Part shown: piece after piece, positions 1 through 64,000 of the stretch | Numbering within the stretch: the stretch's first letter is position 1 | Layout: each line of letters starts with the position of its first letter | Source of the DNA: Planctomycetota bacterium | GTDB taxonomy: Bacteria; Planctomycetota; Phycisphaerae; Phycisphaerales; SM1A02 | DNA: 64,000 bases | Direction: 5' to 3' | Assembly: GCA_021414025.1 (NCBI GenBank) | Contig: JAIOPG010000006.1 | Coordinates: 248,001 to 312,000, forward strand | The notes under the pieces: generated by a model | Database searches by the model: none | Told to the model about the DNA's origin: nothing | Seen by the model: only the letters and a program-made list of their open reading frames with translations | Program-made: the position numbers and the translations under genes

Positions 1-684
1 GGCATCGCCGACGCTCCCGGCGAGTCTGACCGGATGGAGCGCGTCGACGGAAACTGGCGCAAGCTGCTGGGCGCCGCTGGCATCGGCGACCGGACACTTG
101 TCCGCGCCAGGCAAGTGCATGGATGCGCCGTGCTGCAGGCCGATCGCGCCAAAGACATCGTCCGCGCGGCGCCGCCCTTCGTGGAGGGTGACGCGCTGCT
201 CACCGGGGATCCGAAGCAAGCGCTGGCGATCCGCGTCGCCGACTGCGTTCCAATCCTGATCGCGGACGAACGAACGCGCCTGGTGGCCGCCGTGCACGCG
301 GGGTGGCGCGGAGTGATCGCTCAGATCGTTCCCGAAACCATTCGGCAAATGCGGGAACGCGGAAGTCGCCCTCAGGATCTGCGCCTTGCGATCGGGCCCT
401 GCATTCGCATGGGAAATTTTCAAGTCGGCGCCGAAGTGGCCCAGGAGTTCCAGCGAGCCCGGCTTGCCGAGTGCGTCGCGCCCGATCCGGGTCGCACCGG
501 TCACTGGAGGGCCGACCTTTCCGGCGCCATCCAGCTTCAGGCGAAGGCGGCGGGAGTCAGCCCGGTCCAAATCGATGATTGCCTGGCCTGCACCCACGAA
601 AACCCCGGTTATTTCTTCAGTTACCGACGGGATGGAGCCCGCGGCGGCCGACTTGCCGCCGTCATTTGCCCCGCTCCGCTCTGA
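1..684 (+). CDS. pgeF: PgeF/YfiH-type peptidoglycan editing factor (5' end outside window)
   Basis: Laccase-domain (YfiH, polyphenol oxidase) family; characterised members cleave misincorporated muropeptide precursors or act on purine nucleosides as copper/zinc proteins. The reading frame is open from base 1, and the family N-terminus (about 30 residues before the first seen motif) is missing, so the gene starts left of the window; an internal ATG at 34 is unlikely to be the start. Visible motifs in order: QVHG near base 112, ADC.P near 238, HAGWRG at 295-312, IGPCI near 391, and the C-terminal CTHENPGYFFSYRRDG near 589. The conserved Cys of ADC and the His of HAGWRG are family metal/active-site residues. 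Neighbouring genes give no functional hint. Family assignment is firm, the exact substrate is not. Confidence 0.9.
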   Translation, partial: GIADAPGESDRMERVDGNWRKLLGAAGIGDRTLVRARQVHGCAVLQADRAKDIVRAAPPFVEGDALLTGDPKQALAIRVADCVPILIADERTRLVAAVHAGWRGVIAQIVPETIRQMRERGSRPQDLRLAIGPCIRMGNFQVGAEVAQEFQRARLAECVAPDPGRTGHWRADLSGAIQLQAKAAGVSPVQIDDCLACTHENPGYFFSYRRDGARGGRLAAVICPAPL

Positions 685-814
685 GGAAAAGTGGAATTTT
701 TCTCCAAAATTGGTTTCCAACCCTTGCAACGGCCGATGATTGACCCATAATGGGCCCGTCAGGACGCGGCATTTGTTCGCCCTCGTCGTAACTTGAATCG
801 GGTGGACGAGGGCT

Positions 815-847
815 GCAACCGTCATCAGGACGGTTGCGGTTGTTTTT
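815..847 (+). terminator. Rho-independent terminator (9-bp stem, T tail)
   Basis: Perfect 9-bp stem 815-823/829-837 with a 5-nt ATCAG loop, followed by GGTTGTTTTT. It lies 130 nt beyond the pgeF stop and 150 nt before the next start, so it ends pgeF transcription or a small RNA made from the hairpin just upstream. Confidence 0.75.
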
Positions 848-904
848 AGACCCCGCGCCGTTTTCCAAGTCCTTGCGAACCATCCGCTTGGGCGGAAGAA
901 CCCT

Positions 905-910
905 TATATT
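905..910 (+). promoter_or_regulatory. -10 box TATATT for the dehydrogenase/MFS operon
   Basis: TATATT in a GC-rich region, 88 nt before the GTG start. No convincing -35. The leader that would follow begins with the 920-943 stem-loop. Confidence 0.45.
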
Positions 911-998
911 TGCCGCCTGTCTCTTGCCGCCGAAAGCAAGAGATTTGTGATCAAGTGACCGCCCCCGATGGCCGACAACTGCGAGAGAAGGAGCCACT

Positions 999-2363
999 GT
1001 GCCGACTGCTACCACCACCACCAACGCGTACCAAACCCTGAAGTCGAAAATTGAAACCAATCAGGCCCGCGTCGGCGTGATCGGTCTGGGCTATGTCGGC
1101 CTGCCGCTGGCGCACGCCCTGCATCAGGGCGGCTTGCCGGTGATCGGCTTCGACGTCGATCCCGAAAAGCCCAAGGCCATCAAGGAGGGACGCAACTACC
1201 TCAAGCACCTTGGCCACGACATGGTCACGTCGCTGCGCGACAGCAAGAAATTTGAGGCCACCACCGATTTCTCCCGACTGGGCGAGTGCGACGTGATTCT
1301 GGTCTGCGTGCCCACGCCGCTGGGCCGCCATCAGGAGCCGGACATCTCCTACATCCTGCAAACCGCCGACGCGATCGGCAAGACGCTTCGTCCGGGACAA
1401 CTCATCGTCCTTGAAAGCACGACCTATCCCGGCACCACCCGCGAGGACATGATGCCCGCGGTGTTCGCCGCCGCCGGCGAGAAGGCCAAGACCTGGGAAC
1501 TCGGCCGCGACATCTTCGCCGCGTTCAGCCCCGAGCGCGAAGATCCGGGACGCAAGAGCCACTCCACCAGCACGATTCCGAAGTTGGTCGGCGGCGTCGG
1601 CAAGCAGGCCACCGAGCTCGCCGCCGCGGTCTACCGCAAGGGCATCAAGGAAGTCATCGAAGTTTCCAGCGCCGAGATCGCCGAGAGCGCCAAGCTGCTC
1701 GAGAACATCTTCCGCGCCGTGAACATCGCCCTGGTCAACGAGCTCAAGACCACGCTCACGCCGATGGGCATTGACGTGTGGGAAGTGATCCGCGCCGCGG
1801 GCACCAAGCCCTTCGGCTTCATGCCCTTCTTCCCGGGGCCGGGCCTCGGCGGACACTGCATCCCGATCGATCCCTTCTATCTCACCTGGAAGGCCAAGGA
1901 ATTCGGTGCCAGCACCAAGTTCATCGAGCTGGCGGGCGAGATCAACACCGGCATGCCGCACTACGCGATCGACCGCGCCGGCGAGCTGCTGAACAACCAC
2001 GGCAAGTGCATCAAGGGCAGCAAGGTGCTCGTGCTGGGTTTGGCCTACAAGGCGGACATCGACGACGTGCGTGAGAGCCCGAGCTTCGAGCTTCTCCAGA
2101 TCCTGGAGGATCGCGGGGCGCAAGCCGACTACAGCGATCCGCTGGTTCCTGAAACCCGCGCGGGCCGCAAGCACGACTTGCAGAAGAAGTCCGTGCCGAT
2201 CACGCAGGCGACCCTCGCGGGCTACGACCTGGTCGTGGTCTCCACCGCGCACACCGCCTTCGACTGGAACATGATCGCCAAGCACTCGAAGCTGATCCTT
2301 GACACGCGCGACGCCATGCGGGCGCACCACGCGGCGCTGGGCGATCGGCTCATGCTGGCGTAA
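999..2363 (+). CDS. UDP-N-acetyl-hexosamine (WbpA/WecC-type) 6-dehydrogenase
   Basis: NAD-dependent oxidation of a UDP-sugar C6 to the uronic acid, supplying precursors for surface polysaccharide. 454 aa, normal family length. GTG start at 999 is set by the AAGGAG site ending seven bases before it. N-terminal Rossmann motif VIGLGYVGLPLA starts near residue 26; VCVPTPL, ESTTYPGTT and FSPEREDPG follow; the helix AESAKLLEN lies mid-protein; the catalytic cysteine is C287 in GGHCIPIDP; the C-terminal domain has VLGLAYKADIDDVRESP. The GGHCIPIDP form is typical of UDP-GlcNAc/UDP-ManNAc dehydrogenases rather than UDP-glucose dehydrogenase (usually GGSCFPKD), so an N-acetylated substrate is favoured but not proven. 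The stop codon overlaps the ATG of the MFS gene (TAATG), implying one operon. Confidence 0.9.
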   Translation: MPTATTTTNAYQTLKSKIETNQARVGVIGLGYVGLPLAHALHQGGLPVIGFDVDPEKPKAIKEGRNYLKHLGHDMVTSLRDSKKFEATTDFSRLGECDVILVCVPTPLGRHQEPDISYILQTADAIGKTLRPGQLIVLESTTYPGTTREDMMPAVFAAAGEKAKTWELGRDIFAAFSPEREDPGRKSHSTSTIPKLVGGVGKQATELAAAVYRKGIKEVIEVSSAEIAESAKLLENIFRAVNIALVNELKTTLTPMGIDVWEVIRAAGTKPFGFMPFFPGPGLGGHCIPIDPFYLTWKAKEFGASTKFIELAGEINTGMPHYAIDRAGELLNNHGKCIKGSKVLVLGLAYKADIDDVRESPSFELLQILEDRGAQADYSDPLVPETRAGRKHDLQKKSVPITQATLAGYDLVVVSTAHTAFDWNMIAKHSKLILDTRDAMRAHHAALGDRLMLA

Positions 2364-3703
2364 TGCCGAGCGACGAGCGAGTCTCTCCGGGCCGATCCAG
2401 GGTGGCCTCGTGGTCCGACGCGTGGCGCGAGCGGAACTACCGCTGGTACGCCGGCGGCATGCTCTCCGGCGGCTTCGGGTTGCAGATGCTCAATACCGCG
2501 GTCCTCTGGGATGTGTGGGAGCGCTCGCACAGCCCGATGAGCCTGGGTCTGATCGGCCTGGCCCGCGCACTGCCGGTGATGGTGCTGGCTTTTCCGGCCG
2601 GCCACATGGTCGATCTCTTCGACCGCAAGAAAATCCTGGTCTTCACCCAGAGCGGATTCGCCGCGGTCGCCGCGCTGCTGGCGTTCGCTTCCTACTTCAG
2701 CGCCCCGCTGTGGATCAGCTTCGTGGCCATCGCGCTGAGCGGCTGCGTCCGCGCCTTCAACATGTCCACGCGGCAGAGCCTGCTGCCGCTGCTGGTGCCG
2801 ATCGACCGCTTCCAGAACGCAGTGACCTGGAACAGCGCCATTTTCCAGTGCGCCGCGATCGGCGGGCCGATCCTGGCGGGAAAATTGATCGTGCAGGCGC
2901 ATTCGACGTGGGTTGTGTTCGCGCTCTCCACGGTGCTGTGCGGCGGATTCGCCGTGGCCTCGGCGCGGTTGCGGCCGCGTGAGACCATCAAAGCCGCTGG
3001 CGGATTCGGCTTTCGATCGATGTTCGCAGGCGCCGCCCACATCCGCAAGGAGAAGGTCATTCTCGGCGCCATCCTGCTCGACCTGCTCGCGGTGCTCTTC
3101 GGCGGAGCCACCGCGCTGCTGCCCATCTTCGCGACGGACATTTTGCAAACCGATGCCGTCGGCTTCGGACTTCTCAAGGCCTCCACGGCGATCGGGGCGC
3201 TGATCATCGCAGGCATCCTGGCGGTGCGGCCCACGCTGCGACCGGCGGGGCCGCTGCTGCTCTGGAGCGTGGCGGCCTTCGGCGTCTGCATGATTCTCTT
3301 CGGCATCAGCCGTTCGCTCTGGCTGAGCGTGGCGCTGCTGATGATCAGCGGCGCGGTGGACAACATCAGCGTGGTCATCCGCCACGTGCTGGTACAGACC
3401 CGCACGCCGGATCAGCTGCGCGGCCGCGTGACGGCAGTCAACGGAATCTTCATCGAGTGCAGCAACGAGCTGGGCGGATTCGAAAGCGGATTGGTCGCGG
3501 CGTGGCTCGGCCCGGTGTGGAGCGTGATCACCGGCGGCTTCGGCACGCTGGCGGTGACCGGCGCGATCGCCTGGTGCCTGCCCTCGCTGCGCAAGCTCGA
3601 CCGGCTGATCGAGGAATTGAAACCCACCGACGGACCCGATGCCGGCGATTCCGGCGAAGTGGAGCGCGTGCCCGCCGCCTCCACGCCGGTGCTGCTGAAA
3701 TAG
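2363..3703 (+). CDS. MFS transporter (MFS_3/EntS-like exporter)
   Basis: 446-aa polytopic inner-membrane protein, about twelve hydrophobic segments after a short basic N-terminus (residues 1-25). The loop-2/3 signature appears as DLFDRKK near residue 85, as in the MFS motif A, and the R-T-P..LRGRV element near residue 350 is typical of the EntS/MFS_3 branch. Start ATG overlaps the last base of the upstream stop (TAATG), so translation is probably coupled to the nucleotide-sugar dehydrogenase. The substrate cannot be read from sequence; MFS_3 members export siderophores, drugs or small metabolites. The acidic, variable tail after residue 415 is probably cytoplasmic. Convergent with the antiporter gene 40 nt downstream; no terminator hairpin is visible in the gap. 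Confidence 0.85.
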   Translation: MPSDERVSPGRSRVASWSDAWRERNYRWYAGGMLSGGFGLQMLNTAVLWDVWERSHSPMSLGLIGLARALPVMVLAFPAGHMVDLFDRKKILVFTQSGFAAVAALLAFASYFSAPLWISFVAIALSGCVRAFNMSTRQSLLPLLVPIDRFQNAVTWNSAIFQCAAIGGPILAGKLIVQAHSTWVVFALSTVLCGGFAVASARLRPRETIKAAGGFGFRSMFAGAAHIRKEKVILGAILLDLLAVLFGGATALLPIFATDILQTDAVGFGLLKASTAIGALIIAGILAVRPTLRPAGPLLLWSVAAFGVCMILFGISRSLWLSVALLMISGAVDNISVVIRHVLVQTRTPDQLRGRVTAVNGIFIECSNELGGFESGLVAAWLGPVWSVITGGFGTLAVTGAIAWCLPSLRKLDRLIEELKPTDGPDAGDSGEVERVPAASTPVLLK

Positions 3704-3743
3704 CGGCCAAGCGCGGGGACGTCACGGAAAATGCGGCGCGGAA

Positions 3744-5294
3744 CTACACGGGCAAGGAGGGGGGCGAGACTCCCTGGAGCTCTTCGATCACTGCGGCTTC
3801 CTGATCCAGCGGCAGCGCCACCGCGACCTCGTCACCCGCCTCGAAGCGCGTGTTGCCGCGGGCAATGTGCACGCGGCCGTCGGATCGCACGATGAAGGCG
3901 ATGGCCACATTCGGAGGCAGGTGAATCTGCGAGATCGATTTCCCCACCACCGGTGACTGCTCGGTGATCACATAGACATTGATGTCGTTGTCGGTCTCCT
4001 CGCGCATCACCATATCCACCGCGTTCTTGGGAAGCGGGCCGCTGCTCTTGAGCATGCCCAGCCACTTTGGCACCGACTTGATCACGGTGCCCGGGATGAT
4101 GCAGCCCACGATGACGCAGATGAAGACGATGTCGAAGAGATTGTCGGCCTTTGGGTTGTCGTCGGGGTTGCCCAGCGCAAGGATGGGGATGGTCGAGAGG
4201 ATGATCGGCACCGCGCCACGCAGTCCCAGCCAGGCGACGCACGCTGTCTCGCGCCAGGGCACGCGCATCGGCAGCAGGATGACGGCTACCGCCACCGGCC
4301 GCGCCACGAAGGCCAGCCAGAGCGCGATCATCGCCCCACCCAGCACGATGTTCTCTTCCTTCAGTCGGTGCGGCGAGCTGAGCAGGCCGAGGAAGAAGAA
4401 CATGGTGATCTGCCCGCCCCAGGCCAGCGAGTCGTGGACGCGCAGAATGGAGGCGCGGAATGGGAGCTTGGAATTGCCCATCATGATGCCGGTGAGAAAG
4501 ACGCTTAGCAGGCCGCTGCCGTCGAGCATGCTGGCCAGCCCGAAGCTCGCCAGCGCGCTGGCCACGGTCCGCACCGGATAGAGGCCGCTCTCCGCGTTGG
4601 GCAGGTACTTGAAGGAGGCGATCGAGAGCCAGCCCACCACCACTCCGGTGGCGGCGCCGATGGCGAACTGACGGGCCACATCCGCGCCCATTTCGAGCAC
4701 TCCGGTCGACGCGCCGGTCACCAGGCCCGTGAAGACGAAGACCAGGATGAAGGCCATCGGGTCGTTGAAGCCGCTCTCCAGTTCGACGATCTGGCGCACG
4801 CGCCCCTTGAAGCCGACGCCGCCCAGCGCCGCGAAGACCGCCGCCGCATCGGTGCTTCCCAGCACGCTGCCCACCAGCAGCGCTTCGGGCCAGGTGACCG
4901 CCGGTCCCAGCCACTTGACGAAAACCGCGACGAGCGCCGAGATGAACACCACGCCGATGGTCGCCAGCGCGATGGAGGGAGTCCACGAGCCGCGCATGTG
5001 GTGGACCTTGATATTGAGCCCGCCATAAAACAGGATCAGAATCAGACAGATCAGACCGACGCCGTAGGCCAGGTCGAAGTCGAAGAAGTTGATCCCCATC
5101 GGGCCGTCCTCGCCGACGAGCATGCCCAGCACCAGGAACAGCAGGCCGCCGGGCAAGCCGATGCGCGATCCATATTTGTTGATCACCACGGCGATCAGAA
5201 GAACAAGCCCCGCCCAGAAGGTGATCTGCGGCAGCCACTCGTGCAGCTCCAGCGAGCGATCGGTGTAGGTCATGACATCGGCGGCCTGCGGCAT
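3744..5294 (-). CDS. K+(or Na+)/H+ antiporter, CPA1 NhaP2/CvrA type with C-terminal RCK_C domain
   Basis: 516 aa, about twelve to thirteen transmembrane segments followed by a cytosolic TrkA-C (RCK_C) regulatory domain at roughly residues 440-505, where VVGKSISQIHLPP and FEAGDEV are the recognisable elements. The membrane part has KYGSRIGLPGGLLFLVLGM near the N-terminus and the cation-binding region SVLGSTDAAAVF and ELESGFNDPMAF with the conserved acidic residues of CPA1 exchangers. Expected role: proton-coupled K+ efflux for pH and volume control in the inner membrane. Start: the ATG at 5294 is preceded by CATACT and six bases, matching the leaderless pattern seen at many genes here; another ATG at 5273 is also possible. 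The frame stays open to 5384 but lacks membrane-protein character there. Confidence 0.85.
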   Translation of the reverse strand: MPQAADVMTYTDRSLELHEWLPQITFWAGLVLLIAVVINKYGSRIGLPGGLLFLVLGMLVGEDGPMGINFFDFDLAYGVGLICLILILFYGGLNIKVHHMRGSWTPSIALATIGVVFISALVAVFVKWLGPAVTWPEALLVGSVLGSTDAAAVFAALGGVGFKGRVRQIVELESGFNDPMAFILVFVFTGLVTGASTGVLEMGADVARQFAIGAATGVVVGWLSIASFKYLPNAESGLYPVRTVASALASFGLASMLDGSGLLSVFLTGIMMGNSKLPFRASILRVHDSLAWGGQITMFFFLGLLSSPHRLKEENIVLGGAMIALWLAFVARPVAVAVILLPMRVPWRETACVAWLGLRGAVPIILSTIPILALGNPDDNPKADNLFDIVFICVIVGCIIPGTVIKSVPKWLGMLKSSGPLPKNAVDMVMREETDNDINVYVITEQSPVVGKSISQIHLPPNVAIAFIVRSDGRVHIARGNTRFEAGDEVAVALPLDQEAAVIEELQGVSPPSLPV

Positions 5295-5300
5295 CGCAGC

Positions 5301-5306
5301 AGTATG
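5301..5306 (-). promoter_or_regulatory. -10-like CATACT, 6 nt before antiporter start
   Basis: One mismatch from TANNNT, spaced exactly six bases from the ATG at 5294; no ribosome-binding site between. Suggests a leaderless mRNA. Confidence 0.4.
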
Positions 5307-5401
5307 ACGCTTTCGTTCGGGGCTGCAAATTGGATGGGCGGACTTATGCGTGTCGGCCCATCCGCAGCACCGCGGCTCCACCACCGGCGCGAGGCATGAA
5401 G

Positions 5402-5407
5402 TATTCT
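5402..5407 (+). promoter_or_regulatory. -10-like TATTCT, 6 nt before carbonic anhydrase start
   Basis: TATTCT followed by six bases and the ATG at 5414. There is no Shine-Dalgarno sequence at that distance, which supports both the 5414 start and a leaderless transcript. Confidence 0.5.
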
Positions 5408-5413
5408 GCGTCC

Positions 5414-6142
5414 ATGCACAAGATCCACCGAGGACGAATTCTCCTTGCCGCGACGGGTCTTCTGGCGTTGAACGCGGCCATCGGCGTCGCCGCGCAGAAG
5501 TCCGATGTTTCCGCGGTCACCCGCAACGACGCTCGCTTTTCTCCGGCCGCCGCCTGGGCCTACCTGCAATCCCGCAATACCGCCGCCAGCGCCGCCGCTA
5601 CGGCAGCCTTCGAGAAGAATCCCGCCGCGAAAGAGAAGTTCACCACCGGGCAGGCGCCCTATGCGGTGATTGTGGGCTGCTCCGATTCGCGCGTGCCGCC
5701 GGAGCAGGTGGTGGAAGCCGCCCCCGGCGATGTCTTCGTGGTGCGCGTCGCGGGCAATGTGGTTTCCGATGACGCGATCGGATCGGTCGAGTACGCCGTG
5801 AAGTACCTCCATGTGCCGCTGGTGGTCGTCCTGGGCCACGAGAACTGCGGCGCGGTCAGCGCCTGCTTGCAGGACAAGGGCGTGAGTGGCGCACTTCCCC
5901 AGTTGCTGGGGAAGATCCGGCCCGCCGTGCAGTCCGCCACGCAATCCTGCACGGGTTGCACGCCCGAGGCGCTGCTCTCCGCGTGCATCGCCGACAACGC
6001 CCGGCTGGGCATGGATGAGCTCCTGAATCGCAGCACGTTCCTGCGCAACGGAGTCAAGCAGGGCAAGGTGGCCATCGGCTGCGGCGTCATCGATTTGGGC
6101 ACCTCAAAGATCAAGTGGATCGTCGAGCCCAAGGCGAAGTGA
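5414..6142 (+). CDS. Exported beta-class carbonic anhydrase
   Basis: Zinc enzyme interconverting CO2 and bicarbonate. 242 aa. The first 27 residues (MHKIHRGR then a hydrophobic stretch ending GVAAQ) form a signal peptide, so the enzyme is probably periplasmic, unlike most beta-CAs. Zinc ligands are C89, H142 and C145 (in GCSDSRVPPE and GHENCGAV), and the Asp-Arg dyad is D91/R93. The C-terminal GCGVIDLGTSKIKW matches the last strand of the fold. Start chosen at 5414 because TATTCT lies six bases upstream; an in-frame ATG at 5396 would only lengthen the n-region by six residues. Divergent from the antiporter gene: carbonate and ion/pH homeostasis could be linked but this is inference. Confidence 0.9.
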   Translation: MHKIHRGRILLAATGLLALNAAIGVAAQKSDVSAVTRNDARFSPAAAWAYLQSRNTAASAAATAAFEKNPAAKEKFTTGQAPYAVIVGCSDSRVPPEQVVEAAPGDVFVVRVAGNVVSDDAIGSVEYAVKYLHVPLVVVLGHENCGAVSACLQDKGVSGALPQLLGKIRPAVQSATQSCTGCTPEALLSACIADNARLGMDELLNRSTFLRNGVKQGKVAIGCGVIDLGTSKIKWIVEPKAK

Positions 6143-6185
6143 GCGGATCAACCTTCGTGGGAAGCGGTGCGTGAGCGACGAGTGC

Positions 6186-6191
6186 TACACT
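6186..6191 (+). promoter_or_regulatory. -10 box TACACT (extended TG) for ahpD-like gene
   Basis: TGCTACACT, an extended -10, ends 24 nt before the ATG at 6216, leaving room for the AAGGAG site. Identical TACACT boxes occur before fumC and the desaturase. Confidence 0.5.
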
Positions 6192-6215
6192 CGTTCCTCC
6201 CCAAGGAGATTCCGC

Positions 6216-6713
6216 ATGCCCAGACTCTCACTTGCCGACCCCAAAGCCGTTGGAGCTCCCGACATCAACATCTTCAAGGGGATCGCCAATGCCCCCGAGA
6301 TTCTGAAGGGCTTTCTTGAATTCAATGTCGCTGTGAAAAAGCACGGCGGACTCTCGCCCGCCGAGATCGAGGCGATCGCCTTGGCGGGGGCGCAGGCCCT
6401 CGATTGCAGCTACTGCCTGAATGCGCACACGAAGATCGGCATGGGCGCCGGCCTTGACGAGGCACGCACCGTGGCCATCCGCAAGGGGCTTGGGGCGAAT
6501 CCCCGCGAGAAGGCGATCGTTGATTTCACCCGCGCCGTGCTGGCGACCAAGGGCAATGTCTCGGACGCGGATCTGAAAAAAATGCGCGACGCCGGACTGG
6601 ACGACCGGCAGATCACCGCAGTGGTCGCCATGACGAGCATTGCCGCGTTCACGGCTTGGTTCAACCACGTCAACGGCACGGTCAGCGACTTTCCCGAAGC
6701 GCCGAAAATCTAG
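6216..6713 (+). CDS. AhpD/carboxymuconolactone decarboxylase-like peroxidase
   Basis: 165-aa all-helical AhpD-fold protein. The redox motif C64-S-Y-C67 followed by NAHTK identifies the alkylhydroperoxidase branch, in which the two cysteines and a nearby His reduce peroxides, usually recharged by a dihydrolipoyl or thioredoxin system. Length fits the family. The ATG at 6216 is preceded by a clear AAGGAG at 6203-6208; the frame extends to 6171 but that leader is not family-like. Stands alone, in the opposite direction to the next gene. Likely cytoplasmic stress defence; the partner reductant is not identifiable here. Confidence 0.88.
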   Translation: MPRLSLADPKAVGAPDINIFKGIANAPEILKGFLEFNVAVKKHGGLSPAEIEAIALAGAQALDCSYCLNAHTKIGMGAGLDEARTVAIRKGLGANPREKAIVDFTRAVLATKGNVSDADLKKMRDAGLDDRQITAVVAMTSIAAFTAWFNHVNGTVSDFPEAPKI

Positions 6714-6736
6714 ATCGGCCACGGGTTGAGGAGGAC

Positions 6737-7837
6737 TCACGCCCGCGCGGATTGACCGACGCACCATTCGCATTGCGGCGGGCAGGGTGGCTTGGCTCCG
6801 AGCGCCCGCGCCGCAATCCAGGGCCAGCGCGGCTCGCGCAAAGCGCCGCGGGCCAGCGCAATCGCGTCGGCCTTTCCCTCGACGAGCAATTTCTCGGCCA
6901 GCAGCGGATCCTCGAGCTCGCCCACGGCGATCACCGGCAGAGCGGTCGCCTTGCGGATCTCCCCGGCATAGTCGGCGAGCCAGCCCGGGGAGCTCTTCCA
7001 CGGCGCGGTCGAGTTGCCCGCGATGCTGATGTGCAGGATGTCCGCGCCGATCTCCTTCAGGGCGCGGCCGAAAGCGCAGGCGTCGGCGACCTGCCATCCG
7101 TCGTCGGTCAGATCGGTGGCGCCATAGCGCACGCCCAGCGGTTTCTCAGCGGGCCAGGCGGCGCGCATCGCCGTGACCACTTCCAGCGGATAGCGCATGC
7201 GATTGGCGAGCGAGCCGCCGTAGTTGTCGGTGCGCTTGTTGGAAAGCGGCGAGAGAAAGCTCGCCAGCAGGTAGCCATGCGCGGCGTGGACTTCGACCAG
7301 GTCGAACTTGAGCCGCGCGGCGCGCGTGGTGGCGGCGACGAAGGCGTCGCGGCAGGAGCGCATCTCGTCGTGGGTCATCTCGTGCGGCACCGCGAGCGCG
7401 CCGAAGGCCGTCGGGCTGGCGCCGAAGGGCTCCCATCCGCCCTGGTCGCGCGGGATCAAACCCTTCTTGCCGACCATCGGTCCGTAGGTGCTCGCCTTGC
7501 GGCCCGCATGCGCCAACTGAATGCCAAGGCAGGCGCCGGGCACCGCCGCGCGCACGGTGGCGAGCGTCTTGGCCAGCGCCTCCTCCTGCGCGTCGCCCCA
7601 CAGGCCCAGGCAATCCGGCGTGATCCTTCCGCGCGGCTCGACTCCGGTCGCTTCGAGAATCACGATCCCCCAGCCGCCGGTGGCCAGCATGCCGATGTGC
7701 ACCGCGTGCCAGGGCTGGGCGCAGCCGTCGACGGCGCTGTACTGGCACATCGGCGCCACCACGCAGCGGTTGGCCAGGGTGAGCGAGCGGAGTTTGAGTG
7801 GCGAGAAAAGATGGCAGGATTGTTTTTGAGAGTCCAT
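6737..7837 (-). CDS. NADH:flavin oxidoreductase, Old Yellow Enzyme family (YqjM-like)
   Basis: 366-aa FMN TIM-barrel ene-reductase using NAD(P)H to reduce activated C=C bonds. Seen in order: LFSPLKLRSLTLANR and VAPMCQYSAVDG at the N-terminus (the Cys-Tyr pair is typical of the thermophilic-like/YqjM class), QLAHAGRK, the substrate loop HAAHGYLLASFLSP with NKRTDNYGGS, and the phosphate-binding end GELEDPLLAEKLL...ALARGALREP. Start is the ATG at 7837; an in-frame TTG at 7873 is less likely. It lies 66 nt downstream of serB on the same strand, so it may be read from the DUF486-serB transcript. Physiological substrate unknown. Confidence 0.9.
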   Translation of the reverse strand: MDSQKQSCHLFSPLKLRSLTLANRCVVAPMCQYSAVDGCAQPWHAVHIGMLATGGWGIVILEATGVEPRGRITPDCLGLWGDAQEEALAKTLATVRAAVPGACLGIQLAHAGRKASTYGPMVGKKGLIPRDQGGWEPFGASPTAFGALAVPHEMTHDEMRSCRDAFVAATTRAARLKFDLVEVHAAHGYLLASFLSPLSNKRTDNYGGSLANRMRYPLEVVTAMRAAWPAEKPLGVRYGATDLTDDGWQVADACAFGRALKEIGADILHISIAGNSTAPWKSSPGWLADYAGEIRKATALPVIAVGELEDPLLAEKLLVEGKADAIALARGALREPRWPWIAARALGAKPPCPPQCEWCVGQSARA

Positions 7838-7903
7838 GGTGATGTGATCGTGTGGTTTCAGAGGGCAGGTCAAGGCGTTTGCAAAGTAAAGTCGTTGAAA
7901 AAT

Positions 7904-8596
7904 CTATGCAAGGCATTCCTCAAGGGCGTCGAGCAGCCCCTCGAAGTGCGGCGCGACCATGTCGGCGACCGCCACAACCTTGGGGCGGGTGACGCACTCG
8001 GTCCAGGCGGCGAAGTATTCGCATGCGCCTTCCTGGCGCACCTCGAAGTCGGTCATGCCGTCGCCCACCATGACTCGAGGCGGCGTCCTACCCAGCGCGG
8101 CGGCCGCGAGCGCCTTGGAGCCCGCGGCGGCACAGCGCGAGGCGGGGTCGAGGCGCAGGATTCCCCTGGCGTCGGGCTTGAGGCGGTTGGCCAGGACATG
8201 GTCGCTGCGCAGGCCCAGCGATGCGACGACCGGGTCGATCCACTCGTGGAAACCGCTGGAAATCACCCAGATCCGGTCGCGCATGGCCTTGAGCAGCGGG
8301 GCGTTGCGAAGCATCGAGGGGCTGAGCTTCGACTTCAGCAGCTCGACCAGTTCCGGCAGCATGGCGGCGCGGATCTCGATCATGTCCAGGCGCCGCCGCA
8401 GGCTCTCGTCGATCGCCATCGAGCCCTCCATGCCGGCGTTGGTGATGGCCCGGATCGACTCCACGCGGGCCTCGCGGTCGGCGGCGCCGCGCAGCGCGAT
8501 GCCGGCGAGCTCATCGACCGCCTCGGCGCCGACGATGGTGCTGTCGAAGTCGAAGAAGAGCGACACCGCGCGGAGATGGAGGGGGACTTCCGTCAT
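7904..8596 (-). CDS. serB: Phosphoserine phosphatase (HAD superfamily)
   Basis: 230 aa; last step of serine synthesis, dephosphorylating O-phospho-L-serine. HAD motif I is D16-F-D18-S-T, with the phosphoserine-specific helix ITNAGMEGSMAIDESLRRR next (family tR.aM.G...f..sL..R), motif II SSGF near residue 127 and motif III/IV GDGMTDFE near residue 184. The ATG at 8596 overlaps the stop of the DUF486 gene (ATGA), so translation is coupled; the frame extends much further upstream only as a shadow of that gene. MtnX-type HAD phosphatases are an alternative, but the cap sequence fits SerB better. Confidence 0.85.
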   Translation of the reverse strand: MTEVPLHLRAVSLFFDFDSTIVGAEAVDELAGIALRGAADREARVESIRAITNAGMEGSMAIDESLRRRLDMIEIRAAMLPELVELLKSKLSPSMLRNAPLLKAMRDRIWVISSGFHEWIDPVVASLGLRSDHVLANRLKPDARGILRLDPASRCAAAGSKALAAAALGRTPPRVMVGDGMTDFEVRQEGACEYFAAWTECVTRPKVVAVADMVAPHFEGLLDALEECLA

Positions 8597-8952
8597 GCGA
8601 CGCTTTTGATGTCGCGGAACATGAACCACGCCGCCGCCACGATGCAAAGCGAGGCGTAGATGAAATTGACGGTGATCCGCTCGCGCATGTAAACGACGGC
8701 AAAGACCGCGAAGACGCTCAGGGCCAGCACCTCCTGCATTACTTTCAGTTGCTGCAGGGACAGGCCGGCCTGCTGATAGCCGATCCGGTTGGCGGGCACT
8801 TGCAGGCAATACTCGAAGAAGGCCACCCCCCAGCTCAGCGCGACGACGATCCAGAGCGGCTTCTCCTTGAAATCGCGCAGGTGCCCATACCAGGCGTAGG
8901 TCATGAAGAGGTTGGAGCCGATCAGAAGCAGGATGGTCCCGAGAGTCGTCAT
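8593..8952 (-). CDS. DUF486 small DMT-like membrane protein
   Basis: 119 aa with four hydrophobic segments (approximately residues 2-20, 33-50, 70-88 and 94-110). Resembles the DUF486 family of the drug/metabolite transporter superfamily, whose function is not established. TATCCT lies six bases before the ATG and no Shine-Dalgarno site is present, suggesting a leaderless message that then feeds serB through an ATGA overlap. Its coupling to serB might hint at serine or amino-acid export, but this is guesswork. Confidence 0.8.
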   Translation of the reverse strand: MTTLGTILLLIGSNLFMTYAWYGHLRDFKEKPLWIVVALSWGVAFFEYCLQVPANRIGYQQAGLSLQQLKVMQEVLALSVFAVFAVVYMRERITVNFIYASLCIVAAAWFMFRDIKSVA

Positions 8953-8958
8953 GCCGCG

Positions 8959-8964
8959 AGGATA
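8959..8964 (-). promoter_or_regulatory. -10-like TATCCT, 6 nt before DUF486 start
   Basis: Spaced six bases from the ATG at 8952; no ribosome-binding site. Part of the leaderless pattern. Confidence 0.5.
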
Positions 8965-9050
8965 GGAGAGGCGCTGCGGAATATGGCCCGGCGATGGCGG
9001 CGAAAAACCGGCGCGACGTCGGCGCGATCAGCCTGGAAATTCAGGTGCGC

Positions 9051-9557
9051 TCAGGGGGCGACGATCGGATAGGGGCTCAGCGGGCTCGGCTCGTCGATCA
9101 GCCAGATGCGATTCCAGTCGTCCACAATGCCGCGCAGATTCTGCTGCTCGTTGGCATTGTTCTTCAGGTACAGCTCCGGGTTGGTGCTGGTGGTGCTGTA
9201 CATCTCGGGCGACATGGATTTGACCAGGATCTCGCTGCTGACGAGCATCTCGTTGTTGCAGAGCTCGTTCATGTCCTTGCTGCGCTGGGCGATGACCGCC
9301 TCGGTCATGGCGGGCTTGCCACCGGCGGGCGTCGCACGCGAGTCGGCGATTTCCTTCTTCAAGTCCGCAAGCAGCTCGCGGGTCGTCGGACTCAGGTAAT
9401 CCATCTTGCTGTCGCTGGGTGAAAGCGCCAACCAATCCTTGGGAAGCATTTTCTTGTAGTCGCTCGACGGGTACACGGCGCCTTGTTGCGGCGAAGGGCA
9501 GCCCCAAAGCATCGAGCAGGTCAGAAGTCCGCAAAGAATGATGAAACGCTGTGGCAA
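9051..9557 (-). CDS. Predicted lipoprotein of unknown function
   Basis: 168 aa. The TTG at 9557 is the best start: AGGAG sits eight bases upstream, and from there the product is a textbook lipoprotein signal (PQRF, hydrophobic [13 protein letters not shown], then lipobox LWGC at about residue 21). The frame also contains a GTG at 9596, but this falls on the -10 box. The mature part is hydrophilic, about 150 residues, with no domain I recognise; [17 protein letters not shown] is probably helical. Divergent from fumC with back-to-back promoters. Expected to be membrane-anchored outside the cytoplasm. Confidence 0.7.
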
Positions 9558-9586
9558 GGCTCGGTCTCCTAAAAGGTCGAGCCGAG

Positions 9587-9592
9587 AATATA
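9587..9592 (-). promoter_or_regulatory. -10 box TATATT for the lipoprotein gene
   Basis: TATATT 29 nt upstream of the TTG start, with the AGGAG site between. Lies 30 bp from the divergent fumC -10 box. Confidence 0.5.
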
Positions 9593-9622
9593 GCACGGAT
9601 CACGGGCGGCTTCGCAGGGCAT

Positions 9623-9628
9623 TACACT
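9623..9628 (+). promoter_or_regulatory. -10 box TACACT for fumC
   Basis: TACACT 30 nt before the fumC ATG; a GGAG element lies between. No clear -35. Confidence 0.45.
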
Positions 9629-9658
9629 CTGTGGACAAGCATCACTGGAGATGAATTC

Positions 9659-11062
9659 ATGTCGAAATCCCCCGAAAAAACCGCCACTCGCACCGAGACC
9701 GACGCCATGGGCGCGATCGAGGTTCCGGCCCATCGCTACTGGGGCGCCCAGACCGAGCGGTCGATCCATCACTTCCCCTTTGGCGACACGATGCCGCGGC
9801 CGATCGTGCGGGCGTTCGGTTTGCTCAAGGCGGCATGTGCCGAAGCCAACGTCGAGATCGGCGGGCTATCGAAGGAACTCTGCTCGCTGATTGTTGCCGC
9901 TGCAAAGGAGGTCTCCGCGGGCAAGCTTGATGATGAGTTTCCGCTCAAGGTGTGGCAGACGGGCTCCGGCACGCAGTCCAACATGAATGTCAACGAGGTG
10001 GTCTCCAACCGCGCCATCGAGATGGCGGGGGGAACGCGCGGCTCGAAGAAGCCGGTGCACCCGAATGACCATGTCAATCTCTCGCAGTCGAGCAACGACA
10101 CCTTTCCGACCGCCATGCACATCGCCGCCGCGATTGAGATCGAGCGCACCGTGCTGCCGGCGGTGTCCAAGTTGCGCGATGCGCTGGACTCCAAGGCCAA
10201 GGAGTTCGCCGGCTTCGTCAAAGTGGGTCGCACCCATCTGCAGGATGCGGTGCCGCTGACGCTGGGTCAGGAATTCTCCGGCTACGTGGCTCAGCTCGAT
10301 TTTTCGATCCAGGCGATCAAGCAGAGCCTGCCGGGCGTGCGCGACCTGGCCATCGGCGGCACGGCGGTGGGCACCGGTCTCAACGCTCCCAAGGGTTTTG
10401 GCGAGCTGGTCGCCAGGAAACTTGCGGCGGAAACCAAGATTCCCTTCACCAGCGCCAAGAACAAGTTCGCGGCGCTCTCCGGCCACGAAGCAATGGCGCA
10501 GGCCCACGGCGCGCTGGCGGTGCTGGCAACATCGCTGATGAAAATGGCCAATGACATTCGTTGGCTGGCCAGCGGTCCGCGCTGCGCCATCGGTGAAATT
10601 TCAATTCCGGAAAATGAGCCGGGCTCCAGCATCATGCCAGGCAAGGTGAACCCGACGCAGAGCGAGAGCATGACCATGGTCTGCGTGCAGGTCTTCGGCA
10701 ACAACGCCGCGGTGCAGTTCGCAGCCAGCCAGGGCAACTTCGAGCTCAACGTCTTCAAGCCGGTGATCGCCCTGAACGTGCTGCATTCCTGCGAGTTGCT
10801 CGCGGGCACCTGCCACGCCTTCCGTGAGTTCTGCGCGGAGGGCATCACGGCTAACAAGGAACGCATGGCCGAGTTGCTGGGAGAGAGCCTGATGCTGGTG
10901 ACGGCTCTTGCCCCGCAGATCGGCTATGACAAGGCCAGCGCCATCGCCAAGCACGCCCACCACAAGGGGCTCACGCTGAAGCAGGCGGCGCTTGAGCTGG
11001 GGTTCATCGACGAGGCCACCTTCAACAAGGTGATGAAACCCGAGACCATGACGGGACCTTGA
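9659..11062 (+). CDS. fumC: Fumarate hydratase class II
   Basis: 467-aa TCA-cycle enzyme, fumarate to L-malate, homotetramer of the aspartase/fumarase superfamily, iron-independent. Conserved blocks: [13 protein letters not shown], the active-site [23 protein letters not shown], and the superfamily signature [11 protein letters not shown]. Full length with a normal C-terminus. Start is the ATG at 9659, preceded by GGAG nine bases upstream; earlier in-frame codons are not family-like. Monocistronic by layout. The 262-nt gap after it contains an imperfect inverted repeat (around 11072 and 11114) but no T tract, so termination is unclear. Confidence 0.95.
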
Positions 11063-11148
11063 AGGGGCTGGGGCTCAGCGAGCATTTCAAGGGCGCCAGT
11101 CGGATGAGCCGCCGCTGGGCCCGAGTCGCCCCACCGGCGTTTTCAGGT

Positions 11149-11285
11149 GTTCCGGACAAATTAAGATTTTTTTAAAAACGCTGGAAATTCATTTGACCGG
11201 ACGGTTTATCAGCGCATCTTTCCGCGTCCGCCAGTGTGTCGGCCTCGTTGTGCGGTCGCGTTTGGGTTCCGGACAAGTTGAGGTT
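11149..11285 (+). repeat. Direct repeat GTTCCGGACAARTTRAG, two copies 117 bp apart
   Basis: Copy 1 at 11149-11165 reads GTTCCGGACAAATTAAG, copy 2 at 11266-11282 reads GTTCCGGACAAGTTGAG, differing at two positions. Both lie upstream of the first PEP-CTERM-like gene, in an otherwise relatively AT-rich gap, and may be a regulator-binding or duplicated promoter element. No such copy precedes the second paralogue. Confidence 0.55.
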
Positions 11286-11324
11286 GGGAAATGCATGTAC
11301 AAGATTTTTTGAAAGGTAATTGAA

Positions 11325-12026
11325 GTGATCGATCGCAAAATGTTCGCTCTTGCGTTGTGTGGCGGCTTGGCAACAAGCGTGCAGGCCGAAGTCCTCTATT
11401 CGACCGGCTTTGAAGCGCCGGCATTTTCCCTCGGGTCAATCGATGGCCAGGATGGCTGGTATCCCTGGATCGTCGCGCCCGTCATTCAGACCGCGACGGT
11501 TCACTCGGGAAGCCAGGCCGCCGGCATCGACGGGTTTGGTGAAGCTGACCACGATACGAATGTGCCTGTGTCGGGGCAGATGTTCAGCCTGCAGTGCGAC
11601 TTCATGCACACCGGCAACGCGAACAACCAGTCTGGAATTTTTCTCTCGGGCGATACCGGCTTCATTGCCCAGTTGGTCAGCGGCAACAGTGACAGCGGGA
11701 ACTCCTGGTTTTTCCTGGGCGGATTTGCTTCCGCAAACCATGAATCCGGTGTGAGCCTCGCCGATGGCCAGTGGCATCACCTGAACTTGATTCTTGACAT
11801 CGCCGCCCAGAGCATCACGGGCTATGCGGATGACCACTATCTGGGATCGCTCGCCATGGACACCGTGCCGTTTCCAACCGCCATCACGCTGTTCGGTTTC
11901 TATCAGTATGCCGAGGGTGACGCCCAGTCGTACTTCGACAATTTCTCATTCGAGGCGGTGCCTGCCCCGGGCGCGGCAGCGATCCTGGGATTGGCCGGCG
12001 TGATGGCCGGTCGTCGTCGTCGCTGA
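11325..12026 (+). CDS. Exported PEP-CTERM-like protein with concanavalin-type fold (paralogue 1)
   Basis: 233 aa. Signal peptide residues 1-22 (ending VQAEV), then a beta-rich domain beginning LYSTGFEAP and GQDGW that looks like a LamG/concanavalin-A-like jelly roll, with QWHHLNLILDIAAQSITGY near residue 145, and a C-terminal tail VPAPGAAAILGLAG...GRRRR. That tail (short motif, hydrophobic helix, arginine cluster) is the planctomycete style of PEP-CTERM sorting signal recognised by an exosortase. GTG start at 11325 with GAAAGG upstream; an ATG at 11340 is also possible. About 60 percent identical by eye to the next gene. Probably a surface or extracellular matrix protein; ligand unknown. Confidence 0.75.
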   Translation: MIDRKMFALALCGGLATSVQAEVLYSTGFEAPAFSLGSIDGQDGWYPWIVAPVIQTATVHSGSQAAGIDGFGEADHDTNVPVSGQMFSLQCDFMHTGNANNQSGIFLSGDTGFIAQLVSGNSDSGNSWFFLGGFASANHESGVSLADGQWHHLNLILDIAAQSITGYADDHYLGSLAMDTVPFPTAITLFGFYQYAEGDAQSYFDNFSFEAVPAPGAAAILGLAGVMAGRRRR

Positions 12027-12074
12027 ACAGGAAGCCGTCACCGAGCGTGACAAATCTGAACAAGGAAAAGAAAT

Positions 12075-12791
12075 ATGATCTTTCGCAATCTGTCCGTTCT
12101 TGCATTGTGTGGCGGCCTGGCAGCGAGTGCGCAAGCCGAAGTTCTCTATTCAACCGGCTTTGAAGCGCCAGACTATTCACTTGGATCAATCGATGGCCAG
12201 GATGGCTGGCATCTCTGGGAAGCCGCGCCCATCATCCAAAACGCCACGGTTCACTCGGGCAACCAGGCGGTGCAAATCAACCAGCGTGGTGAAGCGATCC
12301 ACGACACCTATGTTCCCGCCTCGGGTCGGGTGTTCAGTCTGAAGTGCGACTTCATGCACAGTGGAGCCCAGAGCAACCAGTCCGACATTTACTTTGGGGG
12401 AGACACCGGCTTCATCGCCCAGTTGACCAGCACGAGCAGAAGCATCGGCATGTCCAGGTACATGATTGTCAATACGGATACCTGGAACGACGATGCGGGC
12501 GTGGATCTCGCCGACGACCAGTGGCATCAACTGAACTTGATTCTGGACATCGACGCTCAGAGCATCAGGGGTTTTGCCGACGGGCATTATTTGGGATCGA
12601 TCGCCATCAACACCGTTCCGTTCCCCACAGCCATCACGCTGTTCGGCATCGATCAATACATCCCCGATTATTCGGAAGGCGAGGTTTCCATTTCGTACTT
12701 CGACAATCTCACGTTCGAGGTTGTGCCCGCTCCGGGCGCGGGATTGATCCTGGGATTGGCCGGCGCGCTGGCCGGTCGTCGGCGCCGCTGA
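12075..12791 (+). CDS. Exported PEP-CTERM-like protein with concanavalin-type fold (paralogue 2)
   Basis: 238 aa, tandem duplicate of the preceding gene, 48 nt away. Same plan: signal peptide (MIFRNLSVLALCGGLAAS.QA), LYSTGFEAP, GQDGWHLWE, VFSLKCDFMHSG, QWHQLNLILDI, and the tail VVPAPGAGLILGLAG...GRRRR. AAGGAAAAG lies just before the ATG. Differences cluster in the middle (residues 100-140), where this copy has a longer loop, suggesting diverged ligand binding. Probably co-transcribed with paralogue 1. Confidence 0.75.
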   Translation: MIFRNLSVLALCGGLAASAQAEVLYSTGFEAPDYSLGSIDGQDGWHLWEAAPIIQNATVHSGNQAVQINQRGEAIHDTYVPASGRVFSLKCDFMHSGAQSNQSDIYFGGDTGFIAQLTSTSRSIGMSRYMIVNTDTWNDDAGVDLADDQWHQLNLILDIDAQSIRGFADGHYLGSIAINTVPFPTAITLFGIDQYIPDYSEGEVSISYFDNLTFEVVPAPGAGLILGLAGALAGRRRR

Positions 12792-12810
12792 CCGCACAAA
12801 ACGCGAGTGG

Positions 12811-12816
12811 TACTCT
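12811..12816 (+). promoter_or_regulatory. -10-like TACTCT, 7 nt before SDR start
   Basis: TACTCT, seven bases, ATG at 12824; no Shine-Dalgarno. It would drive the SDR-kynB pair independently of the PEP-CTERM genes. Confidence 0.5.
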
Positions 12817-12823
12817 TGCTGCG

Positions 12824-13648
12824 ATGAGCACAACGACCAAGTCATTGGCGGAATCGATCTCATTGGCGGGTCGACACGCCCTTGTCGGCGGTGCGACGCA
12901 GGGCATCGGCTTCGCCTGCGCGAAGGCGCTGGCGGAAGCGGGGGCTTCGGTCACAATCGTGGGGCGCGACGCGGCGGGGCTGGCCAGCGCCTTGACCCAT
13001 CTGCCCATGCCGCTGGGAAAGGCGCAGGTGCATCGCTCGCTGTTGGCGGACTACGCGGACTGGAAGGCGGTCGCCAAGGCCGTCACGGCGCATGTGGCGG
13101 AGCACGGAACGGTTCACATCGTCGTGCACAACACCGGCGGACCGGCGGCGGGTCCGATCGCGACAGCGGCGCCTGAGGATCTGATCCGCGGCTTCGAGAT
13201 GCATGTGCTGACGGGGCAGGCGATCGTGCAAGCGTGCGTGCCGGGCATGCGCGAGGCGAAGTTCGGTCGCATCGTCAACATCACCAGCACTTCGGTCGTC
13301 ACGCCGATCCGCGGCCTTGGAGTTTCCAACACGATTCGGGCCGCGGTGGCCAACTGGTCGCGCACGCTTGCGGGCGAGCTGGGCGCATCCGGCATCACTG
13401 CCAACACTGTGCTGCCGGGCTTCACCAAGACCGCGCGGCTGGACGCCATCTTCAAGGGCCGCGCCGCCAAGAGCTCCTCCACGGTCGAGGCGGTGGAGCG
13501 CGACGCGATCGCCACCATTCCCGCGGGCCGCCTGGGCGATGCAAGCGAGATTGCCGCGGCGGTCCTTTTCCTGGCTTCACCCGCGGCAAGCTATGTGAAC
13601 GGCATCAACCTGCCCGTGGACGGCGGCCGGCTGGCGATGCAGAGCTGA
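12824..13648 (+). CDS. Short-chain dehydrogenase/reductase with atypical active site
   Basis: 274-aa Rossmann-fold SDR. The cofactor loop is GGATQGIG (residues 22-29), followed by a basic GRD that would favour NADP(H); NTGGP stands for the usual NNAG; NITSTSV supplies the Ser strand. The catalytic YxxxK is not present: the aligned segment is SNTIRAAV, with Ser in place of Tyr and Arg in place of Lys, as in a divergent 3-oxoacyl-ACP-reductase-like subgroup. C-terminal NTVLPGFTKT and LPVDGG are normal. Six bases separate it from kynB, and kmo, AMSDH and the deaminase face it, so a role in tryptophan catabolism is likely, though the reaction is unknown. Confidence 0.85.
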   Translation: MSTTTKSLAESISLAGRHALVGGATQGIGFACAKALAEAGASVTIVGRDAAGLASALTHLPMPLGKAQVHRSLLADYADWKAVAKAVTAHVAEHGTVHIVVHNTGGPAAGPIATAAPEDLIRGFEMHVLTGQAIVQACVPGMREAKFGRIVNITSTSVVTPIRGLGVSNTIRAAVANWSRTLAGELGASGITANTVLPGFTKTARLDAIFKGRAAKSSSTVEAVERDAIATIPAGRLGDASEIAAAVLFLASPAASYVNGINLPVDGGRLAMQS

Positions 13649-13654
13649 GCATCC

Positions 13655-14305
13655 ATGGCGGATCAGATCATCGACATCTCGCCGCGCATCTCATCGCGGC
13701 TCGCGGTCTTTCCCGGCGATGTGCCGATGGCGCGCGAGGTCTTGTTCGACATGAAGCGGGGCGACGGGATCACTTTGAGCGCGATCCGCTCGACCGTGCA
13801 TCTTGGCGCGCATGCTGACGCACCAAGCCACTATGGCCGCGACGGCCGGACGATGGAGCAGCAGCCCCTCGATCTGTACTGGGGCGAGTGCGAGGTGGTG
13901 AAGGGGAAGCCAGGCGCCCGCAGCGCCGCAAATCGGATTGGACGAAGTCATCTGGCTGTGAATGAAGCGTGGGTGCCGAAGCTTCCGCGATTGCTCATCG
14001 CCACAGGCTCCTATCCGGATGGCGACAAATGGACCGCGGACTTCTGCGGATTGGAGCCGGATCTCGTGGACTGGCTCGCCGATCATGGCGTGAAGTTGGT
14101 AGGCGTTGACACGCCGAGCGTGGACTGCGCGGACTCGAAGGACCTGCCGGCGCACAAGCGGTTTTATGCGAGGGATGTGGCGATCATCGAAGGTCTGGTG
14201 CTTCGCGATGTGCCGCCGGGTCGCTACGAGCTCTGCGCGATGCCGCTGGCGCTGGAGGGCTTCGATGGAAGCCCCGTCCGGGCTGCTCTCAAGAAATTGA
14301 ATTAG
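13655..14305 (+). CDS. kynB: Kynurenine formamidase (arylformamidase), cyclase family
   Basis: 216-aa metal-dependent hydrolase converting N-formylkynurenine to kynurenine and formate. The metal ligand signature is H49-LGA-H53-A-D55-APS-H59, followed by PLDLYWGECEVV, GVDTPSVD and VAIIEGLVL, all as in KynB rather than in other cyclases. Start ATG at 13655, six bases after the SDR stop, so both genes form one operon. Its stop codon abuts the stop of the facing deaminase gene with no bases between. Tryptophan dioxygenase, which makes its substrate, is not seen in the window. Confidence 0.88.
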   Translation: MADQIIDISPRISSRLAVFPGDVPMAREVLFDMKRGDGITLSAIRSTVHLGAHADAPSHYGRDGRTMEQQPLDLYWGECEVVKGKPGARSAANRIGRSHLAVNEAWVPKLPRLLIATGSYPDGDKWTADFCGLEPDLVDWLADHGVKLVGVDTPSVDCADSKDLPAHKRFYARDVAIIEGLVLRDVPPGRYELCAMPLALEGFDGSPVRAALKKLN

Positions 14306-14716
14306 TTATTTCTTCGCGCCGACCCAGCAGACTGCCTTGACCTCGACGGAGATCGGCGTGGGCAGCGCGCCGATCTCGAGCGTGGTGCGGGTCGGGTTTG
14401 GATTGCCCTCGCCGGCGAAGTATTCGGCGTAGATCCGGTTGTAGGTGGCGAAGTCGCGCTTCATGTCCAGCAGATAGACGGTGACATCAAGCACGCTGCT
14501 CCAGGGCAGGCCGGCGTCGGCCACCACCATCTTCGTGTTTTCAAAGCAGGAGCGGCACTGCTTCTCGAAATCGAAAGGATCGACGCCCGGGATTACCTTG
14601 CTGCCGCGCTGGCGCGGACCGACGCCGCTCAGGTAGACGAAGTCGCCGGCGCGCTTGGCGTGGGGGTAAGGGCCGACTGGTTCCGGCGCGCGGTTGGAGT
14701 GGATGTCCTGGCTCAT
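14306..14716 (-). CDS. 2-aminomuconate deaminase, RidA/YjgF family
   Basis: 136-aa trimeric RidA-fold protein. The N-terminal APEPVGPYPHAKRAGDFVYL and the tail PNPTRTTLEIGALPTPISVE include the conserved Arg of RidA proteins, and the GVGPRQRG insertion is typical of the 2-aminomuconate deaminase branch (AmnD/NbaF), which hydrolyses 2-aminomuconate to 4-oxalocrotonate and ammonia. Context supports this: its ATG overlaps the stop of the aminomuconic semialdehyde dehydrogenase (ATGA), i.e. the enzyme making its substrate. A general enamine deaminase function is the alternative. Confidence 0.85.
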   Translation of the reverse strand: MSQDIHSNRAPEPVGPYPHAKRAGDFVYLSGVGPRQRGSKVIPGVDPFDFEKQCRSCFENTKMVVADAGLPWSSVLDVTVYLLDMKRDFATYNRIYAEYFAGEGNPNPTRTTLEIGALPTPISVEVKAVCWVGAKK

Positions 14717-16194
14717 GTCGTTCTCCGCACCACAGTAACGGGTTCGGCGAAGAATCGCAGCGCCTCCTGGCCGCCTTCGCGGCCCAGGCCGCTGGCGCGC
14801 ACGCCGCCGATGGGAACGCGAAGGTCGCGCAGCATCCACGAGTTGATCCATACCGTACCGCAGTCCAGTCGGGCAGCAATGCGATTTGCCTTCGCCGCGT
14901 CGGAGGTCCACACCGTCGCGGAAAGACCGAATTTGGTTCCGTTGGCGATCGAGATGGCTTCCTCTTCGTCCTTGAATGGGATGAGGGACGCGACCGGTCC
15001 GAAAATCTCCTCCTGATTGGTGCGGCAGGAGGAAGCAAGTCCATCGATGAGTGTGGGGGCGAAGAAGGCTCCGCTTCGGACCCGCGCGGGCAACTTCGCG
15101 GGATCAACGCGGTCACCACCACAGAGAATTCGTCCGCCTTCGCGACGGGCCGCATCGACCGCTTCGGAAACTTTCTTCAGATGCAGCTTCGAGACGAGCG
15201 ATCCGACATCGGTTGAGGATTCAAGCGGATCACCCACGCGCAGTTTGCGGGTTCGTTCCACGATCGCTGGCACGAAGGTGTCCCACGCCTCGCGCGCCAC
15301 CAGCAGGCGCGAACTGCAATGACACACCTGCCCCTGGTTCGTGAAAGTGGATCGCACGATGCCATCCAGTGTGGCTTCGATGCGATCGGGCTTGACGGCA
15401 TCCGCGAATATGAGGGCGGGATTCTTGCCGCCGAGCTCGAGTGCGACGCGCTTGAAGGCGGGCGCTGCGGCCAGCGCGATGGCCTGTCCGGTGGCCGTGC
15501 CGCCGGTGAAGGTGATGCAGGCGACTTTCGGATGCGCGACCAATGCGGCGCCGGCGCCCGAGCCGCGGCCGTGAATCACATTCAAGACACCGCGGGGAAA
15601 TCCGGCTTCGTTCACTCGCTCCGCCATCATCCACGCGGTGAGCGGCGTGACTTCACTGGGCTTGGCGACCACGGTGCAACCGGCGGCGAGCGCGGGGGCG
15701 ATCTTCCAGGTGAGCAGGTAGAGCGGCAGATTCCACGGCGAGATGCATGCGGCAACGCCGAGCGGCCTGCGGTGCACATCCGAGACGCACTGCTTGTCTT
15801 CGAAGTGTTCGGTGTTGTCGCCGGTGATGGCATCGGCGAAGAAGCGCAGGTTCGCAATGGATCGCGGAATGTCCACGCTCCGCGCCAGCGACAACGGCTT
15901 GCCGGTGTTCTGCGACTCCATCAAAGCGAAGGCCTCAAGATCCCGCTCGATCAAGTCAGCGAGTGTGCGAAGCGGCGCGGCGCGTTGCGCGGCGGACATT
16001 GCCGACCACGCAGCCAACGCGCCGGCTGCCGCAGCGACGGCTCGCTCGACCTCGGCCGCGTCGCTGTCGGGAATGCTTCCGATGACGGACGCTGTGGAAG
16101 GGTCGACGACATCAAGCCGGGGGCCATGAGCGTGCGTGAAAGCGCCATCGATGAAGTTCAATGCGGTCTTCAAGTGCTTCCCCGATTGAACCAC
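14713..16194 (-). CDS. 2-aminomuconic semialdehyde dehydrogenase (ALDH superfamily)
   Basis: 493-aa NAD-dependent aldehyde dehydrogenase. Catalytic Cys is C291 (GQVCHCSS), general base Glu lies in LELGGKNP, and the oxyanion/NAD segment is SPWNLPLY with FTGGTATG. Length and the PIGGVRASGLGREGG end fit the hydroxymuconic/aminomuconic semialdehyde group. It oxidises 2-aminomuconate-6-semialdehyde, the ACMSD product, to 2-aminomuconate. GTG start at 16194 overlaps the 3' end of kmo by 25 nt; later in-frame TTG codons are possible. Operon order is kmo, this gene, then the deaminase. Function relies on family plus context. Confidence 0.88.
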   Translation of the reverse strand: MVQSGKHLKTALNFIDGAFTHAHGPRLDVVDPSTASVIGSIPDSDAAEVERAVAAAAGALAAWSAMSAAQRAAPLRTLADLIERDLEAFALMESQNTGKPLSLARSVDIPRSIANLRFFADAITGDNTEHFEDKQCVSDVHRRPLGVAACISPWNLPLYLLTWKIAPALAAGCTVVAKPSEVTPLTAWMMAERVNEAGFPRGVLNVIHGRGSGAGAALVAHPKVACITFTGGTATGQAIALAAAPAFKRVALELGGKNPALIFADAVKPDRIEATLDGIVRSTFTNQGQVCHCSSRLLVAREAWDTFVPAIVERTRKLRVGDPLESSTDVGSLVSKLHLKKVSEAVDAARREGGRILCGGDRVDPAKLPARVRSGAFFAPTLIDGLASSCRTNQEEIFGPVASLIPFKDEEEAISIANGTKFGLSATVWTSDAAKANRIAARLDCGTVWINSWMLRDLRVPIGGVRASGLGREGGQEALRFFAEPVTVVRRTT

Positions 16195-17510
16195 TTGATC
16201 GCAACGAAGGCGGCCAATCCCAGGATCAAGAGTGCGAGGTCCTCAAGCGCCCGTTCCTGGCGGCGCGAACGATCCAGCGCGTCGGCGTAGGGCACCGTGC
16301 TGAAACTCACCATCTCGTAGCGCGGAATGTAAAGCCTGGGCACCACGCCGTGCAGGAAATGATCCAGTTTCTTCTTCCACTTGAAGAGTCGCGACGCGGT
16401 GCGGTCGCGCATCTCCACGAAGTTGTTGAGCGCCATTTCGGCAATGGCGTCGGTGTTGCGCTTGCGGTCCAGTTCGTAGGCGGAGATCGCTGCAGCGATG
16501 TCGCCATGCTTGGCCAGCGCGTCGGTGAGCGACTCGCAATCCTCGAAACTCGCGTTCGCTCCCTGGCCGAAGAAGGGAACGATGGCATGCGCCGCGTCGC
16601 CCAGCAGCACCACGCGTCCGCCTTGCGACCAGGGCCGGCAGCGCACCGTCAGCATGGAGCCGACGGGATTGCCCCCAAAGTCCTGATCGAAACCCGGCAT
16701 GAGCGATAGCGCGTCGGGATAGTGACGCCGGAAGTGTTCGCGTCCCCTGGCCGCGCCCTTGACCGCGTCGAAGCCATCGGGTCCATGGTGTGGCCAGAAG
16801 AGCGTGCAGGTGAATGAGCCGTCGGGATTCGGTAGCGCGATCATCATCGATCCGCCGCGCGGCCAGATGTGCAGCGCGTTGGGATTCATCGCGAAAGGGG
16901 CGTGCTCGCCGCTGCTCGCGGGCGGAATGTGCATCTCCTTGTACCCATGGCTCAGCCAGGACTGGTCGTAGTCGAATCCCTCGTTCTTCTGCAGCACGCC
17001 GCGCACCGCGCTGTAGGCGCCGTCGGCGCCGACAATCAGATCCGCCGTCGCCGTGGATTCCTGTCCGGTGTGGTCATTGATGAAGGTGGCGCTGCCCTTG
17101 GAGGCGTCCACTCCCACACAACGCTGGTCGAACTCGATGCGCACTTTGGATTCCGCCGCGGCCGCGTTCAGCAGGGTCAGGTTCAGCGCGCTGCGCGACA
17201 CGCTCTGGATGGCGTGAGTCGGATCGCTGCTGTAGGGCTGGAAGGACTGCTTGCCGTCGCGGGAGTGAATCATGCGGCCCGGCATGCGGATCGCGCTCTT
17301 GAGCACGGCTTCCTCCAGCCCGGCGCGGCGCAGCGCCTTGAGGCCACGGGCGCTGATGGCGAGATTGATCGAGCGTCCGCTTACATGGCCGCGTGCTCGC
17401 GGATCGCCGCGGCGCTCGCGAAGGTCGACACTCCATCCTTCCCGCGCCAGATACACCGCAAGCAGGCAGCCGGCCAGACCCGCACCAACAATGATGACGC
17501 TTCGGGACAC
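16170..17510 (-). CDS. kmo: Kynurenine 3-monooxygenase
   Basis: 446-aa FAD enzyme hydroxylating L-kynurenine to 3-hydroxykynurenine with NADPH and O2. FAD fingerprint VGAGLAG at residues 8-14, GRSINLAISARG typical of KMO, GADGAYS mid-protein, and the second FAD motif GDAAHAIVPFFGQGAN near residue 300. A hydrophobic helix, ALLILGLAAFVAIKWF, ends the protein, resembling the C-terminal membrane anchor of eukaryotic KMO. GTG start at 17510 was chosen because TACACT lies exactly six bases upstream; the frame runs further but is not KMO-like. First gene of the kmo-AMSDH-deaminase operon. Confidence 0.93.
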   Translation of the reverse strand: MSRSVIIVGAGLAGCLLAVYLAREGWSVDLRERRGDPRARGHVSGRSINLAISARGLKALRRAGLEEAVLKSAIRMPGRMIHSRDGKQSFQPYSSDPTHAIQSVSRSALNLTLLNAAAAESKVRIEFDQRCVGVDASKGSATFINDHTGQESTATADLIVGADGAYSAVRGVLQKNEGFDYDQSWLSHGYKEMHIPPASSGEHAPFAMNPNALHIWPRGGSMMIALPNPDGSFTCTLFWPHHGPDGFDAVKGAARGREHFRRHYPDALSLMPGFDQDFGGNPVGSMLTVRCRPWSQGGRVVLLGDAAHAIVPFFGQGANASFEDCESLTDALAKHGDIAAAISAYELDRKRNTDAIAEMALNNFVEMRDRTASRLFKWKKKLDHFLHGVVPRLYIPRYEMVSFSTVPYADALDRSRRQERALEDLALLILGLAAFVAIKWFNRGST

Positions 17511-17516
17511 GCCGCC

Positions 17517-17522
17517 AGTGTA
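17517..17522 (-). promoter_or_regulatory. -10-like TACACT, 6 nt before kmo start
   Basis: Followed by GGCGGC and the GTG start; no AGGAGG-type site. A leaderless promoter for the kmo operon. Confidence 0.55.
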
Positions 17523-17533
17523 AGAAGTGGCGC

Positions 17534-18826
17534 TCAGCGCAAGTATCCCCAGGTGTGGAGCCGGTCGGCGTCGTCGTTCCAGCGCTCGCCGATGTCGTCG
17601 CGGTAGTACATGTCGGGAATCATGATGTTCTTGATGCGGCCATACGCCTGCGACTGCGCCTGTCGCATGGTGGCGCCGAGCCCGCAGACCACCAGCACCA
17701 CGCCCGAGGTCCCCGCGACCTGCCACTGACCGTCGACCTGCTTCACATCCTCGATGTGCACCTCCTCGGGGATTCCCTTCTTGAAGAGAATCGCAGCGTT
17801 CTTGGAGACCGACTGGAAAGTGGCCTCGTCGTCGAAGGGGAAGGGCGACACCACGATGCGCACGCCAATCTGGAATCCGCTCTTCACCTTGAACTTGGTC
17901 AGCGTGCCCTCAGCGAGGTCGTGCAGAAACTCGCCGATCGGCGTGGTCATGCCTTCCTGCTGGATCATGATGGTCGGGTAGCCGAAGCGCGCCGTGAACT
18001 CGAGCGGATAGATGCCCTGGCCGTTGACGATGCAGTTGAGGTCGATGTACCCGACGTACTTCTCACGGGCCAGCAGCGGCTCCATCTTCTGCAGCGTGCT
18101 GGTGAAGAGCTTGTTGGAGCTGCTCCAGAACATCGCCGTACCCATCTCGCCGGTCGACGGGCCGACGTTGCCGGGAAAGAGCTTCTTGTTCTCGAAGTTG
18201 ATGTTGATCGGGAAGACGAACTCGCTGCCGTTGAAGAAGGCCCCGACCGCGACCGCGACCTCGACGCCGGTGACGCGCTGCTGCAGTTGAAAGAGCTTGA
18301 TCTCCTCGCTGAAGGAGCGCTTGTAGACCTTGAGGACGCGGATCACATCGTCGCCATCCTCTTCGTCGCCCACGAAGAGCCGCCGCTTCACGTTGCCGGA
18401 TTCGCCCGAGGGCTTGATGACGTAGCGCTCCGGATTCTCCTTGACGAACTTGATGGCCTTGTCGAAGTCGTCGAACTGCTTGTAAGGCAGAATGTTCACC
18501 CCGGCGCGGCTGAGCTCCTCCTGACCGAAGGCACGGTCATCCTCAAGGCGGTCGGTGCAGGGGGTGCCGCCCACGACCAACTTGCCCTTCTGCCGAAGCT
18601 CGTGGGCCAGCTTGCCGTGTCCCAGCGTGTCGTCGAAGACAATCACATCGGCCCACTCGACATGGTCGCGCCAGTCGTCGACCTTGGGCACGAAGCCATC
18701 GCCGATGTCGCGCTCCTTCTTGGCGTCGATGCAGTAGCGGACCTCGTGGCCCTCCTTCACGACCTGCCACGCGATGTCGGTGATGAGCGCCGCGTAGGAG
18801 ACGAAGAGGAATTTGAGCGGTTTCAT
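17534..18826 (-). CDS. ATP-grasp ligase, divergent phosphoribosylamine-glycine ligase (PurD)-like
   Basis: 430 aa. The C-terminal two-thirds resemble PurD: ATP-grasp segment RYVIKPSGESGN near residue 135, acidic metal-binding stretch YIDLNCIVN and PLEFTARFGYPT (compare PurD E.N.RFGDPE). The N-terminus, however, is KFLFVSYAALITDIAWQVVKEGHEVRY and lacks the usual PurD GGREHA loop, so its true substrate may not be phosphoribosylamine. The ATG at 18826 is preferred over 18835 because GAAGGA precedes it at a proper distance. Divergent from lysA with 126 nt between. Annotation as purD would be risky; a different carboxylate-amine ligase is possible. Confidence 0.7.
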   Translation of the reverse strand: MKPLKFLFVSYAALITDIAWQVVKEGHEVRYCIDAKKERDIGDGFVPKVDDWRDHVEWADVIVFDDTLGHGKLAHELRQKGKLVVGGTPCTDRLEDDRAFGQEELSRAGVNILPYKQFDDFDKAIKFVKENPERYVIKPSGESGNVKRRLFVGDEEDGDDVIRVLKVYKRSFSEEIKLFQLQQRVTGVEVAVAVGAFFNGSEFVFPININFENKKLFPGNVGPSTGEMGTAMFWSSSNKLFTSTLQKMEPLLAREKYVGYIDLNCIVNGQGIYPLEFTARFGYPTIMIQQEGMTTPIGEFLHDLAEGTLTKFKVKSGFQIGVRIVVSPFPFDDEATFQSVSKNAAILFKKGIPEEVHIEDVKQVDGQWQVAGTSGVVLVVCGLGATMRQAQSQAYGRIKNIMIPDMYYRDDIGERWNDDADRLHTWGYLR

Positions 18827-18913
18827 GGGTGGCATCCTTCGGACTTCGGCGCCGCGCGGCCCGCGACGCGCCGCCGGCTTTCGCTATCGTATGGAAAGCA
18901 CCGCGAAAAATCT

Positions 18914-18930
18914 GCCGCCTCCGCGGCGGC
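18914..18930 (+). promoter_or_regulatory. Stem-loop in the lysA leader
   Basis: GCCGCC/GGCGGC with a 5-nt loop, ending 7 nt before the AAAGGAAAGG ribosome-binding site of lysA. May modulate initiation; in such GC-rich sequence it could be chance. Confidence 0.3.
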
Positions 18931-18952
18931 GCGGCAAAGGAAAGGCATCCGC

Positions 18953-20200
18953 GTGGCGTTTCTCTACCAGCATGGCGCACTCCAGGTCGGCGACGAAACC
19001 CGCGTCGTGGAGGTCGAGCCCCTCGTTCGTCCGCTCGACCGCCCGGCCTACGTCTACGACCTCGATGAGATCGACCGGCGCTTCCGCGTCATGAACGAGG
19101 CACTCTCCGGCGCGAAGCACACGATCCACTACGCCATGAAGGCCAACAGCAACTCGGAGATCCTGCGCCGCCTCTCGGAACTCGGGGCCGGCGTCGACAC
19201 GGTCTCCGGCGGCGAGATCCAGCGGGCGCTGGAGGCGGGCGTGCCAGCGCAGCGGATCATCTTCTCGGGAGTGGGCAAGACCCGCCGCGAAATTGAAGTC
19301 GCCCTGGGCGAGCGCATCAAACAGATCAATGTCGAGAGCCCGCAGGAACTCGAGCGCATCGGAGAGATCGCAGACCGCCTCGGCGCGACGGCCGATGTCG
19401 CCTTCCGGCTGAACCCGGATGTAAATCCCAAGACGCATCCCTACATCACCACCGGTTTCCGCGACAACAAATTCGGCATGGACGAATCCTTCATGCCCGA
19501 ACTGCGGGGCATTTTGGCGCGATGGCCCAAGCGACTGCGGCTGCGCGGCTTCACCATGCACATCGGCTCGCTGCTCTTCGATCTCGGCGTGATCCGCGAG
19601 GCGATCGAGAAAACCATCGCGGTGCACGACTCCTTCAAAAAGGAAGGGCATCCGCTGGATCGACTGGACATCGGTGGCGGGCTTGGGATCGACTACGGCA
19701 CCGAGGACGAGGCGAAGGAGCTTGACATGATCAAGCAATATGGCCGCATGGCGATCGAGGCGACGCGCGGGATGAAGGTGGAGCTGCTCACCGAGCCCGG
19801 GCGCGTGCTCGTGGCCCGCGCCGGTTTGCTGGTGGGGCAGGTGCAGTACATCAAGGCGACCGCGTCGAAGACCTTTGCCATCGTCGACACGGGCATGCAT
19901 CATCTGATCCGGCCCGCGCTCTACGGATCGAAGCATCGCGTGCTTCCGCTTCGGCAGGGCACGGGAAAGCCGGTGGTGTATGACATCGTCGGACCGATCT
20001 GCGAGTCGTCGGATTTTCTGGCCAAGGATGTTTCGCTGCCGGAGCTGAAGCCAGGCGACCGGATCGGGATCGCCGACGCCGGCGCCTACGGATTCACGAT
20101 GGCAAGCCAGTACAACTCCCATGAACTGCCGGGGGAGATCGTTGTTTCCGCCAAGGCAAATCTCGCGCCCGGAGTCACCGGCCGCATGATTCCACGGTGA
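18953..20200 (+). CDS. lysA: Diaminopimelate decarboxylase
   Basis: 415-aa PLP enzyme, last step of lysine synthesis (meso-DAP to L-lysine). PLP lysine is K63 in HYAMKANSN; GFTMHIGS, GGGLGIDYG and LTEPGR bind the phosphate; ICESSDFLAKD carries the partner-subunit active-site Cys; DAGAYGFTMASQYN binds substrate near the end. GTG start at 18953 follows a strong AAAGGAAAGG site; the frame runs 1.4 kb further upstream but is antisense to the PurD-like gene. The 3' end overlaps the convergent MOSC gene by 26 nt. Confidence 0.93.
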   Translation: MAFLYQHGALQVGDETRVVEVEPLVRPLDRPAYVYDLDEIDRRFRVMNEALSGAKHTIHYAMKANSNSEILRRLSELGAGVDTVSGGEIQRALEAGVPAQRIIFSGVGKTRREIEVALGERIKQINVESPQELERIGEIADRLGATADVAFRLNPDVNPKTHPYITTGFRDNKFGMDESFMPELRGILARWPKRLRLRGFTMHIGSLLFDLGVIREAIEKTIAVHDSFKKEGHPLDRLDIGGGLGIDYGTEDEAKELDMIKQYGRMAIEATRGMKVELLTEPGRVLVARAGLLVGQVQYIKATASKTFAIVDTGMHHLIRPALYGSKHRVLPLRQGTGKPVVYDIVGPICESSDFLAKDVSLPELKPGDRIGIADAGAYGFTMASQYNSHELPGEIVVSAKANLAPGVTGRMIPR

Positions 20201-21029
20201 CGGCGTCGCCCACAGCGATGGTGCCCGCCGCGTCCACCAGCAGGTGCTGCCCGAAGGTCACCGCGTCTTCCTCGCGCCGGTAGGTGGCCAGCGTGCGCAG
20301 CGGCTCGGCGCCGCGCGATTCGCCGGTCGTCTGGTCGATGGTGGTCACCTTGCAGCGGCGGCAGGCATTGGTGACGCGGAATCGCGAATCGCCGATCGCG
20401 ATCACGCTCCAGTGGTCGTCGGCCGCTGCCGCGCCGCCGCGCACCACCACATTGGGGCGGAAGCGGTCCATCGGCAGGGCGGGCGAGCCGGACTGACCCA
20501 TGCGGGCATTGAGATCCTCCAGCGCGCTCTCGCAGACCAGCAGCAGCGGGGCCGCGTCCGCGAAGCTGACATGGCGCCGTGGCTCGCCGCGCTTCGGGCT
20601 GGTCAACCGCGGCGCATCGTCGGGCATCCAGACCAGGCGGCACTTGCGACCCAGCGCGTCGCCAAGCAGCGCGTCGGTGTCGGGCGAGACATGGATCGCG
20701 TCGAGTTCGTCCTCCCAGATGCGGACCCGCAGGGAAGTTCCGCTCAGCGCATCCAGCGGAAGATCGGAGGTGCCGATCGGGCAGGCGATGCGAAGCATGC
20801 CGCTGTCGATCCGGGCGTGGATGCGAGCCATCTTGGGGCACTCGCGCTGCGAGATGAAGAGGCCTGCTTCGTCGACCAGCATGAAGCGCCGATCGTGGCG
20901 GAGTCCGCGCTCATCCACCGGGCACTGTTGCGGCGAAAAACCCGCGGCGCCCTTCAGCGGATAGACGTGCAGCGACGCGACCGAAAATCCGGCGGCCCCG
21001 CGATTCGCTGTGGTGGTGGACCCGGTCAT
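20175..21029 (-). CDS. MOSC domain protein (MOSC_N plus MOSC)
   Basis: 284 aa. N-terminal beta-barrel (VASLHVYPLKGAAGFSPQ, then GLRHDRRFMLVD) precedes a MOSC domain with FRPNVVVRGG and the sulfur-carrier cysteine in NACRRCKV near residue 230. Relatives are molybdenum-cofactor sulfurase C-terminal proteins and the YcbX/mARC group, which reduce N-hydroxylated compounds using a Cys-bound molybdenum cofactor; YcbX-like length (no extra ferredoxin domain) is seen. Start ATG at 21029, with TATCCT nine bases upstream. It is 64 nt downstream of the 5-oxoprolinase gene on the same strand. Confidence 0.85.
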   Translation of the reverse strand: MTGSTTTANRGAAGFSVASLHVYPLKGAAGFSPQQCPVDERGLRHDRRFMLVDEAGLFISQRECPKMARIHARIDSGMLRIACPIGTSDLPLDALSGTSLRVRIWEDELDAIHVSPDTDALLGDALGRKCRLVWMPDDAPRLTSPKRGEPRRHVSFADAAPLLLVCESALEDLNARMGQSGSPALPMDRFRPNVVVRGGAAAADDHWSVIAIGDSRFRVTNACRRCKVTTIDQTTGESRGAEPLRTLATYRREEDAVTFGQHLLVDAAGTIAVGDAVTVESCGR

Positions 21030-21038
21030 TCCGCCGGA

Positions 21039-21044
21039 AGGATA
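21039..21044 (-). promoter_or_regulatory. -10-like TATCCT, 9 nt before MOSC start
   Basis: TATCCT, nine bases, ATG at 21029. May allow expression independent of the 5-oxoprolinase gene. Confidence 0.35.
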
Positions 21045-21093
21045 CGAGCATGCCGCCGGGATGGCCGGACGCTGCTCGCGTGGCGAGGATTCA

Positions 21094-24000
21094 TCACGGC
21101 ACCGCGCCGAACCCGCCGCCGCCGGGAGTTTCGATTTCAATTTGGTCGCCGGCCTCACACCGCGCTGCGACGATGCCGGGCAGATCCTCCTTGCTTCCAT
21201 CGGTGCGAATGATCCGCTGCTCGCCGCGACGCCCGCTGGCGCCGCCCTCCAATCCATAGGGGGCCTCGACCCGGTGCTGCGACAGGAACGACAGATCGAC
21301 CGCCTCCAGGAATCGCAGCCGCCGCACCAGACCGTCGCCGCCCTTGTGCTTGCCGGCGCCGCCCGAGTCGCGTCGAATGGAAAACTGCTCCAGTCGCACC
21401 GGATAGCGCCGCTCCAGCACCTCCGCGTCGGTGATGCGTGTGTTGCTGATGTGGGTGTGCACGCCGCTCTCGCCGTCGCGCTCGGCGGTCGCCCCCGCAC
21501 CGCCGGCGATGGTCTCGTAGAAACCGAAGCGCGCGTTGCCGAAGAGCAGGTTGTTGATCGTGCCCTGGCTGCACGCCGCAAGATGGAAGGCGCGCCAGAG
21601 CAGATCGACCAGGCGCTGGCTGGTCTCGGTCTGGCCGATGGCGCAGGCGGGGCACCGTTCGGGCGGCCCATCAAAAATCGGCGACAGAATCGTTCCTTCC
21701 GGCAGAATCAACTCGATCGGATCCAGCAGGCCCTCGTTCATGGGGAATGCCGGCGCGCTTCCACCAAGCAGCCGTCCGACGAGCACCCGGATGGAATACA
21801 TCACCGCGGCGCGGGTGACGGCGCGCGGCGCGTTGAGATTGTTCGGGTGCTGGGCCGAGGTGCCGGTGAAGTCGATCGTCAGGCCCGTGGGGTTGTCGGA
21901 GCGACGCAGCCGGATTCGCAGCGAGGTGCCGTCGTCCAACTTCTCCTCCATGGAATCCACCGACACGGGCAGGGTCTGAATCGCACGCTCGGCAGCGTGC
22001 CGGGCCGAAAGTCGGAGTCGCTCGCACGAAGCTCGAAGCGCATCCATGGTGCTTTCCAGAGCCAGCGATCGCACCCGCGCCACAGCGAGTGCGTTCGCCG
22101 CGAGCTGTGCCGCCAGATCAGCGAGATTGTCGGAGACCATGCGGCTCGGCCAGGTGCCACCGCGCAGAAGTCGCTCCACGCGATCCAGATGGGCGACGCC
22201 ATCCTCGACGACCAGGGTCGGCTCAATCACCACGCCTTCGTGGGCAAGCGTGGTCGCGTCCGGCGGCATCGATCCTGGGCGGGTTCCGCCGATCTCCGCA
22301 TGGTGGGCGCGATTGGCGGCGAAGCCGATCAGCTCGGATTGTGCGGAGAAGATCGGCGTGATCACCGTGAGATCGGGCAGGTGCGACCCGCCGAAGCGCG
22401 GATGATTCACCACCCATGCCTGGTTCGGCGCGAACCCGCAGATGGGCAGCAGCGATCTCACGCACGCGCCCAGCGCGCCGAGGTGGATCGGAATGTGCGG
22501 CGCGTTCACCACCAGGAAACCCCCGGCATCCAGAAGGCCGCAGGAAAAGTCCAGGCGGTCCTTGATGTTGGCCGAGACCGCGGTGCGCCGCAGTTGTTCA
22601 CCCATGTCGGTGGCGATGGAGCCCAGCCGCGCCGCGATCAATTCGTGGGCGCCGGCCCCCGTGGTCATGGATTGTGTCCTCGCTGATTTCTGCGCGCCGG
22701 CCCGAGGGTCCGCTGAATCGGGCGATCGCAACTCGGCATCCCGCAGGAAAATGGTTGCCCCGCTTGCATGCACCTTCGCACTCCAGCCCGGCGCAAGAAA
22801 CGCGGTGGAATCCGCCTTCATCAGCACCGCCGGTCCGAACCTCGGAGGTGCATCGATGAAGCCACTCTTCGAACCGGTTGCGTCGCCGCGATCCAGCGCC
22901 ACCAGAAGCCGCAACCGCTCGATCTCGATCGCCCGGCTCGGATCCGGATCGAATCCATAGGTTTGGCGAAAGCGCCGAGTGAACCTGACGCGAAGCGTCT
23001 CCGCGTCGAGAGCATCGGCGCTGCTCAACGGCAGCTCGACATCAAGGCTTTCCTCCTGGCCGCTCAATCGCATCAAGGCGACGCGTCGCGTCGGCCGGGC
23101 GCCCGCGGAATCCATCCCGATCTCTATCAACTCGCTCTTGGCGCGTTCCAGCATTCGTCGCAGCCGGACCTTGACCGACGGCTCGCATCGATCAATGGCC
23201 GCCAGGACCACCTCCGACTCGATCCGCGTGATCGGCGCGCGCGAAATGCCGCTGGCGCACATCAGCCCGGCGTCGGCGGGAACGATGACCGCTTTCATGC
23301 CAAGGCGCTCCGCGATGGCGCAAGCGTGAAGACCCCCCGCGCCGCCAAAAGCCACCAGAGCATGGTCCGCCGGGTCGATGCCGCGGCGCACCGTGACGGT
23401 CCGGATGGCCGCAGCCATCGCCTCGTCGGCGATCGCCACGAATCCCCGCAGCATGTCATCCATGGAGAGCGGCGCTTCTCTGCTTTGCGCGATGGAATCG
23501 CGCAAACACTCCGCGCAGCGGCGCGACGCCTCGATCGAAACCGGAATCGGCAGGTGGACGGGGTCGATCCGGCCCAAAAGCAGGTGCGCGTCGGTGAGCG
23601 TCAGCGGGCCGCCCGATCCATAGCAGGCCGGCCCCGGCGAGGCGCCCGCGCTCTGCGGACCGACGCGCAGCGCGTCGCCATCCCACCAGCAGATCGACCC
23701 GCCGCCGGCGGCGACGCTCTCCACCGCCACGCAGGCCGACGCGATGGTCGCGGGTCCGACCGTCGTCTCATCGCGCATCTCCGCCACGCCATCCACGCGG
23801 GCGACATCCGCGCTGGTGCCGCCCATGTCCAATGTGACACACCGGGCGAATCCGCAGGCTCCAGCCACCGCGGCCGCGGCAGCCACTCCTCCCGCGGGTC
23901 CCGAGAGCAGGCTTTCGCGCGGAGCGAAGGCCGAAGCGGGGGTCAATCCGCCGGCGCTGGTCATCATGAGCACCTCGGCTCCCGCCGCCCCGCGCTGGAT

Positions 24001-24969
24001 CGACCCGATGAATTCGCCCACCGGCTCCGAGAGCGCCGCGTCCACCACGGCGGCGCGGGCCCGAGGCTCGAAGCGGCTGCTCGATCCGCAGCGGTGGGCG
24101 AGGGACACCCAGTTGAAACCCTCCTCGCGAAGAATCTCGCCCGCGCGGATTTCATGCGCGGCATTGACCGCGGCGTGCAACATCGCGACGGCGGCAATCC
24201 TCTCTCCGGCGGCCACACGCTCGCGGGCGCGCGTGCGAAGCAATCCCTCGTCGAGCGCCACGATCTCGCTTCCATCTTTCGACATCCGGGCGCGCACGCC
24301 GACCGAGCATCGCTCGAGCGCCGGCGGCTTGCTCGGGCTTTGCGCGAAGATGTCGAGGCGCCGCTGGTCGCCGATGCGCAGAATGTCCTCAAGCCCCTCA
24401 TTTACAAAGAGCGCGACGCGGCTCACCCGGCCTTGCAGCAGGGCGTTGGTTCCGCGGGTGGTGCCCACGCAAATGCGGCAATCCTCCAGGGGCATGGGAA
24501 AGGGACGAGCGATGGCCAGTCGCACCGCCAGGATCGGCGCCTCGAAGGGAGCGACAAGATCAACGAAGACTCCCTTGGGAAAAATCTCAGCACGCGCGAC
24601 GCTCTGCGAATTGCCAGACTCGAAGCGGCATTCGATTACGCCATCGGAAACCCATCGAGCCCCTGAAATCACGGGAAATTCCGCTTCGGATGAGCGATTC
24701 ACTCCGGCCCGTTCAACCGGAATCGCCCGGAATTCGTTGAAGAAATTCGCGGCTTCCTCCGCCGTCAGCTCGACGGCGAGCCGCACCGTGATGACATTGC
24801 CATCGCACCCCTTCACCACGCCACGAAGCGCCGAAGTGCTCAGCACCTTGGCCCGGCAGACCTGTCCGTCGCTTGCCCGCGCGACGCAATCCGTGAAGGT
24901 GCCGCCCGTGTCCACGCCGATCTCCCAAAGGCGAGGTTGGACTCCGTGATGTGGCGTTGGAGTGGGCAC
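21094..24969 (-). CDS. 5-oxoprolinase (HyuA-HyuB fusion)
   Basis: 1291 aa, the usual length of single-chain ATP-dependent 5-oxoprolinase, which opens pyroglutamate to glutamate. N-terminal hydantoinase A-type half: IGVDTGGTFTD near residue 15, GTTRGTNALLQG, and the actin-like ATPase signature VTLDMGGTSADVA. HyuB half from about residue 768: TGAGAHELIAARL, RLDFSCGLLDAGG, NAPHIPIHLGALG, DFTGTSAQHPNNLNAP, ending in a Gly-rich GGGGFG. GTG start at 24969 has GGAG five bases upstream; the longer frame to 25110 overlaps the divergent pcp gene. The neighbouring pyroglutamyl peptidase supports 5-oxoproline rather than a hydantoin as substrate. Confidence 0.88.
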   Translation of the reverse strand: MPTPTPHHGVQPRLWEIGVDTGGTFTDCVARASDGQVCRAKVLSTSALRGVVKGCDGNVITVRLAVELTAEEAANFFNEFRAIPVERAGVNRSSEAEFPVISGARWVSDGVIECRFESGNSQSVARAEIFPKGVFVDLVAPFEAPILAVRLAIARPFPMPLEDCRICVGTTRGTNALLQGRVSRVALFVNEGLEDILRIGDQRRLDIFAQSPSKPPALERCSVGVRARMSKDGSEIVALDEGLLRTRARERVAAGERIAAVAMLHAAVNAAHEIRAGEILREEGFNWVSLAHRCGSSSRFEPRARAAVVDAALSEPVGEFIGSIQRGAAGAEVLMMTSAGGLTPASAFAPRESLLSGPAGGVAAAAAVAGACGFARCVTLDMGGTSADVARVDGVAEMRDETTVGPATIASACVAVESVAAGGGSICWWDGDALRVGPQSAGASPGPACYGSGGPLTLTDAHLLLGRIDPVHLPIPVSIEASRRCAECLRDSIAQSREAPLSMDDMLRGFVAIADEAMAAAIRTVTVRRGIDPADHALVAFGGAGGLHACAIAERLGMKAVIVPADAGLMCASGISRAPITRIESEVVLAAIDRCEPSVKVRLRRMLERAKSELIEIGMDSAGARPTRRVALMRLSGQEESLDVELPLSSADALDAETLRVRFTRRFRQTYGFDPDPSRAIEIERLRLLVALDRGDATGSKSGFIDAPPRFGPAVLMKADSTAFLAPGWSAKVHASGATIFLRDAELRSPDSADPRAGAQKSARTQSMTTGAGAHELIAARLGSIATDMGEQLRRTAVSANIKDRLDFSCGLLDAGGFLVVNAPHIPIHLGALGACVRSLLPICGFAPNQAWVVNHPRFGGSHLPDLTVITPIFSAQSELIGFAANRAHHAEIGGTRPGSMPPDATTLAHEGVVIEPTLVVEDGVAHLDRVERLLRGGTWPSRMVSDNLADLAAQLAANALAVARVRSLALESTMDALRASCERLRLSARHAAERAIQTLPVSVDSMEEKLDDGTSLRIRLRRSDNPTGLTIDFTGTSAQHPNNLNAPRAVTRAAVMYSIRVLVGRLLGGSAPAFPMNEGLLDPIELILPEGTILSPIFDGPPERCPACAIGQTETSQRLVDLLWRAFHLAACSQGTINNLLFGNARFGFYETIAGGAGATAERDGESGVHTHISNTRITDAEVLERRYPVRLEQFSIRRDSGGAGKHKGGDGLVRRLRFLEAVDLSFLSQHRVEAPYGLEGGASGRRGEQRIIRTDGSKEDLPGIVAARCEAGDQIEIETPGGGGFGAVP

Positions 24970-24981
24970 AGAACTCCGCGC

Positions 24982-24987
24982 AGGGTA
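24982..24987 (-). promoter_or_regulatory. -10-like TACCCT for the 5-oxoprolinase gene
   Basis: TACCCT 12 nt before the GTG start. Its counterpart for pcp (25016-25021) is 28 bp away on the other strand, forming a compact divergent promoter. Confidence 0.4.
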
Positions 24988-25015
24988 TCCGCGGGATTCA
25001 ATCCTTCTCGCTTGG

Positions 25016-25021
25016 TAGTGT
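25016..25021 (+). promoter_or_regulatory. -10-like TAGTGT, 6 nt before pcp start
   Basis: TAGTGT, six bases, GTG at 25028; no Shine-Dalgarno. Confidence 0.45.
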
Positions 25022-25027
25022 GCGCGT

Positions 25028-25708
25028 GTGTCCCATCGCGCATCGAGCCCCCGCCCACTGATCCTGGTCACCAGCTTCGAGCCCTTCGGGGGAAGCCCGG
25101 TGAATCCCACGATCGAAATCGCAGCGCTGCTGGCGCAGATGCAACCGTCACTCGGAGCGCGGATCTACCGCACGCTTCCGGTGGTCGGCGGCACGGACCC
25201 GGGCTCCGCGTGGCACAGCGCAGCTCGCTTGATCGCCGAAATCGAACCCGACGTGGTGGTGGCTCTGGGCGAATCGGGGAAGGCCGATCGCATCCACGTC
25301 GAAATCCGAGCGGTCAACATCCGCGACAGCCGCATTCCCGACAACACCGGCTTGCAGGTGCGGAACTTGCCTGTGGTGGAAGGGGCGCCCGCCGAGCTCC
25401 ACTCCAATCTGCATGTTCGGGATTTGGTCGCCATCTGCGAATCCTCGGGGGTCGCGGCGAAGCTCTCCCACAATGCCGGAACCTTCCTCTGCAATGAGCT
25501 CCTCTTCCGATTGCTGGACCATGTCTCGCAGGGGAAGGACTCGACCATGCAGGGAAGAACCATGAGGGCGGGCTTCATCCATGTGCCCCAACTCCCGCAG
25601 CAGGCGAAGCAGCGGGGCGGTCCATCGATGGATGCCCAAACCTCAGCCCGGGGTGTTCACGCGATCCTTGAACGGGTCGCGATCGATTGCTCCCAGCAGC
25701 TGGGTTAG
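25028..25708 (+). CDS. pcp: Pyroglutamyl-peptidase I (C15 cysteine peptidase)
   Basis: 226 aa; removes N-terminal pyroglutamate from peptides in the cytoplasm. N-terminal VTSFEPFGGSPVNPT is diagnostic. The catalytic triad is visible: E92 (HVEIRAVN), C155 (SHNAGTFLCNE) and H185 (GFIHVPQLP). DSRIPDN is also conserved. GTG start at 25028 sits six bases after a TAGTGT box. Transcribed away from the 5-oxoprolinase gene with 58 nt between, so the two enzymes acting in sequence on pyroglutamate share a control region. Confidence 0.92.
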   Translation: MSHRASSPRPLILVTSFEPFGGSPVNPTIEIAALLAQMQPSLGARIYRTLPVVGGTDPGSAWHSAARLIAEIEPDVVVALGESGKADRIHVEIRAVNIRDSRIPDNTGLQVRNLPVVEGAPAELHSNLHVRDLVAICESSGVAAKLSHNAGTFLCNELLFRLLDHVSQGKDSTMQGRTMRAGFIHVPQLPQQAKQRGGPSMDAQTSARGVHAILERVAIDCSQQLG

Positions 25709-25800
25709 ACCGAGTCGGTGCCGGGGCAGGTCGAGCCGACTGGACCGACCATTCCATCACCGATGGGTTTCGAATCATTAAAAATTAAAAATAAAAAGTG

Positions 25801-25834
25801 CGAATTGACATCAAACATTTGATTTTTCGATTCG
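25801..25834 (+). promoter_or_regulatory. AT-rich promoter with nested dyad (operator-like)
   Basis: TTGACA at 25805-25810 is a perfect -35 hexamer overlapping a palindrome ATCAAA-CA-TTTGAT (25810-25823), itself flanked by CGAAT (25801-25805) and ATTCG (25830-25834). An A/T-rich block precedes it. No good -10 at 17 nt (CGATTC), so this may need an activator or may be an operator. It lies about 110 nt before the small ORF at 25913. Confidence 0.4.
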
Positions 25835-25912
25835 GTATGGCACTTTGGGCCTGTTCAGTCGGGTCCGAAGCTTCAAAGCCACCAAAACCAGTCCTTTTCG
25901 AGGAAAATCGCC

Positions 25913-26008
25913 ATGTCCGCACAAGTCCACAATCGAATTCAGAAGACGATCGTCGCCGCTTGCAGCCTGCTTGTGGGCATTTTGTTAGCGAGATTCATGG
26001 GTTTTTGA
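25913..26008 (+). CDS. 31-aa single-pass membrane miniprotein (candidate)
   Basis: A short ORF, ATG to TGA, 31 codons. Sequence features: a polar basic start (MSAQVHNRIQK) then one hydrophobic segment of about 20 residues (TIVAACSLLVGILLARFMGF) reaching the C-terminus. AGGA at 25901-25904 lies eight bases before the ATG, a proper ribosome-binding distance, and a TTGACA/dyad region is upstream. It precedes the 79-aa membrane-protein gene by 116 nt on the same strand and could share its transcript. No family is recognised. It could be a regulatory membrane peptide or the toxin of a small system; neither is shown. Confidence 0.5.
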   Translation: MSAQVHNRIQKTIVAACSLLVGILLARFMGF

Positions 26009-26124
26009 CTGGCTTTGAGCGCGCCCAAACCACAATACATCAAGTTTCCAGCCGATTTGCACCGATAAATCGTTCGGTGGCGACATCGGCTCGCCTGATT
26101 TGACCTTAACAGAGGAGACTTCGA

Positions 26125-26364
26125 ATGAAGGGTTTTGAAATTGTGAAAGGTTGGGCACGCGAACTGGTTGACATCATGATGTTGTTCATCGCTCTCGGCG
26201 TTCTTGTGCAGATCATCTTCGGCACCGAAAGCACCGGATTCTTCGGCAAAGTCACCGGCAACCTGATGACCTTCGTCGGACAGCTTGGACAGGGCGGCTT
26301 CGTTGGTCTGATCGCGCTTCTCGTGATCATCAGCATCTTCTCGAAGCGCACCCACACGAACTAA
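26125..26364 (+). CDS. Small two-helix membrane protein, unknown
   Basis: 79 aa, preceded by an excellent AGAGGAG site. Two hydrophobic segments (about residues 14-33 and 56-74) flank a short Gly/Thr-rich linker (FGTESTGFFGKVTGN); the C-terminus is basic (SKRTHTN). The first 15 residues are amphipathic (KGFEIVKGWAREL). No family recognised. A strong terminator follows, so with the 31-aa ORF it appears to be an independent, well-expressed transcription unit. Confidence 0.75.
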   Translation: MKGFEIVKGWARELVDIMMLFIALGVLVQIIFGTESTGFFGKVTGNLMTFVGQLGQGGFVGLIALLVIISIFSKRTHTN

Positions 26365-26395
26365 CGCTTCACTCGCAAAGAGATTTTGATTGTTC

Positions 26396-26430
26396 ACCCC
26401 CCTGGCGACCCGCCGGGGGGTTGTGTTTTT
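26396..26430 (+). terminator. Strong GC-rich terminator hairpin
   Basis: ACCCCCC/GGGGGGT plus GGCG/CGCC stem with a 3-nt loop and one bulged T, then TTGTGTTTTT. Ends the small-membrane-protein unit and separates it from the convergent kynU. Confidence 0.85.
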
Positions 26431-26435
26431 GGAGA

Positions 26436-27743
26436 TCAGCGGGGGGCGAGGGCCTCGACCAGCTTCCAACACTCCTCAAATGTGTTGTAGAGGGGGGCCG
26501 GGGCGGCCCGGATCACGCCCGGATGGCGGAAATCGCAGACGATTCCCCTGGGAAGCAGAGTGTCGAAGAGCTTCTGGGCGACCACGGTCCCCCCTTCGAC
26601 CAGCAGCGAAAGCTGACACCCCCGTTCGCCGGTCGCCGTGGGGGTGAGCAGGCGAATGTTGGCCGCCCCACGCTTGCGAAGGGCCAGCTCGATGAAGCCG
26701 GTCATGGCCCTGCTCTTGGCGTTCATCCGGGGCAGTCCCGCCCGGTGGAAGGCATCGAAGCTCGCCAGCAGGGGGGCAAGCGAGAGGACGGGCGGGTTCG
26801 AAACCTGCCAGGCGTCCGCTCCCGGGCCAGGTTCAAAGGTCGGCTCCATCTTGAAGCGGGTCGCGGGATTGGTGCCCCACCACCCTTCAAGCCTTGGCGG
26901 TGGGTTGGCATGGTGCCGCTCATGGATGAAAGCCCCCGCGACGGCCCCCGGTCCACCATTGAGATACTTGTAGGAGCACCAGCAGGCGAAGTCGGCATTC
27001 CAGTCATGCAGGGCGAGGGGGACATTGCCGATTGCGTGGGCCAGGTCCCATCCACACTTGGCCCCGGCCTTATGAGCCGCTGCCGTGAGCCCCCTCATGT
27101 CCAGCACCTGACCGGTGTAGTACTGAACCCCCCCAAGCATCACCAGGGCCAGTTGTTTTCCGTGTCGGGAAATGGTTTCCTCGATGTCTTCGTGGCGCAG
27201 GCAATCCTCCCCCTCGCGGGGGGCGACCTCGATCACATCCTTGGACGGGTCGCCGCCGACGGCCCGCACCAGCGAGTGCACGGCGAAGCGATCGCTGGGG
27301 AATGCGCCGCGCTCCATGAGCAACTTGCGCCGCTCGCCGGTGGGGCGGTAGAAGCTCAGCATCAGGAAATGCAGGTTCGCCGTGAGCGTGTTCATGGCGA
27401 CCACTTCGCTGGGCCGCGAGCCGGTCAGCTCGGCCAGGCCGGCGCGGAAGAATTCGTGGTACTGGATCCACGGCCGGCGGCCGCGGGTGTGGCCCTCGGC
27501 GCCGAGCCTTGCCCAGTCGTCGAGCTCCTCGTTTACGCGGGTCCGCGCCGCCTTGGCCATCAGCCCCAGCGAGTTGCCGACGAAGTAGGCCAGGGGCTCG
27601 CCCTTGTCATCGCGCGGCAGCTCGAATTCGTCGCGAAAGGCCGCAAGCGGATCGTGCGCGTCGCACCACGTGGCGAACTCGAGCGTGGGCTGCAGGTCGG
27701 TCGCCGACAAATCCAGGATTGATCGGGGGGGAGCCTGGGTCAT
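26436..27743 (-). CDS. kynU: Kynureninase
   Basis: 435-aa PLP fold-type I enzyme splitting 3-hydroxykynurenine to 3-hydroxyanthranilate and alanine. PLP lysine is K259 in CSYKYLNGGPG; FVGNSLGL near the N-terminus, MNTLTANLH, GWDLAHAIGN and GWWGTNPATRF are characteristic. The ATG overlaps the stop of the ACMSD gene (GATGA), making it the last gene of the HAO-ACMSD-kynU operon, although its reaction comes before the other two. Confidence 0.95.
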   Translation of the reverse strand: MTQAPPRSILDLSATDLQPTLEFATWCDAHDPLAAFRDEFELPRDDKGEPLAYFVGNSLGLMAKAARTRVNEELDDWARLGAEGHTRGRRPWIQYHEFFRAGLAELTGSRPSEVVAMNTLTANLHFLMLSFYRPTGERRKLLMERGAFPSDRFAVHSLVRAVGGDPSKDVIEVAPREGEDCLRHEDIEETISRHGKQLALVMLGGVQYYTGQVLDMRGLTAAAHKAGAKCGWDLAHAIGNVPLALHDWNADFACWCSYKYLNGGPGAVAGAFIHERHHANPPPRLEGWWGTNPATRFKMEPTFEPGPGADAWQVSNPPVLSLAPLLASFDAFHRAGLPRMNAKSRAMTGFIELALRKRGAANIRLLTPTATGERGCQLSLLVEGGTVVAQKLFDTLLPRGIVCDFRHPGVIRAAPAPLYNTFEECWKLVEALAPR

Positions 27744-28792
27744 CTCTTTGAATTTGTCGCGCGCGTTTCAGGCGTCGCGAATCTCTTTGTCAGCCCCAGG
27801 AACTCGATGGCCGTGCCCGCCAGCATCGATTGCTTCTGCGCGGGGGTCAGCCAGTCGGCGCCGCGGATCAGCGCCCCGGGCGGATGCTCTCCCAGCGGGA
27901 AGGGATAGTCCGAGCCCATCGCGATGCGGTTGGCCCCGACCGTCTTCACCAGGTAGCGCAGCGCCTCCGGGTCATGCACGATGCTGTCGAAGTAGAGGCG
28001 CCGCAGATGGTCGCGCGGATTGGTTGAGGAATGCGTGGCGCAGAGATCGGGCCGCGCGAGGAAACCCTTCTCGATGCGTCCCAGCGTGTAGGGAAATGAC
28101 CCGCCTCCATGCGCGAAGCAGATTCGCAGCTTCGGATGGCGGTCCAGCACGCCGCCGAAGGCCAGCGAGCAGGCGGCCCGGCTGGTTTCCGCCGGCATGC
28201 CCACCAGCCAGGGCATCCAAAAGCGTGGGATTTCATTGCGTCCCACCACATCCCAGGGATGGATGAACAGGGCCGCCCCCAGCGACTCCGCCGCCGCGAA
28301 GAACTCGTCCAGCCCTGAGTCGTCCAAGTCGCGGCCGGCTACGTTGGTGCCGATCTGCGCGCCGGGAAAGTGAAGCTCCTTCACGCAGCGTTCCAGCTCG
28401 CGCGCCGCCAAGGCCCCATCCTGCAGGGGCACGGTGCCCAGGGCCACGAAGCGGTCGGGCCGCTCGCGCACCACTTCGGCGAGATGGTCATTGAGGAAGC
28501 GCGACAGGTCATGAGCGTCGCGGGCCTTGGCACCGTAGGAGAACATCACCGGCACCGTCGAGAGCGCCTGCATGTCCACCCCCGCGGCGTCGCATTCGGC
28601 GGTCCGCCGCGCGGCATCCCAGCAGTTGGACTCGATTTCCCGGAAAACCTTGCCGTCGATCATGATCCGCGCCTTGCAGTCGGCGCAATGCTCCAGCGAG
28701 ATCCAGCCGCCATAGCCGTAGCGCTCGCGCAGATCGGGCCAGCGCTCGGGCAGCATGTGGGTGTGCAGGTCGATCGTGCGGGGCGTGACCAT
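27740..28792 (-). CDS. 2-amino-3-carboxymuconate-6-semialdehyde decarboxylase (ACMSD)
   Basis: 350-aa amidohydrolase-superfamily zinc decarboxylase. H10-T-H12 (DLHTHMLPE) supplies two metal ligands; FIHPWD and FAHGGGSFPYTLGR supply the active-site His residues and GSDYPFPLGE the catalytic Asp. All are the ACMSD versions, so this diverts the unstable semialdehyde away from quinolinate (NAD) toward complete oxidation. TAGCAT lies six bases before the ATG, so it may also be expressed separately from HAO (40 nt upstream). Confidence 0.92.
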   Translation of the reverse strand: MVTPRTIDLHTHMLPERWPDLRERYGYGGWISLEHCADCKARIMIDGKVFREIESNCWDAARRTAECDAAGVDMQALSTVPVMFSYGAKARDAHDLSRFLNDHLAEVVRERPDRFVALGTVPLQDGALAARELERCVKELHFPGAQIGTNVAGRDLDDSGLDEFFAAAESLGAALFIHPWDVVGRNEIPRFWMPWLVGMPAETSRAACSLAFGGVLDRHPKLRICFAHGGGSFPYTLGRIEKGFLARPDLCATHSSTNPRDHLRRLYFDSIVHDPEALRYLVKTVGANRIAMGSDYPFPLGEHPPGALIRGADWLTPAQKQSMLAGTAIEFLGLTKRFATPETRATNSKR

Positions 28793-28798
28793 GCCCGG

Positions 28799-28804
28799 AT
28801 GCTA
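28799..28804 (-). promoter_or_regulatory. -10-like TAGCAT, 6 nt before ACMSD start
   Basis: In the 40-nt gap after the HAO gene; no Shine-Dalgarno site. Possible internal leaderless promoter. Confidence 0.4.
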
Positions 28805-28832
28805 TCGACGCGGGGGCCGGCGCTCGGCGGCG

Positions 28833-29447
28833 CTACGCCTTCAGCGGCACGGGCTTGGTGATGCGGGTGCCGCACTTCTTGCAGGTGCAGAGGCTGGGTG
28901 TGACCCAGAATTCCTCCATGGCCTCGCTGAAATGCCGGACGATGTCCACGCAGGCGAACTCCTTGTCGTAGACCAGGGCTCCGCACTTTTCGCAGTAGAA
29001 GATCAGGTGTTCTGTCTCGGTCGGCGGGCGGCGGCGCTCCACCACCAGGCCGATGGTGTTGGGACCGCGGCGCGGCTGGTGCGGCACGCCGCCGGGGATG
29101 AACATGGCCTCGCCTTCGCGCAGCAGAATGTCGCGCATGCCGCGGGCGTCGCGGACGCGCACCGAGACATCGCCCTTGATCTGCATGAAGAACTCCTCGG
29201 AGTTGGTCATGTGGAAGTCGTTTCGGGCGTTGGGGCCGGCGATGATCATGATGAAGAAATCGCGCCCGCTGAAGAGGTACTTGTTGGAGACCGGCGGCTT
29301 CATGAGGGGCCGGTTGGCCTCGATCCAGGTGGGCAGATGCACCGCGTCGCTGACGCCGCCAGCGCCATCCCAGCCGGTGGGATCGCCCAGCGAATCCAGC
29401 GCGGGAAAGGGCGGAGCCACAACGGCGGTGGGGTTGGTGGCGCTCAT
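28833..29447 (-). CDS. 3-hydroxyanthranilate 3,4-dioxygenase
   Basis: 204-aa cupin with nonheme Fe(II), opening 3-hydroxyanthranilate to the carboxymuconate semialdehyde. Iron ligands lie in NDFHMTNSEEFFMQIKG (His, Glu) and GVPHQPRRG (His). The C-terminal rubredoxin-like site has two Cys pairs, CEKCG and CKKCG, characteristic of bacterial (NbaC-type) homodimers. ATG at 29447 chosen over 29483 because TAAACT is seven bases upstream. First gene of the HAO-ACMSD-kynU operon. The N-terminus has about 30 extra residues (PTAVVAPPFPALDS...) relative to the 174-aa enzymes. Confidence 0.92.
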   Translation of the reverse strand: MSATNPTAVVAPPFPALDSLGDPTGWDGAGGVSDAVHLPTWIEANRPLMKPPVSNKYLFSGRDFFIMIIAGPNARNDFHMTNSEEFFMQIKGDVSVRVRDARGMRDILLREGEAMFIPGGVPHQPRRGPNTIGLVVERRRPPTETEHLIFYCEKCGALVYDKEFACVDIVRHFSEAMEEFWVTPSLCTCKKCGTRITKPVPLKA

Positions 29448-29454
29448 AACCCGG

Positions 29455-29483
29455 AGTTTATCAATGCCGCGCAGGGTGACCAA
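29455..29483 (-). promoter_or_regulatory. Promoter of the HAO operon (TTGGTC-17-TAAACT), leaderless spacing
   Basis: -35-like TTGGTC at 29478-29483, 17-nt spacer, -10 TAAACT at 29455-29460, then seven bases to the ATG. One of the few leaderless boxes here with a passable -35. Confidence 0.55.
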
Positions 29484-29548
29484 GCGATTGCGGCGCAGAA
29501 TCAGCGAATCGGGATCCTTGATTTGCCCGCGTGGTGGAAATCAAGTGC

Positions 29549-29554
29549 TACACT
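29549..29554 (+). promoter_or_regulatory. -10 box TACACT (extended TG) for desaturase
   Basis: TGCTACACT, same as before the AhpD-like gene, 52 nt upstream of the TTG start. Confidence 0.45.
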
Positions 29555-29606
29555 TTGCCCGTTGGCATGCGCTTCGTTCTGCCGGCACACCCAAGGAGTC
29601 TTCGAG

Positions 29607-30617
29607 TTGAATCAATCGGCAGAGGCAAGCGTTCTCGTTCTTGAAAAGCCACCCTTCGAGTCCATGACCAGCGGCGCCGACGCCGCGGATGTCGGCATCG
29701 GCGAGCCCTCCTTTGACATGGAGCCGATCGAGACGCCGCGCAAAGTCAAGATCGCCATGCTGGCGGCGGTCATCTTTCCGCCGATCGGCGTGCTGATCTC
29801 CATGGTGCTGCTGTGGGGCGGCCTTTTCAACGCAACCGACCTCATTCTGCTGGCGAGCATGTATGTGCTGACGGGCTTGGGCATCACCATCGGCTACCAC
29901 CGACTCTGCACGCACAAGGCCTTCGCCACCCGCAAGCCCGTGGCGCTCTTCTTCGTCATTTTCGGAAGCATGGCGGCGCAGGGCCCCGTGATCTGGTGGT
30001 GCGCGACGCACCGCCGCCATCATCAGTATTCCGACCAGGAATTCGATCCCCATTCGCCGCACGCGGCGCGGGACCCCGGGATCGTCGGATTCTGCAAGGG
30101 CTTCGCCCATTCGCACATCGGCTGGCTCTTCGAGAAGGAGCAGGTGGACTTCAAGCGCTATGTCCCCGACCTTCTGGCCGATCCCATGATCATGCGCCTC
30201 AACAACTTATTCACGCCGCTGCTCATCGCCGGGCTGCTGCTGCCGGCGCTCGTCTCCGGCTTGATCACCATGACCTGGACCGGCGCCGCGCTGGGTCTGC
30301 TCTGGGGCGGGCTGGTGCGGATCTTCCTGCTGCATCACGCCACTTGGAGCGTGAACTCGGTCTGCCATGTCTGGGGCAAGCGCGAATTCCGCTCGGGCGA
30401 CGAGAGCCGCAATAATCCCTTCATCGGGATCCTGGCCCTGGGCGAGGGCTGGCACAACAATCATCACGCCTTTCCGGCGAGCGCGCGTCACGGCCTGAAA
30501 TGGTGGCAGTTCGATCTGAGCTGGATGGTGATTCGCACCCTGAAGGGGCTCGGCTTGGTGTCCAAGGTGCGGCTGCCCGACAAGGAGCGCATGGAAGCGC
30601 GGCGGCGCAGGGCCTGA
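29607..30617 (+). CDS. Acyl-lipid/acyl-CoA delta-9-type desaturase
   Basis: 336-aa membrane di-iron desaturase introducing a cis double bond into fatty acyl chains. The three histidine boxes are HRLCTH, HRRHH and HNNHH, in the right order among four hydrophobic segments, with NSVCHVWG before the last. TTG start at 29607 is supported by AAGGAG at 29593-29598; no in-frame ATG gives the full N-terminus. Residues 1-45 are a hydrophilic, acidic extension (ASVLVLEKPPFES...). Expected in the inner membrane, adjusting fluidity; electron donor not identifiable here. Confidence 0.9.
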   Translation: MNQSAEASVLVLEKPPFESMTSGADAADVGIGEPSFDMEPIETPRKVKIAMLAAVIFPPIGVLISMVLLWGGLFNATDLILLASMYVLTGLGITIGYHRLCTHKAFATRKPVALFFVIFGSMAAQGPVIWWCATHRRHHQYSDQEFDPHSPHAARDPGIVGFCKGFAHSHIGWLFEKEQVDFKRYVPDLLADPMIMRLNNLFTPLLIAGLLLPALVSGLITMTWTGAALGLLWGGLVRIFLLHHATWSVNSVCHVWGKREFRSGDESRNNPFIGILALGEGWHNNHHAFPASARHGLKWWQFDLSWMVIRTLKGLGLVSKVRLPDKERMEARRRRA

Positions 30618-30647
30618 GTCACTCGGGGCCGCGACCTAAGGAGTACA

Positions 30648-31478
30648 TCAATACCACTGGAACGCGCCGTGCTGGCGCTTGCCGTGCAGGCTCATGCCGT
30701 GGGCGGCCACTTCGGCGTCACGCCATTGCTGCTGCTGCCGGAGGCGCCGCGTCTTCTCGAACTTGTAGGACCAGTAGCCCGGATCCAGGAAGCGGACCGC
30801 CTTGTTGCGGTGGGTCAGGGAGTCACGCGGCTTCATGCCCTTGCTCTGCTTGACCAGCAGCTGGGTGATGGATCCGAAGTGGTGCAACCAGGCGGCGCCG
30901 GTGATGGTGGTCTCGATGCCGCGCGAGCGGAGTGCGTGGAAGAAGAGCTCGTCTTCGGCGCCGTAGAGCCGCGGCTCGGCGTGGAAGTAGCCCGCCTCCG
31001 CAAAGACCGATTTATGGATGACCAGGCAGACGGGATTGACCCCTCCGCGCCGTTCGACCTTGGCCATGCGGGTTGTCGCATCGACGGCGAAGGCGGGGAA
31101 GTCGTAATCAAATTCCAGTTCGACCATCGCCGGTGAAATCACGCGGAGTCCGAGTCGATTGGCGGTCCCGATGAGCCCCTCGATCCAGCCCGCCGAGGCC
31201 AGGATGTCGTTGTTCATGACGAAGGTCCACTCCGCCTGCAGCGCCAGAATGCCCTGGTTCATGGCGATGCTCCAGGGCATGTTCGCCGAGTTGAGGATGA
31301 GACCGCCCAGGGGCAGGCTCCGCAGGTAGTCGGGGGTACCGTCGGTGGAGAGATTGTCGACCGCCACCACGCGATCCAGCGGCGTGCCGCTCGCCACCAG
31401 GCTTTCGACGCATTTTTTGGTGTAATCGACTGCGTTGTGGCACGCGAAGGTGATGGCGTAATCAGTCTTGGGAATCAT
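30648..31478 (-). CDS. GT2-family glycosyltransferase
   Basis: 276-aa GT-A fold protein, N-terminal YAITFACHNAVDYTKKCVESL, VVAVDNLSTDGT (nucleotide binding), NQGILAL, and FVMNNDIL standing for the DXD metal motif; AEDELFFHALRSRG is the acceptor-side acidic motif. No membrane segment. The ATG at 31478 has no clear ribosome site. The basic C-terminus (KFEKTRRLRQQQQW) might contact membrane or nucleic acid. Acceptor and sugar unknown; relatives make polysaccharide or glycoprotein side chains. Divergent from tyrA. Confidence 0.82.
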   Translation of the reverse strand: MIPKTDYAITFACHNAVDYTKKCVESLVASGTPLDRVVAVDNLSTDGTPDYLRSLPLGGLILNSANMPWSIAMNQGILALQAEWTFVMNNDILASAGWIEGLIGTANRLGLRVISPAMVELEFDYDFPAFAVDATTRMAKVERRGGVNPVCLVIHKSVFAEAGYFHAEPRLYGAEDELFFHALRSRGIETTITGAAWLHHFGSITQLLVKQSKGMKPRDSLTHRNKAVRFLDPGYWSYKFEKTRRLRQQQQWRDAEVAAHGMSLHGKRQHGAFQWY

Positions 31479-31546
31479 CGTTGCATGCTCATGGGTGCCG
31501 GCGCGCCGACGACGGCCGCATCCTAATCGTACATGTGCGCCGCGAC

Positions 31547-31552
31547 TAAGAT
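31547..31552 (+). promoter_or_regulatory. -10-like TAAGAT upstream of tyrA
   Basis: TAAGAT 46 nt before the ATG, which has its own AAGGA site. No clear -35. Confidence 0.35.
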
Positions 31553-31598
31553 GCGACCCACGGCACGACCCGCGCGGGCCGCAACCCAAGGACGATTC

Positions 31599-32678
31599 AT
31601 GGCCGAAGAGAATTTGGACAATGTGCGCGAGCGGATCCGTCAGATCGACCTTGAGCTGGTGGCCCGCGCCGCCGAGCGCTCGCGATTGGTGAAGCAGGTC
31701 GGCCAGATCAAGCGGCGCCTGAATATCTCGACCGTGGACTATGCCCAGGAGCGCGCCGTGCTGGAGCGGGCGCGGGTGGCCGCGGCGGAGCATGGGCTCG
31801 ATCCCGGCGTTGCCGAGGATCTGCTGGCGCGGCTCATCCGTGCCTCGGTGACCGCGCAGGACCAGGACAGCCTGCGGTTTTCCGCGGCGGGGGCGGGCAA
31901 GTGTGCCGTGATCGTGGGTGGAGCCGGGCGCATGGGCGGATGGATGAGCCGCTTCCTCTCGGCGCAGGGTTTCCAGGCGGGATCGCTCGATCCCGCGGGC
32001 GCGCCGGAGGAGAACGAGTGGGCGCGGGGAGCGCTGGCCGGCGCCGATTTCGTGGTCTGCTCCACGCCGCCGGCCGCCACGGCCGAGCTCTACGCCGCCT
32101 GGGCCAAACAGCCGCCCCGCGGCGTGGTGGTGGACATCGCCAGCATCAAGACGCCGCTCATTGAGCCGATCCGCGCGCTGCAGAAGGCGGGCGTCAAGGT
32201 CGCCTCGATCCATCCGATGTTCGGCCCCAGCGCGGTGCTGCTGCGCGACGCCGATGTGGTGATCTGCGACACTGGCGACGCCGCGGCCTCCAGTGCCGTC
32301 GAGAAACTCTTCCTGCCGACGACGGCGAACATCGTGCATCTGCCGCTGGCCGACCATGACCGCGTGATGGCCGACCTGCTGAGCCTGGCCCATGCGACCG
32401 CGATCGCCTTCGCGCTGGCGTTGCCCAAGACCGAGCATCCCGTGCGCAGCACAACCTTCCTGGCCCTTGAGACGCTGGCCGCGGCGGTGGTGCGTGAAAG
32501 TCCCGACGTCTACTACGAGATCCAGTCGCGCAATCCCTACTCCGCGGCGGCGATCGAGCGTCTGCGCGGCGCCATCGATCGCGTGGTTGAAGCGATCTCG
32601 GCCAAGGATTCCAAGGCCTTCGCGCAATTGATGGGCGAGGGGCAGGCGCGGACGCCCAAGGCCCGAAGCAAGCCATGA
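31599..32678 (+). CDS. tyrA: Chorismate mutase-prephenate dehydrogenase (T-protein)
   Basis: 359-aa bifunctional enzyme of tyrosine synthesis. Residues 5-88 are an AroQ chorismate mutase (VRERIRQIDLELV, then RSRLVKQVGQIKRR and a helix with ER..L), residues about 100-340 a prephenate dehydrogenase with VIVGGAGRMGGWM for NAD, VDIASIKTPL and the catalytic HPMFGP. Same architecture as the gammaproteobacterial T-protein. ATG at 31599 follows AAGGA; an upstream ATG at 31533 lacks a site. Its stop overlaps the ATG of the OGT gene (ATGA). Confidence 0.92.
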   Translation: MAEENLDNVRERIRQIDLELVARAAERSRLVKQVGQIKRRLNISTVDYAQERAVLERARVAAAEHGLDPGVAEDLLARLIRASVTAQDQDSLRFSAAGAGKCAVIVGGAGRMGGWMSRFLSAQGFQAGSLDPAGAPEENEWARGALAGADFVVCSTPPAATAELYAAWAKQPPRGVVVDIASIKTPLIEPIRALQKAGVKVASIHPMFGPSAVLLRDADVVICDTGDAAASSAVEKLFLPTTANIVHLPLADHDRVMADLLSLAHATAIAFALALPKTEHPVRSTTFLALETLAAAVVRESPDVYYEIQSRNPYSAAAIERLRGAIDRVVEAISAKDSKAFAQLMGEGQARTPKARSKP

Positions 32679-34468
32679 GCGAGGTTGGTCGCAACGATCC
32701 CTGCCCCTGCGGAAGCGGGCGGAAAGCAAAGAACTGCTGCCACCGCGCCGAGGTTCCCGCCGCCAAGGTGGGCTCGGTCGTGCTGCCGGCCATGGGCGGC
32801 GCCCCGGCGCGGAAAGTGCCCAATGCGGAGGCGGTGCTGGTCGCGCTCGAGCTGCAGAAGCGACGCGAGTTGCCTCTGGCGGAGCAGATCTACGCGCAGG
32901 TGCTCGCCGCGGATCCGGACCAATCGGATGCGATGCTCTTTCTTGGCGTCCTGCGGCATCAGGTGGGTCGAAGTGCGGAGGGTGTCGAGCTGATGCGGAA
33001 GGCCGTCAAGCTCAAGCCGAACAACCGGCTCTATCTCTACAACCTGGCGAAAGTCAGCGAAGAGCTGGGCCATCTTTCGGAGTCCATCGATCTCTACCAG
33101 CGCTCCCTGAAGATCGAGCCAAGCCCCGACGCCTGCAACAACCTTGGAAGTCTGCTGCTCGGGCAGGGCCGGGTGGAGGAGGCCATCGCCTGCTACAAGC
33201 GCGGCAACGCGCTGGACCCGAGCGACATCTGGCAGCAGAGCAATCTTCTCTACGCGATGAATTTCACGGCGGATCCGGATCTGCAATCCATCTTCGAGGA
33301 GCACCGGAAATTCGGCGAGCGATACGAACGGTCCATCGCGGGCGCGGCGCCGCAGATCGCGGAATCCGACCGCGGCGCGAATCGACCGCTCCGCATCGGT
33401 TACGTCTCCGCCGACTTCCGCCAGCACTCCGTCGCCCACTTCATCGAGCCGGTCTTGGCGGCGCACGACAAGACCAAATTCGAAGTGTTCGCCTACTACA
33501 ACCAGTTTGTCGGCGACGAGATCACGCAGAGAATCGAACGCCAGGTGGCCAACTGGCGCACGATCGCCAGCTTTTCCGACGAGAAGCTGGCCGGCCTGAT
33601 CCGGGCGGACGCCATCGACATCCTGGTCGACCTTTCAGGCCACACGCCGCTGCACCGGCTGCGCACATTCGCGCTCAAGCCGGCGCCGGTGCAGGCGACC
33701 TGGCTGGGCTATCCCAACACCACGGGCCTTCGCTCGATGGACTACCGGATCACCGACGCCTTCGCGGATCCGGTCGGCATGACCGAGGCGCTGCACACCG
33801 AAAAGCTCATCCGGCTGCCCGAGAGTTTCTCCTGCTTCCTGCCCCCCGAAACTTCGCCGCCGGTCGGGCCACTGCCGGCGCTGAAGTCCGGAAGCGTCAC
33901 CTTCGGCTCCTTCAACAACTTTGCCAAGATCACTCCGCAGGTCATCGAGACGTGGGCGAATATTCTTCTGCGTCTTCCCACCGCGCGACTGGTGCTGAAG
34001 TACCGCGGTGTGGGGGAACCCGCGATGCAGGCGATGGCGCACCAGGTCTTCGCCCGGCATGGCGTGAGCGCCGAGCGGGTTCAGATGCTGGACAAGGATG
34101 CCTCGCAGATGGCCCACATGGAGCGTTACAACTCCATCGACATCGGCCTTGACCCATTTCCCTACAACGGGTCGACCACCACCTGCGACGCGCTGTGGAT
34201 GGGCGTGCCGGTGGTCACGCTCGCGGGGCGCAGCCATGTGGCTCGCGTCGGTGTGAGCCAGATGAGCAACCTGGGATTGCTGGAGCTGATCGCCCGGGAC
34301 CGGGACCACTATGTGGAGCTGGCCGTCGGATTGGCCGGCGATCTCGAGAGGCTCAAGTCACTGCGCGCCGGCTTGCGCGAACGCATGAAAGCTTCTTCAT
34401 TGATGAATCCCGAGCGGCTGACGCGCCATTTGGAGCGGGCCTATCAGGAGATGTGGACCAAACGATGA
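32675..34468 (+). CDS. SPINDLY/OGT-like TPR glycosyltransferase with N-terminal SEC-C motif (copy 1)
   Basis: 597 aa. Residues 5-21 are a SEC-C zinc motif (RNDPCPCGSGRKAKNCC). About four TPR repeats span 50-190. The GT41 catalytic region follows: RIGYVSADFRQHSVAHF near 240, DLSGHTPLHRL, PVQATWLGYPNTTG, MDYRITDA, the lysine in RLVLKY, and the nucleotide-sugar loop GLDPFPYNGSTTTCDALW near 493. Family enzymes transfer GlcNAc or fucose to Ser/Thr of cytoplasmic proteins; donor unproven here. It stands apart from the array, translationally coupled to tyrA. Confidence 0.88.
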   Translation: MSEVGRNDPCPCGSGRKAKNCCHRAEVPAAKVGSVVLPAMGGAPARKVPNAEAVLVALELQKRRELPLAEQIYAQVLAADPDQSDAMLFLGVLRHQVGRSAEGVELMRKAVKLKPNNRLYLYNLAKVSEELGHLSESIDLYQRSLKIEPSPDACNNLGSLLLGQGRVEEAIACYKRGNALDPSDIWQQSNLLYAMNFTADPDLQSIFEEHRKFGERYERSIAGAAPQIAESDRGANRPLRIGYVSADFRQHSVAHFIEPVLAAHDKTKFEVFAYYNQFVGDEITQRIERQVANWRTIASFSDEKLAGLIRADAIDILVDLSGHTPLHRLRTFALKPAPVQATWLGYPNTTGLRSMDYRITDAFADPVGMTEALHTEKLIRLPESFSCFLPPETSPPVGPLPALKSGSVTFGSFNNFAKITPQVIETWANILLRLPTARLVLKYRGVGEPAMQAMAHQVFARHGVSAERVQMLDKDASQMAHMERYNSIDIGLDPFPYNGSTTTCDALWMGVPVVTLAGRSHVARVGVSQMSNLGLLELIARDRDHYVELAVGLAGDLERLKSLRAGLRERMKASSLMNPERLTRHLERAYQEMWTKR

Positions 34469-34515
34469 AGGGAAGCGGCAAAATTCGCGAAACTGCATAA
34501 ACCCGCAAACTCACT

Positions 34516-34521
34516 TATACT
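34516..34521 (+). promoter_or_regulatory. -10 box TATACT for the Ysc84 gene
   Basis: TATACT, 48 nt before the ATG at 34570; GGAG lies between. -35 is weak (CTGCAT region). Confidence 0.5.
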
Positions 34522-34569
34522 TGCCCCTCGTCTTATTCTGAATCAAACCACTTTCAATTGGAGATCACA

Positions 34570-35130
34570 ATGCGAATCAAGTTCCTGTCTGCTGTGTTGC
34601 TTGCGTGCTGCCTCGGGGCGTGCTCGACCCCAAAGACCGCTGAACAGCGGAAGTCCCTCGCGGACACCGTTCAGACCGTCATCTCGGACATCAAGTTCCA
34701 GGATCCCACCATCAACAAGTTCTTCACCGACAGCTATGGCTACGCGGTGATTCCCGCCGTCGGCAAGGGCGGCTTCATCATCTCCGGCGCCGGCGGCGAC
34801 GGAGAGGTGTGGAAGGGCGGCAAGCTGGCCGGCTTCTGCACCATGGGCCAGGCCTCGATCGGCGCGACCGTCGGCGGCCAGGGCTTCAACGAGTTCATCT
34901 TCTTCAAGGATGCGGCCACCTACGACTCCTTCGTCGCGGGCAAGTTCGCCCTGGCGGCGCAGACCTCCGCGGTCATCGTCTCCTCCGGCGCCGGCGCCGC
35001 AGCCGGATACCAGAACGGCGTGGCGGTTTTCGTGAACGGACTCTCGGGCGCGATGCTCGAGGCTTCTGTCGGCGGCCAGAACTTCAAGTTCGTGCCGGCC
35101 CCCGGCGTTGCAGCCCCTGCGAAGAAGTGA
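34570..35130 (+). CDS. Ysc84/SYLF-domain lipoprotein
   Basis: 186 aa. Lipoprotein signal with lipobox LGAC (Cys about residue 18). The rest is a SYLF (Ysc84) lipid-binding domain: a long helix (SLADTVQTVISDIKF), then the diagnostic GYAVIPAVGKGGFI, GGDGEVWKGG, and repeated Gly/Ala strands QASIGATVGGQGFNEFIFF. SYLF domains bind phosphoinositides in eukaryotes; in bacteria they are exported, function unknown. ATG chosen at 34570 (GGAG upstream) rather than 34558. Single gene with its own promoter and terminator. Confidence 0.88.
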   Translation: MRIKFLSAVLLACCLGACSTPKTAEQRKSLADTVQTVISDIKFQDPTINKFFTDSYGYAVIPAVGKGGFIISGAGGDGEVWKGGKLAGFCTMGQASIGATVGGQGFNEFIFFKDAATYDSFVAGKFALAAQTSAVIVSSGAGAAAGYQNGVAVFVNGLSGAMLEASVGGQNFKFVPAPGVAAPAKK

Positions 35131-35170
35131 TTCGCGGGTCCGTTTCGAGTCTGATTTGAAAAACATGATT

Positions 35171-35210
35171 CCCCGGCGTGCTTCAAACCGCGCCGGGGTT
35201 TTTTGTTTTT
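35171..35210 (+). terminator. Rho-independent terminator after the Ysc84 gene
   Basis: CCCCGGCG/CGCCGGGG 8-bp stem (35171-35178 with 35191-35198), 12-nt loop, then TTTTTTGTTTTT. Confidence 0.9.
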
Positions 35211-35216
35211 GCGCGT

Positions 35217-35246
35217 TTGGGCTGGGAAGAGCATTGCTCTTAGAAT
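35217..35246 (+). promoter_or_regulatory. Promoter of trhO (TTGGGC-18-TAGAAT)
   Basis: -35-like TTGGGC at 35217-35222 directly after the terminator, 18-nt spacer, -10 TAGAAT at 35241-35246. The -10 box overlaps the annotated ATG at 35245, so the true start may be the in-frame TTG at 35254. Confidence 0.5.
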
Positions 35247-36102
35247 GGCCGCGTTGTTCACCAATATTTCCACCTATCTTTTCGCGCCGTTGAGCGGGCT
35301 GTCGGAGCTTCGCGAACGGCTCCGCGTCCTCTGTCGCGACGCCAACCTCAAGGGCACCATCATGCTGAGCCCGGAGGGGATCAACCTTTTCGTGGCGGGG
35401 ACGCGGGAGGGCGTCGACGCGCTGCTGGCCGAGCTCCGCGGCGTTCCGGGCCTTGAGAATCTGCGCCCCAAAGAAAGCTTCAGCGCCAAGCAGCCCTTCC
35501 GCCGCATGCTGGTGAAAGTGAAGAAGGAGATCATCGCCTTCGGCGTGGAGGGCATCGATCCGGCCCGGCGCACCAGCCGGAAGCTTCCGCCGCGCACGCT
35601 GAAGCAGTGGCTCGATGAGGGCAAGCCGGTCACGCTGCTGGACACGCGCAACGACTACGAGATCAAGATGGGCACCTTCCGCGGCGCGCGGCCCGCGGGA
35701 GTCCGGCACTTCCGCGACTTTCCCCGCGCGGTCGAGCGGCTGCCGGAGGAGATGAAGCGGCAGCCCCTGGTCATGTTCTGCACTGGCGGCATCCGCTGCG
35801 AAAAGGCCGGGCCCTACATGGAGCGCGTCGGGTTTGAAAATGTCTTCCAGCTGGACGGCGGCATCCTCAAGTACTTCGAAGAGTGCGGCGGCGCGCACTA
35901 CGAGGGTGAGTGCTTCGTCTTCGACCGCCGCGTCGGCGTCGACCCGCAGTTGCGCGAGACGAAATCCGCCTGCTGCTTCCGATGTCAGATGCCGCTGACC
36001 GTGGCGGAGCAGGGGAGCCCGCTCTACGTTGTGGGGGTCTCCTGCCCGAACTGCGCCGGACGCGGCGCACGGGCTCGCGACAGGGCGGCGCTGCGCGACT
36101 AG
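35245..36102 (+). CDS. trhO: tRNA uridine(34) hydroxylase TrhO (rhodanese-like, UPF0176)
   Basis: 285 aa. N-terminal acylphosphatase-like domain ([18 protein letters not shown]), then a rhodanese domain with active-site [10 protein letters not shown] near residue 180, and a C-terminal zinc-type region with CCFRCQ and CPNC. TrhO uses O2 to hydroxylate uridine 34 of some tRNAs, the first step of cmo5U/mo5U wobble modification. The ATG at 35245 overlaps a TAGAAT -10 box; a TTG at 35254 would give leaderless spacing like other genes here, and loses only MAA. Confidence 0.88.
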
Positions 36103-36105
36103 GAT
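36100..36105 (+). promoter_or_regulatory. -10-like TAGGAT, 7 nt before the membrane-protein start
   Basis: Begins in the trhO stop codon; seven bases then ATG at 36113; no Shine-Dalgarno. Confidence 0.4.
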
Positions 36106-36112
36106 TCGACGC

Positions 36113-36808
36113 ATGGCCAGCACCGAGCCATCCAACGTCGCACCCCCGCGCCGCAACCCCACCGCCGCGGCCGCGCTGCTGGCTGTCGGGGTCGCCTCTC
36201 TTCTGGATCTGGCAACCTCAACCTCGCTGAGCCTGACCGACCAGTCGCCCTCGTTCTACGTGCTGATGTTCCGGTTCGCCGATGACTACTCGAGCCCGGT
36301 CGCGCTGGCGAGCGCGGCAGTGGCGGGCCTGCTCTGGGTGATCCGTTCTCCGAGGGTCTTTCGCTACTTCTTCGACCTTGCGCTCTGGATGGCCATGATC
36401 GCCCTGCTGGACAATCTGGTCGGGCTGATCGTCAGCCTTTTCGACAAGCAGGACAACCCCAAGTTTCTGCTGCTTTCGGCGAGCCTGGTCTACCTCGAAA
36501 ACATCGCGGTCTTCACGGCCTATTACTGGCGCTTCGACCACATCCACCATCGCGAGTTGGCCCCCGGCGAGACGTGCCATCCGGGCATCGTCTTTCCCCA
36601 CCACACCATGACGTTCAAGACGCTGCGCGGATGGCGTCCGAAGATCGTGGACTATCTCTTCCTCTCCTTCAACACCTCCAGCACCTTCGGTCCGACGCTG
36701 CCGATTCCGTTGCGCGGCTCGATCCAGCTGGGCATGATGCTGCAGGTGACCATTGCCATGGCCGTGCTGGTGATGCTGGCGGCGCGGGCCATCGGCCTGA
36801 TCAGCTAA
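36113..36808 (+). CDS. Multi-spanning membrane protein, possibly ion-channel related
   Basis: 231 aa with five to six hydrophobic segments. The C-terminal part reads YLFLSFNTSSTFGPTLP followed by a long hydrophobic helix; a TSSTFGP re-entrant segment between two helices is reminiscent of the pore loop of bacterial two-TM channels (TTVGYGD), though the selectivity residues do not match. A His-rich segment (DHIHHRELAP) lies between helices 4 and 5. I do not recognise a family. It begins 10 nt after trhO and its stop abuts the stop of the convergent epimerase gene. Confidence 0.7.
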   Translation: MASTEPSNVAPPRRNPTAAAALLAVGVASLLDLATSTSLSLTDQSPSFYVLMFRFADDYSSPVALASAAVAGLLWVIRSPRVFRYFFDLALWMAMIALLDNLVGLIVSLFDKQDNPKFLLLSASLVYLENIAVFTAYYWRFDHIHHRELAPGETCHPGIVFPHHTMTFKTLRGWRPKIVDYLFLSFNTSSTFGPTLPIPLRGSIQLGMMLQVTIAMAVLVMLAARAIGLIS

Positions 36809-37792
36809 TTAAATCCAGTGCTGCTGCCGGTACCAGTGCACCGCGTCCAGCGTGGACTCCTCGACGCCGCGCGGGGTCAGGCCGAGTTCGCGGAGGCTCG
36901 CCGAGGGATCGAAGTGCATCGAGCGCCGCGTGAGCCGCACTCCCGCGACAGTGGCCATGGGCATGCTGTGTGTGACGAGATCAGCCCACTGCTCGCTGAG
37001 CCATCCCACCGAAAGCGCCAGCGGATAGGGAACCTGCAGGCGCGGAGGCCGGCGCTGCACGATCCTTCCCAGCACTTCGAGCCATTGGATCAGGCGCACG
37101 TTGTGGCCGCCGAGCAGGTAGCGAACGCCGGGGCGGCCCCGCTGCATGGCGCGCACCAATCCATCGGCGGCATCGCGCACGTCGATCAAGTTCATCCGGC
37201 AGTCGAGGTAGGCCGGCAATTGTCCGCGGCAGAAAGCGACCGCGAGCCGAGTCGGCGGCGTCTGGTTGTGGTCGCCCGGGCCGATCGGCAGAGTCGGACT
37301 GCAAACGATGACGGGGGCGCCGCCCTCGGCGAGACGAAAGGCCGCGAGCTCCGCCCGAAACTTGCTGAGGCAGTAGGGGCCGATCATGTCCTCCTCTTTG
37401 AAGCGCGCCGACTCGACGGCGCCGCCGTTTGACTTCGCCGTGGAGAGGATGCTCTCGGTGCTGACATAGAGCACGCGCCGGGCGCCGTTTTCCAGCGCGG
37501 CGCGAAGGACGTTGAGGGCGCCGACGTGATTGACCGCGTCGAACTCGCTCCGGTCCTGTCGCCAGAGATTGGGGTCGGCGGCGAGGTGGTAGACGAACTC
37601 GCAGCCGCGCGTCGCGTTGCGCATCGCCGCGGCGTCGCGGATGTCCCCACGAATCAGCTCCACGCGATCCAGCGGCAGATGGCCGGCCTCCGCAGTGGGG
37701 CGCTCCAGCACGCGCACAGATTCGCCGCCATCGACCAACTGCCGCACCAGGTGCGAGCCGATGAAGCCCGCGCCGCCGGTCACCAGGTTCAT
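36809..37792 (-). CDS. NAD(P)-dependent nucleoside-sugar epimerase/dehydratase (HpnA-like)
   Basis: 327-aa extended SDR. NAD motif TGGAGFIGSH at residues 5-14, RGDIRD, FVYHLAADPNLW, VSTESIL for the Ser strand and catalytic Y-C-L-S-K. The AADxxLW segment is shared with the hopanoid-associated sugar epimerase HpnA, so a lipid or steroid-like substrate is possible besides a nucleotide sugar. ATG at 37792 overlaps the stop of the PanE-like gene (ATGA), giving the operon phosphoesterase, PanE-like, epimerase. Confidence 0.85.
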   Translation of the reverse strand: MNLVTGGAGFIGSHLVRQLVDGGESVRVLERPTAEAGHLPLDRVELIRGDIRDAAAMRNATRGCEFVYHLAADPNLWRQDRSEFDAVNHVGALNVLRAALENGARRVLYVSTESILSTAKSNGGAVESARFKEEDMIGPYCLSKFRAELAAFRLAEGGAPVIVCSPTLPIGPGDHNQTPPTRLAVAFCRGQLPAYLDCRMNLIDVRDAADGLVRAMQRGRPGVRYLLGGHNVRLIQWLEVLGRIVQRRPPRLQVPYPLALSVGWLSEQWADLVTHSMPMATVAGVRLTRRSMHFDPSASLRELGLTPRGVEESTLDAVHWYRQQHWI

Positions 37793-38802
37793 GCCAGCGC
37801 CCCCGCAGGAAGCATTCCGGCCAATTGGCGAAGATGTTCCCGCGCGGGAGCGAGGCGTTCGCGCGAGATCCGCTCCACCAGTGCGACAACCGCCTGGTTG
37901 ATCGGGCATGGACCAGGGCCGGCGAGCCGCACGAGATGTCCGTTGTAGGCGTCCACCTCGGTGCGCCCGCTGCCCATGTCCGGGCTCATTGAGCAGTAGG
38001 TTCCGCGCAGCGATGGCCGGAAGAAGTGGCCCATGAGCGCGGGAAGCAGCGGCGTCCGGAGGATGCGCATGACCGTGTCGGGGTGGAAGGGGCCAATCCT
38101 TTCCATGGACAGTCCGGCGCGGCGCAGGATGGTGTAGTTCTCGCGCAGCAGACCGAAGAAGAGCCCCCGCGCCAGCGGATCGGAGAGCAGCTCGGCGTTG
38201 TCCACGCCCGCGCCCGCGGCCAGCGGCGAGATCGCGGCGTTGTACATGAGCTTGGTTGATTTGTAGGGGCGGACATCAATCACGCGCTCCACGGGAAAGA
38301 TTCCGCCCTTGGCGAGCGCGGCGGCGAGTGCGTCGATGCGCGCGAGCTCGTCGCCGCTCGCCTCACGCCGCGGACCGATGTGCAATGAGCCAGCCCTCGT
38401 AATTCGCGCGGCGGGCCGATCGGCGGGGCAATGGGAGACGAATGAGGCGATGGCTTCCGCGGGATGGTCCAGTTGCTCCAGTTGCGGGTCATATCCATTC
38501 TGGATCGGCACCAGAAATCGCGAATCCGGAATCCGCCGCAGCACGGCGGCGTTGTCGAAGGTCTTCACGCATAGGAGCACGGGCGTCTCGGCGGGCGCCG
38601 ACCATTCGTCGAAATTTTCGAAGCGGGCGGGCTGCGCGGGAAATCCCTCAAGCGACATGCCATCGCGGCGCCCTGCGGCGACCTTCGCGGCGTTCGACTC
38701 GACCAGGGTCACTTCCCAGCCGGCCCGCGCCAAACTCATCGCGGCGGCGATGCCGATGCCGCCGGCGCCGACCACATGCGCGGACGGAGTCACGATCGAC
38801 AC
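37789..38802 (-). CDS. Ketopantoate reductase family (PanE/ApbA-like) oxidoreductase
   Basis: 337 aa. NADP motif VGAGGIGIAAA at residues 11-21; second domain has KSTKLMYNAAISPLAA, where the Lys matches the catalytic Lys of PanE, and the C-terminal GRTEVDAYNG with PINQAVVALV is the family end. PanE reduces 2-dehydropantoate to pantoate for coenzyme A, but many paralogues act on other 2-oxo acids. GTG at 38802 or 38793 could start it; neither has a good site, consistent with read-through from the phosphoesterase gene 18 nt upstream. Confidence 0.82.
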   Translation of the reverse strand: MSIVTPSAHVVGAGGIGIAAAMSLARAGWEVTLVESNAAKVAAGRRDGMSLEGFPAQPARFENFDEWSAPAETPVLLCVKTFDNAAVLRRIPDSRFLVPIQNGYDPQLEQLDHPAEAIASFVSHCPADRPAARITRAGSLHIGPRREASGDELARIDALAAALAKGGIFPVERVIDVRPYKSTKLMYNAAISPLAAGAGVDNAELLSDPLARGLFFGLLRENYTILRRAGLSMERIGPFHPDTVMRILRTPLLPALMGHFFRPSLRGTYCSMSPDMGSGRTEVDAYNGHLVRLAGPGPCPINQAVVALVERISRERLAPAREHLRQLAGMLPAGALA

Positions 38803-38820
38803 CGGAAGGCGCGGCCGGCC

Positions 38821-39810
38821 TCAGGCATGTTCGGCCTTCCATCCGTAGGTCTTGTACTCGTGCTCGAAGGATCCGTCGCTGTAGAGGTCGATCACGCCGA
38901 AGCCCTCGCTCACTCCCTGCAGCGGGCCCTTCCACCAGTTGGCGCTGACGGCGCCGTCGCAGATGTAGGTGACCCCGTCGGTGGAGCAGCGATCCAGCAG
39001 ATGCATGTGGCCGGAGAGGCAGAGCTTGACGCCGTTGGCCGCGAAGAGCTTGTGCAGCGCGGCGCAGTCGGAGTGCATGGCCGACGCCGAAAGGGGATAG
39101 TCGGTGCCGCGAGCCTCCTGCGGGCGCGCCTTGCCGTAGGTGATCGGCGTCAGGCTCATGATGGGAATGTGCGAAACCACCAGCACGGGGCTCCCGGCGG
39201 GGCGCCCCTTCAGGTCCTTTACGAGCCACTCGGTCTGCTCGTCATCGCAGAAGGCGGTGTAGCTGCCTTCTCCCTGGGGCTGGACGCTGTCGAGCATGAC
39301 GAAGTGCCATCCGCCCTGATCGAAGGAGTAGAAGCGGTTGGGCAGGCCATACATCTCGGCGGCGTACTTCTTGCCCCAGTCCGACTCGGCGCCGGTGGTG
39401 CCGCTGCTCTTTTTGTTCCAGCCGAAGATGTCGTGGTTGCCGATCGTGTGCCGCGCGGGAATGCCGCACTCCTTCGCGAAGGTCGACGTGAACATCTTCT
39501 TCAGGTCGCTGGCGCGAGCGGCCTTGGCCTCGAAGACATCCATCACGCCGTCGCCGCCGGTCAGGATCAGGTCGGGCTTGGCTTCAAGCGACTGCGTCTG
39601 ATGAAGACACTGAGCCACACCGCGGTCGGCGCCGAGCTCGGGCTGGATGTGCATGTCGGTCAGATGCGCCACGCGGAGCGATTTCTTGCGCGGGGAGGGC
39701 GGCGCTGGAACGGGCGGTGCCTGCCCGGACAGGGAGCGGAAACCCATCGCGGGCATGACGGCGGCCAGTGCGGTGGTGGCGAGGAAGGATCGGCGGTTGA
39801 GGGGACGCAT
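38821..39810 (-). CDS. Tat-exported calcineurin-like metallophosphoesterase
   Basis: 329 aa. N-terminus MRPLNRRSFLATTALAA is a twin-arginine signal, so the enzyme folds before export. Binuclear metal site residues follow in order: TDMHIQP (DxH), GGDGVMD, GNHD, SHIP and GHMH. Substrate unknown; similar proteins act on phosphodiesters or phosphoproteins. ATG at 39810 is six bases after TACCCT, which decides it over the TTG at 39816. Heads a three-gene run with the PanE-like and epimerase genes. Confidence 0.88.
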   Translation of the reverse strand: MRPLNRRSFLATTALAAVMPAMGFRSLSGQAPPVPAPPSPRKKSLRVAHLTDMHIQPELGADRGVAQCLHQTQSLEAKPDLILTGGDGVMDVFEAKAARASDLKKMFTSTFAKECGIPARHTIGNHDIFGWNKKSSGTTGAESDWGKKYAAEMYGLPNRFYSFDQGGWHFVMLDSVQPQGEGSYTAFCDDEQTEWLVKDLKGRPAGSPVLVVSHIPIMSLTPITYGKARPQEARGTDYPLSASAMHSDCAALHKLFAANGVKLCLSGHMHLLDRCSTDGVTYICDGAVSANWWKGPLQGVSEGFGVIDLYSDGSFEHEYKTYGWKAEHA

Positions 39811-39816
39811 GCCCAA

Positions 39817-39822
39817 AGGGTA
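39817..39822 (-). promoter_or_regulatory. -10-like TACCCT, 6 nt before phosphoesterase start
   Basis: TACCCT, TTGGGC, ATG. No Shine-Dalgarno; leaderless spacing. Confidence 0.5.
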
Positions 39823-39834
39823 ACGCGGCCCCGC

Positions 39835-40188
39835 TCAACTTCCGCGGTAGGTCGAATAGCCGAAGGGGCTCAGCAGCAGCGGCACATGGTGGTGCCGGGC
39901 CGCGTCGGTCACGCGAAATTCGATCGCGACCGTTGGGAAAAAGGTCTCGATGTTCTTCTCGGCGAACCACGCGCCGGTGGCGAAGGTCATCCGGTAGATC
40001 CCAGCGTTGAGCTTGCCGCCGCTGAGGAAGTTGCGCACGCGCCCATCGTCGTCGGTGCGTGCCGATTGAAGGTCGGCCCAGGTCTCGCCCTTGAGGATCT
40101 GGCAGTGCACCAGGACGCCCGCCGCGGGCAGCCCGCTGGCGGTGTTCAAGACATGCGTGGAGAGTCCGTGCATCGCGGCCTGGGTCAC
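39835..40188 (-). CDS. hiuH: 5-hydroxyisourate hydrolase (transthyretin-like)
   Basis: 117 aa; hydrolyses 5-hydroxyisourate, the urate oxidase product. N-terminal LSTHVLNTASGLPAAG holds one active-site His, RTDDDGR the Arg, HHHVPLLLSPFGYSTYRGS the last His and the family-defining C-terminal YRGS. GTG at 40188 lies six bases after TAGCCT, supporting it over the ATG at 40173. Divergent from the malate synthase-allantoicase fusion, with which it shares a 74-nt control region. Urate oxidase and OHCU decarboxylase are not in the window. Confidence 0.93.
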   Translation of the reverse strand: MTQAAMHGLSTHVLNTASGLPAAGVLVHCQILKGETWADLQSARTDDDGRVRNFLSGGKLNAGIYRMTFATGAWFAEKNIETFFPTVAIEFRVTDAARHHHVPLLLSPFGYSTYRGS

Positions 40189-40194
40189 GGAGTC

Positions 40195-40200
40195 AGGCTA
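40195..40200 (-). promoter_or_regulatory. -10-like TAGCCT, 6 nt before hiuH start
   Basis: TAGCCT, six bases, GTG at 40188. Faces the TATCTT box of the fusion gene 50 bp away. Confidence 0.5.
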
Positions 40201-40250
40201 AATCAGATCAACGCTTCGGTCAACGATCCGGCGCGTCGCGGCGTGACGGG

Positions 40251-40256
40251 TATCTT
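40251..40256 (+). promoter_or_regulatory. -10-like TATCTT, 6 nt before the fusion-gene start
   Basis: TATCTT, GCGGCG, GTG at 40263; no Shine-Dalgarno. Confidence 0.5.
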
Positions 40257-40262
40257 GCGGCG

Positions 40263-43200
40263 GTGAGCGGCCGCAGCGACAACGAATCATCCGGGATTCC
40301 TCAGTACCGCGACTTCATCTCGGCTCGCCTGATCGAGCATCTCGCGCCGCACATGAAGCCGGTGGAGGGAGTTCCCGATCTGCGGCAGGTGGGAACCACC
40401 GGCGGCCTGGAAAATCCGCAATCGCTGCAGTTTCTGTGCGAGCTCTACGAGCAGGTCAGGGGTGAGCTGGGCGCCGTGCTGCGGCAGCGCGGCATCGATC
40501 GCGACTTCATCGACCAGCGGACGCGAGCCTGCTTCGAGCTCAACCGCAGGCTGGGAATCGATTTTCGTGACTCGGACTATCACACGCTCCTGGGCCAGGA
40601 GGATGGCCAGGGGCGCATCGTGGCCGGGCCGAGGAACAATCTCTATTGCCGTGCGGGCGGCGGCGCGGCGATCGCGGAGATTCCGGAGTTCCTGCGCGGC
40701 CACCATGTCACGCTCTTCGGTCCGCCGGACGACGCCAAGCTCTCCATCAACGCGATGAATGCCTTCCACCGCAGGCTGGAGGGGGAGCCCGCGATCGTCG
40801 AGGAATTGCTCAGGAGTTTCACGGGCTCCGCGAAGTGGGGGGCCGACGACGAGGATTCCAAGACGCCGCTGCGCCGCGACCTTGTCCGCGCCGGGGAAAA
40901 TCTCACCGGATGCCTGAAGGGAAGCATCTCATACAAGGATGATCGCACCGGCAAGAACTATGCGCTGGAGCCAGAGCATCGGTCGCTGCCGATCAAGCGC
41001 TTCCCCGGATTGGCGCTGCCCTGCCCCTTCCTGTTTCACAATGGCAATCCACTGCCGCTGCATCTCTACGACTTCGCGCTGCATCTCTTCGCCAACTGGA
41101 GCGACCCAAAGGCGCTGGTCTTCTATGTGCCCAAGCTGGAGAACGAGGAGGAGGCCGCCTACATCCGGCACATGCTGGAGCAGGCGGAGCGGCTGATCCA
41201 GCGGCGGCATCCCGAGTACAAGCCGGGAACCATCCGGCTGATGATCGTGCTGGAGAATCCCCGCGCCGTCTTCCGCGTGAACGAGATCATGGACGCGTTG
41301 CATCCCTACTTCGCCGGCGCCTCGCTGGGCTGGCACGACTACCTCGCCTCCACGGCGCGGCTCATGAAGGAGGACGCCAACTACCGGATTCCGGTGAAGG
41401 CCGATCCGAACATCGTCATCAAGCACATCAAGGCGTCCCACGATCTGCTGGCCGAGGTCGTCGGCTCGCGCGGCGGCATCAAGGTGGGGGGGATGTACGG
41501 CGTGCTGCCCTCCGACAACGACCTCACGAGCGATTCGTTTCAGGTTGCGATCCGCGGCTTCATCAAGGATGTCGTGACGCAGATGAAGCGGAACCTCTCA
41601 GGATTCTGGGTCGCCCATCCGGATTTCGTGCGGCTGGGCCTGGCCCTGGTCGAGGCGTGGACGAAGTCGACGCCCGCGGATCTCTCGCCGATCGACAGCC
41701 TGGTGAAGTCGCTTCTGCTGCCCAAGCATCACGAAGAAATGCTCAAGTTCATCCATGGGCCGGACGTGCTCGGGCTCGATCCTGAGGATCCGCTTTATCC
41801 GCGGGCCCTGCTGGTGGCGGAGATGAAGGCCTCGGATTTCGTGGCCAACAATGATCCCGGCGAGATCCGCTACAACATTTTTCAGTCGCTGCAGTATGTG
41901 ACGGACTGGCTCTGCGGCAATGGATGCGTGGCGCTGCCGGCGACGATCGACGGCGTTCCAGTGCGGGTGATGGACGACCTGGCCACTGCCGAACGCTCGC
42001 GCTGGGAGGTCTGGCACGAGCTGCATCATGGGCGATTCGCCCTGGAGGATTTCGTTCGCATCGCCCACGAGGAGATGCGCTTCATCCGCAAGGACCTCTC
42101 CGACAGCCGCAAAATCGTGCAGGTGAAGTGGAATGAGCGCACCCAGAAGTGGTACCCGGTGGCCATGAACCTGATGCTGCTGCTGATGTCCGCCGAGACG
42201 CCAGTCGAGTTCGCCACCGAGCTGCTGCTGCCCTTCACCTTGGATTCCATCCGCGACCAGGATGATCCCTGGCATGCCGCGGCCGGGATCGATCCGGAGA
42301 AGTACGCGCTGTCCGAGTTTGTCGCCCGCTGCCACGCCTTTTTCTCGATGTGCGGCTGCGGCGCGTTCGCGACGGCCATGGCACGGCATCCGGTGACGGA
42401 CCTGCGCGAGGCCGAGCGATTGATCATGGGATTTGATCAGGCGCAGATCAACGAGGCCGCAGGCTTTCACGGCGACATCGGCGAGGGCAGGGCGACGCTC
42501 GACGCCACGGCGGCGAAGGAGCAAGCGGGGGTTTCCGCTGGTGACGCGAATATCCTGGAGCAATTGCGGCTTCTGGGGCGGCAGTACCGGGAAAAGTTCA
42601 AGTTCAAGTTCCTGATTTCGGCGGCGGGAAAATCCGGGGCGGAATTGCTGGCGGCGCTTCAAGGCCGACTCGACAATTCGGCCGAGAAGGAATTGCACAA
42701 CGCGCGTGAGGCCTTGTGGCAGATCACTCGGAAGCGACTGCTCGCCCAGCCGATCGACGACGCCCATCACCAGATCCAGGAGGCGCTTAAGAGCCATGAA
42801 GTGCGCGGGGCGGCGATCTGCCTCATATCGCCGAGCGGCCATCTTCAGGCGCTCGAATGCGGCGAACGCTCGGCGGGAGAGCCGGTCACGCCGCACACGC
42901 TCTTTGAAATTGCCTCGCTGAGCAAGAGCGTCGCCGCGAGTTTCGCCATCGAGCATTTCCGCAAGGCCGGCATTCCGCTGACGACGCCGGTCAATCCGCT
43001 GCTTGCCCAGACCAAGTCGCGCTTCCGCATTCGCTCGCTCGATCCGCGCCATCTGGAGCGGGGGGACCAGGTCACCCTGGCGCATCTGATGAACCACCAG
43101 GCGCTGAACCTGCACTACGTCAACGGCATCCCGGCAAACCAGCCGATGCCGGCGTTGACCGACCTGCTTTCAGGCAACGAGAAGTTCGGCTATGAGCCGG

Positions 43201-45041
43201 TCGGTGCGGTCCACGAGCCGGGAAGCAAGTTTCAATATTCGGGCGGCGGTTTCCTGGTGCTGGAGCACCTGATCCAGAGTCGCGAGGGCAAGAGCATTCC
43301 GTCAATCACCGATCCCTTCCTGGCGGAACTGGGGATGGTCGGCGCGACTTTCGAGCAGACCACGCTGCCCATGCGCGAATACGCCACGGGCTACACCGAT
43401 GAGGGACGCGCCATCGAGGGCGCGCGCAAGATGTTCCCGGCCTTCGCCGCGGGCGCGATGGCCACCGTGTCCGATGTCGGAAAATTCCTCCAGGCGCTGA
43501 CGCTTGCATTCCATGATCTTCGCGGGGCCGGGCCGATCTCCCATGACACCGCGGTCCAGATGCTCTTCGGCTCGGACAAGGGCAGCCGGGAGTTCATGGG
43601 GTGCGACATGGGCCTGGGCATCTTCACCGCCGAGGCCGGTCCGAACCGGCTCTGCATTCACCAAGGCGCCAACGACGGCTTCCGCGCCCTGTTCATCCAC
43701 TGCTTCGCGGGCCCGGACCGCGGCAAGGGCTTCGTCATCGCCTGCAACGGCGAGCACAACGGCGTGCTCTTCATCTCGGAGGCGGCGCAGATCCTGCTGC
43801 GGCAGTTCAACCTTCACGGCGTCGACGTTGAGCGGTTCAAGTCGGATGTCGCTGTGGACCATCTTCCCCAGGCGGAACGGGTGAACGCCGGATATCGAGA
43901 GCTGATCTTCTCTGCGTTCCAGCCCGACCTGCCGGAGGCCATCGAGGAGCATGGACCGCGCGATCCGCTGGCGGAGTGCAACCTCGCCGTCGGCGCCAGC
44001 GTGATCGAGGCTTCCAATCAGCGCTTCGCCCGGGCCGAGAATCTGCTCTCGCCTTTCCAACCCGCATTTGATCCCCAACTCTTCGGCAGGCAGGGCAAGA
44101 TCATGGACAGCTGGGAGAGCGTCCGTCACAACCGCAGCGAGTGCGACTGGATGATCTTCGAGATGAAGTCGCCCGCAGCGATCGACTGCGCCGCGGTGTC
44201 CACCCAGTTCCACCAGGGCAACCACGCCCAGGCCATTCGCATCGAGGGATGGGACGCGGTGGTGCAGCAGTGGCGCGAGATCGTGCCGCGCACGCCGCTG
44301 TCAGGGCACACTTTTCATGCAATGGATGCCTCTTCGAAGGGATTTCCATTTCAGCGCATCAGGGTCTCCATCTTTCCCGATGGCGGCGTGACCCGGCTTG
44401 CTCTGTACGGATCGAACCTGCCCGCCGACGAGAGGAAAAAAGTGTTCGCGCGGTCGCAGCAGGCCTATCCCGCCTTCGACGCCCAGACCCGCAAGCCGCT
44501 GACGCCGAAGTACGTCGCCGCGGACGCACGGATCCAGAAGAATCTGGAACGGCATGCGCCCGGAGAGATGGACCTGGCCTGCAGCGCCTTCGGCGGCCGG
44601 ATCATCTCCGCCACCAACGAGCACTATGGCCCCGCGGCGCAGGTGATCTCGCCCTATCCGCCGCTGAACATGTTCGACGGCCTCGAGTCCGCGCGAAGCC
44701 GCGAGCCCGGCCACTCCGAGGAGATCGTCATCGAGCTCGGCCGGGCGGCGGTCGTCGGCCGCGTTGAGGTCGATTTCGCCTACTTCGTGAACAACAACCC
44801 CCTCGAACTCGCGGTGCACGGGCTGTGCGGCGGGGAATGGGTCGAGCTGGTCGCACGGACCGGCGTCAAGGCCTATGCAGGCAACGCCGTTCGCTTCGAG
44901 GTCGCCACCGCAGGACTGTGCCGCCAGATCCGCGTGACCGCCTATCCCGACGGCGGAATGAACCGGGTGCGCGTCTTTGCGGCGAAGGGACTAGAGTGCG
45001 CCGATCGCGGCGCAGCGGGCGCCCTCCGATCGGCGCCCTGA
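40263..45041 (+). CDS. Trifunctional fusion: malate synthase - serine hydrolase (class C beta-lactamase fold) - allantoicase
   Basis: 1592 aa in one uninterrupted frame. Residues 1 to about 620: malate synthase A-type TIM barrel, with the Mg ligands E341 (RVNEIM) and D359 (GWHDYL) 18 apart as in E. coli AceB, GGMYGVLP, and the catalytic Asp D572 in MDDLATAERSR. About 830-1200: serine beta-lactamase/esterase fold with nucleophile S885 in SLSK (K888), Y992-S-G and H1133-Q-G in place of KTG. About 1235-1590: allantoicase, two repeats (ENLLSP..GKIMDSWES and ATNEHYGPAAQVISPYPPLN). Predicted chain: allantoate to ureidoglycolate, then glyoxylate plus acetyl-CoA to malate; the middle domain's reaction is unknown. 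Flanked by hiuH and guanine deaminase. Confidence 0.88.
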   Translation: MSGRSDNESSGIPQYRDFISARLIEHLAPHMKPVEGVPDLRQVGTTGGLENPQSLQFLCELYEQVRGELGAVLRQRGIDRDFIDQRTRACFELNRRLGIDFRDSDYHTLLGQEDGQGRIVAGPRNNLYCRAGGGAAIAEIPEFLRGHHVTLFGPPDDAKLSINAMNAFHRRLEGEPAIVEELLRSFTGSAKWGADDEDSKTPLRRDLVRAGENLTGCLKGSISYKDDRTGKNYALEPEHRSLPIKRFPGLALPCPFLFHNGNPLPLHLYDFALHLFANWSDPKALVFYVPKLENEEEAAYIRHMLEQAERLIQRRHPEYKPGTIRLMIVLENPRAVFRVNEIMDALHPYFAGASLGWHDYLASTARLMKEDANYRIPVKADPNIVIKHIKASHDLLAEVVGSRGGIKVGGMYGVLPSDNDLTSDSFQVAIRGFIKDVVTQMKRNLSGFWVAHPDFVRLGLALVEAWTKSTPADLSPIDSLVKSLLLPKHHEEMLKFIHGPDVLGLDPEDPLYPRALLVAEMKASDFVANNDPGEIRYNIFQSLQYVTDWLCGNGCVALPATIDGVPVRVMDDLATAERSRWEVWHELHHGRFALEDFVRIAHEEMRFIRKDLSDSRKIVQVKWNERTQKWYPVAMNLMLLLMSAETPVEFATELLLPFTLDSIRDQDDPWHAAAGIDPEKYALSEFVARCHAFFSMCGCGAFATAMARHPVTDLREAERLIMGFDQAQINEAAGFHGDIGEGRATLDATAAKEQAGVSAGDANILEQLRLLGRQYREKFKFKFLISAAGKSGAELLAALQGRLDNSAEKELHNAREALWQITRKRLLAQPIDDAHHQIQEALKSHEVRGAAICLISPSGHLQALECGERSAGEPVTPHTLFEIASLSKSVAASFAIEHFRKAGIPLTTPVNPLLAQTKSRFRIRSLDPRHLERGDQVTLAHLMNHQALNLHYVNGIPANQPMPALTDLLSGNEKFGYEPVGAVHEPGSKFQYSGGGFLVLEHLIQSREGKSIPSITDPFLAELGMVGATFEQTTLPMREYATGYTDEGRAIEGARKMFPAFAAGAMATVSDVGKFLQALTLAFHDLRGAGPISHDTAVQMLFGSDKGSREFMGCDMGLGIFTAEAGPNRLCIHQGANDGFRALFIHCFAGPDRGKGFVIACNGEHNGVLFISEAAQILLRQFNLHGVDVERFKSDVAVDHLPQAERVNAGYRELIFSAFQPDLPEAIEEHGPRDPLAECNLAVGASVIEASNQRFARAENLLSPFQPAFDPQLFGRQGKIMDSWESVRHNRSECDWMIFEMKSPAAIDCAAVSTQFHQGNHAQAIRIEGWDAVVQQWREIVPRTPLSGHTFHAMDASSKGFPFQRIRVSIFPDGGVTRLALYGSNLPADERKKVFARSQQAYPAFDAQTRKPLTPKYVAADARIQKNLERHAPGEMDLACSAFGGRIISATNEHYGPAAQVISPYPPLNMFDGLESARSREPGHSEEIVIELGRAAVVGRVEVDFAYFVNNNPLELAVHGLCGGEWVELVARTGVKAYAGNAVRFEVATAGLCRQIRVTAYPDGGMNRVRVFAAKGLECADRGAAGALRSAP

Positions 45042-45056
45042 ACGGAAGCAGCAACC

Positions 45057-45536
45057 ATGAATCAAGAGCAACACCAACAATTCATGCGCCGGGCGATCGC
45101 CCTCGCAAGGCAGAACATCTCCGAGCGCAACGGCGGACCCTTCGGCGCCGTGGTCGTGAAGGATGGCAAGATCATCGGCGAGGGATGGAACAAGGTCACT
45201 GAGCGCAACGACCCAACGGCCCACGCCGAGATGGAGGCCATCCGCGCCGCCTGCGCTGCTCTGCGCACCTTCGACCTCTCCGGCGCCATCATCTACACCA
45301 GCTGCGAGCCCTGTCCCATGTGCCTCTCCGCGATCTACTGGGCGCGGCTGGACAAGATCTACTTCGCCAACACCCGGCAGGACGCCGCCGACATCCAGTT
45401 CGACGACGACTTCATCTACCAGGAGATCGCCAAGGACCATGACCAGCGCGGCATTCACATGACGCAGATCCTGCGCGACGAGGCCCTGCCGATCTTCACC
45501 GACTGGCAGAAGAAGAGCGCCAAGATCCGCTATTGA
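45057..45536 (+). CDS. guaD: Guanine deaminase (cytidine-deaminase fold)
   Basis: 159 aa, GuaD-type: zinc His/catalytic Glu in HAEME and the two Cys in CEPCPMC; the N-terminal FMRRAIALARQNI and NGGPFGAVVVKDG fit, as does the C-terminal swapped segment ending KIRY. Deaminates guanine to xanthine, feeding the purine breakdown continued by hiuH and the allantoicase fusion. Starts 15 nt after the fusion stop; GGAAG precedes the ATG. TAGAGT at 44992-44997, inside the previous gene, might be an extra promoter. tRNA adenosine deaminase (TadA) is excluded by the C-terminus. Confidence 0.9.
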   Translation: MNQEQHQQFMRRAIALARQNISERNGGPFGAVVVKDGKIIGEGWNKVTERNDPTAHAEMEAIRAACAALRTFDLSGAIIYTSCEPCPMCLSAIYWARLDKIYFANTRQDAADIQFDDDFIYQEIAKDHDQRGIHMTQILRDEALPIFTDWQKKSAKIRY

Positions 45537-45545
45537 GCCGGCCGG

Positions 45546-47279
45546 TCAGCGGCGGATCGATGCCGCGTGCTCGCTCCACATCGATCGAAACGCCTCCTCG
45601 AGGTGGCGCGTGAAGCGGGGGACATCCATCAGCGGCGACGCGATCATCCGGTCGCGCATTCCAGAGCGGAGCGCGGCCAGTCGCGGCGCGTCGTTGGCCA
45701 GCGCGACAGCGAGGCCGACATAGTCGTCCCCGTCCTTGGCGACCAGTTCCTGAAGTCCGAGGTTGCCCATCTGGCTCACTCCCACGCGCCCCGCGTGGTT
45801 GCAGCCGGCGAGCACCACCACGGGCACGCCCATCCAGAGCGCGTCGAGGGTGGTGGTGGTCCCGTTGTAGGGGAAGGGGTCCAGGCCGATGTCGACCGCG
45901 TTGTAGCGCTGCATGTGCTCGAACTGCCCGAGATCCTTGCCGAGAATGTCCAATCGCTCGGGCGAAACACTGTGGGCGGCGAATTGACCGCGGAGCAGCT
46001 CCGTCATGTACGCCGAATCGAGGCCCTGGTATTTCAGGATCAACCGCGAGCCCGCGACCTGGCCGAGAATCTTCGACCACACGGCGACGACCTCCGGCGT
46101 GATCTTCATCGCATTGTTGAAGGAACCGAATGTGATGTGGCCGGTCTTGACCGAGGGCGGCGGCGCCACGGGCGGGCAGGGGGTCGGCGCCTGGAAGCAG
46201 GAAAAACATTCCGGCAATCGCACCAGCTTCTCGGTGTGAAAGACCTCGCTCGCTCCAACCGGATCGGCCAGCGCATCGGTGATGCGATAGTCCATGGACG
46301 CGAGCCCGGTGGTGTTGGGATAGCCGAGCCAGGTCACCTGCACCGGCGCCGGCATTCGCGCGAAGACCGTCAGGCGGTTGAGCGGCGTGTGTCCCGCCAG
46401 ATCGACCAGGATGTCGATGGCATCAGCCTGGATCCGGCCGGCGACCTCGTCGTCGGAAAGGTTCGCGACCAGTCGCCAGTGATCCGCCTTGCTTCGGATC
46501 CGCTGGGTGACATCGTCGGCGATCAGGTTGTTGGAGTAGCAGAAGACTTCGAACCGCTTCTTGTCGTGAGCGGCGAGCACGGGCTCGATGAAATGCGCCA
46601 CCGAGTGCTGCTTGAAGTCCGGCGAGAGGTAGCCGATGCGAAGCCTGCGATCGTTCGCCTCGCCGCCCGCGGGAGCAGACCGCGGCGCGAGCCGGATCGA
46701 AGGCGATTCGAAGAGCTCCCCGAACTTCCTGTGCGCCGCAAAGATTGCCGCGAGGTCAGGCCGCGGCAGGTAGTTCAAGGCGCAGAGATAGAGGTCGCGC
46801 AGAATCGACGAGTCGGGGCAGGCCGCCATGCCGCGCTCGAACTGCTCGAGCGCCTCCGTCAGTTTGCCCTGCTGATGCAGTGCGTTGCCCAGGTTGCAGT
46901 GCGCCTGCGGCTGACGCGGATCGATCTCCAGCGCGCGCCGGTAGGCCTCGATCGCCTGGGGCAGCTCCCCCAGCGTCTGATGGACCTTGCCCAGGTTGAA
47001 GATGAAGTTCACCTCGCGGGGATGGCGCTCCACGGCCTTGCGCATGAGGGTCACGGCCTCCGAGTTCCGGCCGGTCTGATGCCTCAGCACGCCCAGATAG
47101 GAGAGGGCGCGGCCGTTGCCCGGCTCGACGTCGAGGACGCGCACGTAGAGATGCTCCGCGATTTTAAGCTCGCCCCGCGCATGGTGCTGCTGCGCCATCG
47201 CGATTGCCTCCGCCACGGTCACGCGCTGCGACGGCCCGTCGCCGATCCGGACGAGGCCTGGAGGACGAGGCTTGGGCAT
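45546..47279 (-). CDS. SPINDLY/OGT-like TPR glycosyltransferase (array copy, no SEC-C)
   Basis: 577 aa. Starts directly with a short polar segment and about four to five TPRs (residues 22-190), then the GT41 catalytic domain: RIGYLSPDFKQHSVAHF, GHTPLNRL, GYPNTTG, RLILKY and GLDPFPYNGTTTTLDALW near residue 466, with LDALW instead of the CDALW of most copies. TAGGAT lies seven bases before the ATG. It is the leftmost array member, separated from the rest by the divergent methyltransferase-OGT fusion. Convergent with guaD. Confidence 0.88.
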   Translation of the reverse strand: MPKPRPPGLVRIGDGPSQRVTVAEAIAMAQQHHARGELKIAEHLYVRVLDVEPGNGRALSYLGVLRHQTGRNSEAVTLMRKAVERHPREVNFIFNLGKVHQTLGELPQAIEAYRRALEIDPRQPQAHCNLGNALHQQGKLTEALEQFERGMAACPDSSILRDLYLCALNYLPRPDLAAIFAAHRKFGELFESPSIRLAPRSAPAGGEANDRRLRIGYLSPDFKQHSVAHFIEPVLAAHDKKRFEVFCYSNNLIADDVTQRIRSKADHWRLVANLSDDEVAGRIQADAIDILVDLAGHTPLNRLTVFARMPAPVQVTWLGYPNTTGLASMDYRITDALADPVGASEVFHTEKLVRLPECFSCFQAPTPCPPVAPPPSVKTGHITFGSFNNAMKITPEVVAVWSKILGQVAGSRLILKYQGLDSAYMTELLRGQFAAHSVSPERLDILGKDLGQFEHMQRYNAVDIGLDPFPYNGTTTTLDALWMGVPVVVLAGCNHAGRVGVSQMGNLGLQELVAKDGDDYVGLAVALANDAPRLAALRSGMRDRMIASPLMDVPRFTRHLEEAFRSMWSEHAASIRR

Positions 47280-47286
47280 GGATCGA

Positions 47287-47292
47287 ATCCTA
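47287..47292 (-). promoter_or_regulatory. -10-like TAGGAT, 7 nt before OGT start
   Basis: TAGGAT, seven bases, ATG at 47279; no Shine-Dalgarno. Confidence 0.45.
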
Positions 47293-47337
47293 TCGCAATG
47301 AACGGCGGGTTCCTGCCAGGCGCATTGAAATCTGACC

Positions 47338-47343
47338 TAAGAT
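47338..47343 (+). promoter_or_regulatory. -10-like TAAGAT, 8 nt before the methyltransferase-OGT fusion
   Basis: TAAGAT, eight bases, ATG at 47352; no Shine-Dalgarno. Confidence 0.45.
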
Positions 47344-47351
47344 CCCTCTCC

Positions 47352-49286
47352 ATGACCACGGGCACGCCGGGCAGCGCAGCGACGAATCCACTCATCCGAT
47401 TGCACATCGGCGGGCGCGAGGCGCGCGAGGGGTGGACGCTGATGAATGCGCAGCCGGGACCGGGCGTGGATGTGGTGGGCAATGGCCGCGACCTCTCCAT
47501 GTTCGCCACCGGCACGGTGGTCGAGATCTACGCGCCCTACGTCTATCAGCGGTTTGGATTCCGGCGCGAGCTGGCGGCGGCCTTGAAGGAGGCCTTTCGC
47601 GTGCTGATTCCCGGCGGCGTGCTGCGGGTCTCCGTGCCGAATCTCGAAACCATTGCCAAGCTCTTCTTGGAGCCGAAGGTTCCCTACGAGGACAAATTCC
47701 ATCTGCTCACGCTGGTCTACGGCGAGCAGGCCAACGAGTCCGACGCGCATCGGACCGCATTTTCCCACATGTTTCTGAGCGACTGGCTTTCCAATGGGGG
47801 CTTCAAGGACATCGCCGCGGTGGAATCATTCGGCCTCTTTCCCGACCATTCCAATCTCAAGTACGGGCCGGTTCCCCTGAGCCTGAACATGATCGCCACC
47901 AAGAAGTCCAACGCGATGGAGCTGAACAACGAGGCCAACAAGCGGCACACGCAGGGGCAGATCCAGGAGGCTTTGGACCTCTACGAGTTGGCGATGCTGC
48001 TCGCCCCCGACAAGGCCATGATCCACAGCAACTTTCTCATGGTCCTGAACTACATGCCCAGCCCGGACATGGCGGCGATCTTCGCGGCGCACCGGGCATT
48101 CGGCGAGCTTCATGAAAGCGGAAGATTGAAGCCCGCGGTGATCGGGCCCGGCGCTCCGCGAGGCGGCGCCTCGACCGGCGGAGAAGCGAAAATTCGCGTC
48201 GGCTATGTCTCAAGCGATTTCCGCGAGCACGCCGTGGCGCACTTCATCGAGCCCGTGCTTGCGGCGCATGACCGGAGCACGTTTGAGCTCTTCGCCTACT
48301 ACCACCACACCGCCGTCGACGACGTGACCCGCCGCCTCCAGACGCTGGTGCCCAACTGGCGAAGCCTGGTTGGAAAATCCGACGACGAGATCGCCAAGAT
48401 GGTGCGCGACGATCACATCGACATCCTGGTGGATCTCGCCGGCCATGCCGGACTGAATCGCCTTCCCGTGTTCGCCCGCAAGCCGGCGCCGGTGCAGGTG
48501 ACCTGGCTGGGCTATCCCAACACCACCGGCCTGACCGCGATGGACTACCGCATCACCGATGCCTTCGCGGATCCGCCGGGCATGACCGAGGCGTTCCACA
48601 CCGAGAAGCTGGTGCGCCTGCCCGGGAGTTTCTCCTGCTACCGGGGGCCGGAGAAGTGTCCGGAGGTTGGACCGCTGCCCAGGCTCAAGAGCGGACAGAT
48701 CACCTTTGGTTCCTTCAACATCTTCGCCAAGATCACGCCCGAAGTCATCGCGGTGTGGGCGCGGATCCTCAAGCGGCTGCCCACCGCCAAACTTTTTTTG
48801 AAGTACCGCGATCTGGACACGCCCACCATGACGCAGTCGATCCTGGGCAACTTCAGGCGCCACGGCGTCGATGCTGCGCAGCTGCGGATCATGGGCGACG
48901 ATCCCTCGCACTTCACGCACATGGAGCGCTACAACTCCGTCGACATCGGGCTGGATCCCTTTCCTTACAACGGCACCACCACCACCTGCGATGCGCTCTG
49001 GATGGGCGTGCCCGTGGTCACCCTTGCGGGCGTCAGCCATGTGGGACGCGTTGGCGTAAGTCAATTGAGCAACATCGGCCTGCCGGAACTGATCGCCAAG
49101 AGCAAGGACGACTATGTGGAGATCGCGGTGCGGCTTGCGGGCGACGTGCCGCGACTGACGGAGCTCCGCGCCGGCCTGCGTCCGCGCATGCTCGCCTCGC
49201 CCCTCTCGGACATTCCACGGTTCACGAAAAATCTTGAGGCGGCCTACCTTGAAATGTGGAAGGCCTATCGCGGCAAGGCTTCCTGA
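47352..49286 (+). CDS. Methyltransferase-like domain fused to OGT-like glycosyltransferase
   Basis: 644 aa. Residues about 15-195 form a SAM-methyltransferase-like domain of the type with RLHIGG..REGWTLMNAQ, DVVGNGRDLSMF, and FRVLIPGGVLRVSVPNLE; the SAM-binding loop is short, so activity is uncertain. A single TPR-like unit (205-240) remains, then a complete GT41 domain (RVGYVSSDFREHAVAHF near 281, GHAGLNRL, RLKSGQITFGSFN, GLDPFPYNGTTTTCDALW). The other array copies have four to five TPRs here instead. The ATG at 47352 follows TAAGAT; the frame runs upstream only as an antisense shadow. 22-nt convergent overlap with the next copy. Confidence 0.85.
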   Translation: MTTGTPGSAATNPLIRLHIGGREAREGWTLMNAQPGPGVDVVGNGRDLSMFATGTVVEIYAPYVYQRFGFRRELAAALKEAFRVLIPGGVLRVSVPNLETIAKLFLEPKVPYEDKFHLLTLVYGEQANESDAHRTAFSHMFLSDWLSNGGFKDIAAVESFGLFPDHSNLKYGPVPLSLNMIATKKSNAMELNNEANKRHTQGQIQEALDLYELAMLLAPDKAMIHSNFLMVLNYMPSPDMAAIFAAHRAFGELHESGRLKPAVIGPGAPRGGASTGGEAKIRVGYVSSDFREHAVAHFIEPVLAAHDRSTFELFAYYHHTAVDDVTRRLQTLVPNWRSLVGKSDDEIAKMVRDDHIDILVDLAGHAGLNRLPVFARKPAPVQVTWLGYPNTTGLTAMDYRITDAFADPPGMTEAFHTEKLVRLPGSFSCYRGPEKCPEVGPLPRLKSGQITFGSFNIFAKITPEVIAVWARILKRLPTAKLFLKYRDLDTPTMTQSILGNFRRHGVDAAQLRIMGDDPSHFTHMERYNSVDIGLDPFPYNGTTTTCDALWMGVPVVTLAGVSHVGRVGVSQLSNIGLPELIAKSKDDYVEIAVRLAGDVPRLTELRAGLRPRMLASPLSDIPRFTKNLEAAYLEMWKAYRGKAS

Positions 49287-51241
49287 TGCTCCCGCACCAT
49301 CGTCTGGTAGGCCACTTCGAGATGGCGCGTGAAGCGCGTCACATCCATCAATGGTGAGGCCTGCATCCGGGCGCGAAGTCCCGCTCGCAGCGACTCGAGC
49401 TTTTTGAGATTGCCCGCCAGGTCCGCGGCAATCCTTATGTAATCCTCCTCATCCTTGGCGATCAGTTCGGAGAGCCCGAGATTGCTGAGCTGACTCACCC
49501 CCACGCGCCCCACATGGCTGACGCCGGCGAGGGTGACAACGGGCACGCCCATCCAGAGCGCATCGCAGGTGGTGGTGGTGCCGTTGTAGGGAAAGGGATC
49601 CAGCCCGATGTCGACGGAGTTGTAGCGCTCCATGTGCGCCGCGTGCGAGGCGTCGAGACCGAGGATCGCGACCCGCTTTGGATCCACCCCATGCTCCTTG
49701 AAGATGGAGCGGATCAGGGTGCGCATGGCGTCTGAGTCCAGCCCTTGGTACTTCAGCAGCAGCGTCGCGGTCGGCACGCGCTTCAGCAGTCGCGACCAGG
49801 TCGCCAGCACCTCCGGCGTCATCTTGGAGAGCATGTTGAAGGAGCCGAAGGTGATGTGACCGTTGCGCAGCGCGGGCAGCGGACCCACGTCGGGACTCTG
49901 CGCCGGAGCCTTGAAGCAGGAGAAGCAATCGGGCAGGCGCACCAGCTTCTCAGTGTGGAACGCCTCCGTCATGCCCGGCGGATCGGCGAAGGCATCGGTG
50001 ATGCGGTAGTCCATGGCATTCAAGCCGGTGGTGTTGGGATAGCCCAGCCAGGTCACCTGCACCGGCGCCGGCTTGCGCGCGAACACCGGCAGCCGGTTCA
50101 GACCGGAATGACCGGCAAGGTCCACCAGGATGTCGATCCGATCGTCGCGCACCATCCGGGCGACTTCCTCGTCGCTCTTGTCATGGATGGGTCGCCAATT
50201 CGGCACCAGCGCCTGCAGGCGGCGCGTGACATCGTCCACCAGCGTGTGGTGGTAGTAGGCGAAGAGCTCGAACTTGCTCCGGTCATGCGCCGCAAGCACC
50301 GGCTCGATGAAGTGCGCCACCGAGTGTTGCCGGAAATCGGGCGAGAGGTAGCCGACGCGGATTTTCCGTGCCATGCCGAGTTCGCGGCCCGCGTCGCTGC
50401 CCGAACGCACCGGTGGTGTGAGCGAAGCGTCGGGGGGCATCGCGGAGGAGGCGATCGGCGATGAGCGCGGCGCCCGCTTCTCGTAGCCCGCGCCGATCTT
50501 GCGATGCTCCTCGAAGATCTCCGCCAGGTTGGGCCGGGCCAAAAAGTTGAGGACATAGAGATAGTTGCTGTGGATGAGCGACTCCTCCGGGCTCACCTCC
50601 AGCGCCATCTTGAAGCACTCGATCGCATCGTGAAGCTTGCCCTGCCGGTGCAGGACGGATCCCAGGTTGGTCAGCGCAGTGGTGGACTTGTGGCGCGGCT
50701 GAAGGGCGATGGACTTTCGGAAGCTCTCCGCGGCCTCCTCCAATTGGTTGAGATTCATCAGGGCCACGCCGATGTTGTAGAAGGATTCGCCCGAGGGACG
50801 GAGCTTGTGGGCCTGGCGGAACGCGGCCAGTGCCTCCGGCATCTGCCGCCGCTCGTCGTGGACCTTGGCCAGATTGTCGTGGTAGTGGAAGACCTCCGGG
50901 TGGCGCGCGGCGGTGAGCTTCATCAGCTCCAGGCCTTCGTCGCTGCGGCCGGTCTGGTGCAGCAGCACGCCGTAGTAGAAGCGCGCCTGGTCGAACTCCG
51001 GGTCGGACTCCAGGATCAGGCGGAAGAGCTCGCCCGCGGTGCGGAGATCGCCGGCCATGTGAAATCTCTGGGCGATGGCCGTGGCATCGGCGAGCGTGAA
51101 TTGTTGGGCCGGTCGGCCGTCCATGGCCGGAAAATCCACGACCGGCCGCCGGCCCTTGGGCACCTCGGGCCGCAGGCAGCAGTTCTTGGCTTTGCGGCCG
51201 CTGCCGCAGGGGCAGGGATCGTTCCGGTTGACCGCGCTCAC
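49265..51241 (-). CDS. SPINDLY/OGT-like TPR glycosyltransferase with SEC-C (array copy)
   Basis: 658 aa, the longest OGT-like copy. SEC-C motif at residues 5-21 (VNRNDPCPCGSGRKAKNCC region), five or so TPRs from about 45 to 235, a Ser/Pro-rich hinge with two charged clusters (residues 260-300) absent from the others, then the GT41 domain with RVGYLSPDFRQHSVAHF, GHSGLNRL and GLDPFPYNGTTTTCDALW. GTG start at 51241 forms a GTGA overlap with the upstream copy. Catalytic part is most like that of the methyltransferase fusion next door. Confidence 0.88.
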   Translation of the reverse strand: MSAVNRNDPCPCGSGRKAKNCCLRPEVPKGRRPVVDFPAMDGRPAQQFTLADATAIAQRFHMAGDLRTAGELFRLILESDPEFDQARFYYGVLLHQTGRSDEGLELMKLTAARHPEVFHYHDNLAKVHDERRQMPEALAAFRQAHKLRPSGESFYNIGVALMNLNQLEEAAESFRKSIALQPRHKSTTALTNLGSVLHRQGKLHDAIECFKMALEVSPEESLIHSNYLYVLNFLARPNLAEIFEEHRKIGAGYEKRAPRSSPIASSAMPPDASLTPPVRSGSDAGRELGMARKIRVGYLSPDFRQHSVAHFIEPVLAAHDRSKFELFAYYHHTLVDDVTRRLQALVPNWRPIHDKSDEEVARMVRDDRIDILVDLAGHSGLNRLPVFARKPAPVQVTWLGYPNTTGLNAMDYRITDAFADPPGMTEAFHTEKLVRLPDCFSCFKAPAQSPDVGPLPALRNGHITFGSFNMLSKMTPEVLATWSRLLKRVPTATLLLKYQGLDSDAMRTLIRSIFKEHGVDPKRVAILGLDASHAAHMERYNSVDIGLDPFPYNGTTTTCDALWMGVPVVTLAGVSHVGRVGVSQLSNLGLSELIAKDEEDYIRIAADLAGNLKKLESLRAGLRARMQASPLMDVTRFTRHLEVAYQTMVREHQEALPR

Positions 51242-53046
51242 GTCGCCACCGCGCCCAGATGGTTCTTCCACATCGTCTGGTAGGCCTGCTCCAGATTCCG
51301 CGTGAAGCGCGGGATGTCCATGAGCGGAGAGGTCCGCAGCCGCTCGCGCAGCGAGGCGCGCAGGGCCGCGAGCTTCGGCAGGTCCCCTGCAAGGCGCGCC
51401 GCGATGTCGACGTATTCATCGAGGTCCTTGGCGATCATCTCCGGCAGACCGAGGTTGCTCATCTGGCTCACGCCGACGCGGCTCACGTGGTTGCGCCCGG
51501 CAAGCGTGACCACCGGCACGCCCATCCACAGGGAATCGCAGGTCGTGGTGGTGCCGTTGTAGGGAAAGGGATCGAGCCCGATGTCGATCCGGTTGTAGCA
51601 GTCGAAGTGCTCCATCGGCGAGATGTTCGGGCTCAGCAGCTCGATTTGTTCGGGAGTGGCGCCGCACTTGCACAGCGCCTCCATGGTGAACTTCTTCAGG
51701 CTCGGATTGTCCAGGCTGCGGTTCTTCAGCACCAGCCGCGAGCCGGGAACGCGCTTGAGGATCGCGATCCAGACCTTCATGACTTCGGGGGTGATCTTGG
51801 CGAAGTTGTTGAAGGAGCCGAAGGTGACGCGGCCATTCTTGAGTGCGGGCAGCGCACCGACATCGGGGCTCTGCGCCGGCGCCTTGAAGCAGGAGAAGCA
51901 CTCGGGAAGGCGCAGCAGCTTCTCAGTGTGCAGCGCGTCGGCCTCGCCGGGCGGATCGGCGAAGGCGTCCGTGAGGCGGTAGTCCATGGTCGGCAAGCCG
52001 GTGGTGTTGGGGTAGCCGATCCATGTCGCCTGCACCGGCGCCGGCTTGCGCAGGAAAATCATCAGCCGGTTCAGCGCGGTATGGCCCGCGAGGTCGACCA
52101 GGATGTCGATGCGATCGTGCTGGATCATCTTCGCCGCGTCTTCGTCGGGGAGCGTGTCGATCATGCGCCAATTGGGCACCGAGGCCTGCATGCGCTTGGT
52201 GGCCTCGTCGACGCGCGGATTGTTGGAGTAGCAGAAGATCTCGAACTTCTCCCGGTCGTGCGCGGCCAGGATCGGCTCGATGAATTGGCCGACGGCGTGG
52301 CCGTAGAAGTCGGGCGAGACGTAGCCGACGCGAAGTTTGGAACCGGCTTCGGCACGGGCGCCGGCCGCCAGCGGATTCACGTAGAGCCTGGGCACGAAGC
52401 TGGCGAACTTGTCGCCGAACTTTTTGTGCTCCTGGAAGATCATCGGCAGGTCGGGATGGCCGAGGTAGTTCAGCGTCAGCAGGTAGTTGCTGTGCACGTA
52501 GGCGTTCTCGATGTCCATCGAGATCGCCGTGCGGTAGTTCTCCAGGGCCTCGTCCAGTTCGCCTTTGAGCGACAGCGCGATGCCGAGGTTGTTGCGGGGA
52601 ATGGCCTGGGCATTGGGCGGCAGGCGCTTGATCGCCTCGCGGGCGAATTCAATCGCCTCGTCCAGCTGCCCGGCGTCGGCCAGTTGCTTGGCCAGCGAGC
52701 AGTGGGTGTGGCCGCTGGGCTCCAGTTCCACCGTTCTGCGGTAGCAGGCGATCGCTTCGGGATAGTTGTCGATCGACTCATAAATGAGTCCGAGGTTGTA
52801 GTGGTATTGGTAGACGTCGGGGTACTTTGCCACCGCCTGCTTCAGGAAAACGAAGGCTTCCGTGATCTTGTTGGTCTGGCAGAGCAGCATCCCCAGATAA
52901 AACATCGCTTCGCCGTGGTTGGGGTCGGTCTCGAGAATTTTTCGGTACTGACTCTCCGCCACGTCGTAGTTGCCCTGCGCGTGCAGGCGATGCGCCTCGG
53001 CGACCGCCGCGGCAAGGTTTGAATCGGGTGGGGGAGTGGAGTTCAT
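51238..53046 (-). CDS. SPINDLY/OGT-like TPR glycosyltransferase (array copy, no SEC-C)
   Basis: 602 aa. TPRs begin almost at the N-terminus (AVAEAHRLHAQGNYDVAESQ) and number five, residues 10-200. In the catalytic domain the usual DFRQHSVAHF is DFYGHAVGQF, keeping the first His but changing the second to Gln; later motifs are normal (GHTALNRL, GYPNTTG, RLVLKN, GLDPFPYNGTTTTCDSLW). ATG at 53046 overlaps the stop of the preceding copy (ATGA). Confidence 0.88.
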   Translation of the reverse strand: MNSTPPPDSNLAAAVAEAHRLHAQGNYDVAESQYRKILETDPNHGEAMFYLGMLLCQTNKITEAFVFLKQAVAKYPDVYQYHYNLGLIYESIDNYPEAIACYRRTVELEPSGHTHCSLAKQLADAGQLDEAIEFAREAIKRLPPNAQAIPRNNLGIALSLKGELDEALENYRTAISMDIENAYVHSNYLLTLNYLGHPDLPMIFQEHKKFGDKFASFVPRLYVNPLAAGARAEAGSKLRVGYVSPDFYGHAVGQFIEPILAAHDREKFEIFCYSNNPRVDEATKRMQASVPNWRMIDTLPDEDAAKMIQHDRIDILVDLAGHTALNRLMIFLRKPAPVQATWIGYPNTTGLPTMDYRLTDAFADPPGEADALHTEKLLRLPECFSCFKAPAQSPDVGALPALKNGRVTFGSFNNFAKITPEVMKVWIAILKRVPGSRLVLKNRSLDNPSLKKFTMEALCKCGATPEQIELLSPNISPMEHFDCYNRIDIGLDPFPYNGTTTTCDSLWMGVPVVTLAGRNHVSRVGVSQMSNLGLPEMIAKDLDEYVDIAARLAGDLPKLAALRASLRERLRTSPLMDIPRFTRNLEQAYQTMWKNHLGAVAT

Positions 53047-54959
53047 GAGGCTTTGGAACCGGTGTGCATCTTCCACATTTCCTGGTAGGCCGTCTCGAGA
53101 TTCCGGGTGAAGCGGGGGACGTCCATGAGCGGGGATGCGATCATGCGCTGGCGCAGGCCGGCGCGCAATGCGGTCAGTCGCGGCACATCCGCAGCCAGAC
53201 GTGCGGCGATCTCGACATAGTCGTTCGGGTCCTTGCCGATCAGCTCCGGCAGACCGAGGTTGCTCATCTGGCTCACGCCCACACGGCCGACGTGACTGAC
53301 GCCGGCGAGCACCACCATGGGCACGCCCATCCACAGCGCCTCAAAGGTCGTGGTGGTGCCGTTGTAGGGAAAGGGATCGAGCCCGATGTCGATCGTGTTG
53401 TATTGCTCCAGATGCGACGCATGCGGCCCGTCCTGGCCGCGCATTTCGATCGAGCCGGCCGCGACGCCATGCTTGGCGAAGATCGAAAGGATGAAGTTCT
53501 GGACTCCCGGCGCCGACATGCTCTTGTTCTTGAGGACCAGTCGGGAGCCGGGGACGCGCTTGAGGATCCTCGCCCACACCGCGATCACCTGCGGCGTGGT
53601 CTTGGCGAAATTGTTGAAGGAGCCGAAGGTCACATGTCCGTTCTTCAGCGCGGGCAACGGACCCACGTCGGGGCTCGCCGCCTGCGGCTGGAAGCAGGAG
53701 AAGCATTCCGGCATGCGCCAGAGTTTCTCGGTGTGGAGTTTGTCGGACTCGCCCGGCGGATCGGCGAAGCGGTCGGTGATCCGCCAGTCCATCGTGGTCA
53801 GGCCGGTGGTGTTGGGGTAGCCCAGCCAGGTCACCTGCACCGGCGCCGGCTTGAGGCCGAAGAGCAGCAGCCGTGAATTCTGGGTGTGTCCGGCCAGATC
53901 GACCAGCAGGTCGATGCCGTCGCGGCGGATGAGCTCGGCGACCTCCTCCTCCGACCGGTTGTGGATCAGCCGCCAGCTTGGGACAAGTCCCTTGATGCGC
54001 GTGGTGTAGTCGTCGACCTGCGCGTTGTTGGAGTAGCAGAAGACCTCGAACTTCTCCTTGTCGTGCGCCGCCAGAATCGGCTCGATGAAATAGGAGACCG
54101 AGTGCTGGCGAAAATCCGGCGAGACATAGCCGACGCGCAGCCGGCGCTTCGTGCCCGCGGCCCGGTCTTCCTGGACATCGCGCGGAGGCAGGGGGCGGTC
54201 GTAGAGCCTGCCGAACTGCCGGTGAGCTTCGAAGACTTTGGCAAGGTCCGGGTCGGCCAGGAAATTGAGCGTGTACAGGTAGTTGTTCCGCATGACCGAG
54301 TCGTCCGGCGTGATCGCCAGACCGGCCTCGATACTCTCGATCGCCTCTTTCAGCTTTCCTTGCTGCTGCAGGACGATGGCCAGATTGTTGTAGAGGTTGG
54401 CGCTCTGCTCGCGCGGCTGCCGCTGGATGGCCTGACGGCAGCATTCGGCGGCTTCGTCCAGCTCGCCGATCTGCATCAGCATGGTCCCCAGATGGTCCAG
54501 GGCCACGGGCCGCGGATCGATCGCCACAGCGCGGCGGTAGGAGGCGATGGCCTCGCTCATGTTTCCACTTTCGAAGCAGAAGTAGCCAAAGTTGAATTGG
54601 TAGAGGAAAACCTTGGGATGCTTGAGCGTGGCCCGCTTCATCAGCTCAAAGGCCTGCTGGGCCCTTCCCATCTGGTGGTTGAGCACTCCGAGAAAGAAAA
54701 GCGCGTCGCCGTGGTCCGGGTCAACCGCCAGAATGAGTTTGTAAATCTTTTCAGCGCCCGCCGTGTCGCCGTGCTGCTGCCGATCCTGTGCGATCCGCAC
54801 GGCCTCCGAAAATGGAATCGGCTGCGACTGCAGACCGTCGGCCAGCGGCAGTGCGATCGTCCGCGCCTTGCCGGCGGATCCCCCGGGACCCTGGCAGCAG
54901 TTCTTGGCTTTCCGTCCGCTTCCGCAGGAACAGGGATCATTGCGACCGACGGTGCTCAT
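53043..54959 (-). CDS. SPINDLY/OGT-like TPR glycosyltransferase with SEC-C (array copy)
   Basis: 638 aa. SEC-C with one change (NDPCSCGSG). TPRs 45-240, including the subfamily marks DRQQHGDTAGAEKIY and ECCRQAIQRQPRE. Catalytic domain: RVGYVSPDFRQHSVSYF, GHTQNSRLLL, MDWRITDRF, RLVLKNKSM, GLDPFPYNGTTTTFEALW. Together with the copies at 55672 and 59381 it forms a close subgroup (TTTTFEALW, DRQQ). First gene of a three-gene coupled run reading left; its leader has a TATAGT box about 70 nt up and a GCCCTC/GAGGGC hairpin at 54985-55000. Confidence 0.88.
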   Translation of the reverse strand: MSTVGRNDPCSCGSGRKAKNCCQGPGGSAGKARTIALPLADGLQSQPIPFSEAVRIAQDRQQHGDTAGAEKIYKLILAVDPDHGDALFFLGVLNHQMGRAQQAFELMKRATLKHPKVFLYQFNFGYFCFESGNMSEAIASYRRAVAIDPRPVALDHLGTMLMQIGELDEAAECCRQAIQRQPREQSANLYNNLAIVLQQQGKLKEAIESIEAGLAITPDDSVMRNNYLYTLNFLADPDLAKVFEAHRQFGRLYDRPLPPRDVQEDRAAGTKRRLRVGYVSPDFRQHSVSYFIEPILAAHDKEKFEVFCYSNNAQVDDYTTRIKGLVPSWRLIHNRSEEEVAELIRRDGIDLLVDLAGHTQNSRLLLFGLKPAPVQVTWLGYPNTTGLTTMDWRITDRFADPPGESDKLHTEKLWRMPECFSCFQPQAASPDVGPLPALKNGHVTFGSFNNFAKTTPQVIAVWARILKRVPGSRLVLKNKSMSAPGVQNFILSIFAKHGVAAGSIEMRGQDGPHASHLEQYNTIDIGLDPFPYNGTTTTFEALWMGVPMVVLAGVSHVGRVGVSQMSNLGLPELIGKDPNDYVEIAARLAADVPRLTALRAGLRQRMIASPLMDVPRFTRNLETAYQEMWKMHTGSKAS

Positions 54960-55030
54960 GTCGTGAAAAGTCTCGTGGGAAACAGCCCTCGCCTGAGGGC
55001 CGTCGTGGTCAATCAGGACGCCGCGCCTCC

Positions 55031-55036
55031 ACTATA
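55031..55036 (-). promoter_or_regulatory. -10 box TATAGT for the 53043-54959 OGT run
   Basis: TATAGT about 72 nt before the ATG at 54959; divergent from the methyltransferase promoter. A 6-bp stem-loop lies in the leader. Confidence 0.4.
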
Positions 55037-55079
55037 TCCCACTCCCGCATCGCCAACCCTTCGCCCCGGCAAATCCATC

Positions 55080-55085
55080 TAAACT
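55080..55085 (+). promoter_or_regulatory. -10-like TAAACT, 10 nt before methyltransferase start
   Basis: TAAACT, ten bases, ATG at 55096; no AGGAGG-type site. Confidence 0.4.
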
Positions 55086-55095
55086 GGATCCGCCC

Positions 55096-55653
55096 ATGGA
55101 AGCCGCACGACCCGACCACGCCTCGTTCCGCAAGCCGATCCGATTGCATCTTGGCGGGCACGATGTGAAGGAGGGATGGACCCTGCTCAACGCGCAGCCG
55201 CGGCCCGGCGTCGACGTCGTCGGCAATTGCACGGATCTCTCCATGTTCGCCGATGGCTCGGTCGAGGAGGTCTACGCCTCGCACATCTACGAGCACCTTG
55301 GGTTTCGCCGCGAGCTGAGCACGGCGCTCAACGAGGCGGCGCGGGTGCTGCGGACGGGCGGCACGCTTCGGGTGGCCGTTCCCAATCTCGAAGTCCTGAT
55401 GTCGCTCTTCCTCGAGCCCGGCCTGGACCTCGACGCGCGCTTCTACGTGCACATGATGATCATGGGCGGCCAGTTGGACGAATACGACTTTCACAAGGCC
55501 GGATTTTCATTTCAGATTCTCGGCGAGCGGTTGCACGCGCATGGGTTCCGCAACATCCAGCAGGTGGAGAGCTTCGGACTCTTCGACGACACCTCCACGC
55601 GGAAGTTCGGCACGGTTCCCATCAGCCTGAATGTGGAATGCACCAAGGGTTGA
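55096..55653 (+). CDS. Stand-alone methyltransferase-like protein (paralogue of the OGT-fused domain)
   Basis: 185 aa, same domain as residues 15-195 of the fusion at 47352: RLHLGGHDVKEGWTLLNAQP, DVVGNCTDLSMF, YASHIYEHLGFRRELS, EAARVLRTGGTLRVAVPNLE, SFGLFDDTS. Keeps the EHL segment lost in the fusion copy. Methyltransferases of this type usually begin with a longer Gly-rich SAM loop; here it is LGG. It interrupts the array on the opposite strand, between two OGT runs, as the fusion gene does. A role in modifying glycans or the same targets is inferred from this pairing only. Confidence 0.78.
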   Translation: MEAARPDHASFRKPIRLHLGGHDVKEGWTLLNAQPRPGVDVVGNCTDLSMFADGSVEEVYASHIYEHLGFRRELSTALNEAARVLRTGGTLRVAVPNLEVLMSLFLEPGLDLDARFYVHMMIMGGQLDEYDFHKAGFSFQILGERLHAHGFRNIQQVESFGLFDDTSTRKFGTVPISLNVECTKG

Positions 55654-55671
55654 GGGCGGGGCGGGAGCCCG

Positions 55672-57582
55672 TCATCGCCCGGCTTTGGCAAAATGGCTTT
55701 CCCACATGGCCTGGTAGGCCCGTTCCAGGTGGCGCGTGAATCGCGCCGCATCCATCAACGGAGATGCGATCAAGCGCCGGCGCAGGCCGGCGCGCAGTTC
55801 CGTCAGGCGCGGCAGATCAGCTGCCAGTCCGACGGCAATCTTCACATAGTCATCGATGTCCCGGGCGATCAATTCGGTCAGCCCCAGGTTGCTCATCTGG
55901 CTCACACCAACGCGACCGACGTGGCTGGCACCCGCCAGCGCGACCACGGGCACTCCCATCCACAGCGCCTCGAAGGTGGTGGTGGTGCCGTTGTAGGGGA
56001 AGGGATCGAGGGCCACGTCAATGGCGTTGTAGCGATCAAGGTGATCGAAGGGCGATGCGTCGGTGCCCAGCATTTCAACGCGCTCGGCAGCGACGCCATG
56101 ACCGGCGAACATCGCGAGGATGGAGTCGCGGACCTTCGGCGCGGTCATGCTCCGATTTTTCAGGAGCAGCCGGGCTGCGGGCGCGCCCTTGAGGATCCGC
56201 GCCCAAACGTCGATGACCTGCGGCGTGGTCTTGGCGAAGTTGTTGAATGAGCCGAAGGTGACGCCGCCATGCTTCAGCGCGGGCAGCGGGCCAACCTCGG
56301 GGCTGGCAGGCGGTGCCTGGAAGCAGGAGAAGCAATCCGGCATGCGCCAGAGGGTTTCGCTGTGCAGCGCGTCGGTCTCGCCGGGGGGATCGGCGAAGCG
56401 GTCGGTGATCCGGAAGTCCATCGTGGTGAGGCCCGTGGTGTTGGGGTAGCCGATCCACGAGACCTGCACCGGCGCCGGCTTGAGGCCGAAGAGCGGCAGG
56501 CGATTTCCCGTTGTGTGGCCCGCCAGATCGACCAGGATGTCGATGTCGTCGCGGCGGATGAGCTCGGCGACCTCCTCGTCCGGCCGATTGTGGATCAGCC
56601 TCCAATTCGGCGCGAGGGCCTTGATGCGCAGAGTGGTCTCGTCCACGATCGGAGTGTTGGAGTAGCAGAAGACCTCGATCTTTTCCGGGTCATGGGCCTT
56701 CAAGATCGGCTCGATGAAGTGCGCGACCGAGTGACGGCGGAAATCCGGCGAGACATACCCGACGCGAAGGCGTCGCGGCGCGCCCGCGGAGTGCTTCTCC
56801 GACGCGTCGCGCGGACTCATGGGGCGGTCGAAGAGCGTGCCAAATTTGCGGTGCGCCTCAAAGATGGCACGAGGGTCCGAGTCGGCGGTGAAATTGAGCG
56901 TGTACAGGTAGTTGTTCCACGCCAGCGGAAAGTCCGGCTTGATGGCAAGCGATGTCTCGAAACATTCCAGCGCCTCCTTCAGCTTTCCCTGCCGCTGAAA
57001 AGTGGCGCCGAGATTGTTCCAGGCGACCGCGTTGCGGGGCTGCGCCTTGATGGCCTGCCGGCAGCACTCGATGGATTCGTCCAGCTCGCCCGTCTGCCGC
57101 AGCAACTTGCCGAGGTACTCCCACACCTTCGGCTGGGGATCGATCGCCAGCGCGCGGCGAAAGGCGGCAACAGCTTCGTCGTCGGCCATGACCTGGTCGC
57201 AGAAGGCCCCGAGATTGAAGTGGTAGTTGAAGCGCTTGGGATGCTTGTCCGCGGCCTGCTTCATCCAGACAAAGGCTTCCTTGGGTTTGCCCATCTGGTG
57301 GTTGATCACGCCGAGCAAGGAGAGGGCGTCACCGTGGTCCGGGTCGACGGCAAGCACCCGCTCGTATATTTTTTCCGCTCCCGCCAGGTCGCCATGCTGC
57401 TGACGATCCTGGGCGAGCCGCACCGCCTCGGCCAGCGGCACCGATCGGGGCTCCATTCCATCGGCGCCCGGCAGCACGATCGCAGGGGTCTGGACCGCCG
57501 GACCCGCGGCGCGAAGGCAGCATTGCTTGGCCTTGCGTCCGCTGCCGCAGGGGCAGGGATCGTTGCGTCCGCCCGCGCTCAT
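55672..57582 (-). CDS. SPINDLY/OGT-like TPR glycosyltransferase with SEC-C (array copy)
   Basis: 636 aa; close relative of the copies at 53043 and 59381 (DRQQHGDLAGAEKIY, ECCRQAIKAQPR, TTTTFEALW). SEC-C variant ends KAKQCC. Catalytic motifs RVGYVSPDFRRHSVAHF, GHTTGNRL, MDFRITDRF, RLLLKNRSM and VALDPFPYNGTTTTF are intact. ATG at 57582 overlaps the stop of the copy to its right (ATGA). Last gene of a coupled run that begins beyond the right edge. Confidence 0.88.
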   Translation of the reverse strand: MSAGGRNDPCPCGSGRKAKQCCLRAAGPAVQTPAIVLPGADGMEPRSVPLAEAVRLAQDRQQHGDLAGAEKIYERVLAVDPDHGDALSLLGVINHQMGKPKEAFVWMKQAADKHPKRFNYHFNLGAFCDQVMADDEAVAAFRRALAIDPQPKVWEYLGKLLRQTGELDESIECCRQAIKAQPRNAVAWNNLGATFQRQGKLKEALECFETSLAIKPDFPLAWNNYLYTLNFTADSDPRAIFEAHRKFGTLFDRPMSPRDASEKHSAGAPRRLRVGYVSPDFRRHSVAHFIEPILKAHDPEKIEVFCYSNTPIVDETTLRIKALAPNWRLIHNRPDEEVAELIRRDDIDILVDLAGHTTGNRLPLFGLKPAPVQVSWIGYPNTTGLTTMDFRITDRFADPPGETDALHSETLWRMPDCFSCFQAPPASPEVGPLPALKHGGVTFGSFNNFAKTTPQVIDVWARILKGAPAARLLLKNRSMTAPKVRDSILAMFAGHGVAAERVEMLGTDASPFDHLDRYNAIDVALDPFPYNGTTTTFEALWMGVPVVALAGASHVGRVGVSQMSNLGLTELIARDIDDYVKIAVGLAADLPRLTELRAGLRRRLIASPLMDAARFTRHLERAYQAMWESHFAKAGR

Positions 57583-59384
57583 GACGTGCCGCCCGCGAGA
57601 TGGGTTTCCCACATCGCCCGGTAGGCGCGCTCAAGGTGGCGCGTGAATTCCTTCGCGTCCATCAGCGGCGATGCGCGCATGCGCTGCCGAAGCCCGCCGC
57701 GTAGGGCCGCGAGCCGCGGAAGATCACCGGCCAGTGCCACGGCGATGTCCGCGTATTCCTCGCGGTTGCGGCCGACCAATTCGGCAAGTCCGACCGCCGT
57801 CAGCCGGCCCGCGCCCATGCGTGCCACGTGAGAGATGCCGGTGAAGGTGATCACCGGCACGCCCATCCACAGCGCGTCGCAGGTGGTGAGGTCGCCGTTG
57901 TGGGGGAAGGTGTCCAGCGCGATGTCGATGGAGTTGTATTGCTTCAGATGCGAGTGGTAGTCGTCGCTGCCCAGGAAGACGAGCCGATCCGGCGCCACTC
58001 CGCCGCGGGCGAAGGCCTCGGACACCTTGGCGCGGATCGACGGCGACTCAAAGCTGCGGTACTTCAGGGTCAGCCGGGATCCCGGCACGCGGCGAAGAAT
58101 GCCCGCCCAGGTCTCCAGGAGCCCGCCGTGCATCTTGATGAAGTTGTTGAACGATCCGAACATCACGTGTCCCGCGGTCAGGGCGGGAAGCGGTCCGACC
58201 TCCGGCGCATGGTCCAGCGGCCTGAAGCAGGTGACGGTGCGGGGCAGGCGAACCAGCTTCTCGGTGTGGAAGGCGTCGTTGGCCCCGACCGGATCACGGA
58301 TGTCGTCGGTGAGGCGATAGTCGATCGCGGTCAGCCCCGTGGTGTTGGGATAGGCGATCCACGACACCTGCACCGGCACCGGCTTTCGTGCAAAGACCAG
58401 CAGGCGATGCAGCGGTGTGTGCCCTGAGAGGTCGACCAGGATATCGATGCGATCCTCGCGGATCATCCGTGCCACCTCCGCGTCGGTGCGGCCGGCGATC
58501 TCGCGCCAATGCGGCACCAGGGATTGGATGCGCCGCGTCACCGCGTCATGCTTCGGATAGTTGTAGAAGCAGTAGATCTCGAAGCGCGACTTGTCGTGCG
58601 ACTCGAGCGCCGGCTCGACCAGGTGCACCACCGCGTGCTGGCGAAAGTCCGAGGAGACGTAGCCGATCCGCAGCGGGCGTTCGCCGGGCCCGTGCTCGGC
58701 CTCGCGCGGCGGCATCCGGGCGATGACCCGCTCATGCCGCTCTCCAAAGGCCTTGTGTTCCTCGAACATCTTGCCCAGATCCGGGTTCGGCCGGTAGTTC
58801 AGCGCGTAGAGCATGTTGCTCTGCTGCACCGCGTCGTCGGGATTCAGTTCGCCGCCGCGGCGAAAGCAGGCGATCGCCTCGTCGAGGCAACCTTCGTCGA
58901 GCAGCAGGCCGGCGAGGTTGTTGCAGGCGTCAGCGTTGGGCTCGATCTCGATCGAGCGCCGATAGGAGGCGATGGCCTGCGCGCGGTCGCCGATCTCCGC
59001 ATTGATGATCGCGAAGTTGTAGTGGTAGAGCCGGTTGCCCGGAGCCTGCTCGAGCGCCCGGCGCATCAGAGCGAGGCCTTCGGCGCTTTGTCCGGTTTGG
59101 TGCCGCAGAATTCCGAAGAAGAAAAGCGCATCAGCGTGCTCACCGTTGGCGGCCAGGACAAGTTCGAAGAGTTGAGCGGCGGGGGCGAGCTGCCCACGGC
59201 GCTGCAATTCGCAGGCGATCCCGACCGCTTCGGCGAGCGGCACGCGCCGCGCCGGCGCTCCTCCCAGCGCCGGCAGCAGCACCGTGCTCGACTTCGCGGC
59301 GGGCACCTCGGCGCGGTGACAGCAATTCTTGGCCTTGCGCCCGCTGCCACAGGGGCAGGGATCGTTGCGGTTCACGGCGCTCAT
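57579..59384 (-). CDS. Divergent SPINDLY/OGT-like glycosyltransferase with SEC-C (altered donor loop)
   Basis: 601 aa. SEC-C at residues 5-21 followed by HRAEVPAAKSS, very like copy 1 (32675). TPRs 45-200. Early catalytic motifs are normal (RIGYVSSDFRQHAVVHL, GHTPLHRL, GYPNTTG, LKYRSF), but the nucleotide-sugar loop reads ALDTFPHNGDLTTCDALW instead of GLDPFPYNGTTTTCDALW, and RVGVSQMSNLGL is RMGAGRLTAVGL; FSCF is VTCF. These are three of the most conserved blocks, so its donor or acceptor may differ. Coupled by overlaps on both sides. Confidence 0.87.
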   Translation of the reverse strand: MSAVNRNDPCPCGSGRKAKNCCHRAEVPAAKSSTVLLPALGGAPARRVPLAEAVGIACELQRRGQLAPAAQLFELVLAANGEHADALFFFGILRHQTGQSAEGLALMRRALEQAPGNRLYHYNFAIINAEIGDRAQAIASYRRSIEIEPNADACNNLAGLLLDEGCLDEAIACFRRGGELNPDDAVQQSNMLYALNYRPNPDLGKMFEEHKAFGERHERVIARMPPREAEHGPGERPLRIGYVSSDFRQHAVVHLVEPALESHDKSRFEIYCFYNYPKHDAVTRRIQSLVPHWREIAGRTDAEVARMIREDRIDILVDLSGHTPLHRLLVFARKPVPVQVSWIAYPNTTGLTAIDYRLTDDIRDPVGANDAFHTEKLVRLPRTVTCFRPLDHAPEVGPLPALTAGHVMFGSFNNFIKMHGGLLETWAGILRRVPGSRLTLKYRSFESPSIRAKVSEAFARGGVAPDRLVFLGSDDYHSHLKQYNSIDIALDTFPHNGDLTTCDALWMGVPVITFTGISHVARMGAGRLTAVGLAELVGRNREEYADIAVALAGDLPRLAALRGGLRQRMRASPLMDAKEFTRHLERAYRAMWETHLAGGTS

Positions 59385-61297
59385 CGCGCGCTCTCCGCGT
59401 GATGCGCTTCCCACATCGATTGATAGGCCTGCTCCAGATTCCGGGTGAAGCGCTTCGCATCCATCAAGGGGGAAGCCATCAATCGCTGACGCAATCCCGC
59501 GCGAAGCGCCGCGAGCCTGGTCCGATCGCCGGCCATCGCCACGGCGATCTCCGCGTATTCATCGCGATTGCGGGCGATCCATTCCGGCATCCCGAGATGG
59601 CTCATCAGGCTCGCACCGACGCGGCCCGCATGGTTGCAGCCCGACAGAACGACCACCGGCACGCCCATCCACAGCGCCTCGAAGGTCGTGGTGGTGCCGT
59701 TGTAGGGGAAGGGATCCAGCGCGATGTCGATCGTGTGGTAGCGATTCAGGTGCTCCATCGGCGAAGCGTCTGCGGGCAGCAGCTCAATCCGATCGGCGCC
59801 GACGCCATGCCGGGAGAACATCGAGTGGATCCGCGCCTGAACGCCCGGTGCCAACAGACTCCGATTCTTCAGAAGAAGCCGCGAGCCGGAAACTCGCTTG
59901 AGAAGTCCTGCCCAGATTTCGATCACCTGCGGCGTGGTCTTGGCGAAATTGTTGAAGGAACCGAAGGTGATGCGGCCCGACGCGAGCGCCGGCAGCGGTG
60001 CGACCTCCGGGCTCGGCGCGGGAGCCGCAAAGCAGGAGAAGCACTCCGGCAGACGCCAGAGCTTTTCCGTGTGCAGGGCGTCGGCCTCGCCCGGCGGGTC
60101 GGCGACATGGTCGGTGATGCGGTAGTCGATCGTCGTCAGGCCCGTGGTGTCGGGATAGCCGATCCACGTGACCTGCACCGGCGCCGGCTTGCGACCAAAG
60201 ACTTGCAGGCAGTTGCCCGTGGTGTGGCCCGCGAGGTCGACCAGCACATCGATGCCGTCGACTCGGATCAGCTCGGCGATTTCATCGATGGTGCGATTCT
60301 GGACTGGATGCCAATGAGGCACGAGTTTCCGGATGCGACTCGTGGTCTCGTCCGCGACCGCGTTGTTGGAGTAGCAGAACACCTCGACCTTGCCCGGATC
60401 ATGCGCCGCCAGCACCGGTTCGATGCACTGCGCGACGGAGTGCTGCCGGAAGTCCGGCGACACATAGCCCACGCGAAGCTTGCGCTGCGCTCCACCGGCG
60501 CGATCGCGCTGCGGATCGCGCGGCGCCATGGGTTGGTCGAAGAGCCTGCCGAACTTCTGGTGAGCTTCGAAGATCGCCTTCGGTTGCGGATCGGGCAGCA
60601 AATGCATGGTGTAGAGGTAGTGATCCTGCAGGGCCGGATCACTCGGAGCGATGGCCAGCGCCGTTTCGAGGCTTTCCATCGCTTCCGGCAACTTGCCCTG
60701 CTGCTCCAGGATGATCGCCAGGTTGCCATGCAGATTCGCGCTGCGCTCGCGCGGCGTCTGGCGAATCGCCTGTCGGCAGCACTCGGCGGCTTCCTCCAGT
60801 TCGCCCGTCTGCCGAAGCAGCTTGCCCAGTCGATCCCAGGCGGCGGGCAGGGGCTCGATCGCGATCGCGCGGCGGAAGGATGCGATCGCTTCCTTCTCAT
60901 CCTTGAGTTCCTCATGCAGAATCCCGAGATTGAAGTGGTAGCTGAGCACCTTGGGATGCATCTGCGTGGCTCGCCGCATTAGGTCGAGGGCTTCCTGTTT
61001 TTTCCCCAGCTGGTATTGGAACATTCCGAGAAAGGAGAGAGCGTCGCCGTGGCCGGGATCGGCCGCGAGAATGAGCCGGTAGATCCCCTCCGCGCCGGCG
61101 ATGTCACCGCTCTGCTGGCGATTCGCCGCCATCTGCGCCGCCTCGGGCAGCGGCACGCGCCGCGATTGCAGTCCTTCCGCGCCGGGCAGCATGATCGAAG
61201 GCGCCGTACCGGCAGGACCCTTGCCCGCCTGGCAGCAGTTCTTGGCTTTGCGTCCGCTGCCGCAGGCGCAGGGATCGTTGCGTCCGACCGCGCTCAT
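59381..61297 (-). CDS. SPINDLY/OGT-like TPR glycosyltransferase with SEC-C (array copy)
   Basis: 638 aa, third member of the DRQQ/TTTTFEALW subgroup (here NRQQSGDIAGAEGIY). SEC-C reads NDPCACGSG. Catalytic motifs RVGYVSPDFRQHSVAQC, GHTTGNCL, RLLLKNRSL, ALDPFPYNGTTTTF. Unlike its neighbours it does not overlap the gene upstream: a 20-bp tandem duplication at the junction moved the start to 61297, 16 bases downstream of that gene's stop. Confidence 0.88.
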   Translation of the reverse strand: MSAVGRNDPCACGSGRKAKNCCQAGKGPAGTAPSIMLPGAEGLQSRRVPLPEAAQMAANRQQSGDIAGAEGIYRLILAADPGHGDALSFLGMFQYQLGKKQEALDLMRRATQMHPKVLSYHFNLGILHEELKDEKEAIASFRRAIAIEPLPAAWDRLGKLLRQTGELEEAAECCRQAIRQTPRERSANLHGNLAIILEQQGKLPEAMESLETALAIAPSDPALQDHYLYTMHLLPDPQPKAIFEAHQKFGRLFDQPMAPRDPQRDRAGGAQRKLRVGYVSPDFRQHSVAQCIEPVLAAHDPGKVEVFCYSNNAVADETTSRIRKLVPHWHPVQNRTIDEIAELIRVDGIDVLVDLAGHTTGNCLQVFGRKPAPVQVTWIGYPDTTGLTTIDYRITDHVADPPGEADALHTEKLWRLPECFSCFAAPAPSPEVAPLPALASGRITFGSFNNFAKTTPQVIEIWAGLLKRVSGSRLLLKNRSLLAPGVQARIHSMFSRHGVGADRIELLPADASPMEHLNRYHTIDIALDPFPYNGTTTTFEALWMGVPVVVLSGCNHAGRVGASLMSHLGMPEWIARNRDEYAEIAVAMAGDRTRLAALRAGLRQRLMASPLMDAKRFTRNLEQAYQSMWEAHHAESAR

Positions 61298-61330
61298 GGC
61301 CCAAGCTCCGCGCTCATGGCTTGCGCTCCG
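61291..61330. repeat. 20-bp tandem duplication at an OGT gene junction
   Basis: CGCTCATGGC + NNNNGCTCCG twice (61291-61310 and 61311-61330), 16 of 20 bases alike. Each unit contains a CAT, i.e. an ATG on the minus strand. The outer ATG overlaps the upstream stop in the usual ATGA way but opens only a 7-codon frame; the inner one starts the gene. Confidence 0.7.
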
Positions 61331-63104
61331 CGACGAAGGCATCCCACATCGATTGATAGGCGTTCTCCAGGTGACGGGTGAAACGTGGCGCGTCCGTCAG
61401 GGGCGACTGCCTCATGCGCTGACGCAGGCCCTTGCGCATCGCCGCCAGCCTGGGCAAATCTCCCGCAAGGGCTGCGGCAATCTCGACGTATTCGTCCTTG
61501 TCCCTGGCGATCAATTCCGGCAGGCCGATGTTCGTCAACTGGCTCACGCCCACGCGGCTGACATGACTCTCGCCGGCAAGCGTGATCACCGGCACCCCCA
61601 TCCAGAGCGCGTCGAGCGTGGTGGTGGTTCCGTTGTAGGGGAAGGGATCCAGCCCAAGGTCGACGTGGTTGTAGCAACCCAGATGCGCGGCGTGGTCGGC
61701 GTCGCTGCCCAGCAGATCCAGCCGGTCGCCGGACACGCCGTGCTTGGCAAAGGCGGCGCGGATCAGGGCCTGCATCGATGGGGAATGAAAGTTTCTGCTC
61801 TTGAGAATCAGCCGCGAACCGGGAACGCGATTCAGAATCCTCGACCAGACCTCGACGACCTCCGGGGAGATCTTCAGGAGATTGTTGAAGGAGCCGAAGG
61901 TGATGCGATTCGCCGCCGTCGCCGGCAGGGGACCGACCTCGGGCGCCTCCGTCGGCGGCTGAAAGCATGAGAAGCAATCGGGCAGGCGAAAAAGTTTCTC
62001 GGTGTGGAAGGCCTCGCTCTGGCCGGGCGGATCGCACAGCGCGTCGGTGATCCGGTAGTCGATGCTCGAAAGCCCGGTGGTGTTGGGGTAGCCGATCCAG
62101 GTCGCCTGCACCGGCGCCGGTTTCCGGGCGAAGAGCATCAGACGGTCATTGCCCGCATGACCGGTGAGATCGATCAGCACATCGATGCCGTCTTCGCGAA
62201 CCAGCCTCGCCGCCTCGTCATCCGAGAGATCGGCAACGTCGCGCCAATGATGCGCCACTCCCTTGAGGCGGCGGGTCACATCATCCACGATGGTGTGGTT
62301 GGAGTAGCAGAACACTTCCACGCGCCGCCGGTCGTGATGGGCCAGGACCGGCTCGATGAAGTGCGCCACGGCGTTGCGCCGAAAATCGCAGGAGACGTAG
62401 CCGACGCGAAGGGGAAGCGGGGCGCCATCCGCGGCGTGCTGGCGCGGCGCCCTCGGGGCAAGCCGCGTGACCGGGCGTTCGAATCGCTCGGCATACTTGC
62501 GATGCGCCGCGAAAATGGCCGCGCGGTCCGGCTTGGCCAGATAGTTGAGGGCGAAGACGTAGTTGCTGTGGGCCACCGGATTCTGCGGCGAGAGGGCCAT
62601 CGCCATCGCGTAGCGCTCGATCGACTCGCGGGTGCGTCCCAGCTCCTGCAGGGCGTTGGCCAGATTGGAAAGAACCGGCGCGGCCTGTTCCGGCGGCATG
62701 AGCTTGAGGGCCTGTTTGTAGCTCTCCGCCGCTTCGTCCGGCCTTCCAAGTTCCTGCAGCATGAGGCCAAGATTATTGTGCGGCCCCGACTGCGATGGAT
62801 CGAGCGCGATCGCCCGTCGATAGGCGGCGACGGCCTCCTCGTTGCGGCCGGTGGCCGCGAAGAAGGTTCCGATGTTGAAGTGATAGGCGGCCACATCCGG
62901 CCGCAGCGCGATGGCCCGCTGCATCAGCTCCAGCGCCCCGGTGTTGTCGCCGCGATCGTGGCGAAGCAGCCCCAGGAAAAAAAGCGCGTCGGCGTGCTCG
63001 GGTTGCGCGGCGAGCGCCTGCTGGTAGGCCGCCTCGGCGGAATCCAGATCGCCCCGCTTGTGGAGTTGCTTGGCTTGAAGCAACGCCTGGTCGACCGGAG
63101 TCAT
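61314..63104 (-). CDS. SPINDLY/OGT-like glycosyltransferase without SEC-C, catalytic-His variant
   Basis: 596 aa. Starts MTPVDQALLQAKQLHKRGD directly into TPRs (about five, residues 5-190). The motif that is DFRQHSVAHF in most copies is DFRRNAVAHF, so the residue aligned with His498 of human OGT is Asn. Otherwise RVGYVSCDF, LTGHAGNDRL, GYPNTTG, RLILKSRNF and GLDPFPYNGTTTTLDALW are conserved. It shares the TTTTLDALW form with the leftmost array copy at 45546. ATG at 63104 overlaps the neighbouring stop. Confidence 0.87.
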   Translation of the reverse strand: MTPVDQALLQAKQLHKRGDLDSAEAAYQQALAAQPEHADALFFLGLLRHDRGDNTGALELMQRAIALRPDVAAYHFNIGTFFAATGRNEEAVAAYRRAIALDPSQSGPHNNLGLMLQELGRPDEAAESYKQALKLMPPEQAAPVLSNLANALQELGRTRESIERYAMAMALSPQNPVAHSNYVFALNYLAKPDRAAIFAAHRKYAERFERPVTRLAPRAPRQHAADGAPLPLRVGYVSCDFRRNAVAHFIEPVLAHHDRRRVEVFCYSNHTIVDDVTRRLKGVAHHWRDVADLSDDEAARLVREDGIDVLIDLTGHAGNDRLMLFARKPAPVQATWIGYPNTTGLSSIDYRITDALCDPPGQSEAFHTEKLFRLPDCFSCFQPPTEAPEVGPLPATAANRITFGSFNNLLKISPEVVEVWSRILNRVPGSRLILKSRNFHSPSMQALIRAAFAKHGVSGDRLDLLGSDADHAAHLGCYNHVDLGLDPFPYNGTTTTLDALWMGVPVITLAGESHVSRVGVSQLTNIGLPELIARDKDEYVEIAAALAGDLPRLAAMRKGLRQRMRQSPLTDAPRFTRHLENAYQSMWDAFVAERKP

Positions 63105-64000
63105 CGCCAGATCTCCGCGAGATGGGCTTCCCACATCGTTTGATAGGCGCGCTCAAGATTGCGGGTGAATCGTTCCGCGTCCATCAGCGGCGAATCCGCC
63201 AGCCGCCGGCGCAGACCCTTGCGCAGCGCCGCGAGTCTTGGCAAATCTCCCGCGAGCGTCGCAGCGATCTCGACGTACTCATCCCTGTTCTTGGCGACCA
63301 GCTCCGGCAGGCCAGTGTTCGTCAGCTGGCTCACGCCCACGCGCCCCGCGTGGCGGTCTCCGGCCAAAGTGATCACGGGCACGCCCATCCACAGGGCGTC
63401 GCACGTGGTGGTGGTGCCGTTGTAGGGAAAGGGATCCAGCGCGATGTCGATGGAGTTGTAGCGATCCAGATGCGCCCGCTGCGACTCGTCGGTGCCCATC
63501 AGCACCAGTCGCTCGCGGGCCACGCCATGCTTGGCGAACGCTTCGTGCACCACCGCCTGGATCGATTCCGAGTTCAGGCTGCGGTATTTCAAGGTCAGCC
63601 GCGACGCTGGAACGCGCTTGAGAATCCGCGCCCAGGTCTCGATGACATCGTGGTTCATCTTGATGAAGTAATTGAACGAGCCGAACATGATGGCGCCGGC
63701 CTTGAGCGCCGGCAGCGATCCGACTTCGGGGGAATCGGCGGGGGGCTGAAAGCACGAGAAGCAATCAGGCAGGCGCATCAATTGCTCGGTGTGGAGCGCG
63801 TCGGCCGCGCCGGGGGGATCGCACAGAGCGTCGGTGATGCGGTAGTCGATGTTGGTGAAGCCCGTCGTGTTGGGATAGCCGATCCAGGTCGCCTGCACCG
63901 GCGCCGGCTTGCGTGCGAACATCAGCAGGCTGTTCTGGTTGGTATGCCCCGCCAGGTCGACCAGCAGGTCGATGTCGTCATCGCGGATCTTCCGCGCGGC
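63101..64000 (-). CDS. SPINDLY/OGT-like glycosyltransferase, C-terminal part (cut by window edge)
   Basis: 299 codons visible, open to the right edge. Contains KIRDDDIDLLVDLAGH, PVQATWIGYPNTTGF, DYRITDALCDPPG, NYFIKMNHDVIETWARIL, LTLKYRSL, and ALDPFPYNGTTTTCDALW, then the normal C-terminal helix ending WEAHLAEIWR. Whether it begins with SEC-C or TPRs cannot be seen. The array therefore continues beyond the window. Confidence 0.88.
   Translation of the reverse strand, partial: AARKIRDDDIDLLVDLAGHTNQNSLLMFARKPAPVQATWIGYPNTTGFTNIDYRITDALCDPPGAADALHTEQLMRLPDCFSCFQPPADSPEVGSLPALKAGAIMFGSFNYFIKMNHDVIETWARILKRVPASRLTLKYRSLNSESIQAVVHEAFAKHGVARERLVLMGTDESQRAHLDRYNSIDIALDPFPYNGTTTTCDALWMGVPVITLAGDRHAGRVGVSQLTNTGLPELVAKNRDEYVEIAATLAGDLPRLAALRKGLRRRLADSPLMDAERFTRNLERAYQTMWEAHLAEIWR

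Follow-up and report, generated by a model that had tools for sequence, protein, structure and literature searches.

The 64,000-nucleotide stretch of planctomycete DNA analysed here (the window) encodes a four-enzyme fusion, in which a malate synthase (MS), an OHCU decarboxylase (UraD), a serine hydrolase (SH) and an allantoicase (ALC) part follow one another in that order. We propose, with a probability of roughly two in three, that this protein is a single-chain purine-breakdown enzyme leading from OHCU via allantoin, allantoate, ureidoglycolate and glyoxylate to malate. In the proposed route, HIU hydrolase from the adjoining gene would provide OHCU, which the UraD part would decarboxylate to (S)-allantoin. 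The SH part is predicted to open the hydantoin ring via an acyl-serine intermediate, converting allantoin to allantoate as a non-orthologous allantoinase, and the ALC part would then yield urea and ureidoglycolate. Ureidoglycolate could release urea and glyoxylate spontaneously or via a putative further activity, following which the MS part would combine glyoxylate with acetyl-CoA to form malate, so that a reactive aldehyde is cleared and its carbon kept. The roles of the UraD, ALC and MS parts are predicted from homology and from conserved motif residues.

The fusion gene (40263..45041, + strand) begins with a GTG start and encodes 1592 aa. The preliminary description of this DNA had reported an uninterrupted 4.8-kb gene, and the frame is indeed open throughout. 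It had read the product as a single-chain MS - serine hydrolase - allantoicase, which was right as to the fusion and the intact frame but overlooked the UraD part and left the serine hydrolase without a role. The domain order, which it had proposed to look for in other genomes, recurs in one frame in a further 59 distinct proteins of full length, which come from Planctomycetota and Bdellovibrionota. Estimates of dN/dS, taken only from pairs with unsaturated dS, are about 0.05-0.2 in each of the four parts, and purifying selection acts on all of them. The idea that the fusion is an assembly chimera or a decaying pseudogene finds some footing in the few homologues broken by apparent frameshifts (L079, L090), but it is already refuted by dozens of independent assemblies with intact frames and dN/dS well below 1, and we give it practically no credence. 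In L079 and L090 the break lies within SH or close to where MS passes into UraD, and may be a sequencing error or a real split.

The MS part comprises residues 1-690 (40263..42332, + strand) and passes the Pfam cut-offs for both the TIM-barrel (PF01274, MS_TIM-barrel, residues 252-472) and the C-terminal domain (PF20659, MS_C, residues 534-652). Its AF2 model has a pLDDT of 92, and the best Foldseek match is E. coli MSA (AceB, 3cv2/3cuz; TMt 0.82). When a profile of 55 MS parts was aligned with E. coli MSA, R246, E331, D359 and D572 were placed opposite residues that, on what is established for MSA and MSG, we take to be catalytic; the spacing of 28 residues between E331 and D359 is the same in the E. 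coli enzyme. Of the key acids listed previously (E341, D359 and D572), the two Asp residues are thus retained, whereas the Glu that aligns with E. coli MSA is E331 and not E341, and the Arg is R246. All four residues are invariant in 55 MS sequences, so that the loss of active-site residues in orthologues, named beforehand as grounds for abandoning the earlier interpretation, is not seen. A loss of the catalytic Arg had been suspected since one E. coli MSA Arg (RVRG) aligns with a Pro in the window protein. This was rejected, as R166, presumably the catalytic Arg of E. coli MSA, aligns with R246. The MS part lies outside the malate synthase A equivalog TIGR01344 (138.4 bits against a cut-off of 594.5) and, as judged from sequence, is a malate synthase homologue rather than a member of the A equivalog. 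While it shares its fold and the aligned Arg, Glu, Asp and Asp with E. coli AceB, the two are only about 22% identical, the window MS is about 160 aa longer (690 vs about 530), and it belongs to a ureide locus, in most cases unaccompanied by isocitrate lyase.

Isocitrate lyase was above cut-off in only 9 of the 34 sampled genomes with the fusion, leaving 25 without, and in four genomes (G103, G113, G124 and G128) the gene beside it is a second, separate malate synthase of roughly 30% identity. Because isocitrate lyase is rare and a second malate synthase lies beside it, the probable source of the glyoxylate used by the fused MS is ureide breakdown, not the glyoxylate shunt. Glyoxylate consumption, already put forward as the likely role of this part, is well supported by homology. 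Three Desulfobulbaceae loci (L096, L099 and L105) contain a standalone MS relative, 58-60% identical, among allantoin-breakdown genes; these include relatives of ureidoglycine aminohydrolase and allantoate amidohydrolase. L096 and L105 also have a relative of PuuE, confirmed by family model. A parallel case is the yeast DAL cluster, in which the malate synthase DAL7 is tied to allantoin breakdown and glyoxylate disposal (PMC3646786), although yeast has separate genes and an ordinary DAL1 allantoinase.

The UraD part (Pfam OHCU_decarbox, residues 714-826; 42402..42740, + strand) scores 78 bits against PF09349, with a cut-off of 24, and both the FHGDIG motif containing H736 and the EQ motif (E753-Q754) are conserved across homologues. 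It falls below the OHCU decarboxylase equivalog TIGR03180 (71.8 bits vs a cut-off of 139.4). The two allantoicase repeats noticed earlier were both located by Pfam and structure-sequence searches as PF03561 repeats, the first at residues 1244-1384 (43992..44414, + strand) and the second at residues 1436-1573 (44568..44981, + strand). The ALC part matches 1o59 in Foldseek (E 4.6e-30) and is likewise below its equivalog (TIGR02961, 195.4 bits vs a cut-off of 277.9).

The genes on either side are those previously described: a divergent hiuH for 5-hydroxyisourate hydrolase (39835..40188, - strand; TIGR02962, 135 bits, cut-off 87) and, downstream on the same strand as the fusion, guaD for guanine deaminase (45057..45536, + strand), which matches the solved guanine deaminase 1wkq (1wkq/1tiy) with an E-value of 1e-48. 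The promoters of both hiuH and the fusion gene are presumed to lie in the 74-bp gap between them (40189..40262). A HIU hydrolase homologue accompanies the fusion at most related loci, the family being found at 57, the PuuD family at 46 and xanthine dehydrogenase subunits at about 20, and a guaD-family deaminase is present in 8 loci of the neighbourhood set. Such neighbours (HIU hydrolase, PuuD or uricase, xanthine dehydrogenase) would supply the earlier steps of the pathway. An allantoicase-MS fusion within a purine-breakdown locus, as first described, is well supported. The fumC gene that had been cited in its favour corresponds to a fumC-like signature at about 10.6 kb; being 30 kb away, it was rejected as a sign of linkage.

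The SH part (Pfam Beta-lactamase, residues 838-1179; 42774..43799, + strand) has a beta-lactamase fold (S12-like), and under PF00144 it displays both this fold and the SxxK, Tyr and HxG motif residues, here S885-x-x-K888, Y992-S-G and H1133-Q-G. S885, K888, Y992, H1133 and R1141 are invariant in 51 SH sequences. The SH-ALC model has a pLDDT of 93.5, and the fold matches those of D-amino acid amidase, DD-peptidase and ClbP. Amide hydrolysis thus occurs within this fold. The predicted opening of a hydantoin ring via an acyl-serine route is chemically plausible. Compared with D-amino acid amidase, R61 DD-peptidase, EstB and LACTB, which have the same fold and SxxK / Y / HxG layout, SH differs in sharing a chain with ureide enzymes and an enzyme that uses acetyl-CoA. 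Because MS and UraD lie N-terminal of it, SH is presumably cytosolic. The family models applied label this part as beta-lactamase-like only, and neither TIGR03178 (AllB) nor TIGR03212 (PuuE) appears among the best 25 of the 33 matches of the window protein.

The main reason for proposing SH as an allantoinase is the inverse occurrence of AllB and SH-ALC. Our sample consisted of 34 genomes with the fusion and the three with MS only, mostly incomplete MAGs. Urate oxidase was found in 33 of the 34 (PuuD in 28, uricase in five others, never both; G014 has neither). The AllB and PuuE allantoinases catalyse the reaction predicted for SH but belong to families unrelated to it, such that any allantoinase function of SH would be analogous to theirs. 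AllB was above its family cut-off in 0/37 genomes and PuuE in 0/34 fusion genomes, PuuE being present in two of the three MS-only genomes. The near-hits to AllB that were checked were rejected as allantoinases: five are dihydropyrimidinases or dihydroorotases, a weak match in G106 is dihydroorotase-like, and that in G122 is another amidohydrolase. Across Bdellovibrionota, AllB occurs in 1/71 genomes with SH-ALC vs 22/25 with standalone allantoicase only (Fisher p = 1.9e-17, a value that ignores relatedness, most of the 71 sharing one ancestral fusion). Among the three AllB-negative genomes with standalone allantoicase, one has an AllB gene truncated at the end of a contig, and in another the contig stops beside the allantoicase gene.

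Split forms of the protein give a further view of SH. G241 has SH-ALC without MS or UraD, directly followed by a ureidoglycolate lyase gene and with no AllB above cut-off, so that the lyase step in this genome does not require SH. At the G240 locus, PuuD and SH-ALC are accompanied by class V aminotransferases, an ALC with a single repeat and an MS encoded separately; that both genomes also carry an ordinary standalone allantoicase counts against the proposed pathway. That SH and ALC stay joined when MS and UraD split off fits consecutive steps. At L157 and L160, the split version is accompanied by class V aminotransferases and by an allantoicase-like protein of 166-180 aa that has a single repeat. 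On the strength of the gene-content pattern, SH may be a non-orthologous allantoinase. We lean, with somewhat less assurance than for the one-chain pathway, towards SH being a third, evolutionarily independent allantoinase with a beta-lactamase-type serine mechanism, set within an OHCU-to-malate polypeptide that would have originated in Bdellovibrionota and been acquired by a planctomycete lineage in a single transfer.

Alternatively, SH might act on another ureide or amide, or be structural, with allantoin opened by a dihydropyrimidinase or a further allantoinase. Many genomes, including that of the window, have a dihydropyrimidinase that might hydrolyse allantoin (above its own cut-off in G105 as well as in the window's genome), the substrates of beta-lactamase-fold hydrolases are many and a shared fold shows none of them, and the single exception to the inverse pattern, G239, has AllB, in an AllB-UraD fusion gene, as well as SH-ALC. 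Set against this are seven fusion genomes (G106-G109, G120, G122 and G123) with no cyclic amidohydrolase match above about 140 bits to AllB, the retention of the catalytic motif residues of SH, and the persistence of the SH-ALC junction in G240 and G241 despite the loss of MS and UraD from the chain. We consider another job for SH unlikely, though deserving of some weight. A second departure from the proposed pathway, which we regard as more doubtful still, is that the MS part takes ureidoglycolate directly or also frees urea, thereby replacing ureidoglycolate lyase too. The lyase family PF04115 is missing from all 37 genomes with this MS (34 fusion and three MS-only), none of the four genomes of the phylum that do have the lyase has this MS subfamily, and at 690 aa vs about 530 for MSA the part is large. 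However, PF04115 is rare throughout the phylum of G106 (4/369 genomes), even in genomes with ordinary allantoicase, so that its absence from the 34 fusion genomes says little and was dropped as evidence of a new lyase activity. The lyase search of the fusion genomes covered PF04115; ureidoglycolate enzymes also occur among the M20 amidohydrolases. Furthermore, ureidoglycolate is unstable and decays spontaneously to glyoxylate (PMC6320678).

Whether the physical linkage itself matters is evenly poised: with all parts active, the fusion might do no more than ensure co-expression and fixed ratios, without any channelling. The MS part is also found as a separate gene, and fusion is therefore not required for MS. 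On the other hand, the part order is conserved across two phyla, and fusion could plausibly serve to keep reactive intermediates from being lost, an explanation put forward for another ureide fusion (PMC3646786). Fusions that place consecutive ureide enzymes in one chain are thus already known, but the known one has fewer enzyme types per chain and no malate synthase or SH part (PMC3646786). Ureide-enzyme parts are also contained in NCBIfam PRK13797 (allantoicase), for which the window protein is far below cut-off, and in AllB-UraD fusions as in G239; these use ordinary allantoicase or AllB parts, with neither MS nor SH. In the open-access literature searched, we found no description of this fusion protein, its part order, its size or its SH part. 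What appears to be new here is the order and size of the fusion and its SH part and, within it, a testable candidate class of allantoinase. If correct, the one-chain reading would mean a new class of enzyme for a step familiar from textbooks and an almost entire catabolic pathway carried by a single chain. It would also close a gap in the pathway that recurs across many Bdellovibrionota and in one planctomycete lineage, and would suggest a way in which relatives of predatory bacterial groups might recover purine nitrogen and carbon. The prediction it makes for the part that the family models applied call beta-lactamase-like is both precise and cheap.

A scan of GTDB genomes returned 73 loci, mostly from Bdellovibrionota and Planctomycetota. 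The fusion or its SH-ALC half occurs in 71/369 genomes of Bdellovibrionota, the phylum of G106, and the protein is present in 13/16 genomes of the window's genus, its own included, several copies being cut by contig ends. In a quick tree, the 17 planctomycete rows, with the window among them, group in a single clade with support 100 that is nested within Bdellovibrionota. This nesting suggests one transfer of the fusion to planctomycetes, a provisional reading given the quick method and midpoint root. Elsewhere in the window's genome (L116, G000:C2:264000-274000), a dihydropyrimidinase above the NCBIfam cut-off lies beside aldehyde dehydrogenase-, aminotransferase- and nucleobase permease-like genes, probably constituting reductive pyrimidine breakdown. 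Within the window, a kynureninase C-terminal-domain protein adjoins an Amidohydro_2 protein at 26436-28792 on the minus strand. The purine locus is itself embedded in an array (33236-64000) of at least 11 TPR / glycosyltransferase-41 (O-GlcNAc-transferase-like) paralogues on both strands, with catalytic parts 50-66% identical to the query copy.

Follow-up and report, generated by a model that had tools for sequence, protein, structure and literature searches.

Two folds are known among allantoinases, that of the DAL type, which has a binuclear metal center, and that of PuuE, which belongs to the polysaccharide deacetylases. PuuE is an earlier re-invention of allantoinase on another fold (Ramazzina 2008, as cited in PMC9863593 and PMC6983136), and it has been described as metal-independent (PMC9863593). 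The NCBIfam model for PuuE (TIGR03212) carries the name uraD_N-term-dom, which casts the enzyme as the N-terminal partner of UraD, the OHCU decarboxylase. Consecutive steps of purine catabolism are also found joined in one protein, as in the allantoicase-ureidoglycolate hydrolase of Cryptococcus and the OHCU decarboxylase-HIU hydrolase of plants, and in yeast the malate synthase DAL7 disposes of the glyoxylate formed in allantoin catabolism (PMC3646786).

The gene studied here lies in a 64,000-nucleotide stretch of a Planctomycetota genome, referred to as the window, and encodes a protein that resembles the Cryptococcus and plant fusions in bringing consecutive steps together. Those proteins have two functions from known families and contain no beta-lactamase-fold or malate synthase domain, whereas this one has both. 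The beta-lactamase-fold part occupies the same pathway slot as DAL-type allantoinase (AllB, TIGR03178), has the same operon partners and probably carries out the same reaction. However, the DAL enzyme has an unrelated fold, uses water activated by its metal center where our domain would use a serine nucleophile, and is not fused to malate synthase. PuuE differs as well, since it has a NodB fold and forms no serine acyl-enzyme.

The fusion protein and its genomic context

The fusion gene (40263-45041, + strand) begins with a GTG codon and encodes a single polypeptide of 1592 amino acids with four enzyme parts, which Pfam places in the order malate synthase, OHCU decarboxylase, PF00144 beta-lactamase and two-repeat allantoicase. 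The malate synthase domain spans residues 1-660 (40263-42242, +; MS_TIM-barrel at 252-472 and MS_C at 534-652). It is followed by the OHCU decarboxylase domain at approximately residues 676-828 (42288-42746, +; PF09349 at 714-826 with 1.3e-21, NF010372 with 3.7e-23) and by the serine beta-lactamase-fold domain, our proposed serine allantoinase, at residues 829-1200 (42747-43862, +; PF00144 at 838-1179 with 1.5e-27). The two allantoicase repeats cover residues 1236-1575 (43968-44987, +; PF03561 with 4.7e-54 in two stretches, the best at 1244-1384). Across 56 full-length orthologues, which come from Bdellovibrionota-type bacteria and Planctomycetota, residues R246, E331, D359 and D571/D572 of the malate synthase are unchanged, as are H736, E753 and Q754 of the OHCU decarboxylase. 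With their profile matches and invariant catalytic-type residues, the OHCU decarboxylase, allantoicase and malate synthase parts are all predicted enzymes.

Scanning one genome per species yielded 73 loci, which mostly encode full-length relatives with 41-69% identity; the genomes compared in this study are mostly MAGs. The hosts are relatives of Bacteriovorax, Bdellovibrio and Oligoflexus along with MAGs of the Planctomycetia and Phycisphaerales. Within a tree of the allantoicase domain, the fusions of planctomycetes group apart from those of Bdellovibrionota. By these comparisons the fusion is an old, conserved protein.

A gene for 5-hydroxyisourate hydrolase (HIUase) adjoins the fusion in divergent orientation (39838-40188, - strand; PF00576 with 2e-37) and is 79% identical to the HIUase in the same place at locus L004; an earlier note on this DNA had missed it. 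On the other side lies a guanine/cytidine-deaminase-type gene, likely a guanine deaminase (45057-45536, +; PF00383 with 2.4e-29), which adjoins or sits near the fusion in nine loci and stands beside XdhABC in several. Relatives have XdhA/B/C, a PuuD-type urate oxidase (PF06181), a soluble uricase (TIGR03383), HIUase (TIGR02962) and guanine deaminase as neighbors of the fusion, and in a congener of the window's organism (G544, locus L204) the uricase, fusion, guanine deaminase and XdhABC genes are consecutive. The genes around the fusion are predicted to supply the upstream steps: HIUase in the window, and in relatives XdhABC, guanine deaminase and either uricase or PuuD. Directly after the deaminase gene, the window contains a near-continuous array of nine OGT-like proteins (Glyco_transf_41; 45546-63134), eight of which have TPR repeats and lie on the - strand; in the ninth, on the + strand, no TPRs were detected.

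The serine beta-lactamase-fold domain

The earlier note had read S885-x-x-K888, Y992 and an H-Q-G in the KTG position as the layout of class C-like serine hydrolases, in a domain placed between those for the flanking steps. Each residue is where the note put it, the PF00144 profile and the predicted fold agree with the layout, and the Pfam order of OHCU decarboxylase, beta-lactamase and allantoicase bears out the placement. Motif I, S885-L-S-K888 (42915-42926, +), contains the putative nucleophile and base and, like motif II, Y992-S-G994 (43236-43244, +), is present in 56 of 56 orthologues. Motif III, H1133-Q-G1135-A-N1137-D-G1139-F-R1141 (43659-43685, +), keeps its H, G, N, G and R in all 56, so that N1137 and R1141 are also without exception, and a signature loop, H945-Q-A-L-N-L-H951-Y952-V953-N-G955 (43095-43127, +), has invariant H945, H951, Y952 and G955. 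Because S885, K888, Y992, H1133 and G1135 occur in every one of the 56 full-length orthologues, the motif layout is not a product of chance.

Membership in the family is also indicated by a PF00144 score of 97.1 bits for the fusion protein, above the curated cut-off of 27. An AlphaFold model of residues 826-1200 has a mean pLDDT of 94.7 and, in a fold search, matches serine beta-lactamase-fold enzymes with Z of 31-36 across 306-344 residues, the nearest being IS11 esterase, a Pyrococcus PBP homologue, LACTB and D-amino-acid amidase. By sequence, the best solved structure is protein Flp (E 6e-14), which is not close. We take the fold search to identify the family rather than the substrate. A true class C beta-lactamase or cell-wall enzyme was considered and rejected, as the domain scores 38.6 bits against an NCBIfam cut-off of 415 and is internal to a multi-enzyme protein. 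The fusion has HQG and YSG where class C beta-lactamases have KTG and YxN. Profile searches of the fusion protein gave no match to DAL allantoinase (PF01979 or TIGR03178), to PuuE (TIGR03212, NodB/polysaccharide-deacetylase) or to ureidoglycolate lyase (PF04115).

Among PF00144 amidases and esterases, we compared IS11 esterase (7spn), D-amino-acid amidase (2efu), R61 peptidase, LACTB and EstB. All share the fold, the SxxK, the Tyr and the HxG with our domain, but they are only ~15-24% identical to it, and they are stand-alone and often exported proteins, whereas our domain forms part of a multi-enzyme protein. To our knowledge, none of them acts on allantoin. Nor do we know of any solved or characterized beta-lactamase-fold member with allantoin as its substrate, the nearest folds being esterases, a D-amino-acid amidase and LACTB.

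Allantoinase genes in genomes with and without the fusion

According to the earlier note, the locus contains no allantoinase or ureidoglycolate enzyme; this is true of the window and, for TIGR03178, PF04115 and PuuE, of the whole genome. Classical genes elsewhere in the same genome, which the note had named as evidence against its proposal, were looked for and did not occur. The best TIGR03178 match there, at 271.6 bits, falls below the cut-off of 357.85 and was rejected as a classical allantoinase, being a dihydropyrimidinase (TIGR02033, 541 bits). The note's further suggestion, that genomes with the fusion lack these genes, also held: DAL allantoinase above the curated cut-off, PuuE and PF04115 were each missing from 48 of 48 fusion genomes, the window's own included, with the PuuE search covering 51 genomes in all. 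Three relatives that have the malate synthase part only, or a split set, served as a contrast. Desulfogranum has PuuE, AllE, AllC and a racemase together in one operon, G049 has a DAL allantoinase, and Desulfosediminicola has AllE/AllC-type genes with no allantoinase above cut-off.

We extended the comparison to 368 Bdellovibrionota genomes, of which 96 have an allantoicase. These fall into two clean bands. In 27 genomes the enzyme is standalone (best E ≤ 1e-46, open frames of 305-475 amino acids), and in 69 it is of the fusion type, with best E values of 2e-31 to 6e-17 and open frames that mostly span 1430-1645 amino acids, some ending at contig ends; G049 is a divergent member of the latter. 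With scoring limited to the four best candidates of each genome, DAL allantoinase (TIGR03178) was found in 24 of the 27 standalone genomes (2 of the 24 as fragments at contig ends) versus 1 of the 69, a swap with a Fisher p of 3e-18 that counts related genomes as independent and leaves shared ancestry uncorrected. The window organism's class shows DAL in 4/5 standalone and 0/3 fusion genomes, small numbers that alone give p = 0.14. The rule is imperfect, because no DAL allantoinase was found in the standalone-allantoicase genomes G144, G151, G152 and G610, whose beta-lactamase-fold domain is either degenerate or missing from the locus.

Operon content follows the same pattern. Classical operons contain PuuD or uricase, DAL allantoinase, allantoicase, OHCU decarboxylase, HIUase, DUF6986 and often Xdh, and fusion operons contain PuuD or uricase, HIUase, the four-part protein and Xdh. 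Set side by side, and assuming that DUF6986 and malate synthase are each other's counterparts, allantoinase is the sole classical enzyme unmatched in the fusion set and the beta-lactamase-fold domain is the sole unmatched part of the fusion. Since only these two lack a partner, the matching supports opening of the allantoin ring and disfavors hydrolysis of ureidoglycolate. Over ~100 genomes the domain stands in for the usual allantoinase, and it is probably a third, unrelated enzyme that opens the allantoin ring.

The earlier note had left both of these reactions in play; the first agrees with the swap, and the distribution of the lyase speaks against the second. If the domain acted on ureidoglycolate, as a hydrolase or lyase, and another enzyme opened allantoin, this would account for the missing PF04115 in all 48 fusion genomes and for the position of the domain next to allantoicase, which makes ureidoglycolate. 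Yet PF04115 is present in just 4 of the 368 Bdellovibrionota genomes and is missing from nearly all of both allantoicase types, the classical ones included, so its absence does not set the fusion apart, and for this reason we chose allantoinase over ureidoglycolate hydrolysis. Because the classical genomes lack the lyase and ureidoglycolate breaks down to glyoxylate and urea on its own (PMC3793230), there is nothing to replace at this step, which is presumably spontaneous or due to some other enzyme. Moreover, elimination of urea is not amide hydrolysis, and action on ureidoglycolate would leave 68 of the 69 fusion genomes without any substitute for allantoinase. We consider it unlikely.

Sub-threshold cyclic amidohydrolases occur in ~20 fusion genomes and might act on allantoin. 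The four that were identified are dihydropyrimidinase or dihydroorotase; besides that of the window's genome, the top matches in three others were also rejected, being dihydroorotase in G023 and G042 and dihydropyrimidinase in G011. Conceivably, a promiscuous dihydropyrimidinase-type enzyme opens allantoin and the beta-lactamase-fold domain is an active serine hydrolase of another ureide or amide, such as an N-carbamoyl compound, or of an ester, and the 541-bit dihydropyrimidinase of the window's genome, like those of some other fusion genomes, would fit such a division of labor. However, the best cyclic amidohydrolase match in most other fusion genomes is weak, below ~230 bits; most genomes without a full-length match of at least ~250 bits have only weak matches in the dihydroorotase range, and operon matching leaves the domain no slot except that of DAL. 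These points make the other-substrate explanation quite improbable.

A sister lineage provides a further view of the domain. Three Bacteriovoracaceae genomes (G049, G151 and G152) encode a beta-lactamase-fold-allantoicase protein without the malate synthase and OHCU decarboxylase domains. In all three, HQG of motif III has become HHA (G1135A). Motifs I and II can be read in G151 and G152 only, because the draft assembly of G049 lacks the SxxK part of the protein, and both proteins that cover these sites have Y992F and an N or G in place of H951. Broken invariants number 7-9 of 42 in the beta-lactamase-fold domain versus 2 of 48 in the allantoicase. G049 also encodes a 617-amino-acid protein that joins DAL allantoinase to OHCU decarboxylase (L089 9877-11727), with the HIUase gene after it; together with the name of the PuuE model, this indicates that the same two steps have already been joined with other allantoinases. 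The sister lineage fits a beta-lactamase-fold domain made redundant. It is support and not proof, because the draft genomes of G151 and G152 yielded no DAL gene and because, in the allantoicase-domain tree, the degenerate clade is sister to the fusion clade and not nested inside it, a position that leaves loss after displacement unproven. Although this lineage keeps the domain with both the Tyr of motif II and the Gly of motif III replaced, a role without catalysis, as a scaffold or as part of a substrate channel, is the least credible explanation and very improbable, as the main family retains the catalytic-motif Ser, Lys, Tyr, His and Gly, needless for a scaffold, in 56/56 proteins.

A proposed route from OHCU to malate

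We consider the middle domain a likely allantoinase analogue with a serine beta-lactamase fold, acting between the OHCU decarboxylase and allantoicase steps. Substrate and mechanism are what we infer; the domain order, invariant residues, operon context and genome-level swap come from sequence analysis. The order of OHCU decarboxylase, beta-lactamase-fold domain and allantoicase in the protein is also the order of the pathway. The OHCU decarboxylase domain would be the source of (S)-allantoin within the same polypeptide, and the middle domain would open its hydantoin ring to give allantoate, which the allantoicase domain would convert to ureidoglycolate and urea. Ureidoglycolate would then yield glyoxylate, spontaneously or via some further activity, and in the final step the malate synthase domain would combine glyoxylate with acetyl-CoA to form malate, a disposal of glyoxylate like that by DAL7 in yeast. 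For the ring opening, we propose an attack by Ser885, activated by Lys888 and Tyr992, on the carbonyl at C4 of the cyclic amide. The amide nitrogen N3 would be the leaving group and stay tethered as a ureido group, and the diureidoacetyl-serine ester would then be hydrolyzed to allantoate, as in beta-lactam opening.

Recruitment of allantoinase from another fold is a known kind of event, for which the serine beta-lactamase fold would be the third case. We think it likely that this allantoinase evolved independently of the other two and is the first to use a covalent serine acyl-enzyme, within one polypeptide that leads from OHCU to malate. In a search of the open-licence literature, neither a beta-lactamase-fold allantoinase nor the four-part fusion turned up. 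If correct, the proposal would give one of the best-studied enzyme folds a new reaction and allantoinase a third independent origin, and it would complete a purine degradation that looks broken in Bdellovibrio/Bacteriovorax-type predators, their relatives and Planctomycetota. Annotation pipelines likely name the fusion after one of its parts (malate synthase, allantoicase or beta-lactamase) and list the pathway as incomplete. The proposal would also be a caution that metagenomic PF00144 matches are not all resistance genes.

Several related arrangements were seen in other genomes. In Desulfobulbales, the same malate synthase subfamily is standalone in allantoin operons (L075 7350-9419; L066 9983-12046; L069 9995-12103), and this subfamily therefore seems tied to ureide catabolism. 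These operons also contain an AllE-type ureidoglycine aminohydrolase and an AllC-type M20 peptidase, and that of L075 has PuuE and a hydantoin-racemase-type gene in addition. DUF6986 (PF22484), found in classical allantoin operons (L163 10716-12056; L170 11657-13036; L167 5480-6808; L201 4862-6328), has weak similarity to malate synthase and HpcH-HpaI TIM barrels and takes the place that the malate synthase domain has in fusion operons; it is a candidate glyoxylate-consuming enzyme. An aminotransferase of the alanine/aspartate-glyoxylate type, which adjoins allantoicase or malate synthase genes in several relatives (L070 12749-13867; L160 7126-8244; L167 4377-5480), is another possible outlet for glyoxylate. 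Finally, G368 encodes an 875-amino-acid protein in which a PuuD-type membrane urate oxidase is joined to a DAL allantoinase (L164 1338-3962).
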